64,000 nucleotides of DNA. It comes from Ceratodon purpureus (Eukaryota > Streptophyta > Bryopsida > Pseudoditrichales > Ditrichaceae). Under the pieces are notes generated by a model, which had not been told where the DNA came from, searched no databases, and saw only the letters and a program-made list of their open reading frames with translations. This document shows positions 1 to 64,000 of the stretch, piece by piece; the first letter of the stretch is position 1, and the number at the start of each line of letters is the position of its first letter. The position numbers and the translations under genes were made by a program. The stretch covers positions 17,755,542 through 17,819,541 of the forward strand of contig CM026424.1 in the NCBI GenBank assembly GCA_014871385.1. Direction: 5' to 3'.

Positions 1-2972
1 AGCTGAAGCTAGGGGCGTGCATAAAAGTATCAACCTTGTAATCCATCTCACATAGATAGCGGAAGATATAATAAACATGTTTGCAGTACTTCCACTGGCC
101 TCTTTTGCCAAGGGTTTCCAAAGTCATTTTCATGAAGTCGGGGCAAGTACATCCAGAGAAGTCCGTCATGGTGATACAATATATCGTTTCACTTGGACTC
201 TTCAAGGAGATGACGCAGCCAAATCCTGGAAATGGAATCGATGTGACACTTGTCACCCAATAGTTGTTCATGAGACCCGCGGTGCTCCACTTGTTGCGGT
301 GGTCGGAGGTAGGAGCGTCAGAACTTCTCCTCATGGCATATTCGTTTCAAGTCGTGGAGTGTGTATCCGGATCGACAGGAACCGGGAAATGACTCCTTGG
401 AAGCGGCATATTAGCAGAAACCTGGAACTGACGACGAGGTGATAGTACCCCACGTTGTTGGAGTTGGAAGCTAGCCTCTTCAAGAGCCAAAATCTCTTTG
501 ATGGTCAAGTTCGTGCCCTTTTTCACAGACCAACTCTGCGGGATAGATGGCCAGTCGATCACAAACAACTTCTTTGTGCCCTTCACACATCTATTAATGT
601 CATCGGCGCAAAACCAGAAGTCAGTAGAAATATGGCGATCAGTTCTAAACTCCTTCTTCAGCCCTACATATGTAGAAGCAGGCGTACCATGTGTACCTCG
701 GCGCACTCGGGTATCGTACTTCTCATTTGTATAAGCCTCCATTACTTGGCATTTTCGATTAGACTTGCCGGACAGTCTGACAATGTGCCACTTAGACGGG
801 TCGCAATCTATCTCCTGCACTGAAGTAGTGTGTTCAACACCGAAGTCAGGTTGAGAGAGAGCCTCCTCAATGCGTGCTCTGGTGGATCTCGTGCCATCAC
901 GAGGAATGGAATAATTCACTGTATCATAGCGATGCAAGTCATGACTCGAACCAGGCGGCAAATCTAACTTCCGTTTTGTAGATCCAAAGATCTCTGCACC
1001 TTCCAAGCCTCCTTTCTTTGTTAGTAAATCCTCGGCTCCCAGGTAGGAATTAACTGCCTCAGCAATAAACTTGGGGTCACCAGAGCGTTGAGCGTGGCGT
1101 AAACAAAGTTCTGCTCTGTCTGGACCTTTACCGCCCTTTCCTCCCTTCGGCCAAGACCGATAACTTGTGATCTGCATGAATGCTCGGATCATATCATCTA
1201 CTATTGCCTCCTACAAACAGGTCATTGTATTTCCTGATTGTTGAAGCCATCTGTTATGCACGGTTTCCGCAAGGTTGCAGGAAGGCATGTCGGCTCTCTT
1301 GTCAAGGGTAAGATCCTGGGAAATACAATAAATAAATCATGTCATTTTCAGGATTAAAGATAAAAAGCAAGGTATACTACTACTTGACGGAAGGTTTAGA
1401 GATGAATGAACTTACGAGCTCCATCGAGCCTCTCCATTGTCTGTATCAAAAGTGCTAGAAAGCCATCCAATCATTTAGATGACGCCTTCCTTCTTTAGTT
1501 GTGGCGCCTGACAAAAGCCACCACCCGCGGATGACGTTGTACTGCGCTTTTGCTTCCTCTTGGATCTTTGCGTCCTTCCATACTTTGCACAAAGCTTTGT
1601 GTTGGTCTTGAAAGCTTGGCAAGATATTCCGAGAAGTAGCCCTTAGAAGGCATTTTGTCCAGTGGAAAAGACAAGTGCGCTCGCGTTCTTCCATAGGATC
1701 ATTGGGATCTCCGTTCCTATACACCTTCCGAACAGCGTGCCAGTTGGCTTCAGCATTGTCAGCCATGAATCCTTTGAAATTTGTATTTTCAAGGCAGTTC
1801 TTGCGCATAGCTTCATTGAGCTAGAGCCAAAATAACTCCTGAGCAGCAGCATCTTCAGATTGCATATCACAAAGGGCAATTGTCATAACTTTACAATACT
1901 TACTGTCATAAACGTGGCATGCCATAGTGGTCCAATCAGCTACACGCCTAACATGGTCAAACATGATCCAGCAGTCTTGAAGATCACCTCCAGGCTGCAT
2001 GCGCTTCACCAGATCCACACCGCTTCCTGGACGATTAGTGGACATCTTGAACAGAAACACCTTGCCTTCATTCTGTCCAGGGAATTGATTACGGTGGATG
2101 AAATCAAAGTTGGAGTAATCCTTCAGCTCCAGGATGCTATCTGTGACTCCTCTCCCTTGACGGAAAAACCTCTTCGATCCCAAAACGAAATTGCGTATAT
2201 TTGGTGAAGTAAGAGTCTCAAATTGGTCCATTACAGCATCCATGGATGCTCCCCGAAGATGACTGCCTCCTGAAGTAGGACGGATCAGAGCATCGGCAAG
2301 GTACTGCTTGCTAGCCGCTAAAACGATGGCAGAGTTTTTGGCGTTAGGTGTCTTCTGAACCTCCTTAGCTATGCAGTAAAACATGATGTCCATAGAATCT
2401 TGACACCTGCCTTGACATACAGGATGTCTATGACGTCCTAAATGAATGGCCGCACGGGTCATATCATTGTCTGAAGACGACACATGATAGATCCTAGCGT
2501 CGCACAATGCTAAACAAGTAGGAGGTGTCTGACATACTTTGCATGCTAAAGTAGATTTCTCTAAGGGAGAGCCCCCCACAGAGAATGGTACTAAAGCTAC
2601 ACCTGACCATTCAGTGCTATTTACCATCCCATTATTCCTGCAGATGTAATCACAACTCAGGTTACGACATTGTAAATGTCCAGTACAGGATGACTTACGA
2701 TATGTGAGGCCATACTCGTTCTTGATGTTTGTGGTCATGGTCTTGCACCATGTGTGGCCATCATACTCCTTGCTTATCCCGTCCATTCCACCTCCGATTG
2801 GATTTGGAACTCCTTCTGGTACAGGGGGCAACTCAAAAATCTTGTCTCTATTGTAAACTGGCGGTAAATACTTCACTTGTTCATGTTCAATGGTATCCGA
2901 AAATCGATTTGTGACAATTCTGATCGGGAGCCCCTTCTTGATGCTGTCATTCTGATGGCAAACAAAATGCTT
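1..2972 (-). pseudogene. MULE (Mutator-like) transposase A, decayed, runs off the window
   Basis: This is a transposase of the Mutator-like superfamily, which cuts and pastes DNA in the nucleus. The N-terminal part has a WRKY/GCM-type zinc finger with spaced Cys residues ending in HRHPV. The core has a DDE-like block: MFDHVRR, then ICDMQSED-like CDMQSED, then GFMADNAEANW followed by CLFHW, the MULE C-x2-H motif after the second Asp. A second exon (1315 down to 1) ends in a SWIM finger (CTCPDF then YCKHVYYIF). The intron at about 1415-1316 has GT and AG ends. The frame is open up to 2972, so an upstream exon is possible. The copy has in-frame stops near 1821, 1457, 1448 and 1205, so it is dead. 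About 16 C-terminal codons lie outside the window, judged from the copy at 41.9 kb. It stands head-to-head with the ParB-MTase locus A. Confidence 0.85.
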
Positions 2973-3137
2973 CTATTTTTTTTGGAAGTAGGGTGAATAG
3001 GTGGACGCCCTGAAGACAATGACGCAGACATACTAGAACGACTACCCTGTCGAGATGGACGTCCTGACTCATGGGATCCACGACTCTAGAATGGATCTGA
3101 CCTAGTGTCTCCTAGCTTGATCCCACTATGAGTGTCA

Positions 3138-3563
3138 CTATGAGTCACTCAACAAATGTACTGAGTTGTCACTGGGTTCAATTTTGACAGATGCTAGACC
3201 AGGAACTTGAATTGTTGACGTGGAAGGAGGGGGGGTCAAGAGAACAGTAGACTCAGACATCTGTGCATCTGATAACCCGTATACCTTGAAAGTTCTACTG
3301 CTAAGAGTCCAGACGTAACCATCGGGTGTACTATCCTTCATTTGGAATACACACTCAAGAATCTCACCATTATCATCAAAGACCTCTTCTTCCACATAAA
3401 TAGTCCCGGCTCTAAAACCAAACCTGAGGCTAAGCAATCGCTCCTCGACAACTACCTTATTGTCTGGACCTATAGACATCACAAATGGAACACCTCCATC
3501 ATGAGATCGCAGAGAGGCCATCCTGAGCGTATTATAGTAGAGAGGAGAAGTACAATCATGCAT
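3138..3563 (-). CDS. hypothetical protein, 141 residues
   Basis: This is a single open frame from an ATG at 3563. I do not recognise the family. The middle is predicted beta-rich (VMSIGPDNKVVVEERLLSL, then FGFRAGTIYVEEEVF), and the last 40 residues are rich in Ser, Thr and Pro. A TATA-like string (TATATAATC on the minus strand, about 3628-3640) lies some 70 bases upstream, which supports a promoter. It sits between the decayed MULE A and ParB-MTase A, on the MULE side and strand. No equivalent exists in the matching gap at 41.7-41.86 kb, so it is either an extra gene of this copy or a later insertion. Confidence 0.45.
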   Translation of the reverse strand: MHDCTSPLYYNTLRMASLRSHDGGVPFVMSIGPDNKVVVEERLLSLRFGFRAGTIYVEEEVFDDNGEILECVFQMKDSTPDGYVWTLSSRTFKVYGLSDAQMSESTVLLTPPPSTSTIQVPGLASVKIEPSDNSVHLLSDS

Positions 3564-3599
3564 CGCAGTAGAGGTGGGTTATGAAGAGTAGAAGATAAT

Positions 3600-4201
3600 G
3601 AATTGTGTCTCTAAGAAGTTGTAGAGATTATATAGTTATAAGTTGACGGTGTGGAATGCCAACCAACATGATTTTAAAAGTAATATCATGAAATGGTGGA
3701 AAGACTATGACCTGTACAACTAATTTTTATTTAAGAATATATGTGACATACTAAACATTTTGGCGGCTGTAAACGCCAACCATGACATCTTAAGCAATTA
3801 CAATTTTATCAATTAGCCGTCAATTTCAACACGATGTTTAGACCTTTACTTTAATTGAGGATATGTTTAGAGTATAAATGTCAAACTGGAAATTTTGTCA
3901 AAGTACAGGTCACCTTAAGGCAATTAGTGGTGTCCAAGAATTAAACTGAAGATCATGTTATAATCTTTACAGATCATCATCTTTGTATTCATAAGATGAT
4001 CTGTACTAATCAATTCAATTTTTTACTAATATTACTATTAACTAAAATACTGACACGAGCATTACACGGCACTATGTTGGCACTATATGAATATAAAGAG
4101 GGGATAGACAAAGTCTAGAGTGATGCATAAGTAGACACTACTTGATTCATGACAATCTTCTTAGTTAGTCTTATGTTGATAGAAGTGCGTTAGTAAGACA
4201 C
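3600..4201. other. AT-rich spacer without a visible gene
   Basis: This is AT-rich DNA between the two divergent transcription units. I see no open frame of note, no repeat array and no RNA gene. It probably holds the promoters of the 3.5-kb gene and of ParB-MTase A. Confidence 0.5.
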
Positions 4202-7200
4202 ATGAGGGAAGAGGTAGTACCGAATGTAAGAGTGCTTAGGGCTCCTAGATCATGTACGACTAGAGGTAGAGGGAGAAGGCGAGGTTCTCATTGGGGTAAT
4301 TCGAAGCAGATCACAGCCCAGAGGAGACGAAAAGAGAAGGATGCTCTAAGCCGTATTGCAGAAGTGGATTGCTTATTAGATGAATGTCACAGCCTAAAAA
4401 TCAAAGAATTGGCTTCTACATGTCAGGTAGAAGACTTCTTTCTTTTCTTGCTCTTTAATTCATTATCAGTAATTTTCTTTTTTCACGTGTAGTGTAACTA
4501 TTTCAATATATCTAGCCCGCCCAAACTCACTCTATAGCATAGTTTTCAATGAATAGGTTTAGTTACAGAATTTTAGGCATAAGAATTACACGTACTAAGA
4601 GAAATCCCATTAGTGAGCTCGTTGGTATCACAAACAAGTAATTAATGAATCGGCTGGAGTGGGAGACCTGACTAATTATGAAGGACCATCAATTTGCTCA
4701 AGCAGAGTCTCTCGGGGCAGGGGCCGCGAGTGTGTACAGGGGTCTCGCTTTGAAGTTCAGTCTCTGTGTCCGGAGACGCTGTTCCACCTGGTTCGAGCGA
4801 GACGCCGGCCGAGCTTCCGTCACCGATTCTTCTTGCTGAGCAGGTACGTTGGTCTGATGCAGGCTTCTACCTTTGCAGCTGTTGATTAGCGCAGCGTCCC
4901 TTATCACCTTGCTTACATATCCTAGCAGATTTGTACCAAGGCTCCTGCTTCTTGCGAATAGATTCCCTACGAAACCCTAGCACCTTGGCAACATGAAGTT
5001 CCTTACAATAATTGTGTGGATACTCTCGGTCAATGCTCGCAGGTTGAAGAAGCAGTCCATTCCAATCAGCTCCCGGAGCTGCTGAGCTCAGCACTGAATT
5101 CCAACGCTGTCGAAGAGGTAAGATTCGGAGGCTCAACTTGGAGAATTGCAGTTCCTTGAATGAGTGGCCAGAATCCTTTACACAGTTGTCCAACTTAGAC
5201 AGTTGCAGCTGATACTGGGAAATTTGGATTACTCGATGTTGGTCTCAGTTAATTTCTGAACTTTGTTTCAATTGCCTTTGTGCAAACCCGTATACCAAGC
5301 AAGTCAAAGGTGTGCTGCTCTATTGGTGTTGCTACTAAGTACGTGCTTATGGTCGAGGGAACAAAACCCAACATCGAATGTTTGTGAATCTTTACTGCCT
5401 GCAACATAGTAACCTCACACAGCCCATATTAACTTCTGTTTAGGTTTTTTTTGGGAAATTGCAGGCAGATTTCGCAGCTGAAGACCACTTGGAATTCCCC
5501 TGCGTGAACTCGAACCTCGGGATATCGCTTCCGGAGCTGCCAAGTCCTGATAGCATTTCAGTAAAGGTAAGCGAACCAATTCAATTTGTTTTAAATGTAT
5601 GCTCTTGTATTCTTTTTATTTCGGAATTCATACACTGGTTTTGTGGATACATTCAGTTATCAATGGTAGTGTGCTAGGTGGTGGAATTCAAGCATAATGT
5701 GTATTAACTGAAATGCATGGTATGCCGACTAGGGCATTGAACAGGTGCATAGCCCTGCCATGGGTATGGACTATACTGCAGATTGCTTAGCAGAGGTCGA
5801 GGACAAGATGCGCAGGGCTGTAATCGAAAGCTCCCACTTGGTACTTTAGAATGCGATAGAGATATCTGCGTTGGAGATTGACGTACCCCTATGTAGGATG
5901 ATTCCTATGAAGGATGTGAGGGAGCCCTTGAAGAATGATATCCAGAAGCTCAAAGCTGAATTCACTCGTGGATACAGACGAGCTTCATCGTGCTTCTATC
6001 TCTCCTTGAAGAGTTTCAGGATGGAAGAATTGAGTTTCACGGAGTCAGACAGGGCTTCATGGTCAGACTTATGGCAAAAGGAGGACGCTGCCTTTGAGGC
6101 TCATTTGTCATCAGATCCAGCTTTGAAGAAATATTCCAACCGCTACTTCTTTGTATGGGATGGAAATCATCGCCACATTGCTTGGTCAGAGGTGATCAAC
6201 ACACTTCACAAGGATGATGAATCTTTCCATATGCCTGTCCGTTCAGTAATCATCAGTGTCACGCCTGCGAATTGCAACATGTTGTTGTACGCCATGACTG
6301 ATTGGAATAAGTACTTTGCTCAACACTTTGTCTCTTTTTATGATTCAACTATATTTTATTGTTTTTATTTTATTATTCAAATCTGAAGCTGTTTACATCT
6401 CTTTCTCAAATATAATACGTAGAATTCTAACTGAAATGATTATCAGAAAAAATCAAGTGGACCATGTTGCACAGCATTGGACCCATGATCTTAAGCGTGT
6501 GCAACAGCTTGGACTGTTGGATTTTGACCAAATTAAGGGACTTGTCAAAGAAGAAGATCTACAAGCAAGCATGCTAGAATATTCACGAACGAAGAATCGG
6601 AAATGGTATCATCTCACACATGAAGCATTCATCAACTTCTTATACGAGGTAAGTGATAAATTTGATGTAAATTCGCCCAAATTATTATTTCTCAAACGTA
6701 TTCACAATAACTCATCATTCATGTCATTTCAGAGAGATATATCAGCCGCCCAGGACGATGCAATTCGTGGTTATAAGGATACTTTGATCACTGGATGTGG
6801 AGAAGACAGGGCAGGAAGTCCCTCAGAGCTCCTCGCCGTTGTCTCAAAGGCAGTTGACTTAAAGAAGACCTCGCTGTCAACTGACTTGGACCGGTACCTG
6901 GCCATCGCAAATCCAGCTAATGGTGATGGTTTCATCAAGGAGGTAGGATTCACTTAATCATTTTGTCTAAAATGTTTGTGATGTATGTTAAGAAAGTGAT
7001 TGCAGAGCACACCCCTGGACCACCTCTCGGATCCGAGGGGTGCTCCGGAGATGGCTTATGGTTTCACTTTATTTCTGGTCATATGTTCCAGCAAGCGCTC
7101 GAGCTTGGTGCCTTTTATTTTTTGTGTCGTTACCTTGCTGCTAATGTGTGTTACATTTACTGCTATTGAGCTAAATGGCCGCACCGAGGTTTGCTTGGTG

Positions 7201-10169
7201 CCTGCTTTACGCACCAGGAGCATAATAACCAAGGCTCACTTGAGCACAGCTGCCTCCTTCATGCACGCAGACTGCAGTGGATGACTCATTTTTTATTCTT
7301 TTTTTTTAATTCAGAGTTCAAGCTTCGGTGCGAGGCTTTGGAATTTTGTAAAGTTTGTTAAAAAAGCGTTGTCGGAGGACACCCCTGGTCCATGTCTCGG
7401 ATCCGAGGGGTGCCTCGGCCGGGGCATGGAGTTCCACTTTTTTCCACACTTGGGCTCCAGCAAGAGCTGGAGCTAGGTGGCTTGTATACTTTCTGCGACC
7501 CTAAGGCCCTGCTGATTGAGCTTACGCTCTGACTGCTGCTCATTGAGCATACTCACCAGGCACCGAGGCTCGGTATGGGAAGTAGCTGCCTGGTTAATGC
7601 AGGCAGTGGGCTGTGTTTTTATTTTTATTTTTTTTGACTTGTTTTGAGTCTCTTCGAGCTTGGTCACTGATGACTGCCTCGGTCTCTCGAAGTATTAGCT
7701 GCCTGCTTGTTGCAGGCCGTGGGCAAATTTCTTTATTTTTATTAAACCTGTGAATGCGTTGAATCTTTGCATGAATGAATATATTAATACTCTTTAACAT
7801 CTAGTTGTTTGAGTTTGAATGTTTTCCTAATCTCAGTATCTGACATAATTGTACTTGTTATCTTGTTTTGTAGATCATTTGCCACTTTGACATATATTAT
7901 GCAAAGCCCGAAATGACTCGAGAGAAATTGCAGCTCTTTGCAAGCGCTAAGGTGAGTGCCAAGCATAAGGTGAGGTGGTTAAAGTGGTGGAACATGAGTA
8001 AGGAGAGTCGGCAAGAGTTCAATTTTCCTCCACATCGAGCCTCTGATTTAGCTCTCAGGCCTTGGGTGGATCAGGCTGCCTTCTAGGCTGGGTAAGTTTC
8101 AAAAGCTAAAGCTATACAAATTTGTTTCATATTTGTTGCTTATTGCAGTTTCCATAAATCTTCATTCTTAAAAAGGTATTGTATTTTTATATGTTTTGAA
8201 ATTCAAAGATCATTTTTGCAGTTAGAAGAGAAGGCAGTCATTTGTTATGACAAGATTGTAGAGGAGGACAGCATAGTTTTGAGGACAAAGGATTTACCTA
8301 ATCCTGTAGATGATATTGGCTCATGGATTGAGGCTCATTCCATCACTTTGTGGGGCAAGGCCTTTAAGTCTTTTTTTCCAAAGGCTGGAACTTATACTAA
8401 GAAAGAGCCATTTCTCCACCAGGCAGGTACTGAGAATGTTATGAAGCGGGCTATCTTGACGTATTTCTGGAGGGAGTTGGTTGTTAAAGGTGCCATTGAC
8501 AGGAAGGATATTCCTCTGCGGTTTAAGAAGTGGATGGATGTCTCTAGCAGTGAGTGCATTTTTACAGATTATCAGAGGAGGCATTTTGGAGCTCCTCATC
8601 TCCTTCAGTGTCCTTGGTACCTTGAGGTCAAGGAGAATGATATTTGCCCCGCGGAAGAGAGAGGTCTTAAAGCAAGTTGTGAGAATTTAATGAAGCAACT
8701 TGTGGATGAGAACATGGTGGGTTTGGAGGAGACTGCCTCGGAGGTTGGTGATGATGCTTCTCTTTCTGAGTAGCAAAGGAAGAAACTAGTAGAGAGGAAG
8801 GCAAAGGCTGAGGCAAGGATGAAGGAGAAGGAAGACAAGAAGAAGGAGAAGGAGCAAGAAGCTAAGCTCAAGAAGGAACTAGCAGCAAGGAACAAAGAAC
8901 TGGCCAAGTTAGTTTTGAAGGAAGGGCCAGAGAAGTTGATGTCTCATGTTGGCATTTCTCCTTCAGGCAGTAGCATGTAGGCTGCCATAGTTCCTTTAGC
9001 TCCTCAGGTGCCTCATTTTTCTACCCCCATGCCTTCTCAGACTATCTACACGATTCCATGCTCGCAGTTGGATGAGGTAGACACTAGTGTTGAGATCATC
9101 AATGATTGTCCTATGGGCATTTTGGATTTGTTTACTGATCTATCGGAGGGGGATGAGACTGAAGTTTGGAGTAAGATCAAGCATTGGATCAAGGGGAATC
9201 TCGGTAGCAAGGCTAGGAATTTTGGAGGTGAGGAGGCTGAGACTGCTGTGGACCTCATCATTTTTGATGTTCCAGAGGATTTACCAATTCTAGGTTTAGG
9301 GCTAGATGGTGAGATTCCCTCCTGGAACAAGCACCCCAAGATTTCAACAAGGAAAAAAATGGAGTCTTCATGGATTAAGGCCCATTTTGAGTTTGCTATG
9401 CAGTTTCTACAAGATGATGAAGCTTTGATTGTTTTTTACCCTGATTCAAAGTTCATTTCGAATGAGCTTATTTCCTGGGCAGAGTGGGCTAACTTCCAGG
9501 AAGAGGCCAAGTGGTTTGCAATCAATGGCCTGCCATTGACTATTCCAGACCGTTATCCACGCCAACACAAGTGACAAGACTTTTATGGTCAAGTGCTTTA
9601 TCAAGATGGAGAATGTCGAGGAGGAAGTTCCAAGGTCTAAGTTCCAGTTTCATGATAGGGCTGAGCTTGGTGTCCAATGCATCAAGCTCCTCTGATGGAC
9701 ATTGCACTAATTTGATTACTGCAGATTCTCTGACATTTAATTCAGAGACTGGTGAGCCATTCAGAGGAGCACGGGAGAAGACTTCTAACGTCTTGGAGGC
9801 TCTAATTGATTTGTACACGGTTGAGAATGACATTGTCATGGATCTCACAACTTCTACATGTATTAATTTTTTTATTTTTTTATTTTGTTTAAAAATATTT
9901 TGTATTTGATTTTATAATTTTTACTTATGTTTTGGAGCTCTAATTTCTGTGCAGGTGCTTCTATTCGAGCATCCAAGAGTCTCCGGCGTCATGTCATAGG
10001 TTTTGAGTCTGACACCACCTTGTACAATCAGGTGTTGTTTCCTCTTCTTCCAAGCACAGAGGAGTTTGAGTCTACTCCAATTCCTATGCCTTCAGCGAAG
10101 AAGAAACGTTCACTTGAGTCAGATGATGAGCCTGAGAGGAAGACTGCCCCCAAGCGTTCTTGTAAGTAA
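4202..10169 (+). pseudogene. ParB-MTase A: ParB-like domain fused to a permuted DNA-methyltransferase-like domain, decayed
   Basis: This is a multi-exon member of the local ParB-MTase family. Likely exons are: a basic first exon 4202-4434; 5041-5121; 5465-5566; 5745-6310 (ParB-like, motif WDGNHRHIAW); 6447-6648; 6733-6942; 7874-8091 (RWLKWWNM); 8222 to about 9860; and 9957-10169. All the borders read have GT-AG ends. The late large exon holds the methyltransferase motif-IV equivalent (LIIFDVPEDLP) and then FRGAREK with a degraded motif I (MDLTTST), completed across an intron by ASIRAS. The order IV before I is the permuted beta type. In-frame stops occur near 5848, 8086 (a conserved Trp codon), 8771 and 8978, and there are frame breaks near 9575 and 9690, so this copy is not functional. 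Intact relatives are at 20.3-25.0 and 35.9-41.7 kb. Confidence 0.8.
7000..7430. repeat. Intron repeats centred on a CTCGGATCCGAG palindrome
   Basis: Two related units lie in the third-to-fourth core intron of ParB-MTase A. Each has the palindrome CTCGGATCCGAGGGGTGC, at about 7026-7043 and 7395-7413, preceded by ACACCCCTGG. The same palindrome family recurs in the matching intron remnant of copy B (16.44-16.75 kb), and a related TCTGTCGGATTT repeat fills the matching intron of copy D. Confidence 0.75.
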
Positions 10170-10255
10170 GTCTTTAGATTCATTTGTCATTTGTTTATTT
10201 TTTTAAAAAAAATTAGTTCAATATTTATTAAACTGTGAAACAGGAATGCTATCTT

Positions 10256-10378
10256 GTGAGCAGTGAGCAGTGAGCGGTGAGCGGTGAGCACTAAATTTTT
10301 AAATTTTTGACTATTATTTGAATATTTTGAGATGATTTTGTATGACATGGCATATATGGGACCTATGGCCGTATAAGG
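10256..10378 (+). repeat. R-block: GTGAGC-rich dispersed repeat, copy 1
   Basis: The block starts with tandem GTGAGC/AGTGAGC hexamers, has an AT-rich middle, and ends GGGACCTATGGCCGTA. The same order of parts is seen near 19.85, 25.82 and 48.1 kb (the last inverted). It begins 86 bases after the stop of ParB-MTase A and ends about 60 bases before the truncated end of copy B, so it marks a junction between two rearranged segments. Confidence 0.6.
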
Positions 10379-11057
10379 TGGTTAAAGGTTTTTTTCAAAA
10401 GATAATGGCTTCTAAATTGATCAATGTAGAAATTTACACCCGATTCATATCCAATGGAGGTGAGGAGCTCCAAAATGCTTTCTCTGATAATCTGTAAAAA
10501 TACATTACTGCTAGAGACATCGACTCACTTCTTAAACCGATGTGGAATATCGTTCTTGTCAAATGCACCCTTGACAACCAACTCCCTCCAGAAATACCTC
10601 AAGATAGCCTGCTTCATAGCATTCTCAACACCAACCTGGTTGAGAAACTTACTCCTTCTTGGTAAAAGTGCTAGCCTTAGGAAAAAATTCCTAAAGACTT
10701 TCCCCTACAAAGTGATGGAATGAGCCTCAATCCAAGAGCTAATGCACTCTACAGGATTTGGTAAATCATGTGTCTTCAACACTATGATGTCCTCCTCTAC
10801 AATCTTGGCATAACAATTGAGAGCCTCCTCCTCCAATTGCGGTAACAAACAATGACAATTTCTATAAGTACATATTTTACTTTAAACAAATATATTGTTT
10901 CTCTAACCGGTAGAAGACATGGAATGAATTCAACAATTTCAGCCAAAAGATTTGAATACATACCCCAGCCCAAAAGGCAACTTGATCAATCCAAACCCGG
11001 ATAACTGAATCAGAAGTTGGTGAAGGAGGACGGTTATACTCCAGGCGACTCTCTTTG

Positions 11058-11065
11058 CTCATGTT
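11058..11065. repeat. Target-site duplication, left (CTCATGTT)
   Basis: Eight bases that are identical to 15305-15312 and directly flank the hAT-type ends. They lie in coding sequence for WNMS of ParB-MTase B. Confidence 0.9.
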
Positions 11066-11489
11066 CAAGGTTGTCACGGACGTCCGGGACGCTCGGGACG
11101 TGGAGACGTCCGCGGACGTCCGCCAGCGCCACAGGACGTCCTGTGACTTAGAAAAAAAAAATCACCCGCACAGGTTTCACCCCGGGGTGAAACCACACAT
11201 TGAACGCGAGGGAGGGGTTGCGGGAGCAGAAAGCGGCCGTCGCCGCGGAGGGGGGGCCGTCGCCGCGGTAGGGGGGCCGTCCCCGGCGACGGCCCCTTCC
11301 CGTCGCCGCGGAGGGGAGGCCGTCGCCGCGGTGGGGGGGTCGTCCCCGGCGACGGCCCCTTGCCGTCACCGCGGAGAGGGGCCGTCGCCGCGGTGGGAGG
11401 GCCGTCCCGGCGACGGCTCCATGTCGTCACCGCGGAGGGGGGGCCGTCCCCGGCGACCGCCCTTTGCCGTCGCCGCGGTCGGGGAGGCC

Positions 11490-12330
11490 GTCCCCGGCGA
11501 CCGCCGCAATTTTTTTTTAAAAAAAATCCCGAATCTTAAAATCTTCATAACTTCTTCAAAACGTATCCAAATTGGGCTTATGAGGTGTTTTTTGGCATCT
11601 ACATTTCCTGTAGATGCCATAAAACATCTCATAAGTCCAATTTGGACAAGTTTTGAAGAAGTTACGGGAATTTCGAGATTTCGGGGAGTTGAGGGGTCGG
11701 CCGTCGGCGGAGAAGGGGGGGGGGGGGGGGGGGGGCGGGGCCGACCCCGGTGACGGCCCCCCGTCCGCTTGGAGGCGGGGTCTCGCATGGCCTTCCTTCT
11801 TCTCTTGCGTTTTCTCTAGAGACGGCCTCCCCTCCCCTCCTCCCCTCATCTAACCTTGACAAAAAAAATTCTATTTATAGATACTCTAAAAACAAAATCA
11901 ATACCGAATTAGAAATTTCAGACATATCCCTGAAATCATGGAAAATGTCCAAAAGATTTTGTAATCGGGATTGTGGGATCCGCCTTGATGTTGGGGTATA
12001 CTTTAGAAGGAGATATTTATGCCGTCCAATTGTTGGTGCTCTACTATGGTTTGCAAACATAATCTCAATGTTTAGAAGGAAGAATACATTTGTTTTGAAA
12101 ATGAAATTATGGCCCATGGACCTATAGACGAGGGAGGTATACGATGGGGGGTACAACTTAAAAGGTAATGAGAAGCTAATAAAAAATAATATTCTTTTAT
12201 TTGAAGACATTATTTCGTTAGGTAATAAAATCAAAGGAGAACTCGACATGGATTTCTCTTACATTAATATGACAAGTTTGTATGTTTTTGGCTTTAATTT
12301 TATATGGCAAGAGAAACTTTTTTTTCTTGA
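11490..12330 (+). repeat. Foldback arm, left
   Basis: This ~840-bp segment recurs almost exactly, inverted, at 13925-14770. Inside it is a second, smaller hairpin at about 11555-11662, whose halves (CTTCTTCAAAACGTATCCAA and its near complement) surround GGCATCTACA-TTTCC-TGTAGATGCC. A run of 21 G lies at 11715-11735. Open frames on both strands here are by-products of the repeat. Confidence 0.85.
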
Positions 12331-13924
12331 ATGGAAGATTGGAATAAAATAAAGGGATAAACTTGAAATTTAGAAATGAATTTGAATGAGAGGATTTGGA
12401 AGGTATGTTGTAGAGGAGGTAACACTTAGAAATTAGATTTCAAATCAAATTGGATAGAGGTTGAAATTGTGTGAAGGAGGTTGGAGGACACATTAAATAG
12501 AATTTGAGGATTCTAAAGTTGAATTAGAAGTTGAAGATGGTGGACAAAAAATTTATTATAAGTGATAGGGGATAGAAATTTAAATTCAACAAATTTTAGT
12601 TCTAATAATAAATAAATTGATTAATTAATTAAAAAACCAAGCAATCTGACAAGGGTGGATGTTTAATTTTAAAAGGTGAGTGAATTTTGAAGGTTTGGGA
12701 GTTGACATTAAGAGAACTGTTCTTGCTTTTGAAATGAAGGATATGCTAGTATTACATTTGAGTACTTGGGCAAGTGAATGCCACATTGTTTGCCTTCCAT
12801 TCCTTTTAGACAAACACCGAGTCTATATGGCTTAAAGTTTAACAAATCTCGTCAATTTTTTATTCTGAGACTTATGATTTTTTTCCATCTTAAAGGTGAT
12901 TCATAATCATTATTTTTATGAATTAAAGACATAACATGTGGATTCATCTAAATGTGGAAATACAAACACATACTTCATAGCCAAAAATTTATATTTGTTT
13001 ATTTATTTATTTAAGTATTTAATTATTTTGTATTCTTTCCTTAGTCTCCGATTCTACCTTTTATTTTTATACTTTTTCCATTTGCCTTCCATTCTATCTT
13101 CTTGTTATTTTATTATTACACTATTATTCCATTCTATACTCTTAACTTTTTATTATTACACTATTTTTCCATTCTATCGTCTCTTTAGTTTTTTATCTTA
13201 ACATTATTCTTCCATTTTATCTTCTCATTTTCCTATCCTTCCATTCCTCTCCCATCATCTATTTATTTATTTAATATTCCTCTAATCTGTCTCCCATTCT
13301 ATCTTTTTATTTTTGCCTATCGGAAGAAAGGAAAAATAAATAAAAGATTAGGGGATTATATTATGTACAAGACAATAATAAAAAACAGACAATTGAAATA
13401 AAATACAATATGACAGTAAATGAAACATAACAAATAACCGCGAGACAGACAAACTACAATGGGAAAAGGTTTGAAGGAAATAGATGTGTATAGAGAAGAT
13501 AGATATCAAGGGAAAAAACAAAAAATAAAAAGAGTACATGAGAGGTAATAATGACTCAAAAAGATAATTAGAATAAAAGATCAAATAAAAAATAATAATA
13601 ATAATTGCAAGAGTGGAAATGACATACAAGAAGAAATGAGGAGTATGAAGTGAATAGAAAAAACCATGTCATGGTGATAACATTATGGCAAAAGAAGAAA
13701 CTAAATAAAAATATCCAACTTAGAAAGGACTTTTTTCTTAAAGATTAAAGGATTAGATAAAGCACGAGACAATAATTGGAAAATAGTAAATTATAATTAC
13801 ATAGAATAAAATGGTATTTGAAAACATAAGAAATAAGTTCAATAACACTAAGATATACAAACTACAGTGGGCATAATTTTATATACTCAAGAAAGCAATT
13901 AATTAGGAAAAGTGCATTTTCATG
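12331..13924. other. AT-rich loop of the foldback element
   Basis: About 1.6 kb of AT-rich single-copy DNA between the arms. Part of it (about 12,950-13,330) is pyrimidine-rich, with repeated CCATTCTATC-like strings. I see no convincing coding sequence. Confidence 0.6.
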
Positions 13925-14770
13925 GAAAAAAGGATTTGTCTTGCCTTATAAAATTAAAGCCAAAAACATACAAACTTGTCATATTAATGTAAGAGAAATC
14001 CATGTCGAGTTCTCCCTTGATTTTATTACCTAACGAAATAATGTCTTCAAATAAAAGAATATTATTTTTTATTAGCTTCTCATTACCTTTTAAGTTGTAC
14101 CCCCCATCGTATACCTCCCTCGTCTATAGGTCCATGGGCCATAATTTCATTTTCAAAACAAATGTATTCTTCCTTCTAAACATTGAGATTATGTTTGCAA
14201 ACCATAGTAGAGCACCAACAATTGAACGGCATAAATATCTCCTTCTAAAGTATACCCCAACATCAAGGCGGATCCCACAATCCCGATTATAAAATCTTTT
14301 GGACATTTTCCATGATTTCAGGGATATGTCTGAAATTTCTAATTCGGTATTGATTTTGTTTTTAGACTATCTAGAAATAGAATTTTTTTTGTCAAGGTTG
14401 GACGAGGGGAGGAGGGGAGGGGAGGCCGTCTCTAGAGAAAACGCAAGAGAAGAAGGAAGGCCATGCGAGACCCCGCCTCCAAGCGGACGGGGGGCCGTCT
14501 CCGCGGCCGTCTCCACGGCCGTCACCGGGGTCGGCCCCCCCCCGTCTCCGCCGACGGCCGACCCCTCAACTCCCTGAAATCTCGAAATTCCCGTAACTTC
14601 TTCAAAACTTGTCCAAATTGGACTTATGAGATGTTTTATGGCATCTACAGGAAATGTAGATGCCAAAAAACACCTCATAAGCCCAATTTGGATACGTTTT
14701 GAAGAAGTTATGAAGATTTTAAGATTCGGGATTTTTTTTTTTTTTAATGTGCGGCCGTCTCCGCGGCCGT
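13925..14770 (-). repeat. Foldback arm, right
   Basis: Inverted partner of 11490-12330 that includes the same nested small hairpin. Near identity of the arms suggests a recent origin or ongoing conversion between them. The G run of the left arm is matched here by only about ten C. Confidence 0.85.
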
Positions 14771-15304
14771 CGCCGGGGACGGCCAGCCGTCTCCGCGGTC
14801 GGCCGCGTCTCCACGCGGTCGGCCACGTGGATGGCCGCGTCTCCACGCGGTCGCCCACGCGGACGGCCGCGGGATCGGACGGCCCTCCGCGGCCGACCAT
14901 GGCGGCTGCGGGCCGTCCGATCCCGTGGCCGTTCCCGCGGTCGGCCACGGCGACGGCCGCGGGATTTGACGGCCCAGGAGGGCCGCGCACATCCGACGGC
15001 CCGCGATGTGCTAGCACGGCCGCATCTTGGCCGTCGGATCGAGGTGCGGCCGTCCCCAGGGACCCCGCGGCCGTCTCCGCGGCCGTCGCCGCGGACGTCC
15101 CCGCGAACGGACGGCCAAGATGAGGCGTGGTGGCGGGATCGGCCGATGGGACGGTTGGGGGATGTTTTTACCCCCCCGGGGTCGCAAAATTATTACCGCG
15201 ACGTAATTCTCGAGCGTCGGGGACGCCACGTCCGGGACAGGGGACGTCTGGGTCGGACGTCCGGACGTCCGGAGCCGGGTCGGATGTCTATATGAACAAC
15301 CCTG

Positions 15305-15312
15305 CTCATGTT
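15305..15312. repeat. Target-site duplication, right (CTCATGTT)
   Basis: Right copy of the 8-bp duplication produced by insertion of the 4.24-kb hAT-type element. Confidence 0.9.
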
Positions 15313-15445
15313 CCACCACTTTAGCCATCTCTCTTTGTACTTGGCAAAAACCTTGGCAGTTGCAAAAAGCTGCAATTTTTCACAGGTCATTTCACGCTTC
15401 GACTGAAAAATGTCAAAGTGACGGACGATATGCAAACAAGTCAAG

Positions 15446-16746
15446 CATCATCTTAGAATTATTTTATATCATATCATATAATCTTGTAAAAGTAGAAGTA
15501 CAATAAAAAAAAAACCATGCATTAACAATATAAGAGAGACTGGACAAAAAACAATTTAAAACTGAAAATGCATATACTGAGTAGAAAATATACTCTAACA
15601 CATGCAAAGCCCTTAGCTGATTATTCAAAGATCGTACAAGCCCAACCGTAAAGACTGCCTTATAATCACTCAAGATATGAGAACTCCGAAAAGGCCCTCC
15701 AACACAAACAACCTCAAATCCAACTACCTTACAAACGTCATCTTTAACATTATAAGAATCATAAGAAGATTCTCATCTTCGATCCGAAGGAACCTGTTCG
15801 ATACTCCACAAAAGGGGTTTAAACAAAAAAACAGAAAGCGCTACCTGTTCCTTGCAAGTAGCAAAGTCGAACAAGCAAACGCACAGCTCAACTCGAGCAC
15901 TTGAGTTTTAACAATAAAACATGAGTTTGCTTAATTTTCCATAAAAACTATCAAATAATACTCAAAATTAAACCACTTGATGGAACTCTTGAATCTCAAA
16001 GACCTATAAAAGGATGTGTCTTTCCAATGAAAAGTACATTCAAAGCATACAAAGTGACGTAGGAATCCAAAAGAGGTTTAACAATCACATGTTTATTGAA
16101 TTTTGAGTTAAGTAAAAATAGGCATCCAACTTGAAAGGGATTAAAACGCATAAAAGTTCTTGAAAGTTAGAAAAGATAAATGTGGCCTTCACACCTCAAA
16201 AGGATCCATAATGTATTAGCTTTTTAAAATTATTCAACAAAAAAGGTATTTTAACTATGCTGATATTCTGACAATGCTGTTTTGAATTCTTCAAATTGGC
16301 ACTACACATGGAGATTTTCTCCAAATATTTGATGTAATACATCGTTGGAAAGCCCTCGACAAGAACTTTCCAAAAACATACAACAAGCCATATTTCCAAA
16401 AAAAAAAAAAATCTCGTCATTTTCCATGCGAGTTGTCAAAAAAAGTGAATGCAAGAGGCACCCCCAATCCATCTCTCGGATCCGAGAGGTGCCCCCAAGC
16501 TCTGACTTTCACTCGCTTTTTTGCTCCATGTGAGCTCCAGCTCAATGTTGGATGCTCAGATTTCTCTGCTTATTCAGTTTAAAGTGAAGGCAGAAAGCAT
16601 CTCTGAACCATCCCTCGGATCCGAGAGGTGCCTTGGCCAAGTATTTTTTTTTGCTTTTTTGAGTGCGTGGTTACAATTTTTATTCATAGTTTGAAGTTCA
16701 AAAACAGAATATATGTAAGATTCTCCTCTCGAATCCGAGAGGAGAA
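15446..16746. other. Intron remnant of ParB-MTase B with palindromic repeats
   Basis: On the minus strand this lies just upstream of the fourth core exon of copy B, where copy A has its repeat-bearing intron. It is AT-rich and non-coding up to about 16430. It then carries CTCTCGGATCCGAGAG at about 16473-16488, CCCTCGGATCCGAGAGG at about 16611-16628, and a near-perfect 28-base palindrome (ATTCTCCTCTCG, AATC, CGAGAGGAGAAT) at about 16719-16746, abutting the stop codon of gene E. No earlier exon of B is visible, so B is truncated here. Confidence 0.6.
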
Positions 16747-19700
16747 TTAAACGCCCGGAATGAAAGTCATATTCCGAACCCGACAGTGCGCTTCGTATTT
16801 CTCTTCCTCGGTACGCACGATCTCAATTACAGTCAAATGGTTTTTCTGCAGTAGAACAAGACGAAACGGTTAAGGAAATCTTCTACCCAAGAAACACGAA
16901 GGATGAAATGAGCGTCGGCTGCCCGCCGACGATCGGTGAGCAAACAGCGAAGGCACCAGAAGAGACAGCATTGACTTACCAGAGCGAGGGCCGTGACGTT
17001 CCCCCCTCCCCAGCAATTGATCACTCGAACGTCCTCAAACTGCATCGCTTTCTCCAGAAGAGATTGGAGGAAAGAGTAACTAGCGTGGCAGTGTCCATTT
17101 GACCAATCCTCCCCAAGATGATCTTCTCCTTCGTCCACATAGGGAGGAAGCGGACGTTTCAAACCAGTGAAGTCCGAAAATGTATTCCATGCATCCCCGG
17201 GTGTTGTTTTTGGATACATAACGGACACATGAACCTTGGGTCTAGAGTCAATGAGAGAACTCCTTTGAAACCCGGCGGAACTATCAGGGAAGTATTGCAT
17301 AGTATGAACCGTCCACGAATTACTCGTCAGCCTTGACACGCCTTGAAGAGTGTAATTACACTCAGCATCGAGTAGCCACAAGGATGGGGTGACAAGCTTA
17401 TTCACCTTAATTGTATCTACCTCCCCATCCACCTGAATGACCTCCTCCTCCACCTCACGGTGAATCCTCTCAGCGACAGTTATAACGTGTTGTTGTCGCA
17501 TGTTAGGCATCTCTTTTCCCGCTTGATCGTAGCCAAAGACTACGAACATCTCATACTGCGCCTTGTCCAAGGAGAATGCTCCGCGAACGTCAAGAGCTGT
17601 GCACACTTCACCTAGGTCCTGTGCAATCCGGGCATCGAACTGTACAGACGACTGCGAAGACTGGTCCACATCCGACTTCCAGTACTTCTGCACAATGTCT
17701 TTGAAGAATTCTGGTGTTGGCCCGTGCGACGGCGTGAGCGGATGATTCCGTCCCTTAAGCCACTCCTTCCCCTCAGGACTATCTTCCAAGTCAGCCCGAA
17801 TATTACTAATCATTGTATCATTGAACCCCTTCTCGACTTCAAGGGAATTCCAGTCATCCATGCTCCACTCAATATGCTTCCCAGTCCCTGGTTTCTTCAG
17901 TGCAAAGCCCCTGTAAATACACATGAGCTCGTTTCGGACAACATACTCGTACTTCACACGAAAACACCAATTCTCCAAGGATATTCCGTCCCGTTGAATC
18001 ACCTCTTTCCCAGTGACCTTGAGGTACACTTTAAGGTCCAGAACTTCCTTGGCCAGCCTCTTGCATTCGTGGTCCCGAAGACCGATCACGTACTGCATGT
18101 CGTTGAGTATTATGTCCCGGCGGGCTGGCTTTGGGGGAAATCCTGGTTTCAAACCGTCCTCCCCGATGATCCTCCCCTCCTCCCAGGCGTTGAACACCAG
18201 TTGCCACTCGTTGTATGTTTCATCAGAAACGAAGACTAAGGGCAGCTTCAAGGTTTGGGACGTAGGGGTCTTTCCGAGAATCGGACTGAGGTACTCCTTG
18301 CAGAACTCCTGCAAGGAAGAAGAAAATGAAATCGATAAATAAATTCCACAATTACAATACGGAAAACCACCTGAGCGTCGGCGGGCCGCCGACGACTTTC
18401 AACTACATGGAAACAACAGGAAAAGAGAAAGATGTAAATTACCTTCCATGCGCTGAAGTCATCTTTCTTCTCGATCCTCCCCCGCTCGATCCATTTGGCG
18501 CGCATCTTCGCCAGCTAGGACCTGAAACTTACTTCGGCGACTTTATCCTTCACCTCGATGTTTAATGCGTTAGAGACCTTAATGAGGGTATCCTTGTTAT
18601 CAGCATATACAGGAATGATATCGTGGTTAAGGTAATACTGCCGCATAGGAGAGTCCAGTGGTTCCTTCTCTCCCAGTTCTCGACAAGCCTCAAACGTGTG
18701 CTGGCCCCCAATTATGTACCAATGGATGAGCTCATCTTCATACCAAGGTACCAGCGTCGTTGTGCCGTCATCCAATGTACGTGAATACCTGATATTTAGG
18801 GCTGACATAGGTCTAAGAAGTCCTTCCAAGCCTTTAAGCTTAATCTCGCCCGTCACTAGATCCTTTACTCTGGGGTCACCACTCATAGGAAGGCAGTACA
18901 GCTCGGGCTTCTTCCGGATTGCTCCAAGTCCTTTGTAGAAAAGACTTATCTGATCCTGCCTCTTCCTGAATATCGCTCTGTAATTAAATTCGTCGGGAGC
19001 TATGTGTATCCTGTTATATGGAATCTGACAAGGAAGGGCACGTTGCCCGTTGGGGAAGCAGTGCCCAAGTCCCTCCTCCAACGTCTGGTACATAGCAAGG
19101 ACGTCGGTGTCCTTTGTTTTGGAAGTGAGATTGTTTGCGAGCATGAGAGCTTCCGCCACGGTCTGCTTTTTCTCTTCCTTCTTCCCGCCTTTCTTCTGTC
19201 TCCCACCCTCGCCCTCATTAGCCGCTGCCTTTCCCTTCTTCCTTCTCGATGACTCCCCTGTCGCCTGTGTCTCTCCGGTCTCGGGCGTGACTGTACCAGT
19301 GCCCGCTTCTACAGCAGACTTGCGGCCGCCTCTTTTCTTTGGTGAAGGCTTAACCGAGTTCTTCGTCTTCTCTTCCATCACTTTGTCCCCGAGCGTATCA
19401 ATCACGTCGAGTATCTGTTCAACAGCTGTGTTCTCGCCCCTGCCCCAAGTAGCCGCTTCCTGTACTTCTTTAGAGCACAAGCCGTCTATGCACTTCTCAA
19501 CCGGAATTACAACCGCGAAGCAGTCCACTGGTGTGCCCTCCGCGACAGGAACCGATGCAAACACCAAGTACACGTTGTCCTTATCCTCGCATTCCTTGGC
19601 TCCAATAATCTCAAATCTTGGTCCACCCGCCATTTGCTTCTGACCTATTTTGGTCACGAAGCCCAGCGACGTGGGAGTGTCACGCCAGGTGATGCCCCAC

Positions 19701-19843
19701 TCCGTTATCTTCGAATCAGCGAGGAATGTCACCCTCGGTTTCAAGCCCCGTGCGAGTATTTGTACTTCAGGATCAACAACCTTGTCACAGAGCCACCGTA
19801 ACCCATTTGGTTTTGCGGTGGAGTCGACCGGGGAAAGTTCGTA
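16747..19843 (-). CDS. Divergent ParB-MTase family member E
   Basis: Likely exons are about 19843-18533, 18514-18443, 18308-16980 and 16845-16747. The first encodes a globular N-terminal domain, a Lys/Glu-rich linker, and a ParB-like domain with IGGQHTFEACREL in place of GNHR. The short second exon (KMRAKWIERG) matches the RWLKWW exon of its relatives. The third ends with a methyltransferase-like segment in which motif I is VINCWGGGN. The last exon (HLTVIEIVRTEEEKYEAH) corresponds to the post-motif-I strand and helix (GRHILAFEDDEAIF in C). No recognisable motif IV remains, so catalysis is doubtful. Exons 1 and 2 are separated by only 18 bases that begin GTAAGT and end TAG, which is either an extremely short intron or a read-through/nonsense TAG. 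The N-terminus abuts an R-block, so the true start is unclear. It lies in tandem behind gene C. Confidence 0.65.
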
Positions 19844-19844
19844 T

Positions 19845-19950
19845 GTGAGCGGAGAGCGTAGAGCGGAGAGCGGAGAGCACAGAATGGAGAGCACAGAATT
19901 GACAATTATCAAAATTTTCAAAAGCAAAGTCGACCCTATAACCGTGGAGA
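19845..19950 (+). repeat. R-block, copy 2
   Basis: It starts with GTGAGCGGAGAGC hexamer-like repeats and ends ACCCTATAACCGTGGAG, the same two ends as the other R-blocks. It separates the 5' end of gene E from the 3' end of gene C. Confidence 0.6.
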
Positions 19951-20296
19951 ATTACTAAATTAAGGCTTGATTTTGACACTTATTTTAGAAAAAGAGTATA
20001 TTACCGTGGAGATCAGGGTTAACTCCGGTAAGAATTTATTACGTTTGTTCTCTACGATACAAATTAGGGCTGATGTCATGATGACGTCATGCATACATTT
20101 TGTTAGATTTGTCATGGGTTTAGGGAAGATACAATGACCATGCGTTAAGTTTTAGATCAAACAAATAATTCTTTCATAGGATTATGTAAATGCACTAGGA
20201 TAAAAAACAAACTTTAAAGAACATAAAGGAGGCAAGGTTTGATCAAATCAAATCAAATCCAATGAAAACAACAATAGACCGAAGCCTCCTTCAAAA

Positions 20297-23200
20297 TCAC
20301 AACATGCTACAGTCGCTACTTTCACTCTCAGAACTAGTTGACTCTGAATCTCCTTCTACCGCCTCGTCATCGACGAATAGAAGGGCCCTAGGATCAAAAG
20401 TAGTTGGCCGACTAGGAACATAAGTGAGGGCTCCAGATTGAAACGCCTGTGCTAAGTCCTCTGCGTAGTCCGGAAGTATGAAAGGCTGAATCGGGCTGGA
20501 ATGAAGACGCCACGATGGAGTGGACACTGATGATGGCCCACGTGGCGGTGTTGCTGAAACTACTCTGCAATAAAGAACCGATTGTGGTTAGATCGAGTAC
20601 GAAGAGCTGCAAAGAGAAGCAATGCTTGGATAATTTGAACAAAGAATAAAAGACTTACACCACTTGTCAGGTCTTGCTCTCTTTGGAGGCGCTTCGCCTG
20701 CTGCTGCCGGCCTTGGATGTTTAGGACGACCCATGGCGGATGGTTTGAGAAGGGCGTTGAATATGGCTTCGTCATCCTCAAAAGCGAGAATGTGACGACC
20801 AACAGCCTGGGCGGCCTTGATGGAGGCCCCTGAAACTCGGAGAGAAACAAAGAAATGACAAACTGTGGGAAAAACGAGAGGAATAATTAAGCAGAGATAT
20901 GTAAGAAGAGTTACCTGTCCCAGCATTCCAATCAAGGACTATGTCGCCGGGCTTTGACAGCTCCTCAATTATGCCCTGCATCATCTCAGGGGATTTCTCC
21001 CTTGGGCCTCTCCACGGCACCTCCCCATTCATGAGCTGCGAGTCCAGATCGGTGAGGTTGAAAATGGCATCACTCTCGGTAATGTTGAGGAGCCCATGTA
21101 TCAGGTCTTCCTTCTTCGTCTGGAAGGAGAAAGTACTGCCACTACGAACGTAGACGCGAATCCAGAACCGCATAGTCTGCAGTCAAGCAAAACTAGTGAG
21201 TAAAATGAAGCGGAAGTGACCAAAGTAAGCGAAGAGAAGGGTATGTTTAGGAAAAGTACCAAGTTCTCGGGGTTCGTAGGAGAAGTCAGGCCGAGTACAT
21301 TGACACCCCACCAGTCCTTGAACAGCACGTATCCACCAGCAGCAGCTTCTTCCTCGATATCCTTAGCCAGCTTCTGATCAGTGTTGTAGATGAGGCAGAT
21401 GGCACCATCTTTCTGCAGGAATTCATCTGCAAAATGGAAGATGTCGTACAAATAATCCTTGTAGCGAGAGTTCCAAGGCGGAATACTTGTGGGGGGAATG
21501 GAAACGTATGGGACGGGAAGATTCTCAGGGATGTCGGCAATGATCAAGTCGACTCCCAGATGGTTCTCTTGTTTGCATCGGTCCGGAACTTCGTTTTCGC
21601 GGCCTGCTCCAAACTAGAGAAAACAAGAAAGGAGAGTTAGTAACTACATAGCGAGTAGAGTTGGCAGAATCCATTAGATGTCAAAATATAGGAACAAACC
21701 TTGCGAATGAAGTCCTGAGTCTTGATCCAATCCGGGTCGCCCCCTTTATTCTCCTGTCTCCTATTTCGCCGTAACAAGGAATCCACAGATGAGTTGAAGA
21801 CGGAAACATGTGTGGAAATCGAAGCTCCAGCTGAAGAAGTTGTTTGAGGATATAGTTTGGCCTTCCTCTGCTGAAGGAGACCTCTGGTGATCTCCGAAGC
21901 ACTGATCGAGGAAGGACCCGGTGAAGAAGTTGAACAGGGCTTCGTAACCACATTACCTGGAGAGGGCTCGGGTGCCCTCTGCTCTGGAGCGGAAGACGCC
22001 GCACCAGTTTGCTGTGAAGCTTGTGAATGTGATCGCAATGATTTTAGTCGCCGAGCTCTCCCTTTCTTCGGTGGAGGAGCCGATGATTGGTCTTCAGGGC
22101 CTCCGCCATCTTCAGTAGCATCCACCGTTTCTTCGGCCACTACCTCACCGGCATCATGTGAAGTCTTGATGTCCACCTCAGAGTCAATAGTGAAACCGCG
22201 ATAACAATCAAGGTACCAACATCCCTCAAGCAAGTGGGGAGCTTTGTACCTTTTCAACTGTTGTGGAGAATAGATACACTGGTCCGAGGTTCTCGACGTC
22301 CAAGCAAGGAAGTAGCTGGGGAGCTGCTGGACGGTGAGGACGCCTTTTGGAACAAGCTCTCTCTTAAAGTACCTAAATAAACAATTTTAAAGAAAGTTAG
22401 CATCACTAAAATAAAAACAGCCCATTATTGCGGAAAACGAATGACATGAAGAGAACATACGTACCGATAAGTAACCCGCTTGACAACCTCAGCGGTTCCA
22501 GGGAATTTAGCGAAGTTAGACTTCTTGTCATAAACCTTCTCAGCCTGCTTTCCGAGGAACGTCGGGAAGGCCTTGTCCCATAAAAGAATACGTGAACTCT
22601 CCACATAAGCCCCCGGTTCTTGGACATCCGGAAAATCCTTCCAATTGATGATGAGGTTCTCCGCTTTGCATATGCCATCGACTTCGTTGATGACAGCTTC
22701 CTCCAACTATAATATAGACGAAAATATATTAGCGACGAGGTACGAGTTATGAAATAAAAAAACAAAAATGTAATTTGAATAATAAATGTAGAAAATATAC
22801 CCCGGCCCAAAATGAAGCCTTGTTCAACCAAGGGTCGAGGTCGGTTTCCTTGAATTCCAACGGAAGGAATCTGTAAGATAGTCTGGAATTTGGGGATGAG
22901 TTCCACCACCTCAACCAGCGAGCCTTGTATTTGGGCTCAACTGCTGCTGGGACAATTTTCTGTAGCTTCTCAACGGTCATCTCCGGTTTAGAGAAGTCAC
23001 TGTAATGTCGATTGATCTGCATGAAGAGTGATTGTTTTAGAGGCTACGAATTAAGGAAATCACGTTGACATACGAAGTATTATAAATGGCATTAGTGAGT
23101 GTTTCACCTCATTGAGGAAGTCGTCACCATTCTTGGGATTCGCAATGGCCAAGTACTTGGTAAAGTCCTTCTTCTTGATGGATTCGACCATTTTCTCAGA

Positions 23201-24977
23201 TGCCTCATTCATGACTTCCCAAACTCCATTTGCAGTTTGATCCTCCTCTGGTGTCTTCTCATAGTAGGCCCTCGCTGCGTCGTCGGAGGCTTGTGCGATT
23301 TCCCGCTGTTGAAACAAAAGTTTTTATCAGGATATTGAAATTTATCCAAGTTGCAGAAGCGAAGAATGGATGGCGGCAAAACTTACACGGTATAGAAATG
23401 CTATAAAAATCTTGGTTGTCAAGGGAAACCACGACGGATTTGGTGGCTTGTGTTTCAGACATGCATCATATTCTTCAGGGCTGAGGAGGTCTTTAAAATC
23501 CTCCAGTTTCATTAACCCGAATGAGCGGATTCGAAACAACTTTGCTGGAAGATTACTCTTGACGTGGTCATTCTCAGTTGACCTGAAAAACAAAGTTGAA
23601 TATTAGAGGAATAAAATGCAGTAGCTCAAAGGTTTGAGTGTGCACAAAGAAGGATAACAACGGAGATACTTACCAGTTAATGTCGTGCATGGCGTGAAGC
23701 AACTTGCCCACATGGCCGCGGGGGTCTAGTATAATGCAATGTACTGAGATGTGCCATGCTGGGTCGTCCGCATGGTGCTTGTTTATATGTCGGAGCCAGG
23801 CAGCGAGGCGGTGGTTACCTTCCCAGACAAAGAACATCTTGTTGGTGAATTGCATCCACTCCTCGTCTCCACGGATCTCATCATCAAAACGATCACTCGC
23901 GGCCCTCCATAAAGAACTCCAACTAGCTATGGTCTCCGCCGTAACATCCTTTGTCTGCTCTTCACTGTTGTATATGGAGATGTACATGACGCGGTCCCCA
24001 TCTCTATACCCCTTAACAAACTCCCGCTCCAAGTGCTGTACCCCCATTTCGCCCACTGGTCTAACCTTGGCCATTGATATCATCCTGCACAGGGGCACCA
24101 TCAAGCGGGACTTCCTTTCAGGTTGAATCCTGAGTTTGTTGATGACCCCAATGGAGTCCAGCTTGTATTGTTTACGGTGCTCCAATTCGCCCTCAAAAGC
24201 AGTCTTCAAGTCTTCAGGACAAGATTGTTTTACCAACACTTCTTGTGTTTGAGTAACCTGCGAAACGATGTGCAGATTAATGTTGGAATCAAAACTTAGA
24301 AAGTCTTGCAAAATAGAGAAATATGAAATCACTTCATAATGATAATTTGAATACAACAAGTACAATATCATTTAAGCCTGAAGACTCTATCGACGTGATG
24401 ATCGCCTATAATACTCCTTAGACTGTCTACAGTTCCAATGACGGCGCCTCCTCCAGAAACGCCTCGTTTGTTGGACAGGGCATGGCAGAATTGCCGGAAG
24501 GCCAAACACAACATGAGCTGGCCGCCTAAGTCTGATAGGCGATGATGGAGAGGGTGGAGACATCGGTGGTGAATCCTGTGTAGGAGAGGTGGGCATGTAT
24601 GGAGGGGAAGTAGGCTCATAGACAGGGGACGTAGGCATGTACACTGGAGATGTAGGCATGTACTGTGGAGAATGGACCGCTAAAGGTACAGTACCAAAAC
24701 CTACAGGGTTTGCTACATCACAAGTACAGTAATGCTGATCAAATGAATCCGAAAGGTCGGAAACATTGATTACTGATATGGGGGAATTGGCAGATAGCTC
24801 TGGAGCATCGGAATATACCTATAGATGGAAGATTAAAAAGGTTATATTCCAATGTCAAGGGAAATTAAACAGTAATAAAATAAAACAAGTAATTTCGGAA
24901 ATGCTCAAATGCTTAACTACCTCGGTCTCCGCTGGAGTGGGTACTTGTACTTGGCTCCCGATATTATCCTCAGACTC
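20297..24977 (-). CDS. ParB-MTase C, apparently intact, with CTD-like heptads
   Basis: Exons read: 24977-24921; 24818 to about 24430; 24257-23674 (ParB-like, WEGNHRLAAW); 23582-23387; 23305-23108; 23016-22801 (RWLRWWNSS, FWAG); 22706-22465; 22372-21700; 21613-21260 (motif IV equivalent LIIADIPENLP, then PPWNSRYKDY); 21176-20915 (VPWRGPREK, motif I VLDWNAGTG); 20829 to about 20660 (ASIKAAQAVGRHILAFEDD); 20562-20297 (acidic Ser tail). Borders are GT-AG and phases agree with D, with no stop inside the core. The second exon carries four heptads of the form YxPTSPx, like the RNA polymerase II tail. The protein probably binds DNA through the ParB-like part and AdoMet through the permuted domain. 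The usual DPPY is DIPE, so methylation activity is uncertain. The junction to the last exon and the true N-terminus are not certain. Confidence 0.75.
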
Positions 24978-25054
24978 CTAAATTTCACAAAATAAAATGA
25001 AGATTAGATTCACGGTAAAATCCTTGCCCAAAAAAAATGATCAAATTTTCATAT

Positions 25055-25800
25055 ATGACTTCCTCGGCACTGCCATGGAGGGCAGTGCCTCCGCCTTCAC
25101 CTCAGCTGCTCCGCCCCTCGAACAACATTCGGGGCCGACAGTTGGGTGGGGGTGGGGAATAATCAAAAAAAAAAAAAGCATTGAAATCTCATTCATGGCT
25201 TCCTCGGCACTGCCATGGAGGGCAGTGCCTCCGCCTTCACCTTAGCTGCTCCGCCCCTCGAACAACGTTCGGGGCCGACAGTTGGGTGGGCGTGGGGAAT
25301 AATCAAAAAAAAAAAAGCATTGAAATCTCATTCATGGCTTCCTCGGCACTGCCATGGAGGGCAGTGCCTCCGCCTTTACCTCAGCTGCTCCGCCCCTCGA
25401 ACAACGTTCGGGGCCGACAGTTGGGTGGGGGTGGGGAATAATCAAAAAAAAAAAAGCATTGAAATCTCATTCGTGGCTTCCTCGGCACTGCCATGGAGGG
25501 CAGTGCCTCCGCCTTTACCTCAGCTGCTCTGCCCCTCGAACAACGTTCGGGGCCGACAGTTGAGTGGGGGTGGGGAATAATAATAAAAAAAAAAGCATTG
25601 AAATCTCATTCATGGCTTCCTCGGCACTGCCATGGAGGGTAGTGCCTCCGCCTTCACCTCAGCTGCTCTGCCCCTCGAACAACGTTCGGGGCCGATAGTT
25701 GAGTGGGGGTGGGGAATAATCAAAAAAAAAGAGCATTGAAATCTCATTCATGGCTTCCTCGGCACTGCCATGGAGGGCAGTGCCTCCGCCTTCACCTCAG
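25055..25800 (+). repeat. Tandem array of a ~139-bp unit, about 5.5 copies
   Basis: The unit is marked by CCTCGGCACTGCCATGGAGG, near 25062, 25202, 25341, 25481, 25620 and 25758. Each unit contains two hairpins (GGCACTGCC...GGGCAGTGCC and CGAAC-AAC-GTTCG) and ends in GGGGAATAATC plus an A run. Open frames starting MEGSASAF are produced by the repeat and are not genes. The array lies directly upstream of gene C. A second array of the same unit is at 48.1-48.9 kb. Confidence 0.9.
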
Positions 25801-25816
25801 CTCGGGCATTCTGGTG

Positions 25817-25925
25817 TGGCAGCGGCGAGCAGTGAGCAGTGAGCGGTGAGCAGCCAAAAAACGCACCGGGGGTCAAAAGTGAGCAGACAAAAAACGCACC
25901 GGGGACCCTATGACCGTGGAAAAAA
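25817..25925 (+). repeat. R-block, copy 3
   Basis: It starts AGCGGCGAGCAGTGAGC, contains two copies of AAAAAACGCACCGGGG, and ends GGACCCTATGACCGTGGA. It is closely matched, inverted, at 47966-48113. It directly follows the 139-bp array. Confidence 0.75.
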
Positions 25926-26100
25926 TTACCGCCGGGGTTCCTATAAACCCATGAGCGAATGAAGTGGATGAATGAAATTCAGACACCAAGATTCCAGAAT
26001 CCGCAAAATTTATATATTGAAAAAAAATTGTAAATATTAAAAATGATCCTTAGAATCACCGGGGGGGCTGTCACTGTTCTCGGAATTGGAAGGCTTAGGC

Positions 26101-26755
26101 TACTCATTATCCTCTACCCAATCAAAATCTTCCTCTAAGAAAGCCGATGGTCCGGGAGCTCCATTGCCAAAATCAACAACGTTGTCCGTAGAAGTCCATG
26201 TTGATCTGAGTCTTGGAATGTAGTAATGAAACAGCTCGGGTTCTAGACATGATATCCCGGAAGCACTCTCAACACGCCTGAGTGTGCGAACGTCGTCCTC
26301 GGTCCAGTCTATCTGGCCTCGATTTGATCGGATCACTTGACGAAGCTGTTGGACGTCGGAGAACATGTCCACCTCCTTACCAGGCCGTCGATCTTTGTAC
26401 TTGTCGGTCACTCTCGAAACGAACTCCCTCAGCTCCCAATTATGCCATGGTAACCCGTCCTACATGCAGTGGAAGCAGAAGAGTAAGCGAGGTACATAAT
26501 CTTGAATGAAATGCAAACAGCTAACTTAAACCGAAGGGAGTAAAGTAAATTCAAAGATATTCAAATCAACAGAAGAGGCAATGAATCGAACCCGGAGCAT
26601 TTCTGAAGTTGGAGGCATCGAAGACTTGATCTCCTCTCGTAACGAGGTATGGCTAGTGGACGAGGATTGAACATGCTGGGCAGAGGGGGGAGACTGATGA
26701 TCACGGTGATCGCAAGAGAATGAGAGAGAAGATGGAGTGAAGCTTTGGTGTGCAA
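26101..26755 (-). CDS. hypothetical two-exon protein
   Basis: The clear part is an exon at 26461-26101 that follows a good acceptor (TGTAG). It encodes DGLPWHNWELREFVSRV, then a charged helical stretch and an acidic end (FLEEDFDWVEDNE). A first exon between about 26755 and 26540 is likely but its donor is unsure. I do not recognise the family. It is divergent from the gene at 26908, with about 150 bases between them, so the two may share a promoter. Confidence 0.45.
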
Positions 26756-26907
26756 TGTAGGTCAGAAAATAATCAAGGGGGGTGTGAGAGACAAGGAGCA
26801 ATGCGTTTGTATGAAGTTGCTCTTAGCAACTAATAAGAGGCTCAGCCGTTGGTGGAGGAAACCATTCATAAATATTAGCTCGTAAGTGGAGGTTAATTAA
26901 AACGATT

Positions 26908-27795
26908 TTGGCGGCCATGGCACATTGCAATAAACTCGCACGTACGGATATACTGAATGCCTTACCCTTTAACATCTTAGTCTCTCAAAACATGATGTCG
27001 GATCCGACAGTCAAAAACTGGACTACAATGTTATTGAGGTACTGCGCATTAATGTGCGAGTTTAGGGTTAACCTGTTTGGATTTGGAGGATGTAATCTCA
27101 AGTATGTCTCTCTTGTGTTATCACTTTTGTTTGTGCTTCGTTTTTAGCCTCCTTGGTTTGTGAATTGTAGAATGGACTTTGCAGTGATGACCGACTTGTT
27201 CAGCCAGAGTTGGGTTACGCCCGAGTCAGCGATGGCTGAGCTCTTTCCAGACCTTATGCCCGAGTTGCATCGAGAATACATTGAGAACTCGGACTGGTGC
27301 TATGACTACATGACGCTGCTTGAGAACCTGCGGCAAAGAGGTGATCGTTGGGTGCTACTGATTGATTCTATGCCAGCATGGTCGGCGTATGTGGTGGCCT
27401 TTAAAGAGTCGCGAGATGCGAGGAAGCGGAAAGACGAGTGGGGTACAGGTATGGTTCATGCATACTGGACTGAGGCCCTCACCTTGTTTATGACCGACAG
27501 GATTATCCCATTTGAGATTGACGAGAAACTTGTAGAAACAGAGCTACGTGATCTCTCATTGCAACAGAAAGTACTTTTGCGCGACCACCTGCGAAATAGT
27601 TACACCATGGAGGTGATGGGCCCTCCTCCGGGCTACAGCATTGGCCAGTCCTCCATCTCTGGACGAGGGTCTTCATCCAAGGAGAGGAAAGTTTTTCCTA
27701 AGTATTGGGCACCACGAGCACTGCGTTGCGGTTTCTTATCGTGGCCTTTGCGAAGGAAGGTGCATCTCAACGCCGTGCTTGGAAAGCGATCATGA
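26908..27795 (+). CDS. hypothetical protein, two exons
   Basis: Exon 1 runs from the ATG at 26908 to 27101 (CNLK), then a 69-base intron with GT-AG ends, then exon 2 from 27171 (MDFAVMTDLFSQSW) to the stop at 27795. The join restores one frame, giving about 272 residues. Exon 2 is rich in acidic and aromatic residues and helices (LFPDLMPELHREYIENSDW) and has a basic end. I know of no family for it. Exon 1 contains the perfect palindrome TGTCGGATCCGACA at 26997-27010. The divergent neighbour at 26.1-26.8 kb suggests a gene pair. Confidence 0.5.
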
Positions 27796-29839
27796 AAACA
27801 AGGTTTGTGTATTTCCATCTTTCAATTCTTTTGCGGTAGCAACAGTGAGGCTGTATCATAGATATTGTCATGGTCGACGTTGTTGGTAATTTAGAATGTC
27901 TAATTAATGTTTCAGTTGAGGCAGTAGTTTCAATTATCACTTAGTTTGTTATATGCCAAGAATTTTATATGAATTGCGTATTTAGTGGTGGGCAAATGGA
28001 TTGTTGCATTTTAGGGATTTACGCCAAAGTCGAGTTGATTACATCAAGGTGACATCCGTCATCAACTTAAAGTTTTAAATAGGCATTTTTCAATGTAACA
28101 TTTTATTAAATTTAGGCTGGTAGAAGTAGAATGGGGAAATCAGATTTATGCTTAAATTCTACTAATGCCGCTAGGCGCTCTTAAGTGGAGTATACTAATA
28201 CGTATAAAGCTCTCATGTTGATTGAGGAACAATGTTGGTTTAGGATATGGTTTACGATTAGTTAAAGGCTGGAACTATACTTCAACAGTGGATAGCCTTC
28301 AGAAGGCATGTATGTTCTGAACTGCATTGGTAGTAAAGAATTGCACTTGTGAACTATGATTCATGAAAATGGCCTAGTGTTTCTATACATTCAGAGGGGA
28401 TGCATCCAAACATCTACTTTCATATACTGTAGACTAGATGAATGTGAATCTCACAACTTTCAGAGTTTTGGTAGCAATCTGAAGCTGACTTCCTACTTTA
28501 AAGTGGGGGTTACAAAGGGTGAGCTAAATTGGGGGTCAGCAAATTAGATAATGAGCTCTAACCGTGTGCCGGATCCGATAGAAAAAAATTGCCTCACCAT
28601 GATATCTCCGACATTGAGTTATAGTTGCCTCAAAGCAGATAAAAATGTCCTTAGGATATTCATGAAGGTATTAATCCCTTCGCAATGACTGTAATCGTAA
28701 TTTCCCTTAGCTGAGTTCTATCATTTTCTAAGAGACATTTTCTATTTTTCTATCAATGGATTATATATAACTCTTTTGATATTCTACTGTCAGTACACTG
28801 TAAAAGCACATGGCTGGTCTACTTAATATTAATTGATACATGCATGAAACTCACATAGGCATTGCACAAAATTGAGACACATTATGTATGACCAGTATCT
28901 TATTTACAAATTCTAAAGCATAAGAGTAGCCAAGATCCGTCTCTAAAAACATAGACTAAGTAATGCTACTTTTCTCGTAGGTCCGAGTGGATATGTTTAA
29001 CTACAAAATCAGAACCTTAGAGACCGTCTACACATCATTATCACTGTCAGAGTCACTCAAGAGGATGAGAGAGAGCCCAGGGCCGTGAATTGCGCTAGTG
29101 CCATCCTTCACACTCTCAACGCTAATGGCTCTCAGCTTCAATGAGCAGCAACACAAAATTTCGCAATGAAGAAACCAATGGTGTCTCTGGACCTACAGGG
29201 TCGAATCGTTGAACCATGTCTTCTTCTCCTTTCCGAAGCCATGGTCTGCCACCCAGAGTAAACAAACAACAACAACAACGAAAAAAAACACGCATCAGAC
29301 GAGGAAGCGCTCTGATACTGCACAACTCTGGCAACCTCCGCCTTGGATTTGGCCATGGATTTGAAACGCGTACGCAAAATTAGGCAGAGTCGATTGATAA
29401 TGTAGGTCACGATCATCTGATCACGGCCTGTCTTATAGATATCCTGCCTTACAGAAATCCAAATTGTGATTTCTACCCGACTTAAGATGGCTTCGGAGTC
29501 TATTATGTCGATTTAAGGTCGATCTGTTGATTCTACACCGATGACTATTACTTTGGGAGTGTGTGCTTCAGGTTTTGTCAACCTTGCTTCATGGTTATCA
29601 CATTCAAGTTGTCTCCCACAGCAATTACTTGTACTTTTGAGTTCGATGGTTTTGAAAGAGTTGAGTCGCATACGAAGTATGACCCAAAGTAAGCCTGTAA
29701 AGTGCAGAACAGAGTTTGTCAAGCTCCAAGCAAGAATCTAATTTAGCTAGAGCAGATGCTTGTGCGTGCAAAAGCATGATAAATCGCAGTTTATGGATGA
29801 AACGTTACCTTCTTTAATTTCTCATACTCCAGACCCACA
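27796..29839. other. Intergenic stretch without a convincing gene
   Basis: Mostly AT-rich single-copy DNA. Minus-strand frames near 29100-29420 and 29510-29720 are short and do not connect to the MOSC gene by any splice I can defend. A CCGGATCCGATAG string near 28570 resembles the palindrome family seen elsewhere. Confidence 0.4.
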
Positions 29840-31860
29840 TGGGGTCCTGACCTGAAACTGAACATTGTCTGCATTACCATGGCTTTTATATAAGAACAAT
29901 ATAGCATTCCTCTTTGCAAAAATCTTGTCAACCACTTCCACAATGTTCTAGGGTTTCAGCAAAGAAATAAATTTCAAGAAATCAAAGATTAAGAATGAGT
30001 GGCAACAAGTTGCATTCTCACTTTATTCGGCTCAACGTTGTCCAAGTCTGGCTTGTCCATGTTTATTGTGGGCACCTGCTAAGGAGGGAACAGAAAAATC
30101 ACATCATTGATAAATAGGTAGACCTTGTAGTAATTCTTCACTTTTCTTCCATAATAGCAACATGAATTCTTAAACAAAATCTATTCCAAAAATCCTATTA
30201 AGGATAGACATTTCCACTAACCTTACAAATCCCCCGAAGCATTGCGTAGCTGAAGTTCAACTGGGTGCCCATATGCTTGATGGTGAACTGCCGCCACTTG
30301 TCCTCTTCAAAAGAAGGTGGTCCTCGAACAACAATGCTTTTGTGACAGGAGATTTCCACAGTTCAGGTCAAATGCAGATTCTTAGGTCTTGTGTAAAATT
30401 TCACCCACAAGCTATATGAGCAACGTCGCATTGAAATGAATTCCTTCTGCTTCGGTTGGAATTAACAATGTAAGGATCCAGCGACTTTGAGAAAGAAATA
30501 GAAACCTACTTTGGACGAAAGCGATTCATAGGGAATGGGGCTTTGGGGAAATACGAGAATCAGCATCAACAATAGAGTATAACTGCAAATGCAAGTTGGT
30601 GAAGGAGAATGTTACCTCCGATACAAACAAGAATTGGCCGGTATTTTGAAAGCCGGTTACAAAACCATCAGGAGCTTGTTCTGCTTGCCTCTTCTCAGTC
30701 TGCTTACCTTGTTCACAAATGAAGTGGGCGAATCAGACATGCTCTATAATATTTCCTCATCATATTCTGTTCACTGAATCGCAACAAAATTAATTTCTTT
30801 GGAAGAATTTGACGTAATGCCTATGTACTTTGTACTAGGGTAGAGAGGGAAAACCATAGTCATACTAGGATCAAATCGAACAAGGCGTACTGGCATATCC
30901 AAGTAGCGAGTGAACCATTCTGCAGCCTCAGGCCCCTGATCTACCCCCTGCCACCTCCACAGAAATAAGATCCTTCAGTACCGATCTATTAGAGAAGATG
31001 GCGGCTGTATATCTGCCCAAAAGAATCATAAGACCAAGTTGGATACAAACATGAGCAGGTTAAGCATACCTGAACATCAAAGATGGTTGGCATACCAACG
31101 TCCACAATGTTGCCTTGTGAGCTTCTTTGGAATGGAACCTTTAACGCCTTCATGCCCGGAGCATTGATCTCTGCAACAAACGTCCTGCAAATTTCAGGTT
31201 TACATCTACCAAAAGTACTACTAACCAAGAAATTTAAGTAGGTTTTTCTAAACGATGGGAAACGATGTAAAACGATGTAAAACTAGTCCAGCTCTACCTA
31301 AAGTTGCATTTGCTGGAACCGATTCCCCTCGCAGGGCAGCAGCCGGCAGCGAGGGCTGCACCAAAGCAAGCTCGGGAGCCCTAGTCATGGTAATGGTACG
31401 TCCATTCTCGGCCTTCACCACCATCCATTCTCTGTCGAATAGGAGTCCTGCATCATGAACGAGTTTATTTTTATGGCTATGAAAGCTAACCCTTGCCAAG
31501 AACAAGACACATCAAGTTTCTCCGCTAAAACAGAACTTGACATTGAAACAAAATTCCTAATTCTTGCCTGCAGGAAAAAAAAGAGAAATCACAGAACATC
31601 ATTCTCTCCTGAACCAATTGTGGCGTTCGATTCCATAAAATTGCAATGCAAGGCTCAAGAACAGAAACCAACCCGTGGAGGAAATGGCAGCGCTCGACAC
31701 AGACACGCCCTTGCATGCTTTCGACACGGTGGGTAGATCAAGGCGGCTAACGCATTCGCGGGCCCAAGGTCTTAGGGTTGGGTTGAAATTGCGCGGTCCT
31801 ATGAATTGGGCGGCAATCCAGGCGCGGACAGAGGTCGGTGGTTTGGGAGTGATGCTCAAA
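29840..31860 (-). CDS. MOSC-domain protein (plant/mARC-like family)
   Basis: Minus-strand exons line up in order with the MOSC N-terminal and MOSC domains of molybdenum-cofactor proteins of the mARC type. They read GLLFDREWMVVKAENGRT then APELALVQPSLP (31450-31250); EINAPGMKALKVPF (about 31186-31073); GPEAAEWFTRYLDMPVRLVRF (about 30945-30830); VTGFQNTGQFLFVSE (about 30690-30612); MNRFRPK (about 30530-30508); IVVRGPPSFEEDKWRQFTI (about 30345-30225); VPTINMDKPDL (about 30075-30005); and a terminal exon near 29945-29835. In this family the C-terminal MOSC half binds the molybdenum cofactor. I could not place the Cys ligand or the N-terminal exon with certainty. This is the only clear ordinary cellular gene in the window. 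Some middle exons look short, so the structure is approximate. Confidence 0.7.
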
Positions 31861-32298
31861 CCATCTGTCCAATTTGACAGATGGTATTGGGCATCTCCAT
31901 TCTTTGCCGGGGTTGATGAATGACCACCGTGGTTGATGTCCTAGGATGTATGTAGTGGCTGATAACCGGGTAGGGATATCTAGTGGATGTCAGGGTTCAG
32001 GGGCTGTGAAGATACTAAGGGGTTCGGGGTATCTACCGTGAACAGAATTAGGTTTATTTTGTTTAGAGAGTCTGTTGAACTTTGCAAATTGAAAGAGAAA
32101 TAAGAGGTATATATTGAGAACTTAATTTTAAGACATCATTAATGTAAAACCATATGGACCATAATCGTATACTTTTTTTGTAATGGAAATGGATATTATT
32201 TACTGCTTAATAATGTTTAATCAATATTTAATCGATTGTTAAGACAATGGTTGAAAGAGAAGGTATTACGTTTAGCACATCACAGAAAATAACATAAA

Positions 32299-32306
<8 letters not shown>

Positions 32307-32354
<48 letters not shown>
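32307..32354. repeat. (AT)n microsatellite
   Basis: About 24 AT dinucleotides in an AT-rich intergenic region. Confidence 0.95.
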
Positions 32355-32361
<7 letters not shown>

Positions 32362-32611
32362 CATAATACTAACTTACTACTTTAGAAAAGATATGTACTG
32401 TTAAATAATAGAAACGCAACACGAAGGTTCACAAACAAATGAGATGGAGCTGTCATGTTTGATGGTGTTAATTCGAAGATGTAGGATGCTCAATACTTGC
32501 GGGCAAAAGATAAAGAGATAATACTAAAAACAACAAACTAATAACAGGTTAATAGAACCCGAAATCTACACTAAGGAATATTCAAATCGCAATAACTTAA
32601 GTGGGATACAT

Positions 32612-32795
32612 GAAGAATTCTGAAACTGGGCCGGGTTCCCTTCATCGCGGTCTCTTCCCCAAACCGGCTGTCGGATTTTTGCGTCCATTTTGATCCCTTC
32701 CCCCAACGCGGTACCTTAGCACAAGTCCCTCCCCGAAATCATCTGTCGGGTCCGACACTAGGTTTTGGGTCCCAGGCAAAACCATGGGTGGCCCT
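32612..32795 (+). repeat. ~185-bp dispersed repeat, copy 1
   Basis: It starts GAAGAATTCTGAAACTGGGC and includes GGCTGTCGGATTTTTGCGTCC and CATCTGTCGGGTCCGAC. It is closely matched in the same orientation at about 45270-45455. It carries the same TCTGTCGG motif that fills the intron of ParB-MTase D. Confidence 0.8.
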
Positions 32796-33441
32796 CTAGG
32801 TGAACCTCGGACCTCGGTGGTGTCTGTAACAAGCCGAAACCATCAAAAAATATCCGACAGATGGTTTTTGAGCTCCGCGATAATCGCCGAAGTTGGGGTG
32901 GAGCTGCTTGATTTGTGCATAGTCTATGACTTATCGCAAACAAAGTCTTGCAAATCTGCATAATTCTGCATAATGACAAGCTATCTATAGAAAATAATTC
33001 TCATATAAAGGAACTATGTCATGTAATTATCCAAAATAAGACTCCTACTGTATTCTGTACAGGGTAAATTAATTTTTTTAAAGTTTAGACCATAAAAAAT
33101 AAAATAAATTTGTGAAATCAATGTGAATAAAAAGTAAGAAATACATGAAGTAAAAGAAGAAAATATAAATAAAGAAATAGAACAGAAACAATCATACACT
33201 ATTTTCGAATAATGATTGCAATGAAACATATAATAGACAGAGAGCTGAGCATGGTGTAGGACACCACCGTGTGCATACTTTATATGAGTTTTCTTACCTT
33301 CTAAGATTATTTACAGTATTCCTATCTACGTACTTCTATAAATAGGGTTTTCAATATAAATAAGTGGGATCAAAATGATATGAAATGGATAACGTTTTTC
33401 ATATAATAATTATATTAGAAATGCATCTTTTTCATAAAATA

Positions 33442-33696
33442 TCAAAGTTCCAAGTGCTCTAGTTTTGGACGCTTTGCTGGTTGATCTTCTTCGTCAGGTT
33501 CTCTTGTCCGCTTCCGTACTGGAACCCAGTCAAATCGTTTTTCCCAAATAGATCCGGTTGCTACCCGGGCACTTGGGGGAGATGCTTCTAGAGGTACTTG
33601 GGGGACAATTAAGGGTTCATCGAGTGTGCATGACTTATGTGGTGCATATTCGAAGTTGTCGGAATGGGTAGGGTAAATTGTGTGCATGCCTTCCAT
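33442..33696 (-). CDS. small hypothetical protein, 84 residues
   Basis: An ATG-initiated frame that ends in a bipartite-like basic stretch (RKRTREP, then PAKRPK), which would suit a nuclear protein. No relative is recognised. The surrounding DNA is AT-rich and otherwise empty, and the frame is short, so chance is possible. Confidence 0.3.
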   Translation of the reverse strand: MEGMHTIYPTHSDNFEYAPHKSCTLDEPLIVPQVPLEASPPSARVATGSIWEKRFDWVPVRKRTREPDEEDQPAKRPKLEHLEL

Positions 33697-33699
33697 AAT

Positions 33700-35581
33700 G
33701 GATTTTCAGAGGTCATATGCCCATTTATGGAATCAGAGGATGGTTAATATTCTTTCAAGGAAAGGACTATAATACAAAACAGCAAGCAACGTTATAATGA
33801 TGTATCTAGTTTGTTTATTTTCTTAAGATATCTAGATTGGTTACCTTATAAATAAATAGAATATTGTAACATAAAATGAATTGTAAGGTACAAGGTAAAA
33901 TGAAAGGAGCAAGATCAAGATTTAAGGAACTTATCAAAGACAAAAATAAAATAAAAATTAGCGTAATTAAGAGAGGGGATGGAAAAAAAAAGAAATAAGT
34001 ACAATGTCCTTTAGATTATCGTTTGAAGTTGGTGAAGAAATATTTAATAACCGAAGATGATAGAGGAGTGGTAGAATTGTAAAAGTTAGGGTGAAGAAAA
34101 TAGCCATTGACGATCGAACACCAAATGAAAAGAAGGATTAATGTTCGAGTGAATGTTAGCATGGTGAAATGAAATAAGAAATTGAGTCGTCAAGTATAAC
34201 TTAAGATGTATAAATAAAGTACTGTAAAATCAAAGAAAGATAAATTCATTTGCCAATTACAAGAATTAGAGAATGAATGTACAAAAGAATGATAAAAATG
34301 AAACAGAAAGAAAAGTTATTAAAAAATGACTGCTTAAAACAGTAATTGAATGAACAAATGCAAGCATTTTAAATTTGGAAAATAATGCATCATACATTAG
34401 AAGAATCAAAGGATGGCAAAGGTGAATCAAAAATAGAAATCTAGTTACTTGCTACTGTGAGGGATGAGATTGACAAAATTGAATGCGCTTGGAACTTTTT
34501 GAAGCATTAAAAGTATATGGGAACTGATGTCATTTATTTTTCATTTTGTAAAGATATATGAAATAGTCCAGAGCCTCTAAAGTAGACTTGTGATGATCAA
34601 GTTATTACAATTTAAGAATTGACGATTTAACCAGGATAAAATGATATCATTTGAAGATAGATTTAAAATAAAAACTTCATGGATAAAGGAATGAGAATTG
34701 CTAGTATGGGCATGATTGATATGTAAGGGCGAGTATCGAACCATATGAAACTACGTAGAAGAAACCAAGTGCCAAACCGCGAACATAATTAAGCATAGAA
34801 CGGCGCTGATGGACACCCCGGCGGAAATTCTCGCAAGCAGAAACCATCTGACGGATTTGACACTAGGTTTAGGCGCTTCATGAGAACCGCCGGGGTCAGG
34901 GGCAGGTGCCGCGCGGAGATGGGGTTGAGACTAGAGTCTAGCGGTCATGGGCATTATCTTACAACAACGGAACTATGGATATAGCATTGCGACTTGCGGT
35001 TCGCCGGTAGCAGACATTAGATAACCCACTCGAAGAAACAAATTGTTTCAATCACAATAACATGAGCAAATGCGTGCGTGTATTAGACGATTAATTAGAT
35101 GATTATTACAAAATGTATAATAAAATTTAGTTAGAAAACTAAATAAGAAAAGAGTTACATAAATATTTAGAGCAGGTAGTTTAAAAAATAAAATGGTGAT
35201 CGAAAGGCGTAAACATTGAATTCCTGAATATTGTTACAATTGATAAAAATTGTAAGAGGGAGTTCACAAGTAAAAGAAGATGAAAAGAACAGACTACTAA
35301 TAGGATAGAAGATAAGGATAAGGATTATCAATTAAAATATTTGAAATAGATGACGAGCATGTATACAAAGTAGATTCTGACAAATATTTCACTATTAGCA
35401 TGAAAATGGAGAGAATGGAGTTGGTATAATGAAAAAGTGTCTAATTATTGCAATACAAAATCAAAATTTACTGAAATTAAATAACCTATATTCAAACAAA
35501 GTAAACAGGCTGCATTGTTGAACTAAAAAACAATATCATTAAAGATCCGTAATACATAGAGAATAACTGAAAATCCAAAAT
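33700..35581. other. AT-rich intergenic DNA
   Basis: I see no gene or array here. A short stretch near 34795-34930 has the ACCATCTGACGGATTTGACAC motif of the local repeat family inside a GC-richer island. Confidence 0.5.
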
Positions 35582-35837
35582 TCATTGACGTGTAAAATTG
35601 CGATCACTCTGGATCAAGAAGAATGCTATGAGTAACAACTTCGGCTCAATATCCACAAAGTTTAGGACTCGACCATCGTATTTTCTACGCGTAAATTTCT
35701 TCATTATGGGAGACTCCACATTAGATTGAAATTGAGCCCCCAGCTCGGCATACTCTGGAAGTCGTAGAATATCAGGTGATAGTGTAATCTTCTTGATGCA
35801 CTCGTTAATTATCCCCCCGGAACGCGGACTTAGCAGT
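35582..35837 (-). other. Open 84-codon segment, possible extra 3' exon of ParB-MTase D
   Basis: After a good acceptor (GGTTGCAG) the minus strand reads LLSPRSGGIINECIKK, then LPEYAELGAQFQSN, down to a TGA. It has no internal Met start near its beginning, so it looks like an exon rather than a separate gene. It lies 109 bases behind the stop of ParB-MTase D. A GTGAGT donor overlaps that stop, so an alternative splice could replace the last residues. This is inference. Confidence 0.35.
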
Positions 35838-35945
35838 CTGCAACCACAACCGTATCAAAAAACAGATCCATATTGTACAAAATGTCTCATTTAGAAAATG
35901 TCTATTCAAAATGTCTCATTTAGAAAATGTTCATTGAAATACTCA

Positions 35946-38900
35946 CTACTCGTCGTCGCTTTCCTCGGTCATCATGGCGATGTATTTATTAACCGGCTTA
36001 GAGGTGGCCACCAAATCTTTTTCGATCATTGGCTTGATCGGTACATGAGATGAATCCGCCTTTGGAAGAGGCAGTGGCGGCAGAGCCATCTTCTTAAGGA
36101 CTTCTGTATACAGCTCGTGATCATCCTCAAGCGCAACTATGTTCCGTCCTGACTGCCGGCATGCTTTGATTGACGCACCTTATACAATTGAGTGCCTCTT
36201 TGTTAGATTTTAGTAGTTTCAAATTTCGTAAAAAAGGCCTAGTTCAAAGTTACCTTGCATGTGCAAAAACGACGAGACTTACCCGTTCCGGCGCCGATAT
36301 CGACGACGACGTCACCGGGATCGGTGGTGGCTCTGATTAAACTCTCGATGAACAGCAAGTCCTTCTCCCTTGCTCCTCGCCATGGCACCTCCTTGCGCAT
36401 CGTCTGTTGCTCCAGCGTAACCCAGTTGAGGATGACATCACGGTCAACGATGTCGATGCTCTTTCTCTTGTAATCCTCGGGTGTCGGTCTGAAGTCAAAG
36501 CTGTTATTCGAGGATAATGTGAGAAGTTGCACCTTAAAGTCTAAGCATGTTGCCATGCCACTTATTTTTGCGGAGCCAAGAAGCAATCTATTGATGCCTG
36601 TCCACGACCTCTCAGACTTCAATTCAACTACTTGATGAAAATCGCGAATCTCGTCCTCAATTTCGCCATTGTCATCCGGATGGATAATGATCACACACCC
36701 CTGGTCTTGGAGAATGAGTTTAACAAAGCCAAAGACGGCTGCAAGGTAATTGTCGCTCCTACTGTTCCAATCTGGAATCTCGTCCTCATCGGATATACCA
36801 GGGACCGGTAGACCCTCCGGAATATCAATGATAATAAGATCTGCCAATCCACCCCCGCGAACAGTCTTCCCGTCCTTCATCCGGACACGTTGCGGGGTGA
36901 CGCTCCGAATCCACTGGACCATATCGTTGAATGCCTTTGGCATGCTTTTCAACCTCATTCTTGGATTTGCCTTTTGCCATTCAATTATTGATTCATTGAG
37001 AATCAACTCATGAACAGGGCATCTTACTTGAGGTGCGCTGACGTCTGGCTTCTCAGCATGTCCAATCCTTGGAGAGAATGTCCCATTCTCCGCACCATTC
37101 GGCTCAACAGCCGCTGGGTCCAACTTCTTCCCCCTGCTCCTCTTCTTCACTGGTTCCTGGTGGGACTCCTTCGATGCTGACTTCGCCCCCCTCTTCCGTT
37201 TCTTCGTGTTCGCGTCCCCGGCACCAGTGGATGTCGAAACGACCTGTATATCCTGTTCTGGCTCAGCATCCTGAGCAGGAAGTGCTTCGTCTGAAATATC
37301 ATGGGTGTCGTCATCCCCATCTCTCCTCTCGGTAAACATCTCCCTTATAGCCTTCTCCTCAACAGTTACAAATGACTTTGAGCACTCGATATACGAGCAG
37401 CACTCAATCAGATGGTTCAAATTGAAAATCTTCCGCTGGTTGGTTGTGAAGATGAACTCCGAATTCGATGTCTCCGTCCAGCTGAACCACGGAGGTGGTA
37501 TACTCTTTACTACACTAGCTGGAATGAGCTCCCGCTTAAAGTACCGATACAGACATCGCTTCCAAGCCATATCAGTCCCTGGTTGGGAATTGAATGGTTG
37601 CGACTTCGAATACACATTAGCTCCAGTGAAGAACGACAAGTATGCCTTCTCCCATAGCAGCACACGCCACTTCTCGATGTACTCGGCCATAGGAGTGTGC
37701 TTCGAGTTAATGTCTTCCTCTGCATCGGAACTGGTTGCCAACCAGTTGAGGCACTCTTTCTCGACTTCGTCTTCCAACTGATACAAAACCATCAACTTCA
37801 GAGTGAGACAAAAATAACTAAAAATGACGCCATCGGCTATAACCTCGAATCGGTGTAACAACCCAGAGTTCTAGAAATAATGAAATACACTTACGTTTGC
37901 CCAAAATGCAGCTTTTGTAATCCAGGGGTTAAGCACTTCAATTGAGCAAGGTGATGGTGGAAAATTCAATGTTTTCCTTGAACTCGCCGACCCATTCCAC
38001 CACCTCAGCCATTTCGCTTTCGTTTTGGCCGTCACCTCAGATGTTGCAATTGCTTGGAGCTTGTCGATGGTCATCTCAACCTTGGTTTGGTGCCGATCAT
38101 AATGTCTTTTGATCTGAAAATCAACAGCATCCCAAGTAATCAGACTAGTGAAGATTAGAATCCGAGAGACATCATTGCATCGAATACCATATTTCCTCAT
38201 AACAGAGCATTAACTATCTATGTAAAATCATCATTTTCTTCCATAGAAAGTATGTTAGATAACCGCTAAAGGGTCCAACAGCTGATCTGTTATACGAATG
38301 CAACACAGTACCATGTAAAGAACACGGTATAGATTTCAACTATCGAATAAGACGGATGATTTATCAATACCAAGATTTCCGAGGTACCTTGGGGTATTCG
38401 ACACATAGAAATCATCTCTTGGATTTCAGAGAATATTTCTTGAGTCTTATAGTCCACGATACCTAGGTTGGTGAACACAAAATAATTCTCTGTCGGATTT
38501 CAGAGATGATTTTAGATCGCCAACTTGACAAGGTACCTTGCGGAAGTCGACACATCAAAATCGTCTGTCGGATTTTTGAGATTATTTCATGTGTCTAACT
38601 TTCCAAGGTATCTAGGTAGATTAAAACAAAAAAACCATCTGTCGGATTTTTTAGATTGTTTACGATATCTAATTTCCCGACGTACCTTGATGATATAGCC
38701 ATATAGAAATCAACTGTCTAATTTCAGAGATTACTTCCACTATCTCACTTTCCAGAGTACCAAGATAATTTGACACAATCAAAACCATCTGTCGGATTTC
38801 AGAGCTAATCTAAATTCTCCAACTTGACAGAGTACCCTGCGGAAATCGATACATTAAAATCATCTGACGCATTTTTGAGATTATTTCTTCGGACAAACAA

Positions 38901-41700
38901 TCCAGAGTACCCAGGTAAATGGACACAATAAAATCATCTGTCGGATTTCTAAACTCGTTTGCTATCACCAACTTGACAAGGTACCTTGAGATAATTGACA
39001 CACAAAAATCATCTGTCGGATTTCAGAGACAATTTCTTGTGACAAGTTTCCCATAGTACCTAGGTAAATGGACATGGCGAAACCATCTGTCGGATTCTAA
39101 AGATGATTTCTCGACTCAAACATTCCAGGGTACTTAGGTATTTTATGCATTCTGAGGCACATTTTCCTTTAAATTATCCAAAAAACAGATCAAAGAGCAA
39201 ATTCTTAATGAAAATCATCAAAATGTATGTAAAATCTCTGAGGTACCTTGCTACCTTGACTGTTATAAATCGATCTGTCGGATTTTTCAGAAAATTTCCG
39301 GGAGCTCAATGGGCACATCCCCTCGGAATTTGAACGTCCGAAGTTTCTCATAAAAATCCGACAGATCATTTCTACGAGTTCAATGGGCACATCACCTCGG
39401 AAATTGAACGTCCGAAATTTCTTATAAAAATCCGACAGATCATTTTCGCGAGCTCAATGGGCACATCCCCTCGGAATTTGAACGTCCGAAGTTTCTCATC
39501 AAAATCCGACAGATCATTTCTGCGAGCTCAGTAAGCACATCCCCTCGGAAATTGAACGTCCAAAATTTACCATAATAATCCGACAGAACATTTCCGCGAG
39601 AAATATTGGCACATCTCCTCGGAATTTGAACGTCCGAAGTTTCTCATAAAAATCCGACAGATCATTTCTGCGAGCTCAGTAAGCACATCTCCTCGGAAAT
39701 TGAACTTACAAAATTTCTTACAAAAATCCGACAGATCATTTCTGCGAGCTCAATCGGCACATCCCCTCGGAAATTGAACGTCCAAAATTTCTCATAAAAA
39801 TCCGACAGATCATTTCTGCGAACTCAATGGGCACATCCCCTCGGAAAATGAACGTCCTCAGATTCAGAGAAATTCCTGAAATACCATTTCCGAGTGCAAT
39901 TTTGGCACCTCCTTTCGGAAATTGAACGTCCAATATCTCTCATCATAATCCGATTGACCAATTCCGCGAGCAATTTTGGCACATCCCCTCGGAAATTAAT
40001 CGTCCTACAATTTATAGAAAAATCCAACAGACCATTTTTGAGAGCAATTTCCGCTCATCACCTCGAATTTCAACGTCCTATATTCAAAGAATAACCCGAT
40101 TGATCAACTCCAAAGTATTTACCTCATTTTGAAATCCCTTGCCATGGATTGGATTCGCAACAGCCTGCTCCCTGTTGAACTTTGTTTGCAGCCTATCCTT
40201 GGCTTCCTTCACAGCCTTGTCCACCGCCGCCCTCATCTCGTGCCCTGAATCATCACCAGGGTGCTCGTTGATCCAAATTTGAGAAGCCTCCTCTGCGACT
40301 TGGGCCAATGTTGCCTGTTTCAGTCCACGTGCCATTAACATCTCGGGACTTGAATCATCCAATTACGAATTGACAGCACTGATTTCTTATAACACTTACG
40401 CTGTGTAAAAACGTCACAAATACTTCTTGAGGCATCGAGTGCCACGACTTCTTAGTTGAACTCTTCGTGCGCGCCAGAAGATCCGGCGTTAGAATTCCAC
40501 TCCTTTCCAGCTCCTCCACAGACATTTGCCCGTACGTCTGTATCTTGTGTAGAGTGTGCGGCAGCCTTTCTTTGACGTAAGCATCCTCATTGGCCCTGTG
40601 TCGAATACAACACACACTTCTTTAACATCAAAGATTCTAAATTTCCATGTTATTATATCCAACATCAACATCCGGAGAAAACACAATACTCTTGCACAGT
40701 TTAGGACTCACTTGTTGATGGCATGCATTGCTGTCACTAGAGCTTCACGGCTTCCCTTCACATCAAGCAGAATACAGTCCGGCCTTCCGTTTGCTTTAGC
40801 CCAATCAAGATCATCTGGGTATTCCACTTCGATGAACTCCCGCCATGCCCTTGTGCGGTGGTTACCATCAAAGACATAAAACATCTTCCCTGTAAGATCT
40901 TTTGTCTCCTTGTGCTGCCTGATCTCATCCTCGAACGCAGCGTTCAACACCTTCCAAGCGTTACACCATCCTGACTTCATCTCCTCGGTGACACTTGCGA
41001 CGTCCCCCATGTGCGATGTATCTGCAACATAAAATGCCCCAGACCCGGGTCTTATGCCGTTGAAGAACTCAGCTTGCAACTTCTGTACATCACTCTGCAT
41101 TGCTGAACGCACGAAATCACATAGGATTAACCGGCATAAGGGAATCTTGATCATTGAATATTGGTGAGGTCTGCGGCGCATCTTGAGTAAAGCAGCGTAT
41201 GGGTCTGGTTTCAACTCCTCCCTGAATTGACGGAATGCTTGCCGAACATTCACAGGCTTTCGAGGAGGTTCAATCTCTTGCACCTGCCCACCAAGGCTCA
41301 ATAGAGTATCAGCGCCGGCTTCGCCATCACCAACTTGGGTCTGATCCTCGGTCTGATCGTCATCCTCCTTGCTGTCCTTGTCCTTGCTAGGTTCTTGCTG
41401 AAACCAGTCCTCCTCCGGCTGCTCACGCGAGCCATCCTCCTGCTGCTCACGCGAGCCGTCCTCCTGCTGCTCACGCGAGCCCTCCTCCTGCTGCTCGCTC
41501 GAGAACCCCGCCTTGCCCACTTCATCATCTCCTTCGAGCAAGGAGCCCATAATGTTTACTTTTGGAGGGGCCCTGCCATTACGGATGGGAGGTTCCGAAC
41601 TACCCATATCCTCGTCTATGAAGTGACCTCTCAGAATATCGTCTATCACGCTCTTCATTGCCTCTGTGGCCGTGTCCACCATATCGTGGGAAGTGCTCAT
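35946..41700 (-). CDS. ParB-MTase D, open throughout
   Basis: Exons are 41700-40712 (acidic, with four REQQEDG-like repeats, then ParB-like with FDGNHRTRAW), 40595-40400, about 40360-40123, 38113-37895 (RWLRWWNGS), 37777-36293 and 36179-35946. The start is the first ATG after a CTTGCAG acceptor, so a 5' leader exon may exist. The fifth exon is long and unbroken. It holds a linker with basic nuclear-signal-like stretches, the motif IV equivalent (LIIIDIPEGLP), DWNSRSDNY, VPWRGAREK, and motif I (VVVDIGAGTG), completed by ASIKACRQSGRN. About 1,120 residues in all. DPPY is replaced by DIPE as in C. It lies head-to-head with MULE D, about 150 bases away. I see no stop or frame break, in contrast with its transposase partner. 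Confidence 0.78.
38490..40100. repeat. Intron minisatellite with a turn in orientation
   Basis: It lies in the third-to-fourth core intron of ParB-MTase D. The left half (about 38490-39280) has around ten copies of CATCTGTCGGATTTCAGAG at roughly 75-base spacing. The right half (about 39340-40100) has around ten copies of the complement (AAAATCCGACAGATCATTTC) at roughly 74-base spacing, followed by CTCGGAATTTGAACGTCC. The two halves face each other, so the transcript could fold at many points. Confidence 0.85.
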
Positions 41701-41857
41701 CGCGCCCTGCAAGGAAGAGGCACGTTACATGCAAGTCAATAGAAGGCCGCATTTCAGAGCACAACAAATACACCCAAATGCGAAGCATAACATCAAGAAC
41801 CCTAAAAAGTCACAAAAACCCTAAGCAACACTTACATTTATAAATCAGAGGGATCGG
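41701..41857. promoter_or_regulatory. Shared divergent 5' region of ParB-MTase D and MULE D
   Basis: Only about 150 bases separate the first ATG of ParB-MTase D (minus) from the first conserved MULE codons (plus). A splice acceptor precedes each start (CTTGCAG on the minus strand, AAATCAG on the plus strand), so leader exons may overlap. A common control region is likely by position alone. No clear TATA box was found. Confidence 0.45.
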
Positions 41858-44800
41858 GTGCCATTTCTACCGACCGAGTTTAACGGGGACGTGCTCTTCG
41901 AGCTTCCACCAATCCCTGATCGCGGCACTGCAGCGAGCGCAAAGTCGATGGCAGGGATGGATAAGAAGTACGACGCACATCCATGGTGCAAGACCATGAC
42001 GACCAACATCACAAACGACCAAGGACTGACTTTCAGATATTCTGTATGTGCAGGTCATCTAAATGCCAGAACGAGAAGTGCGACTTCATGCTTCGAGGAG
42101 ACAAACGCAAGATGGAGGTGAACGAGTCTGAGTGGGACGGTGTCACGCTTACCCCGTTTGTCGTTGGTTGTGATCCTCCTCCAAAGTCCACACTTGTATG
42201 CAAAATCTGCAGATATCCCCCAGAATGCATCGCCACGTGCCCTGCAAGGATGTACTACGTGCTCGGGAATCCTGCGATGTCACGTGCGTGTATCCATATC
42301 GGTACACATAACCACCCTTTTGGATACGTTGAGTGCAGGGAGACCAAGCAGAAGGTTCTCGACCTACTCGAGTTGCATATGCAGAACAATCCCTACGCCA
42401 AGACATCGGCCCTAGCTCTAGAGGCGAGTAAGGATTTTCTGAGTGAGTACCTCCTAACAGCACCGGGGGAGAAGCGGACCATTCTTTCCGACGAAGAGTT
42501 GGACGAGGTGTTCAAGAAGTATTATACACTCAGCAAGCCCGGGCTTAAGAACGCCGTGACGACCTTCAGGGGGATCGGTAACCTGGGCATTATCGACGGC
42601 ATCGCTGCCTTGCGGGGCTGCAGCAAGTGGGAGTTTATTCACGACAATAAATTTGCCGGGCAGGGTTCCGAAGGGGACAAGGTTTTTATCTTTAAGATGT
42701 CCGAGAAAGGTCCCGGGTCGGGAGTGGACCTTGTAAAGCGAATGCAACCTGGCGGTGATTTCCAGGATTCCTGGATCATGTTTGATCACGTCAAGCGCAC
42801 AAAGGGTTGGACAACCATGGCATGTCATGTCTATGACTCTCAGTATTGCCGGGTCATGACTATCGCCATTTGTGATATGCAGTCAGAAGACGTGAGGGCC
42901 CAGACCGTGATGTGGCTGTTCTTGAACGGAATTATGGCAAAACATGGCTATGACGAAGTCAACTTCAAGGGCTTCATGGCGGACAGCGCCCAGGCCAATT
43001 GGAACTATGTGCGGAAGATCTACGGAAGTGGCGACGCGACGGTTCCAATGCCAGACCGTGAGCGTACGTGCCAGTTTCATTGGGCAACCTCACTTAGGAA
43101 GCACACTGAGGCTCACATCATCGGATCAGATTTGCAGAGGCAGCATTACGTGCTTTGCAAGCAGTATCGTGATGCAAAGAACATGGAAGAAGCCAACATT
43201 CGTTTCCACGCGATCCGAGCATGGTGGACCTCCTCAGGCGCTACTACTGCCTCCGGTCTTCGTGACCTCGAACTTTAGCTCGTATTTTGGCACTTTAGAT
43301 ATCGGCAGTGGGGAGGCTTCATGCAATTGGTGAGTACAACATCTTTTTTTTTATCCAGTCACTTAATACACTTATTTGACAAAGAATTGATTGAATCAGC
43401 AATTTCTTTGATTGCAGGACCTTACGGACGCCGAGAAGATCGAGATGCCCTCTTGCAACCTCTCGGAGACTGTGCACAATATATGGCTTCAGATGTCGGG
43501 CAATCGTGGCGACAACATCTACTTTGCCACGGTGGACGATTATGTCAGGGGCTTCATGCAATGCACTAACTATAGCGCCTACCTGCGAGGTGAGACCCCG
43601 GGTAAGGGACCTTGCAAAGCCGAACTCCGTTTACGGCAAGCTCAAAAATCAGGGATTCCCAAGCGCCTTGCCGATGCCACTGAACACTTTCATGACGCTC
43701 CACAGTTGCTCTCCCGTGAGCCACATCGCGAAGGCGAGGAGCTCTTTGGGTCCACGAAACGGAAGCTGAATCAACCCATCGGATCCGAATATGACTCCCA
43801 CAGGCCAGACAAGGTAAATTTTTCTCAACCTCGTCTGAGCACTAGGAATACGCGAGCACGCAAGGAGCCTGATCCTGAACCAGAGGATTCACCTCCATCG
43901 AGGGTCCAAGCGGCACCCCCATCGCCAGTCTCAAGCCCGGACGAGAACACGAGTCGTCATCATGTAAGCGCTATAGAGGAGACGGATGTGGACGAGAGTA
44001 TGTGGCACCTTGTCAGGCTTCCAAAGGGATCGGCGAAGGCGTGTTTTGCTCAACAGGCGAGGACTAATAAGAAGTGCACGGCGAGGCTCATACGGGGAAA
44101 GAAGGCTACAATTGTGCCATGCTACTGGGGCATCTTCACCGACGTCAGGAAGGATCAGCAGAAATGGATGCAGTTCTGCTTCTGTAACGACGACATCCAG
44201 AGATGCGTCATGGGTACTAAGCGGAACTGGGTCTCCAGCATGGCCCCTCTCCCGCTTATCAGGCCTGTCAAGCGTGGCTCTCGCCTTTCAAAGAGGGAGA
44301 TACTTGACCTCCAGGCAGCCGGTTTCAGACTCCCTCAACGCCAAGAATTACCCTCTCACCAAGTTTTCCACGACGGTGCATCTCTCCCACAGCGGCCACG
44401 GTTTGACCTCTCGCAGTGGAGTGTACCCCCTGCTCCAGGAATATATCCCACGGTGCGAGGAGGATTCAAGATTCGGCGCTGTAACCGGGTGCCACGAACA
44501 GAGCACGAGAACAACTGGGCCTCATCTACTCTACTCACCATTCGAATCCAATCAGTCACATTCATACCTAACCGAGGTTTTGGGTGCATCATGAGCGTTG
44601 TCTCCGAGACCGTATCGGAGTCTAACGTCTACAAAATAACAATTGGCCCAGAGCCCGCCTGCACCTGCCCCAAACTTCAAGGAAATGTCCATCAAGTCGC
44701 TGGGAAAACGACCTCCCTGGGTGCCTTGCAAGCATCTCTATTACATCTTCAATGCTATATGCAACCTTGATATTCACCAGGACTCCTACATCCATGCTCC

Positions 44801-44867
44801 AAGCCTCAGCTTTAACGAGGTCAAGGCTATTTTTCAGAGTGGCTTTCTTTCGCTTATCAATGTCTAG
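41858..44867 (+). pseudogene. MULE transposase D, lightly decayed
   Basis: This has the same layout as the copy at the window start. An N-terminal WRKY/GCM-type zinc finger (CQNEKCDF to THNHPF) is followed by the DDE-like core (IMFDHVKR, AICDMQSED, GFMADSAQANW, CQFHWATS). A GT-AG intron at 43330-43417 precedes a second exon ending in a SWIM finger (CTCP, then PCKHLYYIF). There are three breaks: a one-base loss near 42057, a TAG at 43276 where the sister copy has Trp, and a one-base gain near 44675 inside the SWIM finger. Exon 1 ends at 43329. The gene is therefore dead but young-looking. Its head-to-head neighbour ParB-MTase D is still open. Confidence 0.85.
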
Positions 44868-45892
44868 GTTTGCTTCTGATGTGTCTTTTTCCCCTGCCTT
44901 CATCCTAGGGCGCTCATTTCGAACTCGGTGACATTTTTATTCCTGTTACGTCACAGATTAAAGCGGTGGCAAAACTGCTCGTATTCATGTCGGATATTCG
45001 GATCATATGTTGGCATGAGCATCGTTTAGTATACGGTTCAATCCAGACATTTTTGTATATTTGTATTTATTTCTATAAATATTCTAAGTTTTTCCAGAAA
45101 TTGATCTACTTTATGCGCCAACAATTCTAAAATTTCTTATCATCAATGATATCCAATCACACCGAAGACATAGAATGCACATGCTCTCACTTCTCCACTA
45201 TCTGACCGTTGCATCCATCCAAACGCCGTCGCAATACTCATCCCGAAAATCGTTGTCGTCATGGCATAATGAAGAATTCTGATACTGGGCCGGGTCCCCC
45301 TCATCACGGCCCCTTCCCAAACCCGGCTGACGGATTTTTGCGTCCATTTTGTTCCCTTCCCGCGGCAGGGTACCTTGGCTCAAGTCCGTCCCCGAAATCA
45401 TCTGACGGATCCGGCACTACGTTCTGGGTCCGAACCAAAACCACGGGTGGCGCCCTTCTACCATTTCAGAGAACTACCCTACAGGTAACAAAATGACATC
45501 TCAGTAATTTAAGTCCAGTAAATATTCATGTTGATCTCCCGGATGACACAATATTCCAGGGATCCTACTGCCGGATTTTTGGCAGGTATATATCCCGTTA
45601 CATAATCATCCCGTTTGCTACGTTAAGAGAGATATATGTATTGTATTCTAAATGATGATTAGATGATGTTTTGGAGGTCATCGAAATGCACGCTTTCTTC
45701 ATTACCAGAGTTCAAAAAATCTCGGTTAACTCACCTGAATCCTGCCAGACTGCCGCCGAATTCGTGAGAGTACGATACACCTCAATTGATAAAGCTGTAT
45801 TCAATTACCAATGTTTCATTGCTGATTCTGGCGCTCTGTGATTGCTTGTGGGATGATCTCTATATCGCATAATCATTCTCAGCTGAAGCCTC
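44868..45892. other. Intergenic DNA with one dispersed repeat
   Basis: Non-coding apart from the ~185-bp repeat listed separately. No terminal inverted repeat of MULE D could be recognised here. Confidence 0.45.
45270..45455 (+). repeat. ~185-bp dispersed repeat, copy 2
   Basis: It matches 32612-32795 along its length (GAAGAATTCTGATACTGGGC, CGGATTTTTGCGTCCATTTT, CATCTGACGGATCCGGCAC). Confidence 0.8.
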
Positions 45893-46567
45893 ATGCCAAT
45901 GGACCTCGCGATGAAACCAATCTATTTTAGCCTAGGCCGTAAATCGCGAATTATGTTAGACACCAGCTCCATGATGGATCCGCAGATCGGGGATATTGTA
46001 TTTCGCAAACCCTCCGCCCAGGCCAAGATTGAGTTCTCACTCTACCAGTGCGCTGAGGATTGGTCTCAGAATTTTAAGACGTGGCTTTTGAAAGTGTTTA
46101 CCTGCAGTGTGGTCTTTGATGATCAATTTCTCCATTCCGTTGACGCTCCAAAGATGATGAGGTGCATCATGCTTTTCGTCTGGGTACCTGGCCAAGGCTT
46201 CCAGGAAGCACCTTCCGGAGGAATCATGACACCTCATATTCCTCCGAGTGAGTCCACAACCTTTCATCGACTGAGTCAGGTGGGGTTCTTCCCGGACGGC
46301 AACAGCGTGACGTTGTGTTTTGCGCAGCCCTCCCCACCCGACCCAGTCACGTTTCTCAGAGTCGATTTCTGGAGGGACACGTACCGCAAGGAAGCGTATT
46401 CGGGGCTGCAGGTTCTTAACGTTGTTGACAACCTTTCCACGCACTGCCCTACGCTGCGCATGATTTCTCTATGGAAACGAAATGGCGATAGATGGATTTG
46501 TGATAGTTCTGTGATAGGTCCAAGTCTGCAGTCTGTATCGGAGGTGGCGAAGGAAGTTCCCGTTTGA
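45893..46567 (+). CDS. hypothetical protein, 224 residues
   Basis: A single open frame from the ATG at 45893 (a second Met follows two codons later). The composition looks like a real globular protein, with many aromatic and hydrophobic strands (MLFVWVPGQGFQEAP, then TFLRVDFWRDTYRKEAYSG) and no low complexity. A splice acceptor (TTCTCAG) lies just upstream, so it may be the last exon of a longer gene. No family is recognised. Confidence 0.5.
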   Translation: MPMDLAMKPIYFSLGRKSRIMLDTSSMMDPQIGDIVFRKPSAQAKIEFSLYQCAEDWSQNFKTWLLKVFTCSVVFDDQFLHSVDAPKMMRCIMLFVWVPGQGFQEAPSGGIMTPHIPPSESTTFHRLSQVGFFPDGNSVTLCFAQPSPPDPVTFLRVDFWRDTYRKEAYSGLQVLNVVDNLSTHCPTLRMISLWKRNGDRWICDSSVIGPSLQSVSEVAKEVPV

Positions 46568-47355
46568 CATCTATGTTGACAGCATCGTGATATAGTCGCT
46601 GTTTTGTAACACGGTATAGTCGTTGTACTGCTTTTAACTTGCTCCTTTAATACATATGTAATAACTTTGAAATCAGTCTATATTTGCCAAGCTTACCTTT
46701 GCACATTGTTTGAACCATTACACTTTAATTCTTGAACTACATTGACAGCAAACTGTGCATCATCAAGCCCCGTTTCACAAACCAAGTGGCTGTGTATGTT
46801 GAGTTCTTTGTCCCTAAACTGTCCCACAAACTACTTTCATTTCCTATCTCACTATAAGCCAGGTACCACCGGCTCCAGATGATGCAGTAGCCGTCGGAGT
46901 CCCATGACACTCGGTCTTCCTTCCCTTCACCCTACTACCCTAGTACCGCACCCCGACCATTCTCCTGTATGTGGCTGACGGATTCTACAGTGGGTTTAGT
47001 CTTGCCAACAATATCGAGGGTGCCCACCCGTTCAGAACTACCATTGGAATTATAGAATTACGTCACGGTAACTTAAGATTTCTTAATTAATATATAAGTT
47101 CATAACGTCGGCCGCCCTTTGCACAACGTCCTTGTTACGGATCTTAATTGTACCCAGAATGGAGGTGAAACATCACATTAGATCGAGTAAAATTGAAATG
47201 CCAAAATTTAAATATTTTCATGTCCCCTATGTCATTCTTTATTGTACCCAGGTTGGTTAAGATACATGATAACTACATTTAGATTCCCTAGGCTCGGACG
47301 ATGCTACGGCTGCAACCACTAATGCAATTTACACTTGAATATTTTGTTAGCCTTA
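46568..47355. other. Intergenic, no gene seen
   Basis: AT-rich with short GC-richer patches. CTGACGGATTCTACAG near 46975 belongs to the local TCTGTCGG motif family. Confidence 0.45.
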
Positions 47356-47940
47356 CTACTGCTCAACGACAATACTATCTGCTCCATCAACAGAAAAGTC
47401 TAGCCTCTCCCAGCCTTGGTGTTCTTCAGGACAGATTGCAATATCAGTCGCCAATATGGTTGGCATTGTTGGTCGCTCTAAATGCTTGGGCAATTGCGAT
47501 ACGTACATCTTTCCGTCCCCAATGGCACCAGCATATGGATTGGCCGCGCATCTCAACGTCCTTGTCACGATCGGTCTCATCATCTTTGGCTTCCAACACG
47601 GACTTGCGATCCTTGGAATGTTCCTCGAACCGCGAAGCTGAGAATATGGGCCTGCTCTTGGAGGAATCAAGTTCTCCATGTTTTCCGCTGTGTCGATCAC
47701 AGCCACTTCCCTTCCCGTCTGAATCGAATAGTCACCTAGGTTTGAGAGGATATGAACTACTTCGCACTCTTCCGCACTCAGAACCCAAACTTCACAGTCC
47801 TCTTTCACCATCCCCATGCCGCTAATCACTTGCGCACATCTGAGGTACCTCAACATCTTATGGTCGCCCAAGAGCGTCTGTCGGATTTTACAGTCCTTCC
47901 GCTGCCAGTATTCGGGGGCGGTACCTCGCAATTTCCACGG
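47356..47940 (-). CDS. hypothetical protein fragment, possibly beta-propeller-like
   Basis: A minus-strand open frame whose part below 47940 looks coding: EDCEVWVLSAEECEVVHIL, then GREVAVIDTAENMENL and LDFSVDGADSIVVEQ. Alternating strands of this kind suggest a WD40- or kelch-like fold, but no diagnostic motif is complete. The upstream part of the frame (above 47940) runs into the R-block and is probably not coding. The opposite-strand frame over the same bases has a less protein-like composition. Confidence 0.35.
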   Translation of the reverse strand, partial: PWKLRGTAPEYWQRKDCKIRQTLLGDHKMLRYLRCAQVISGMGMVKEDCEVWVLSAEECEVVHILSNLGDYSIQTGREVAVIDTAENMENLIPPRAGPYSQLRGSRNIPRIASPCWKPKMMRPIVTRTLRCAANPYAGAIGDGKMYVSQLPKHLERPTMPTILATDIAICPEEHQGWERLDFSVDGADSIVVEQ

Positions 47941-47965
47941 TGATATGCCACACATGCTCGACAAA

Positions 47966-48113
47966 TTTCCACGGTCATAGGTCGAACGATGTCCCCGGTG
48001 CGTTTTTAGCACACGAAAATATTGGCCCCGGTGCGTTTTTTGTCTGCTCACTTTTGACCCCCGGCGCGATTTTTGGCTGCTCACCGCTCACTGCTCACTG
48101 CTCGCCGCTGCCA
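47966..48113 (-). repeat. R-block, copy 4 (inverted)
   Basis: Read on the minus strand it has the same parts as the copy at 25.82 kb: GCAGCGGCGAGCAGTGAGC, two or three CGCACCGGGG strings, and CCTATGACCGTGGAA. Confidence 0.75.
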
Positions 48114-48124
48114 CGGTAGCATCG

Positions 48125-48885
48125 CTGCACCTCAGCTGCTCTGCCCCTCGAACAACGTTCGGGGCCGACAGTTGGGTGGGGGTGGGGAATAATCAAAAAA
48201 AAAAAAGCATTGAAATCTCATTCATGGCTTCCTCGGCACTGCCATGGAGGGCAGTGCCTCCGCCTTCACCTCAGCTGCTCCGCCCCTCGAACAACGTTCG
48301 GGGCCGACAGTTGAGTGGGGGTGGGGAATAATCAAAAAAAAAAAAGCATTGAAATCTCATTCGTGGCTTCCTCGGCACTGCCATGGAGGGCAGTGCCTCC
48401 GCCTTCACTTCAGCTGCTGCGCCCCGCGAACAACATTTGGGGCCGACAGTTGAGTGGGGGTGGGGAATAATAAAAAAAAAAAAAGCATTGAAATCTCATT
48501 CATGGCTTCCTCGGCACTGCCATGGAGGGCAGTGCCTCGGCCTTCACCTCAGCTGCTCCGCTTCTCGAACAACATTCGGGGCCGACAGTCGGGTGGGGGT
48601 GGGGAATAATAAAAAAAAAAAAGCTTTAAAATCTAATTCGTGGCTTCCTCGGCACTGCCATGGAGGGCAGTGCCTCCGCCTTCACCTCAGCTGCTCCGCC
48701 CCTGGAACAACGTTCGGGGCCGACAGTTGAGTGGGGGTGGCGAATAATCAAAAAAAAAAGCATTGAAATCTCATTCATGGCTTCCTCGGCACTGCCATGG
48801 AGGGCAGTGCCTCCGCCTTCACCTCAGCTGCTCCGCCCCTCGAACAACGTTCGGGCCCGACAGTTGGGTGGGGGTGGGGAATAAT
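48125..48885 (+). repeat. Second tandem array of the ~139-bp unit
   Basis: About 5.5 units of the same sequence and orientation as 25055-25800, again directly beside an R-block, but here the R-block is inverted relative to the array. It ends about 130 bases before the large hAT element. Confidence 0.9.
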
Positions 48886-49013
48886 CAAAAAACAACAACC
48901 AAACATACAAACCCCGACCAACCCACAAATACCGAAAACCCACAAACTCTCTTTCACCCACAAAATCTCGAACCCAAATCTCATCAAACACCAAGTCGCT
49001 CAATCGCGATAGC

Positions 49014-49021
49014 CGCAGGAG
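49014..49021. repeat. Target-site duplication, left (CGCAGGAG)
   Basis: Identical to 63567-63574. Eight bases is the normal hAT duplication length. Confidence 0.93.
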
Positions 49022-49040
49022 CATGGTTGTCATAATGGAC
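49022..49040 (+). repeat. Left terminal inverted repeat of the large hAT
   Basis: CATGGTTGTCATAATGGAC is the perfect complement of 63548-63566. Weaker matching continues inward (GGACGG). Confidence 0.93.
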
Positions 49041-49130
49041 GGACGGGCCAAAAAATTGTCGTGTAGTCACGTGACGAACGTGACGGACGGTTATCGGACG
49101 GACGCTTATCGGACGGGCTCCCGACCGCGA
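49041..49130. repeat. Left subterminal GACGGAC repeats
   Basis: TGACGGACGGTTATCGGACGG and TATCGGACGG repeats follow the left end. Similar GACGGAC/ACGGACTAACGG strings lie just inside the right end (63487-63546). Such subterminal repeats are where hAT transposases usually bind. Confidence 0.6.
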
Positions 49131-49169
49131 GCAAAATTACTGTCCTCACAGTTTACTACTGTTTACCAT

Positions 49170-49470
49170 GGGTGGCGCCCGTCGTCGTGTCCGCGCGCGT
49201 CTTTGCGCCTGTTCGCGCCGGTCATTTGTGGCTGTTCGCGCCCGTCGTCAGTCTCGCGCGCGCGCGGTGATCGCGCCCGATTACCCTCGCCCGACCAGGG
49301 TCGCCCGCGCCCGTCGCGCGCTTGCTGTGATCGCGCCCGTCGTCAGTCTCGCGCGCGCGCGGTGATCGCGCCCGATTACCCTCGCCCAATCAGGGTCGCC
49401 CGCGCCCGTAACATGCTCGCGCCCGTAGCAGCCTGCGCGCGCCCAACCTGCTCGCGCCCACACTGTCGGC
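49170..49470. promoter_or_regulatory. CGCGCCCG island 1
   Basis: A stretch of repeated CGCGCCCG(T) in a very GC-rich segment upstream of the TATA box at 49479. It includes a partial ~100-base duplication (TCGCGCCCGATTACCCTCGCC occurs twice as shorter strings). Frames here are Arg/Ala/Pro-rich by-products. Confidence 0.7.
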
Positions 49471-49478
49471 CCCGTGAG

Positions 49479-49485
49479 TATAAAT
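49479..49485 (+). promoter_or_regulatory. TATA box of gene 1 in the hAT
   Basis: TATAAAT after CGTGAG. The following ~100 bases (ACTTTGTGCATTTTGCCTTC, AACAGCCC, GGTAGCTGATTGC) are nearly the same as those after the TATA box at 50488. Confidence 0.65.
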
Positions 49486-49606
49486 TGCCACCCTCCTCCA
49501 CTGATTTCGCACCCCCCCACTTTGTGCATTTTGCCTTCAACAGCCCAAGGGTAGCTGATTGCTTAGTGCTACGGTGGGTTTCTCAACATTCGGTGTACCG
49601 TCCAAC

Positions 49607-50011
49607 ATGAATTCCAACGCCTGCAATTGCCAACAAATCAAGTCCATTATGAGTTTAACGAATGGTGCTACTCCACCAGGCACTGCACAGCGAACGGACA
49701 CAGTTATTTGGTCAAAGCTGGAGCGACTCCGTCAACTGATTGAGTTCTTCGAGGATTGGATCTCTCGCCGTGACAAATTGGTGGCCTACGCAGAGAATGG
49801 ACGCCCTCTGCCTCCAACCACTGAAGAGCAGTTGGCAACCCAAGCGACTGTCGAAGAACTTGACTGTGAGATTGGCGATCTCATCAAAGAACTGAAGAAG
49901 GAGATGGCAATACTTTGTGTCCCCACTATTGTCTCTAGTGCTCAAACGAACCATTTCGAGACGCACTTGAAAGACCTAGAGGACCGGTACCTAGAGTGCA
50001 TGGCACTGTAA
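49607..50011 (+). CDS. hAT cargo gene 1: small helical protein, 134 residues
   Basis: A single frame from the ATG at 49607. After a Cys-containing N-terminus (MNSNACNCQQ) the protein is almost all helix, with heptad-like spacing (KLERLRQLIEFFEDWISRR; EELDCEIGDLIKELKKEM; HLKDLEDRYLECM). A coiled-coil adaptor or dimerisation role is possible. I do not know its family. A TATA box lies 128 bases upstream, and a possible leader donor (GGTGGGT) falls at about 49573, so the start could differ if that splice is used. It is the first gene inside the left end of the element. Confidence 0.6.
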   Translation: MNSNACNCQQIKSIMSLTNGATPPGTAQRTDTVIWSKLERLRQLIEFFEDWISRRDKLVAYAENGRPLPPTTEEQLATQATVEELDCEIGDLIKELKKEMAILCVPTIVSSAQTNHFETHLKDLEDRYLECMAL

Positions 50012-50119
50012 TCGACATTACAATGAAGTGATACATTTCCAAAATAAATAAAGTATTCTTTTTTAACTCTGAATTTGCAAGTCCTCTTTGGTTACTCTGA
50101 TTTTTAACAGTGTTCTAGG

Positions 50120-50485
50120 TTGTGGTGGCGCCCGTCCTGCTCGCGCCCGTCCATTCAGCGTTGGCGCCCGACGGTCGCGCCCGTACAGTTCGGATCGCGC
50201 CCGAAAATATCCGCGCGCCCGCGTCGACGTCCGCGCGCGCGCCCCTTCGGTACCCGGACGACGCCCGCTCGCGCCCGACGAAGACCGGGTCGGTACCCGC
50301 TCGCGCGCGGTAAAACCCGCGCGCGCCCGTCATATACCCGCCACTGAACCGCTCGCGCCCGTTGATATCCGCGCGGGCGCGGACGGATACACGGCCGAAA
50401 CCCCGCCGTCGGTGCCCGCGCGCGCCCGTCGGGTTTCCGCTCGCGCCCGTAGCAGGCTGTTCGCGCCCGTTCCCTGGCGCCCGTG
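50120..50485. promoter_or_regulatory. CGCGCCCG island 2
   Basis: Dense CGCGCCCG, GCGCCCGT and GCGCGCGC strings that end three bases before the TATA box at 50488. The composition is wholly unlike the flanking genes. Confidence 0.7.
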
Positions 50486-50487
50486 AC

Positions 50488-50494
50488 TATAAAA
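50488..50494 (+). promoter_or_regulatory. TATA box of the RING gene
   Basis: TATAAAA. Downstream lies a leader like that of gene 1, ending in a likely donor (CAGGTGGGT, about 50580). A good acceptor (TTATTCTCCAG, about 50626) suggests a short intron in the leader. Confidence 0.65.
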
Positions 50495-50769
50495 GGGCGA
50501 TTTCCCACCTCATTTTGCACTCCCCCCCCTTTGAGCACCTTGCCTTCAACAGCCCCCGGGTAGCTGATTGCGTGGTACTCAGGTGGGTCCCAGCACTCTG
50601 ACACGTGTCCTTGTTTTTATTCTCCAGAACTCTATGGTGTCTGTGTATTACATTTGAGAATTTTGTAAATGTTTATAATTTGTAAATGTGATTGAGGTTC
50701 TGGGGTAGTCGTAGGCTTTTAATTTTGCACCTTCGGAAGACTTCGAAGAACGATCTACCTCGAGCAGAC

Positions 50770-53322
50770 ATGGAACGGCAACAACCAGCACTCACGGCGG
50801 CAGAGCAGAGGAAAAAGCAAAAGGATGCGGGACGGCCCAGGCATGGAAACCTCCAACATAAGAGGGTCCACGTCTTATTGAATCCAGCAAAGCTGGCATT
50901 CAGAGGGTGGGAAGCTGCATCGCAACCGTGGACTCTAGCAACGTGTGAACAATTCATTGAATGGTGCCACATTGGGAAGTTATTCCCGTTGCACCGTCAT
51001 AAAAACAATCGTACTTCAAACAAGGCGAACATGAGATATTGCAAGAACCGTCAGTTCGGGAGGCGGTGTTTGGAGGTGTGGCAGGTCCTATACAACCAGG
51101 CGATGGACGAGAGGAATGAGGTTCCGCTCTTTATTTGTAGAATGGTATATGCCGAGGTAGTGCTTCATAGGCAGGTGGATTGGAGGACCATACGGTTGAC
51201 TCCTAGCGTCCACCGGCGTCCACATGAGATGGCGATACCTACAGGGGTCCTAAGATTCCCAGGTGTGGACTGGGCATACTTGGATGATCCTGAGGATCAT
51301 GCGCCTGTTGATTGGAGTGGATCGAGTTCGGATAATGATTCTGATGGTACGGTAGACCGTCCCCCTCAGTCACAGACAAGAGCAGCGACTAGTGCTAGAA
51401 TCACACGGTTAAAAAAGAAGGATCCTGAGCTAGCTGCCTGTTTGTCGACGAGGAATCGTGCACCGCCTGCAAATCCTACTGGACCGGGTATTCCTCATCA
51501 GGCTCCTCTAGCAATCGTCGGGGGCCCAAGCAATGTTGATGTTGCTCCTCCAATATTAGTTCCACAGATTGCGGGCCCGAGCAATGTTGATGTAGCTCCT
51601 CATGTACTGAATCCACAGATTGCGGGCCCGAGCAATGTAATGGAAGATGATGACACTGGGTTTGCAGATGAGTTGGAGGCTACAATAGCCGCCGCTGATG
51701 CCCAGGGCCTGCAAGTCGATGCATTGCAGAAGGAGCTGGAAGGAAAAAATGCAATAATTTCTGAGATGGAGAAGACTATCCAGAACTTGTACGAGGAAGC
51801 TGATAGGATGAATGAGATTATACGGAAGCAGAATGAAGAGATTTCGCAACTTAGATCTGCGAAGACTCCGACTTACATACCCGAAGCAAGCCAAGCTCCA
51901 ATCCCTGGTAGCCCTGGAATGAACGAGGAAGACGTTAATGCCATCATTGAATCGGCCACGCACGGTCTCCTGGAAGATACCCCGGTCCGAGTTCTCCGTA
52001 AGCCAATCATTCCATTCGCGTCATCAAGTCAAGTGATGCACCCCCCCCAGCGGCAAATCATGTTCGTAGATTCTCAAGAGACGGAGGACTCTTTGGGATT
52101 TCAACAGCCATCAGTACCCACTGTCTCCGAATTGCAAGCTACCAACGGGATGCTCAGAAAGTATCTGATCGAGATGAGCAGACAGTACTACCAATGGAAG
52201 ATTGCATGCATCATGAACGTCGACCGTTTCAGACAGATGCGCGCTGAGTTCGAGAGGATTGACCGCGACTACCTCCAGCTTAACTCCAAGAGAGATTTCG
52301 GACTTACCTCGTGGGCAGATCCAAATGAAATGTTCCCTGACAGCCTACCGATGATTGGTAAAGCAATAGATTGGACGCGGTTGGGGTGGGAGTACAAGAC
52401 CGCCATATCCAATGAGAAGATCGCTAAAAATGCAAAGCCAAGCTTGCTCTGGCCCAATCCAGCGAAGTATGTGTTGGATGGAACCCACTGTGCAATTTGT
52501 ACCAATCTATTTGGGCCAGAGGGGGGCTGGCAATTGGGATCCTGTCAATGCATGTATCATCCACAATGCTTGATCTCGTGGGCCTTGATACGTCGGAAGT
52601 GTGCAGTATGTAAGGCCCCCTTACACAAGCGTTTTTATGAGCAATTCGGCCTAGTGAATTGGATGCCACCGCGTTGGGAGCAAAATGAGGAAAATACTCT
52701 TGACTTTCCAGACAAGTGGGGTGAAGACTTGATTTGGAATTGGCTTATGGGAATGCACCTGTCCTATATTAAACAAATGAGCGATCAGTGGAGGTGGGAC
52801 CAGAAACCTGCGGAGATTGTACGGATCTGCCACGAACTCATCAAGGGCGGGACGGAGGAGGAACTCGAGGGAAGGAGGAATTTCTTCTACCAAGTGCTAC
52901 ATGGGTATTGGGATATTCAAACTTGTACATTCCAGTACGGCCCCCATCCTCTTGGATTTAAGTGGAATTCCAAAGGGGAGTTGGTTGCGGATCAGATCAA
53001 GGAGTTGCACGACATGACTGCAGAGGATTTCCGGATCGCTGAGGATGTACAAACCGCGGAATCTGAATGGGATATGTTGTTCAAGAATCAAGCCATGGAT
53101 TTCCTATGTGCTGAAGTGGCTCCGGAGGTCGTAACAGTGCTCCGTCGGATGCGCAACAACAACTTCATGGAAGCAATGCTTGGAGGAGATGGCATAGCGA
53201 AGAGAACCCGTTCTGCCAAGCGGAAACTCATCGCCAACGATGGGGCAGAAAGTAGTGCAGCAGGTACCTCTCGTGCTCGACACGATGAGGGTGGATCGAG
53301 TTCCTCTGCACCGGGCACGTGA
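50770..53322 (+). CDS. hAT cargo gene 2: RING-variant protein, 850 residues
   Basis: The first in-frame ATG is at 50770. Residues 1-170 are basic and aromatic (an unknown domain with HVLLNPAKLAFRGW and CRMVYAEVVLHRQVDW). There is then an acidic linker, a threefold IAGPSNV repeat, a coiled coil at about 300-365, and at about 574-614 a zinc-binding module CAIC, then CQCMYHPQC, then CAVC. Counting ligands gives C4HC3, as in RING-variant or PHD-like fingers; the spacing and the Trp after the sixth ligand favour RING. Such domains usually recruit a ubiquitin- or SUMO-conjugating enzyme. The C-terminal 230 residues are helical and end in a basic nuclear-signal-like stretch (KRTRSAKRK) and a Ser-rich tail. 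It is uninterrupted over 2.55 kb. A role in regulating transposase or host proteins is inference. Confidence 0.8.
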   Translation: MERQQPALTAAEQRKKQKDAGRPRHGNLQHKRVHVLLNPAKLAFRGWEAASQPWTLATCEQFIEWCHIGKLFPLHRHKNNRTSNKANMRYCKNRQFGRRCLEVWQVLYNQAMDERNEVPLFICRMVYAEVVLHRQVDWRTIRLTPSVHRRPHEMAIPTGVLRFPGVDWAYLDDPEDHAPVDWSGSSSDNDSDGTVDRPPQSQTRAATSARITRLKKKDPELAACLSTRNRAPPANPTGPGIPHQAPLAIVGGPSNVDVAPPILVPQIAGPSNVDVAPHVLNPQIAGPSNVMEDDDTGFADELEATIAAADAQGLQVDALQKELEGKNAIISEMEKTIQNLYEEADRMNEIIRKQNEEISQLRSAKTPTYIPEASQAPIPGSPGMNEEDVNAIIESATHGLLEDTPVRVLRKPIIPFASSSQVMHPPQRQIMFVDSQETEDSLGFQQPSVPTVSELQATNGMLRKYLIEMSRQYYQWKIACIMNVDRFRQMRAEFERIDRDYLQLNSKRDFGLTSWADPNEMFPDSLPMIGKAIDWTRLGWEYKTAISNEKIAKNAKPSLLWPNPAKYVLDGTHCAICTNLFGPEGGWQLGSCQCMYHPQCLISWALIRRKCAVCKAPLHKRFYEQFGLVNWMPPRWEQNEENTLDFPDKWGEDLIWNWLMGMHLSYIKQMSDQWRWDQKPAEIVRICHELIKGGTEEELEGRRNFFYQVLHGYWDIQTCTFQYGPHPLGFKWNSKGELVADQIKELHDMTAEDFRIAEDVQTAESEWDMLFKNQAMDFLCAEVAPEVVTVLRRMRNNNFMEAMLGGDGIAKRTRSAKRKLIANDGAESSAAGTSRARHDEGGSSSSAPGT

Positions 53323-53924
53323 CGTCGTGGAGATCCATGAGTGAAGACCACGTTTTGTAAAAAGATATCGGAATATAAATACATGTAGATGGCATAGGGG
53401 TATGGATAGGTTTGGGATTACATTCACATGTTTAATGTTTGTTAAACTCAAACAATGGATGATAATTTGCTTTTGTAAATCATTGTCGTGATTCTCAAGA
53501 CGCTTTTATGCTCCCTTCATAATACATTGGCCTCTCTTTTTTGGATTGCCAATCATGTTATTCATTCCGCCCGTTGTCTCATCTCCTTCCATCGTATGAT
53601 AAGTGTATAAATATCTCTGTTGCACACCAAAATGTTTAATATGGACAGTGGATTTAAGTCACGCTAAGGGTCCCTTCACACCTGGAGGTGTTACCATCGG
53701 CTACCGACTGTCTAACTCCGGGCCCTCCAAAAAACCCGTTTCCGATTCACAGGGTTCGAGTTAATTTACAGGGGGTTGGGTCTCGTGATAGGCCAGAGTC
53801 GGGGATCGGGGGCTGGGGTTCTTGCTGGATTTAAGTCACGCTAAGAGAACTTCAGTTATTGTAAGTGTATTTAACTTATGGACTGAATTTTATGTTACGT
53901 GGATTTGAACTTTGATCCCGCCCG
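53323..53924. other. 3' region of the RING gene
   Basis: AT-richer non-coding DNA. The string GGATTTAAGTCACGCTAAG occurs twice (about 53650 and 53828). Confidence 0.5.
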
Positions 53925-54540
53925 CATGGTCGCGCGCGTTTGCTCGCGCCCGTAGTGTGCGTACTCGCGCGCGCGCGAACCTGCCCCAGCGAGAATAAAA
54001 CCAGGATTACGCCCGCCCGTGCGCGCGCGCACGAACTGCTCGCGCGCGTGCGAAGTGCTCGCGCCCGTCGCGCCCACAGCGCGCGAACGGATACTGAAAT
54101 GTGGAACACCCGACGGTGTCTCCGTCGTTTGGCTCGCGCCCGATTCCGCATGCGCCCGCCCGATTTCGCGCGCGCCCGACAGTGCACGCGCGCGCGCACT
54201 GCAACCTGGGTGGGGGACTAATTTCTCTCCCCAAACTCTCTTTTCCATTTGCCCGCGCCCGTACGCGCGCGCGAGTCCTGATCGCGCCCGTCAAACCAAC
54301 CGCGCGCGCGCGCGGTCGCGTGATTCTGAATCTCTTCCTCCCTCACAATGTCCCCCGCATTTCGTTCGCGCCCAATTTCGCGCGCGCCCGATTGCGCGCG
54401 CCCGTCAATACTCGCGCGCGCGCACTGCAACCATGTCATGGAAGTAATTTCTCCCCATTCAGTCCCTCGTTCCATTTGCACGCGCCCGGACGCGCTCGCG
54501 CCCATCAATGCGGGCGCCCGTTTTGCACGCGCCCAAGCAC
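53925..54540. promoter_or_regulatory. CGCGCCCG island 3, without a gene behind it
   Basis: Repeated CGCGCCCG/CGCGCGCGC strings in blocks separated by CACTGCAACC and TAATTTCTC. No TATA box and gene follow, so this may be a remnant of a promoter whose gene is lost, or another kind of site. Confidence 0.6.
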
Positions 54541-54649
54541 TCCAACAACATCACTCAAATAAATTTTATGATTCCCCCACTCTCCCATCGTATCCCCTTG
54601 TTTTTATTAAATAATCCCACACTCTCTAAATTTTTAATAGTTTTTTTTT

Positions 54650-55690
54650 GCCCCCTCTTTGAACAGTACGTTTTTATTTAACTCGTAATCTCATTTTGTC
54701 TGTTCATTTTTATAATATACTAAAGGTAGTAAATCTTCATGTCGACCCAGAGTCACATGAAGATCCTCTAAGCGCCTGAGTTCAGCTGATTTATATCCAC
54801 TATTTTTTTTTTTCCCACTGTTTTTTTTTTCCCCCTTCGTTGAACACTACGCTTTTATTTAATTCCTTCTTTCATTTCGTTTGTTCAATTTTATAATTCC
54901 ACCTCTCCCCCTTCTTCCCGCCTTATTTTTATTCAATACTTCTACGCTCTGTAATTTGTTTTATATTTTTTTTTCCCCTTCGTTGAACACTACGCTTTCA
55001 TTTAATACCTTCTCTCATTTTGTTTGTTTATTTTTATAATTCCACCTCTAGTCTATCCTCCCGCCTTATATTTATTCAATACTCCTACGCTCTTTAATTC
55101 CTTTTTTTTTTTCCCCCTTCGTTGAACACTACGCTTTTATTTAATTCCTTCTTTCATTTCGTTTGTTCAATTTTATAATTCCACCTCTCCCCCTTCTTCC
55201 CGCCTTATTTTAATTCAATACTTCTACGCTCTGTAATTTGTTTTATATTTTTTTTTCCCCTTCGTTGAACACTACGCTTTCATTTAATACCTTCTCTCAT
55301 TTTGTTTGTTCAATTTTATAATTCCACCTCTCCCCCATCTTCCCGCCTTATTTTTATTCAATACTTCTACACTCTGTAATTTGTTTTATATTTTTATTTC
55401 CCTTTCGTTGAACACTACGCTTTCATTTAATACCTTCTCTCATTTTGTTTGTTCATTTTTATAATTCCACCTCTAGTCTATCCTCCCGCCTTATATTTAT
55501 TCAATACTCCTACGCTCTTTAAATCCCTTTTTTTTTTTTTTCCCTCTTCGTTGAACACTATCATTCTATTTAATTCCTTCTCTCATTTCGTTTGTTCATT
55601 TTTATAATTCCACATCTCCCCCATCCTCCCGCCTTATTTTTATTCAATACTCCTATGCTATTTAATTTGTTTTTTTATTTTTTTCTTCAT
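54650..55690. repeat. ~143-bp minisatellite inside the hAT
   Basis: About seven units, marked by GTTGAACACTACGCTT near 54838, 54981, 55121, 55264 and 55408, with diverged copies at about 54658 and 55551. The units are T-rich (TTCATTTAATACCTTCTCTC, CCCGCCTTATTTTTATTCAA). No coding content. Confidence 0.85.
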
Positions 55691-55854
55691 TTTATAAATT
55701 TGAATGCCTATTCGTTTACTTTTTTTTTTTTTTTTTTTTCTTTTGGGTACTCCAATCTCCCATACTAATGTATGGTATTTCAGTGTAGTCCAGTCTCTCC
55801 CTTAAGCTTTATTTTTTTTCTTTTTTTGAACTTACGACTTTTAAACTTCATTGA

Positions 55855-56100
55855 GCGCGCCCTGTTGGATCGCGCGCGTCCGAACGCGCCCGCAGGCGCC
55901 GGCGCGGTGGTGTCCGCAGTGGACCCACTGAACCTGCCCACGCGCGCGCGCGCACACTCGCGACCGCGCCCGCAAGTACGCGCGCGCGCCTGCTTGTTCG
56001 ACGCGCGCACGCGTCGTCCTCGACCTGCGCTCGCCCTGCTCGCGCCCACCCGTTCGCGCGCGCCTGCTCGCGCCCCACGCCGCCTGCGCGCGCGCTCGGG
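55855..56100. promoter_or_regulatory. CGCGCCCG island 4
   Basis: A short GC-rich island with the same motif, again without an obvious gene directly behind it. Confidence 0.6.
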
Positions 56101-56429
56101 GTTTCAACTGGATTAGTGCAGTAACTAGTAAACTTTATCCCATATTTTAAGTTAACACTCCCTGAGGTTAGCTTAAAACGACTTACCTTCCACTAGGAGG
56201 GCAGAAACATGAGGGGCGAAATGACAACCTGCTCTAGTTCTTAGACATGTGTGAATGGAGTGGTTTGTCCTTTCGCACTGTCATGTTTCTCATTTTTTTT
56301 ACTAAAATAGGGTTCCTTTTAATGTAGATGTGCACGTGTATGTAGTTCACACACTTTAATTTATTTAAATTTTATTCATTTTTCCCTCTCGTTGTTACTT
56401 CTTCTCATAGAATTGAGGTGGTCAAATCG

Positions 56430-56760
56430 ATCCCGGCCGTTAGATCGCGCCCGCACCCGACCGCCCGTGCGCGCCCGCGCCTGCATTCGCCCGCCGCTCT
56501 CCGCCCGTGCGCGCCCGCGCCCGCATTCGCCCGCTGCTCTCCGCCCGCGCCCGCCCGCGCCCGCCCGCTTCGCGATCCAGCGCTCGCGCGTGCATGCGCC
56601 CGCCCCCGCCCGTCTTCCACCGCGCGCGCTATCCGCCACGCGGCCTTCAATCGCGCGCACCCACCTGCGCCCGCCCGTTCGCCTCGGAGCGCGCCCGATC
56701 TTCTGGTGCGCGCGCGCCCGTTCGGTCGCGCCCGTCCGGACAGTACTCGCCCGGTCGAGG
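56430..56760. promoter_or_regulatory. CGCGCCCG island 5
   Basis: Repeats of CGCCCGCGCCC and CGCGCCCG ending just before the TATA box at 56768. It includes an internal duplication (CCGCCGCTCTCCGCCCGTGC then CCGCTGCTCTCCGCCCGCGC). Confidence 0.7.
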
Positions 56761-56767
56761 GCGGCAG

Positions 56768-56775
56768 TATATAAA
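56768..56775 (+). promoter_or_regulatory. TATA box of the transposase gene
   Basis: TATATAAA. The leader contains GGGCTCCTTGCTTGAAACTG and TTTGGGTGGGGGGA, paralleled behind the kinase TATA box. Confidence 0.7.
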
Positions 56776-57018
56776 CTGCCCCCTTGATTTGACATCCACC
56801 TTACCTCCTTGCGTGCTTCATGTCCTGGGTCTCCTTGAGGGCTCCTTGCTTGAAACTGTTAGCTTGGGGAGACACTTGGTTTGGGTGGGGGGAATGTAAA
56901 AATTCTTCTCTCCATAAATCAATGTGTCAAGCACTTTTCAGACACACTAAGTTATTCAGATAATAATCTTTTGGTACTACTGGTCCTATTAGTCCCAATA
57001 CTTCCTTAATCGTTCACT

Positions 57019-60000
57019 ATGGATCCGGATGAAGCGGTTGAACCGGTTGAAGTGGTTGCTCCGGCTAGAGCCATTCCAAGACTCGGTACGAGAGAGTGGG
57101 CACCATGGTTTTCGATCAAGTTCCAGGAAGGGTCACTGTCACATAAGGTAGCCCAATGTGTGTATTGCAGGACCAAGTTTTCGTACGTGAGGCATAGGTG
57201 CTTTCAGCATTATGGTTGGGACCAGTCCAATCTCTCGAGGGTTTGCCAAAAGGCACCTACCGTAGTGAAGAGGAAGTTTCAGTTTTGCGCTGGAAAGATT
57301 CCCGGCCCTTTGACACAGGAGGAGGTGGATGGTATCAGGCCAACGTTCCCCGCGTCAGTTCAACGTGGAACATCCAGTGCTTCCACACACGGCACTCTGT
57401 ACGGTGGATCCGAACCCTCGTATAATGATTCCGAAGAGGACCGAAATGTCTCCAGTGTTGCACCTAGTAGGGCCGGTTCGAATACCACTAGGAGCTTGCG
57501 GCAACAGGACATGAGTGAAGTACTCCAGATCGCCAAGCGGAAGGAGCTGGACATGTTGTGGTCATCCTTCTTTTACGAAGCCAACGTCGCATTCAACGTG
57601 GCCAAGCACCCAGCATTTATTAAGGCGGTGAGCACAACCGCGGCTGCCGGATTTAACTACAGTCCTCCTTCCTATGACGCGATGCGAACAACGCACATCA
57701 AGGAAAAAAAGAAGTTAATCAAGGCAAAGATTGATGAACGTACGAAAACCTCGACCGAGTTATACGGGGGTACCATATGCTCCGATGGCTGGGATAATGT
57801 GAATCGCCGACCGTTGATGAATGTCATGCTAGTATGTCCGGCAGGCGATGTATTTCTTGGGTCTGTTAATACGACTGGCGAGAAGAAGTCAATGGGATAT
57901 ATTGCCGGGGAGATGAAGAAATATATTCGAGAAATTGGCCCTCAAAATGTTGTCCAGATTTGCACGGACAATGCAGCCAACATGCTTGGCGCCATGGATA
58001 ATATCCTGGAGGAGTTTCCTCACATGTACAAGCAGGGCTGTTGTGCCCATATTCTAGATCTTCTTATGGAGGACTGGGGCAAGGAAGTCTTTGTGAAGGA
58101 TTTGGTCGCCAAGGCTAAACACGTGTGTCATTACATTCGGAGACATCATGTTCCCATGGCCCTTTTCCGCAAATTTGAACCAAAGTTGTCCTTGGTGGTT
58201 CCCGCTGAAACCAGATTCGCTTGTAACTATCTCATGATAGAGCGCCTTATGGAGGTTAAATTTGCTTTGGAGCAAGTGGTCATGGCACAGGAGTGGTACG
58301 AGTATGTCGACGGTTTATTCAACCAAACCGAGGGGGTGCGTAATCATGCACGCGCAAGCGTAGTGCGTCAAACAATTCGTGACGATGGGTTCTGGCATCA
58401 GTGTGACAACTTCACGCACCTAGTGAAACCAGCCCTAGTAGCTCTCAGGACCTTCGATGGAAGCCAGCCGGCAATGGGCAAGGCATGGATTACAATGAGC
58501 AACCTAAAGGATCACGTGTACAATCTCCGAGGATCCCCTTGCTTTTTCCCACCTGTCATGGCAACAAGGATGGAGCTGCGGTTCGACCGTAGATGGGACA
58601 TGATGCATACCGATCTTCATTATGCCGCGGCGCTCTTGAACCCTTGGGTTAGAACGCATAAGGGCTTACAAGTCATAGGAGAAGCGAAGGCGGCTCTCAA
58701 TCGGGTGTTTCGTCAGGTGGGTGGCCAAATGGGAATTCCATTTGGCGATCTTATGAAAGAGATGATCGAGTTCGACGAGGGACGTGGCCCTTACAGCCCC
58801 GAAGTGACCATCGATATCAGAGGTTTGAATCTGGAACCCCATCAATGGTGGCAGAGGATTGGAGGGGGACCATTGGCAGTCATTGCGAAGCGCATTTTAT
58901 CTCAGGTCTGCTCCGCCTCATCGTGTGAACGGAATTGGAGCATGTACTCGTTTGTCCACAACAAGGTACGCAACCGCCTGGGGTTAGAGAAGTCTGAGGC
59001 CTTGGTGTACATTTATACGAATAGCAGACTCCTCCGCGAACGCCCAAAGCCCAACCCCCTCAGATGGTACGAGAACAATGCATGGTCAGAGGAGTCGGAT
59101 CCGGAGAGAGATCCAAGCGAAGAGGAAGGAGATGACGACGATCATTACATACCAGTTGACCATGCAGGCAGTGGGGATGATGATGTCTGGGGACATGATA
59201 ACGTCGACGTTAACACGAATGGGCAAAACGACGGTAATGGCAACGGACGCGGTGACCCTAACCGCAACAATCCGCGTGACCGCAACAACCACGACGATAA
59301 CGGTGATGAGTACGACTTCAACAATGAACCAGAATATAACCAGGGAAACCCGGACATGAACATCTATGGAGACGAATTACCCACGCTCCCGGTATTTGAT
59401 GAAGCGGCTAATGCAGAAGGAAGAGGCGCTCGTGACGAAAGAGATGCTATTCCAATCCAAATCAATCCTGAGAACAATGACGGGGTTGCAGATGATTCAT
59501 CCAGCGAGGACCATCTAGGCAACGATATCCATGCTGGCGATGATGATGAGGACAGTGACGAAGGGGGTGATGGAAGTCATGGACGGGCTGTAGATGGACC
59601 TCATTGGACCGGCCTCGTTAGTGGGGAGGGCAACTGGGGAACCGTTCCGGCACAAGGCGACTCAAGCTTGTTTCAAGAGATTCCTCCTGCTCACGAGAGA
59701 AGGACTGTGCACGCAATCCCCGCACAGACTGTGGCTCCATCGCAACCCACTGGTACGGGGGGTATCGAACCAGAGACAATCGTGGATGGAAGCCTGGCTC
59801 GGAGGCCCACAAGTTCAATGGGCGCAAAAATAGCTCGACTCCTTAGATCATCAGCAGCGGCGAGGCCTCCACTCAATCGAGCTAGTGGTAGTCGGCGTGG
59901 TGCCTCCACCGCCAAGCTAGTCCCCGTGGCGCCAGCTATAGACGAAGCCGTACAGAATGTGGCCCAACGTGGTGCGAAGAAGTCCACAGCCAAGGTTGTT

Positions 60001-60465
60001 AGGAAACCACCATCACAAGAACCCCGCGGAGGAACACGAAAGTCAAGCAAAAAAACTGGACCTGATCCCCTTCCATTCTATACAGGGTACACTGAAGGGG
60101 GGCCTTCTTCTGGAACTGGGGTTGTTCGCACACGCATAAACTTTGAGGATGGCATCACAGCCATCGGTAATTCCGGAAAGGAGAGGCCTATGAAGCGCCT
60201 AGTAAGTGCCCGAGATGGCAATACGGGTGAAGTTTCCGTGCAAGTGCGCAATCTTACATCGGAGGTGGAAGGAGAGGTACAAGCTCCAGTGGTCGGAGCT
60301 CCTGAGGATGAAGGTGACAACGAGCACTCAGAGGAGGAAGACCCCGATTGCGATGAGGCGCCAGATGACGAAGATGTGATAATCCGGCACGAATTGGGGC
60401 CCACTGTAGCTCGGAAAAGACAATCTTCACGCAAGAAGAAGCCCCGCAAAGCAAGGAGAGTCTAG
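57019..60465 (+). CDS. hAT transposase with BED finger and long acidic tail, 1148 residues
   Basis: A single uninterrupted frame from the ATG at 57019. A BED-type finger lies at residues 47-64 (CVYC, then HRCFQH). The RNase-H-like core has CSDGWDN (Asp about 256), ICTDNAANM (Asp about 317) and CCAHILDLL, with DUF659-like features. The catalytic Glu and the dimerisation region are at 636-670 (SSCERNWSMYSFVHNKVRNR). All three acidic catalytic residues are therefore present. After about residue 680 comes a tail of some 470 residues rich in Asp, Asn and Glu, ending in a basic stretch (KKKPRKARR). Most hAT transposases stop soon after the dimerisation region, so the tail is unusual. The enzyme would act on the 19-base ends of this element and perhaps on those of the 4.24-kb element at 11 kb. 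Confidence 0.93.
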   Translation: MDPDEAVEPVEVVAPARAIPRLGTREWAPWFSIKFQEGSLSHKVAQCVYCRTKFSYVRHRCFQHYGWDQSNLSRVCQKAPTVVKRKFQFCAGKIPGPLTQEEVDGIRPTFPASVQRGTSSASTHGTLYGGSEPSYNDSEEDRNVSSVAPSRAGSNTTRSLRQQDMSEVLQIAKRKELDMLWSSFFYEANVAFNVAKHPAFIKAVSTTAAAGFNYSPPSYDAMRTTHIKEKKKLIKAKIDERTKTSTELYGGTICSDGWDNVNRRPLMNVMLVCPAGDVFLGSVNTTGEKKSMGYIAGEMKKYIREIGPQNVVQICTDNAANMLGAMDNILEEFPHMYKQGCCAHILDLLMEDWGKEVFVKDLVAKAKHVCHYIRRHHVPMALFRKFEPKLSLVVPAETRFACNYLMIERLMEVKFALEQVVMAQEWYEYVDGLFNQTEGVRNHARASVVRQTIRDDGFWHQCDNFTHLVKPALVALRTFDGSQPAMGKAWITMSNLKDHVYNLRGSPCFFPPVMATRMELRFDRRWDMMHTDLHYAAALLNPWVRTHKGLQVIGEAKAALNRVFRQVGGQMGIPFGDLMKEMIEFDEGRGPYSPEVTIDIRGLNLEPHQWWQRIGGGPLAVIAKRILSQVCSASSCERNWSMYSFVHNKVRNRLGLEKSEALVYIYTNSRLLRERPKPNPLRWYENNAWSEESDPERDPSEEEGDDDDHYIPVDHAGSGDDDVWGHDNVDVNTNGQNDGNGNGRGDPNRNNPRDRNNHDDNGDEYDFNNEPEYNQGNPDMNIYGDELPTLPVFDEAANAEGRGARDERDAIPIQINPENNDGVADDSSSEDHLGNDIHAGDDDEDSDEGGDGSHGRAVDGPHWTGLVSGEGNWGTVPAQGDSSLFQEIPPAHERRTVHAIPAQTVAPSQPTGTGGIEPETIVDGSLARRPTSSMGAKIARLLRSSAAARPPLNRASGSRRGASTAKLVPVAPAIDEAVQNVAQRGAKKSTAKVVRKPPSQEPRGGTRKSSKKTGPDPLPFYTGYTEGGPSSGTGVVRTRINFEDGITAIGNSGKERPMKRLVSARDGNTGEVSVQVRNLTSEVEGEVQAPVVGAPEDEGDNEHSEEEDPDCDEAPDDEDVIIRHELGPTVARKRQSSRKKKPRKARRV

Positions 60466-60804
60466 ACTGTGGTCACCTTTTTAGCGCATGAAGTAGCAGT
60501 AAATCTAAACATAAAATCTACCGGCTAAAAACCAAAAAAAATACTACGTTATTCTTAATGTTTTTTTTTTTTTTTTTGGTAGCACCTTCTTATTACGTAG
60601 GCTTATACTGTTACTTAGAGTCAACCTAGTTCATTATCTCACACTCGAAGGAATTGTATGGTTGTGCTCTGTATTAATTTTTGTGCGCTAAATGCGGTTA
60701 ATATATCTCCATTGAGTAATTTCCCAGTGAATTTTTTTGGTATTCTGTTCAATATACGAGTATACCGTAACCGAACCTGTACAGTGTATGTAACGCTGCC
60801 TATC

Positions 60805-61170
60805 CGGGCGCGTGCACTGGGACGGGCGCGTACAGGAAGGCGCCCGCAGGGGCACGGTGTCGGGCGCGTGCGCGGGGACGGGCGCGTGCACGGTCACGGG
60901 CGCGTACAGCGTGCTCGCGCGTACAGATAACCGGCGCGCGCAGGGGTACGGGCGCGAGCACGCGGGCACGGGCGCCTGCGGCGTCGGGCGCGCCCGATGT
61001 GGGCTGACGGGCGCGCACGTGGGCACGGGCGCGCAAACGCGGGCACGGGCGCGGGCAGTCCCCCGCGCGAACGCGGTGGACGGGCGCGTGCAGACGGGCG
61101 CATGCGGACGGGCGCGTGTGGAGGCCCTGTGCGCGCGCGTGTACGCGCTTACGGGCGCGAACAGCCGAGG
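60805..61170. promoter_or_regulatory. CGGGCGCG island 6 (opposite orientation)
   Basis: The same motif as the other islands, but on the other strand (ACGGGCGCG repeated about every 15-20 bases). It lies directly before the kinase TATA box. It shows that the motif works, or spreads, in either orientation. Confidence 0.7.
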
Positions 61171-61174
61171 GGAG

Positions 61175-61183
61175 CATAAAAGG
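61175..61183 (+). promoter_or_regulatory. TATA box of the kinase gene
   Basis: CATAAAAGG. The leader has TGCTCTGCTTGGAACTGCAG and GATTGGGTGGGGGGGA, similar to the transposase leader. Confidence 0.6.
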
Positions 61184-61358
61184 CGCCCCTTAACCCTTAT
61201 TTTCTACTTTTCAAAGTCTCCTCTTCCAGGTGGCTCCTTGTCCTAGCCCGTGACTCCACGTGCTCTGCTTGGAACTGCAGGAAGTGGGAGCAACCAGATT
61301 GGGTGGGGGGGATCTTTTGGTTTTTTTTTTATTGTGTGTCCAGTTCATTATTCCAACT

Positions 61359-62927
61359 ATGTCGGTCTCTCGCGGATCCGGGAAACGCCCTGCCTACGTA
61401 GATCTTGATGCTCCTGTAGAGGATGTGATGGCAACCTCCACAGCACCGACCGTTACAGGCTCAAACCCGTCATCAAGCTCATCGGGAAAGAAGAACCGGA
61501 AGTCGGCGAGTGAGAGGGACCCGGACTACCCACCTCCTCGGTACCAGGAATTCGTTAGAGAGCTAGCATTGGAGTGGTACGGATGTCGGAAACGGGAGAT
61601 GATTACCCGTACGTACGTTGAGAAGGGGGAGACCGGAATTAAGGACTTAAAGACCCATTTGGAAGAGTATTTGTGGAAGAAGCTGGACCTTTCCGAGAGA
61701 TATAATGATTGTATTCATTACTTTCATTTCCCTAAGTGGATGGAGCAACAAATAACAACAAACACTACGAACATTGTGCATGTCTTTGAGTGTGTCAACA
61801 AGAAGCCAAAGGAGGGCTACTCGCGGGCGCAGAAGGAAGAGATAGAGAAGCTCAAATATGTCCAGGATTCGTGCGCGAGATTCTCGAATAATAGGACGAG
61901 GGCGAGGCCATGGCTTGAAGCTGGACTGAAAAGCGCAATGGAGAAGTACTTGTGGGGAGCAGTGGTTGGAGTTCCGAGAGGGGTCAAGTTGGTTCCGCTG
62001 TCAGGCACAAAGGAAGGCGGTTATGGTAAAGTCCGAAAATTACGTATTGTTGGCATGCAAACCATGCCTGAGACTTGTGTCTTTGCGGGGAAGACGTCCA
62101 AGGCTCCTGACGAGACCCAGAAGCGGCACGAGACATCAATAGAAGCCATGGTTTGCAGAATTGACCATCCCGGCGTTATTAAGTTTTTTGCGGTCAATGA
62201 CTGGACGATGGAAGCCTACACGCTTTGGTGGAATGGGGATTGCCTGCAGAATTTTCTGCACAAGTTCAATTCAAATATCGGTGAGGGTACTCAGAACCGT
62301 AACATCCACAAGCAAACCGATATGCCCATGGAAACACGTGACCGTGTTAAGGCCTTCCGCACCCATAGGGCCAAGCTAGCTTGGGCACTCATCTGTATTA
62401 TGGACCGGGTGCATAAGGGGTATTTGCAGCATAATGACATCTCCCCGGGAAATGTCTTGCTTCACTTCCCAGAGGATAAAGTGAGCGAGGTTTACATTGG
62501 AGTATGCGACTGGGGCCTTGCAAGTCGAGTGTGTGAGACAACTCCTTCAAGGTACGGTTACCCAAGTGATGAGGCGCGTACGGAAGCCTTCAAGGAACGT
62601 GGTAGTTTTGTGGCTCCGGAGTTGTGGTACACTTATGGTAAGCGAAATTCGGAGACCTCTTATGAAACTGTAAGGAGGAGACATCTATATACGCAGGCTG
62701 CCGATGCGTACTCGGTTGGAGTGGTAGCAAATAAGATTTGGGATAACGAGGACGACTTCGACCTTTTCAAGGATACAGCGGGGAAGGCTAGATTTGCGGT
62801 GGCGTTGAAGGAGCTCACAAATCCCGATCCCAAGAGCCGCTCCACCTTGCGTTTGGTCCACGCTACTCTAACACCCCCTCCCTACAATTTCCAAATCCCA
62901 GAGTGTTGTTATCGCAAACATATTTAG
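61359..62927 (+). CDS. hAT cargo gene 4: protein kinase, 522 residues
   Basis: Start chosen at the ATG at 61359, 176 bases behind the TATA box. A Ser-rich basic N-terminus is followed by a helical domain (residues about 60-200), then a kinase fold: glycine loop GGYGKV (about 218), VAIK-like FAGKTSK, a helix-C region with IEAMVCRIDHPGVIKFF, catalytic loop LQHNDISPGNVLL (about 357; Asp and Asn kept, Arg replaced by Asn), CDWGLA in place of DFG (about 382), and VAPELW. The invariant Lys, Asp, Asn and the DxG Asp are all present, so activity is likely. The HND and DWG variants set it apart from common plant kinases. Frame intact. Within the element it could phosphorylate the transposase or host factors; that is inference. 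Confidence 0.85.
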   Translation: MSVSRGSGKRPAYVDLDAPVEDVMATSTAPTVTGSNPSSSSSGKKNRKSASERDPDYPPPRYQEFVRELALEWYGCRKREMITRTYVEKGETGIKDLKTHLEEYLWKKLDLSERYNDCIHYFHFPKWMEQQITTNTTNIVHVFECVNKKPKEGYSRAQKEEIEKLKYVQDSCARFSNNRTRARPWLEAGLKSAMEKYLWGAVVGVPRGVKLVPLSGTKEGGYGKVRKLRIVGMQTMPETCVFAGKTSKAPDETQKRHETSIEAMVCRIDHPGVIKFFAVNDWTMEAYTLWWNGDCLQNFLHKFNSNIGEGTQNRNIHKQTDMPMETRDRVKAFRTHRAKLAWALICIMDRVHKGYLQHNDISPGNVLLHFPEDKVSEVYIGVCDWGLASRVCETTPSRYGYPSDEARTEAFKERGSFVAPELWYTYGKRNSETSYETVRRRHLYTQAADAYSVGVVANKIWDNEDDFDLFKDTAGKARFAVALKELTNPDPKSRSTLRLVHATLTPPPYNFQIPECCYRKHI

Positions 62928-63119
62928 AAGTAGGCAAGTAGTGACAACAATGTGATATTCTCAGTTCTCCATAAGAGGGGACATTTTTTGTAAGTGGTTT
63001 ACTGCCACAATTTTGCAAAACTTTTCAATAAACATTGCACTTCCCAATTGCCCTCTTCTGAAATACATGCCCTCTCTTGTCATTTATGATTTTGCCCGAT
63101 GTCGCTCTTTCCCTACTAA

Positions 63120-63428
63120 CCTGCAGCGCTCGCGCCCGACCGCCGGCGCCCGATGCAGCGCACTCGCCCAAATGCACGCGCCCGATCCAGGCTCGCGCCC
63201 ACATGACCGCGCCCGATAAGTGTGCTCGCGATCGTCAACTGGATCGCGCCCGCAGCGACGCTCGCGCCCGTTCGCAGGCGCACGCGCGCGACCGGAACGA
63301 CGCACGCGCCCTCGCTCTCGCGCACTCCAGCGCGCGCCCGTGACATCGCGTTCGCGCGGACGCTCGCGCCCGTCGTCCTGCTCGCGCCCACCCGCTCGCG
63401 CCCGTAATCGCGCTCGCGCCCGCACTAA
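63120..63428. promoter_or_regulatory. CGCGCCCG island 7, right subterminal
   Basis: Repeated CGCGCCCG(T) strings between the kinase gene and the right end, mirroring island 1 near the left end. No gene follows, so this copy may serve as a subterminal binding region rather than a promoter. Confidence 0.65.
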
Positions 63429-63547
63429 TTCAGCGCTAGGTAAATTCGTTTTACCCTTACAGTGAGTCAACTGGTCAACGCCCTTATGTGACGGACACGG
63501 GGGTCTGTCTTGTCACCATGACGGACTAACGGACTAACGGACGGTCG

Positions 63548-63566
63548 GTCCATTATGACAACCATG
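63548..63566 (-). repeat. Right terminal inverted repeat of the large hAT
   Basis: GTCCATTATGACAACCATG is the perfect complement of the left end at 49022-49040. Confidence 0.93.
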
Positions 63567-63574
63567 CGCAGGAG
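63567..63574. repeat. Target-site duplication, right (CGCAGGAG)
   Basis: Identical to 49014-49021. Confidence 0.93.
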
Positions 63575-63580
63575 CCTTAC

Positions 63581-64000
63581 CTCGAGGGCGACGTTCTCGT
63601 CACCTTGCCTGTCGCCGACCTCATCTTCCCTGTCGTCGTCCTCGTGCTCTCCTTCGTGGTCGTCGTCCTCGTGCTCTCCATCTTCGTCGTCGACCTCCTG
63701 CTCTCGTTCCTGATCGTCGTCGTCCTGCTCTCCGTCGTGGTTGTGGTCCTCCTGCTCTCCTTCGAGGTCGCGGCCCTCATGCTCGTGGTCTTCCACCCGC
63801 GGCACCTCCTCTCCGACTGCCTCAATCGCCATGCCTGCTTCATGGTCCATCTCCGCAGCTCCAGTCGCACCCCCTGCTTCCCTCTCCGACCCACGCCCTC
63901 CGCGGCCCGCACCTCCACGCCGTCTCCTCCCAACCTGCTTCTCCGAACCCTGCTTCACAGACCTACGACCTGCTCCTCGCGCAACGCCACGCGCACTACG
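63581..64000 (-). CDS. Partial host gene for a highly acidic protein, interrupted by the hAT
   Basis: The minus-strand frame is open from the window end down to a clean donor (CTCGAG then GTAAGG, cut after 63581). It encodes a basic Gly/Arg-rich stretch and then about 85 residues of imperfect acidic repeats (EHEDDDHEGEHEDDD, then DQEREQEVDDEDG), ending GDENVALE. The large hAT sits 6 bases inside the following intron, at 63574 and below, so that intron has grown by 14.5 kb. The next exon would lie left of 49014 and I could not identify it. Acidic-repeat proteins are often nuclear, but no family is assigned. Confidence 0.5.

Follow-up and report, generated by a model that had tools for sequence, protein, structure and literature searches.

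The analysed stretch of DNA, hereafter the window, spans 64 kb and contains a hAT-type element of 14,545 bp between positions 49022 and 63566. The DNA surrounding it is repeat-rich and apparently eukaryotic. The element is bounded by 19-bp terminal inverted repeats, CATGGTTGTCATAATGGAC, located at 49022–49040 (+ strand) and 63548–63566 (− strand) and free of any mismatch. Even when up to three mismatches were allowed, this sequence matched just twice in the 64 kb, both times at the element ends, compared with 0.01 matches expected. The termini start with CA and finish with TG, and the short inverted repeats fit the hAT superfamily. Immediately outside the ends lies a perfect 8-bp target-site duplication, CGCAGGAG, with its left copy at 49014–49021 and its right copy at 63567–63574; an 8-bp duplication is a criterion of the hAT superfamily, and it was found on either flank. 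No further copy is present in the window, and since the 8-mer by itself is not rare (1.4 expected in the window) the noteworthy point is that it abuts both ends. Subterminal CGGAC repeats occupy 49039–49114 on the + strand (five in the first 100 bp, with TTATCGGACGG occurring twice), and near the right end CGGAC is found on the same strand as at the left, five times in the last 250 bp. When the flanks were joined without the element, a minus-strand Asp/Glu-rich frame stayed open past the junction for 65 more codons, which is compatible with an insertion and is no proof of it.

Four genes reside inside the element on one strand (+), encoding in this order a 134-aa protein, a RING-like protein, a hAT transposase and a protein kinase. 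The open reading frames of the transposase, the RING-like protein and the kinase (1148, 850 and 522 codons) are full and unbroken rather than fragments, whereas 100 dinucleotide shuffles produced frames of at most 259 aa. The transposase gene (57019–60465, +; 1148 aa) was recognised by the profiles DUF659 (9e-34, residues 217–369) and Dimer_Tnp_hAT (2.4e-5, residues 605–668, the hAT dimerisation region), both above the cut-off, and a Cys/His finger (CVYC at residue 47) was spotted by eye. Behind the dimerisation region follows a tail of 468 residues with an acidic part (680–940, net charge −45), and this tail carries 11 [ST]xx[DE] sites versus 8 in the first 680 residues. The comparison with the Hermes transposase was co-linear but weak and not significant (E 0.063; the two stretches singly E 11 and 39). 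The perfect 19-bp ends, the 8-bp duplication and the uninterrupted transposase bear out the sequence-only reading of this locus as a complete 14.5-kb hAT transposon. Its mention of three further intact genes on the transposase strand also agrees with what was found, i.e. an uninterrupted kinase, a protein with a RING-type finger and a small open reading frame predicted to be helical.

The first gene (49607–50011, +) would encode an acidic, predicted mostly helical protein of 134 aa with no family assignment. Its length lies within chance, 1.74 such frames being expected per shuffle. The coding score amounted to +0.164 bits per codon in its own frame. In the other forward frames it was −0.051 and −0.008, the reverse strand gave +0.034, and six further small open reading frames ranged from −0.008 to −0.218. 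A fold comparison returned helical-bundle, syntaxin-like matches with a best E of 0.056 and none at or below 0.001, and was treated as uninformative. The second gene (50770–53322, +; 850 aa) begins with a basic N-terminus (residues 1–140, pI 10.2), followed by a probable coiled coil at about residues 300–365 and a C4HC3 finger at residues 574–614, in which the eight zinc ligands and the RING spacing are present. This finger was aligned to RNF24 with an E of 9.2e-5, and the zf-RING_2 match (8e-4, 20.1 bits) stayed below the curated cut-off of 27.3. The C4HC3 ligand order is that of RING-variant fingers, and the proline that usually separates the last two cysteines is missing. The structure model of the protein was too poor for use (mean pLDDT 40).

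The fourth gene (61359–62927, +) codes for the kinase of 522 aa, whose Pkinase match (1.5e-7, 31.6 bits) lies just below the cut-off of 31.7. A glycine loop, AxK, HND, DWG and APE are all present, the stretches bearing them beginning in that order at residues 216, 241, 357, 382 and 417; the glycine loop, the AxK lysine, HxD, DxG and APE are expected of an active eukaryotic-type protein kinase. An identity with the fungal FunK1 family is not supported, this family being absent from the matches up to an E of 1. In two family libraries none of the known accessory families of transposons matched the cargo, the element gave no TET/JBP profile match, and no Rfam RNA was detected at gathering scores. 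Codon usage of the RING, transposase and kinase genes is alike (r 0.82–0.86), and an open reading frame beyond the element at 36.2–37.9 kb correlates with these three large genes at r 0.80–0.86. The cargo can therefore not be told apart from other genes of the window by codon usage.

Ahead of every one of the four genes a CpG-rich motif, about GCNCGCGCCCGT, is arranged in an array. Its 7-base core GCGCCCG was counted 75 times in the 14,545-bp element versus zero times in the remaining 49.5 kb, and 74 of these 75 cores fall outside the four open reading frames, though the latter make up 54.8% of the element; the sole exception is located at 61824 within the kinase gene. Likewise, the 12-mer motif with at most one mismatch gave 57 matches, every one inside the element (0.34 expected). 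Array 1 (49175–49459, +), upstream of gene 1, comprises eight cores, all forward, and includes a 95-bp tandem duplication. Array 2 (50128–50483, +) precedes the RING gene with 13 forward cores and one reverse, array 4 (56446–56735, +) precedes the transposase with 11, all forward, and array 5 (60805–61162, −) precedes the kinase and is mainly inverted (15 reverse, two forward). Two further arrays have no such gene, namely array 3 (53946–54535, +; 11 forward, one reverse), which has none directly downstream, and array 6 beside the right end (63132–63422, +; 10 forward), which has no downstream gene within the element. Furthermore, a T-rich minisatellite of ~143-bp units was located at 54562–55685 (+; ~6 copies in its core at 54823–55684), and a GC-rich block at 55850–56110 (+) contains only two cores and shows no significant enrichment (a count matched by 0.136 of the shuffles). 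Most arrays are one-sided, they run in the same direction at both ends instead of face to face, and they occupy spacers far from the ends as well as sites ~150 bp inside each end.

Six of the seven blocks tested exceeded 500 shuffles of their own sequence, and base composition alone is consequently not sufficient for the motif. Chance GC-richness as its cause was ruled out by these block-wise shuffles together with the GC-rich stretches beyond the element (11.0–11.6, 14.7–15.3 and 63.6–63.9 kb), in which no core was found. Other GC-rich words are enriched likewise; CGCGCGC, with 115 occurrences inside and none outside, indicates that the arrays are a mixture rather than a single clean motif, and the overlapping word CGCGCCC occurs once beyond the element.

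All four promoter arrays are followed by a TATA-like box, at 49479–49484 for gene 1, 50488–50493 for the RING gene, 56768–56775 for the transposase gene and 61175–61183 for the kinase gene (all +), the last one, CATAAAAGG, not conforming to TATAWA. TATAWA without a promoter array was found at four sites on the + strand of the element (53374, 53606, 55693 and 62686). The leaders of gene 1 and the RING gene, on the RING side up to 50588, are homologous with an alignment score of 89, compared with 29 for the best of 1000 shuffles, and in another comparison with 72% over 166 columns (E 5e-17); they are clearly duplicates. For the transposase/kinase pair the score was reached by 0.013 of the shuffles and for the gene 1/transposase pair by 0.04; the remaining three of the six pairs were not significant. 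A common homologous leader behind all four genes was dropped, as only the gene 1/RING pair is strongly supported. Introns in the 5′-UTRs, suggested by GGTGGGT-like donors and CAG acceptors at the RING, transposase and kinase genes, were dropped as well because they would measure merely ~41–57 nt; in the stretch inspected, the leader of gene 1 has no matching CAG acceptor, which likewise speaks against them.

Nested units were sought as 12-bp inverted termini (at most one mismatch, outer 6 bp exact) spanning at least 250 bp and abutting a 4–10 bp repeat. Among the 12 resulting pairs three represent the outer ends in three registers, and the other nine have 4-bp flanks and GC-rich termini. A second search with 2–3 bp flanks and 14-bp termini (at most two mismatches) yielded 75 pairs, 17 of them with termini below 70% GC. 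Two of these 17 are again the outer pair, and the other 15 carry one or two mismatches and look like chance or poly-T. An exact 14-bp inverted repeat below 70% GC exists within the element at the outer ends only. Thus, neither search found a convincing nested unit with inverted termini and a target duplication inside the element; older elements stripped of their ends are invisible to both. Within the 64-kb window no second copy or fragment was found by blastn (best E 0.05), and with the four proteins the best non-self tblastn match had an E of 0.18. No relative was confirmed for the transposase, the kinase and the RING protein in viral contigs, nor for the transposase and the kinase in prokaryote genome contigs, and the 19-bp end had no exact match in the viral contigs. 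Since these collections are viral and prokaryotic and single-protein queries reach close relatives only, these results say little about eukaryotes.

The locus is probably a single complete multi-gene hAT-type transposon, which would have been inserted at an 8-bp-staggered cut. With respect to the arrays and TATA-like boxes ahead of cargo and transposase alike, one multi-gene unit is favoured over chance nesting, and promoter arrays of a common kind speak for the cargo as a part of the transposon. With equally moderate confidence, we propose that the four genes are mobile as one unit and would be expressed together through one DNA-binding protein that reads the arrays. The arrays, which lie close to either end and in each promoter, may be read by a protein of the element, with the finger of the transposase and the basic N-terminal part of the RING protein as candidates, and we put the chances of this slightly below even; a host factor might instead bind the motif. 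More tentatively still, such reading could tie the transposase level to the number of element copies or shield the CpG-rich control DNA from silencing, with the kinase and the RING protein adjusting the transposase or host chromatin proteins. As the sequence-only reading had suggested, the cargo may plausibly influence the transposase or the host through phosphorylation or ubiquitin-type modification; nothing in the element points to the SUMO-type modification that had been suggested along with it. The inverted array of the kinase gene and the gene-less array 3 count against this overall explanation, as does the fact that the element is known here from a single copy.

As the function of the arrays we favour self-regulation or anti-silencing because their layout is reminiscent of the arrays that VANC targets in VANDAL transposons of Arabidopsis. 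In VANDAL21, the anti-silencing protein VANC targets motif arrays which are non-coding, of the same orientation and tandemly expanding (PMC5735166). Within the 64-kb window the arrays described here are element-specific, non-coding and of the same orientation, most being one-sided. VANDAL21/Hi is likewise a multi-gene DNA transposon with dense, non-coding, one-direction arrays of a motif that is rare elsewhere, but it belongs to the Mutator-like superfamily and its motif, YAGTATTAY, is unrelated (PMC5735166, PMC10398659). It is conceivable, though improbable in its entirety, that this hAT evolved a VANDAL/VANC-like system independently, in which an accessory protein, most likely the RING protein on account of its basic N-terminus, would bind the element-only CpG-rich arrays and protect both ends and each of the four promoters from silencing while the kinase and the RING finger would act on the transposase or host silencing factors.

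Alternatively, the arrays may be subterminal repeats bound by the transposase, or sites of a host activator, spread by tandem duplication and without any anti-silencing role, the cargo tuning transposase stability via a kinase and a ubiquitin ligase. We regard this as unlikely on balance, yet it accommodates the arrays ~150 bp inside both ends, the kinase motifs and the long transposase tail with its acidic section (net −45) and 11 [ST]xx[DE] sites, and the BED finger of Hermes binds left-end subterminal repeats (PMC10368747). The same-direction arrays at both ends and those in spacers distant from the ends fit it poorly, and the RING finger remains under the curated cut-off and is without the usual proline. 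An ordinary single-gene hAT could also have taken up a host kinase, a RING gene and a small open reading frame by chance in a Pack-type manner, leaving the cargo without a role. Such capture appears distinctly less likely, although the element is known from one copy, its cargo matches no accessory family of the two libraries, its codon usage resembles that of other window genes, and plant transposons do take up host genes (PMC13317346). Captured sequences most commonly undergo pseudogenisation or loss (PMC13317346), whereas here three large frames are unbroken, every cargo gene has the array-plus-TATA layout of the transposase with an element-specific motif, and convincing scars of internal insertion are missing. 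We consider least likely a composite in which an outer hAT, contributing transposase and ends, surrounds older end-less transposons that supplied the RING or kinase genes. The inverted kinase array, the repeats and gene-less array at 53.3–56.4 kb and the precedent of ToxhAT, which is such a composite (PMC6737239), would suit it; against it, no second terminus pair has a duplication longer than 4 bp, the candidates with 2–3 bp flanks and termini below 70% GC have just 14-bp imperfect termini, and the spacers flanking each of the four genes share one motif.

Compared with known systems, the single multi-gene transposon preferred here is not without precedent. The initial statement that a hAT element is as a rule small and carries one gene holds only as a tendency, since multi-gene fungal hATs, ToxhAT and hAT7, are in print (PMC6737239, PMC12730594). 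ToxhAT of fungal wheat pathogens likewise combines a hAT-like transposase with several genes within inverted ends 14.3 kb apart; however, its 74-bp ends are ~92% identical, no duplication is identifiable and it likely contains a nested transposon with ends of its own (PMC6737239), in contrast to the perfect 19-bp ends, the perfect 8-bp duplication and the lack of a convincing nested unit found here. Puccinia hAT7 unites a hAT transposase with an accessory gene, a TET/JBP dioxygenase, for which an escape from methylation-based silencing was proposed; it differs by its 7-bp duplications and this TET/JBP gene from the 8 bp and the kinase/RING/helical cargo observed here (PMC12730594). In the main text of that paper both mentions of "kinase" refer to an alpha-kinase gene that IS3EU elements carry, and "ring" is absent (PMC12730594). 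Hermes-type hATs share the transposase regions, the 8-bp target site and inverted ends with subterminal repeats, and the present element adds three genes, arrays far from the ends and the 468-residue tail after the dimerisation region (PMC10368747). Going by titles and the beginnings of abstracts, none of the papers listed from the open-licence literature describes a hAT that carries both a kinase and a RING protein. Multi-gene hATs are already known, and what is new beyond the earlier reading are the element-specific motif arrays.

Cut-and-paste elements are usually pictured as two ends flanking a transposase. If a complete hAT carries accessory genes of a signalling type, each behind a like array, this superfamily would be able to build a regulated multi-gene programme, and the element may control itself or evade host silencing by means of its motif arrays and extra genes. 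If the arrays do serve anti-silencing, the strategy described for the Arabidopsis VANDAL transposons would have been invented once more in a different superfamily.

The stretch at 49022-63566 (14,545 bp) represents a complete hAT-type transposon with multiple genes. A perfect 19-bp match between its two ends lies within an extended inverted repeat of 29 nt (90%), and both ends are adjoined by the 8-bp repeat CGCAGGAG, which has no other copy in the window. End and repeat searches of the window thereby bore out the perfect 19-base ends and 8-base duplication described in the sequence-only reading. Neither further sites resembling the 19-bp end (up to 3 mismatches allowed) nor a second copy of the element were found in the window.

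All four genes lie on the forward strand. The frames of the transposase (57019..60465), the RING protein (50770..53322) and the kinase (61359..62927) comprise 1148, 850 and 522 codons, respectively, compared to a largest frame of 259 codons in 100 shuffles. Being uninterrupted and far beyond the shuffles, these three sustain the earlier claim of an intact transposase accompanied by further intact genes; gene 1 (49607..50011, 134 aa) is unremarkable in length, as each shuffle is expected to contain 1.74 ORFs of this or greater length. Its own reading frame gave a codon score of +0.164 bits per codon, compared with -0.051 and -0.008 for the two alternative forward frames and +0.034 for the reverse strand; all six other small ORFs compared with it scored negative. 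A single-sequence model predicts a mostly helical protein (mean pLDDT 70, first 24 residues below 50), for which no significant fold match was obtained.

In the transposase, the DUF659 and hAT dimerisation regions scored above the cut-off and an N-terminal Cys/His finger was recognized by eye; the protein closes with a 468-residue tail that begins with a strongly acidic section. Its alignment with Hermes was co-linear and not significant (E 0.063; the two stretches singly E 11 and 39). The kinase has retained what we take to be the characteristic motifs (glycine loop, lysine, HND, DWG and APE); its Pfam score was barely under the curated cut-off, and the only PDB match at E <=0.01 was a weak one, 6vvg_A (entry name arginine kinase, E 0.0093). 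The RING protein carries a C4HC3 finger at residues 574-614, best aligned with RNF24 (E 9.2e-5) and scoring below the curated RING cut-off, as well as a basic region at residues 1-140 (pI 10.2). No relatives were found in searches of a viral collection with the transposase, the kinase, the RING protein and the 19-bp end, or of a prokaryote collection with the transposase and the kinase.

The GC-rich non-coding blocks of the element contain clusters of the core word GCGCCCG, which has 57 forward and 18 reverse sites within the element and none in the remaining 49.5 kb of the window. Although the four frames occupy 54.8% of the element, 74 of the 75 core sites lie outside them, the sole exception being 61824 in the kinase. 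Flanking positions extend the core to approximately GCNCGCGCCCGT (G at -4 in 68/75), a 12-base consensus with three CpG steps; allowing one mismatch, all 57 matches fell inside the element, compared to 0.34 expected. The core count exceeded 500 same-block shuffles in six of seven GC-rich blocks, but not in 55850-56110. Orientation in the main blocks was almost uniform (forward/reverse 8/0, 13/1, 11/1, 11/0 and 10/0), with the array before the kinase reversed (2/15). Since other GC-rich words were enriched as well, foremost CGCGCGC (115 inside the element, none outside), the arrays do not represent one clean repeat; a single copy of the overlapping word CGCGCCC lies outside the element, and tandem duplications run through several arrays.

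Directly past the array ahead of each gene a TATA-like box was located (49479, 50488, 56768 and 61175, the last reading CATAAAAGG). TATAWA was also found on the same strand without a promoter array at 53374, 53606, 55693 and 62686. Gene 1 and the RING gene have duplicate leaders, which aligned at 72% across 166 columns (E 5e-17) and reached an alignment score of 89 versus a shuffle maximum of 29 (n=1000). The transposase/kinase and gene 1/transposase scores were reached by fractions of 0.013 and 0.04 of the shuffles, and similarity in the other three leader pairs was not significant against shuffles.

The interval 49022-63566 was searched for inverted termini with the outer 6 bases exact, a span of at least 250 bp and flanking repeats of 4-10 bp. 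Among the 12 resulting rows, three were the outer pair in different registers and the remaining nine had 4-bp flanks and GC-rich termini. With 2-3 bp flanks a raw count of 75 rows was obtained, most with GC-rich termini; of the 17 below 70% GC, two were the outer pair and 15 showed 1-2 mismatches in 14 bp, some being poly-T. Inside the element, an exact 14-bp inverted repeat below 70% GC was present at the outer ends only. Because convincing internal scars were not found, the frames are uninterrupted and the array-plus-TATA layout is common to the genes, we favour a single unit over chance nesting. From this one copy, we infer that its four genes are co-mobile.

The surroundings are rich in repeats. 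A ~139-bp tandem repeat forms two arrays (25030-25802 and 48125-48901, ~92-96% alike) 23 kb apart, the latter stopping ~120 bp left of the element. At 11519-12331 and 13919-14739, inverted arms of ~820 bp (96% identical) enclose an AT-rich core (GC at 12-14 kb, 28%), so that 11519-14739 looks like a second mobile element of foldback type. Related repeated reading frames were noted by eye at 5850-9574 (+), 21101-24371 (-) and 36239-41724 (-), sharing stretches such as PLCRMI/PLCRLI and NHR..AW; the frame 36239-37867 gave a weak N6/N4 DNA methylase match below cut-off (E 0.029), and viral contigs yielded no relative of it that could be confirmed. Related coding stretches on opposite strands (1655-2064 and 42678-43087) are 68% alike over 411 bp. 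The protein at 41965-43278 appears transposase-like by eye; neither a Pfam match at E <=0.1 nor a confirmed relative among viral contigs was obtained for it. Within the element, 54562-55685 is a strongly pyrimidine-rich minisatellite of ~143-bp units without a gene (54-56 kb: GC skew -0.35, AT skew -0.36). At the insertion site an Asp/Glu-rich frame (63575-63850, -) is open across the junction once the flanks are joined, and the element may thus have landed in a gene or repeat there.

Additional genes have been described in large hATs before. ToxhAT has ends 14.3 kb apart and, differing from the present element, no identifiable duplication and a likely nested transposon inside (PMC6737239); hAT7 of rust fungi carries a TET/JBP gene and makes 7-bp duplications, and the same source mentions an alpha-kinase gene in connection with IS3EU elements (PMC12730594). 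In the main text of a giant-transposon review 'hAT' does not appear as a whole word (PMC6431247), and the open-licence papers listed held no match for the cargo combination together with element-specific arrays.

Given the 8-bp duplication, the transposase would cut and join with an 8-bp stagger. Following the phosphorylation and ubiquitin/SUMO idea of the sequence-only reading, one may speculate that the kinase and RING protein could tune the transposase or host chromatin proteins, the acidic transposase tail being a conceivable substrate. The BED finger of Hermes binds left-end subterminal repeats (PMC10368747), and VANC21 of VANDAL21 binds short motifs that lie in one orientation and at high density in non-coding parts, are rare in other transposons, were spread by tandem repeats and lose methylation through VANC21 (PMC5735166). 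The arrays closely match this described motif layout. Lying ahead of every gene and inside both ends, they would be placed as expected for a regulator of the whole element, and they add to the multi-gene transposon recognized earlier.
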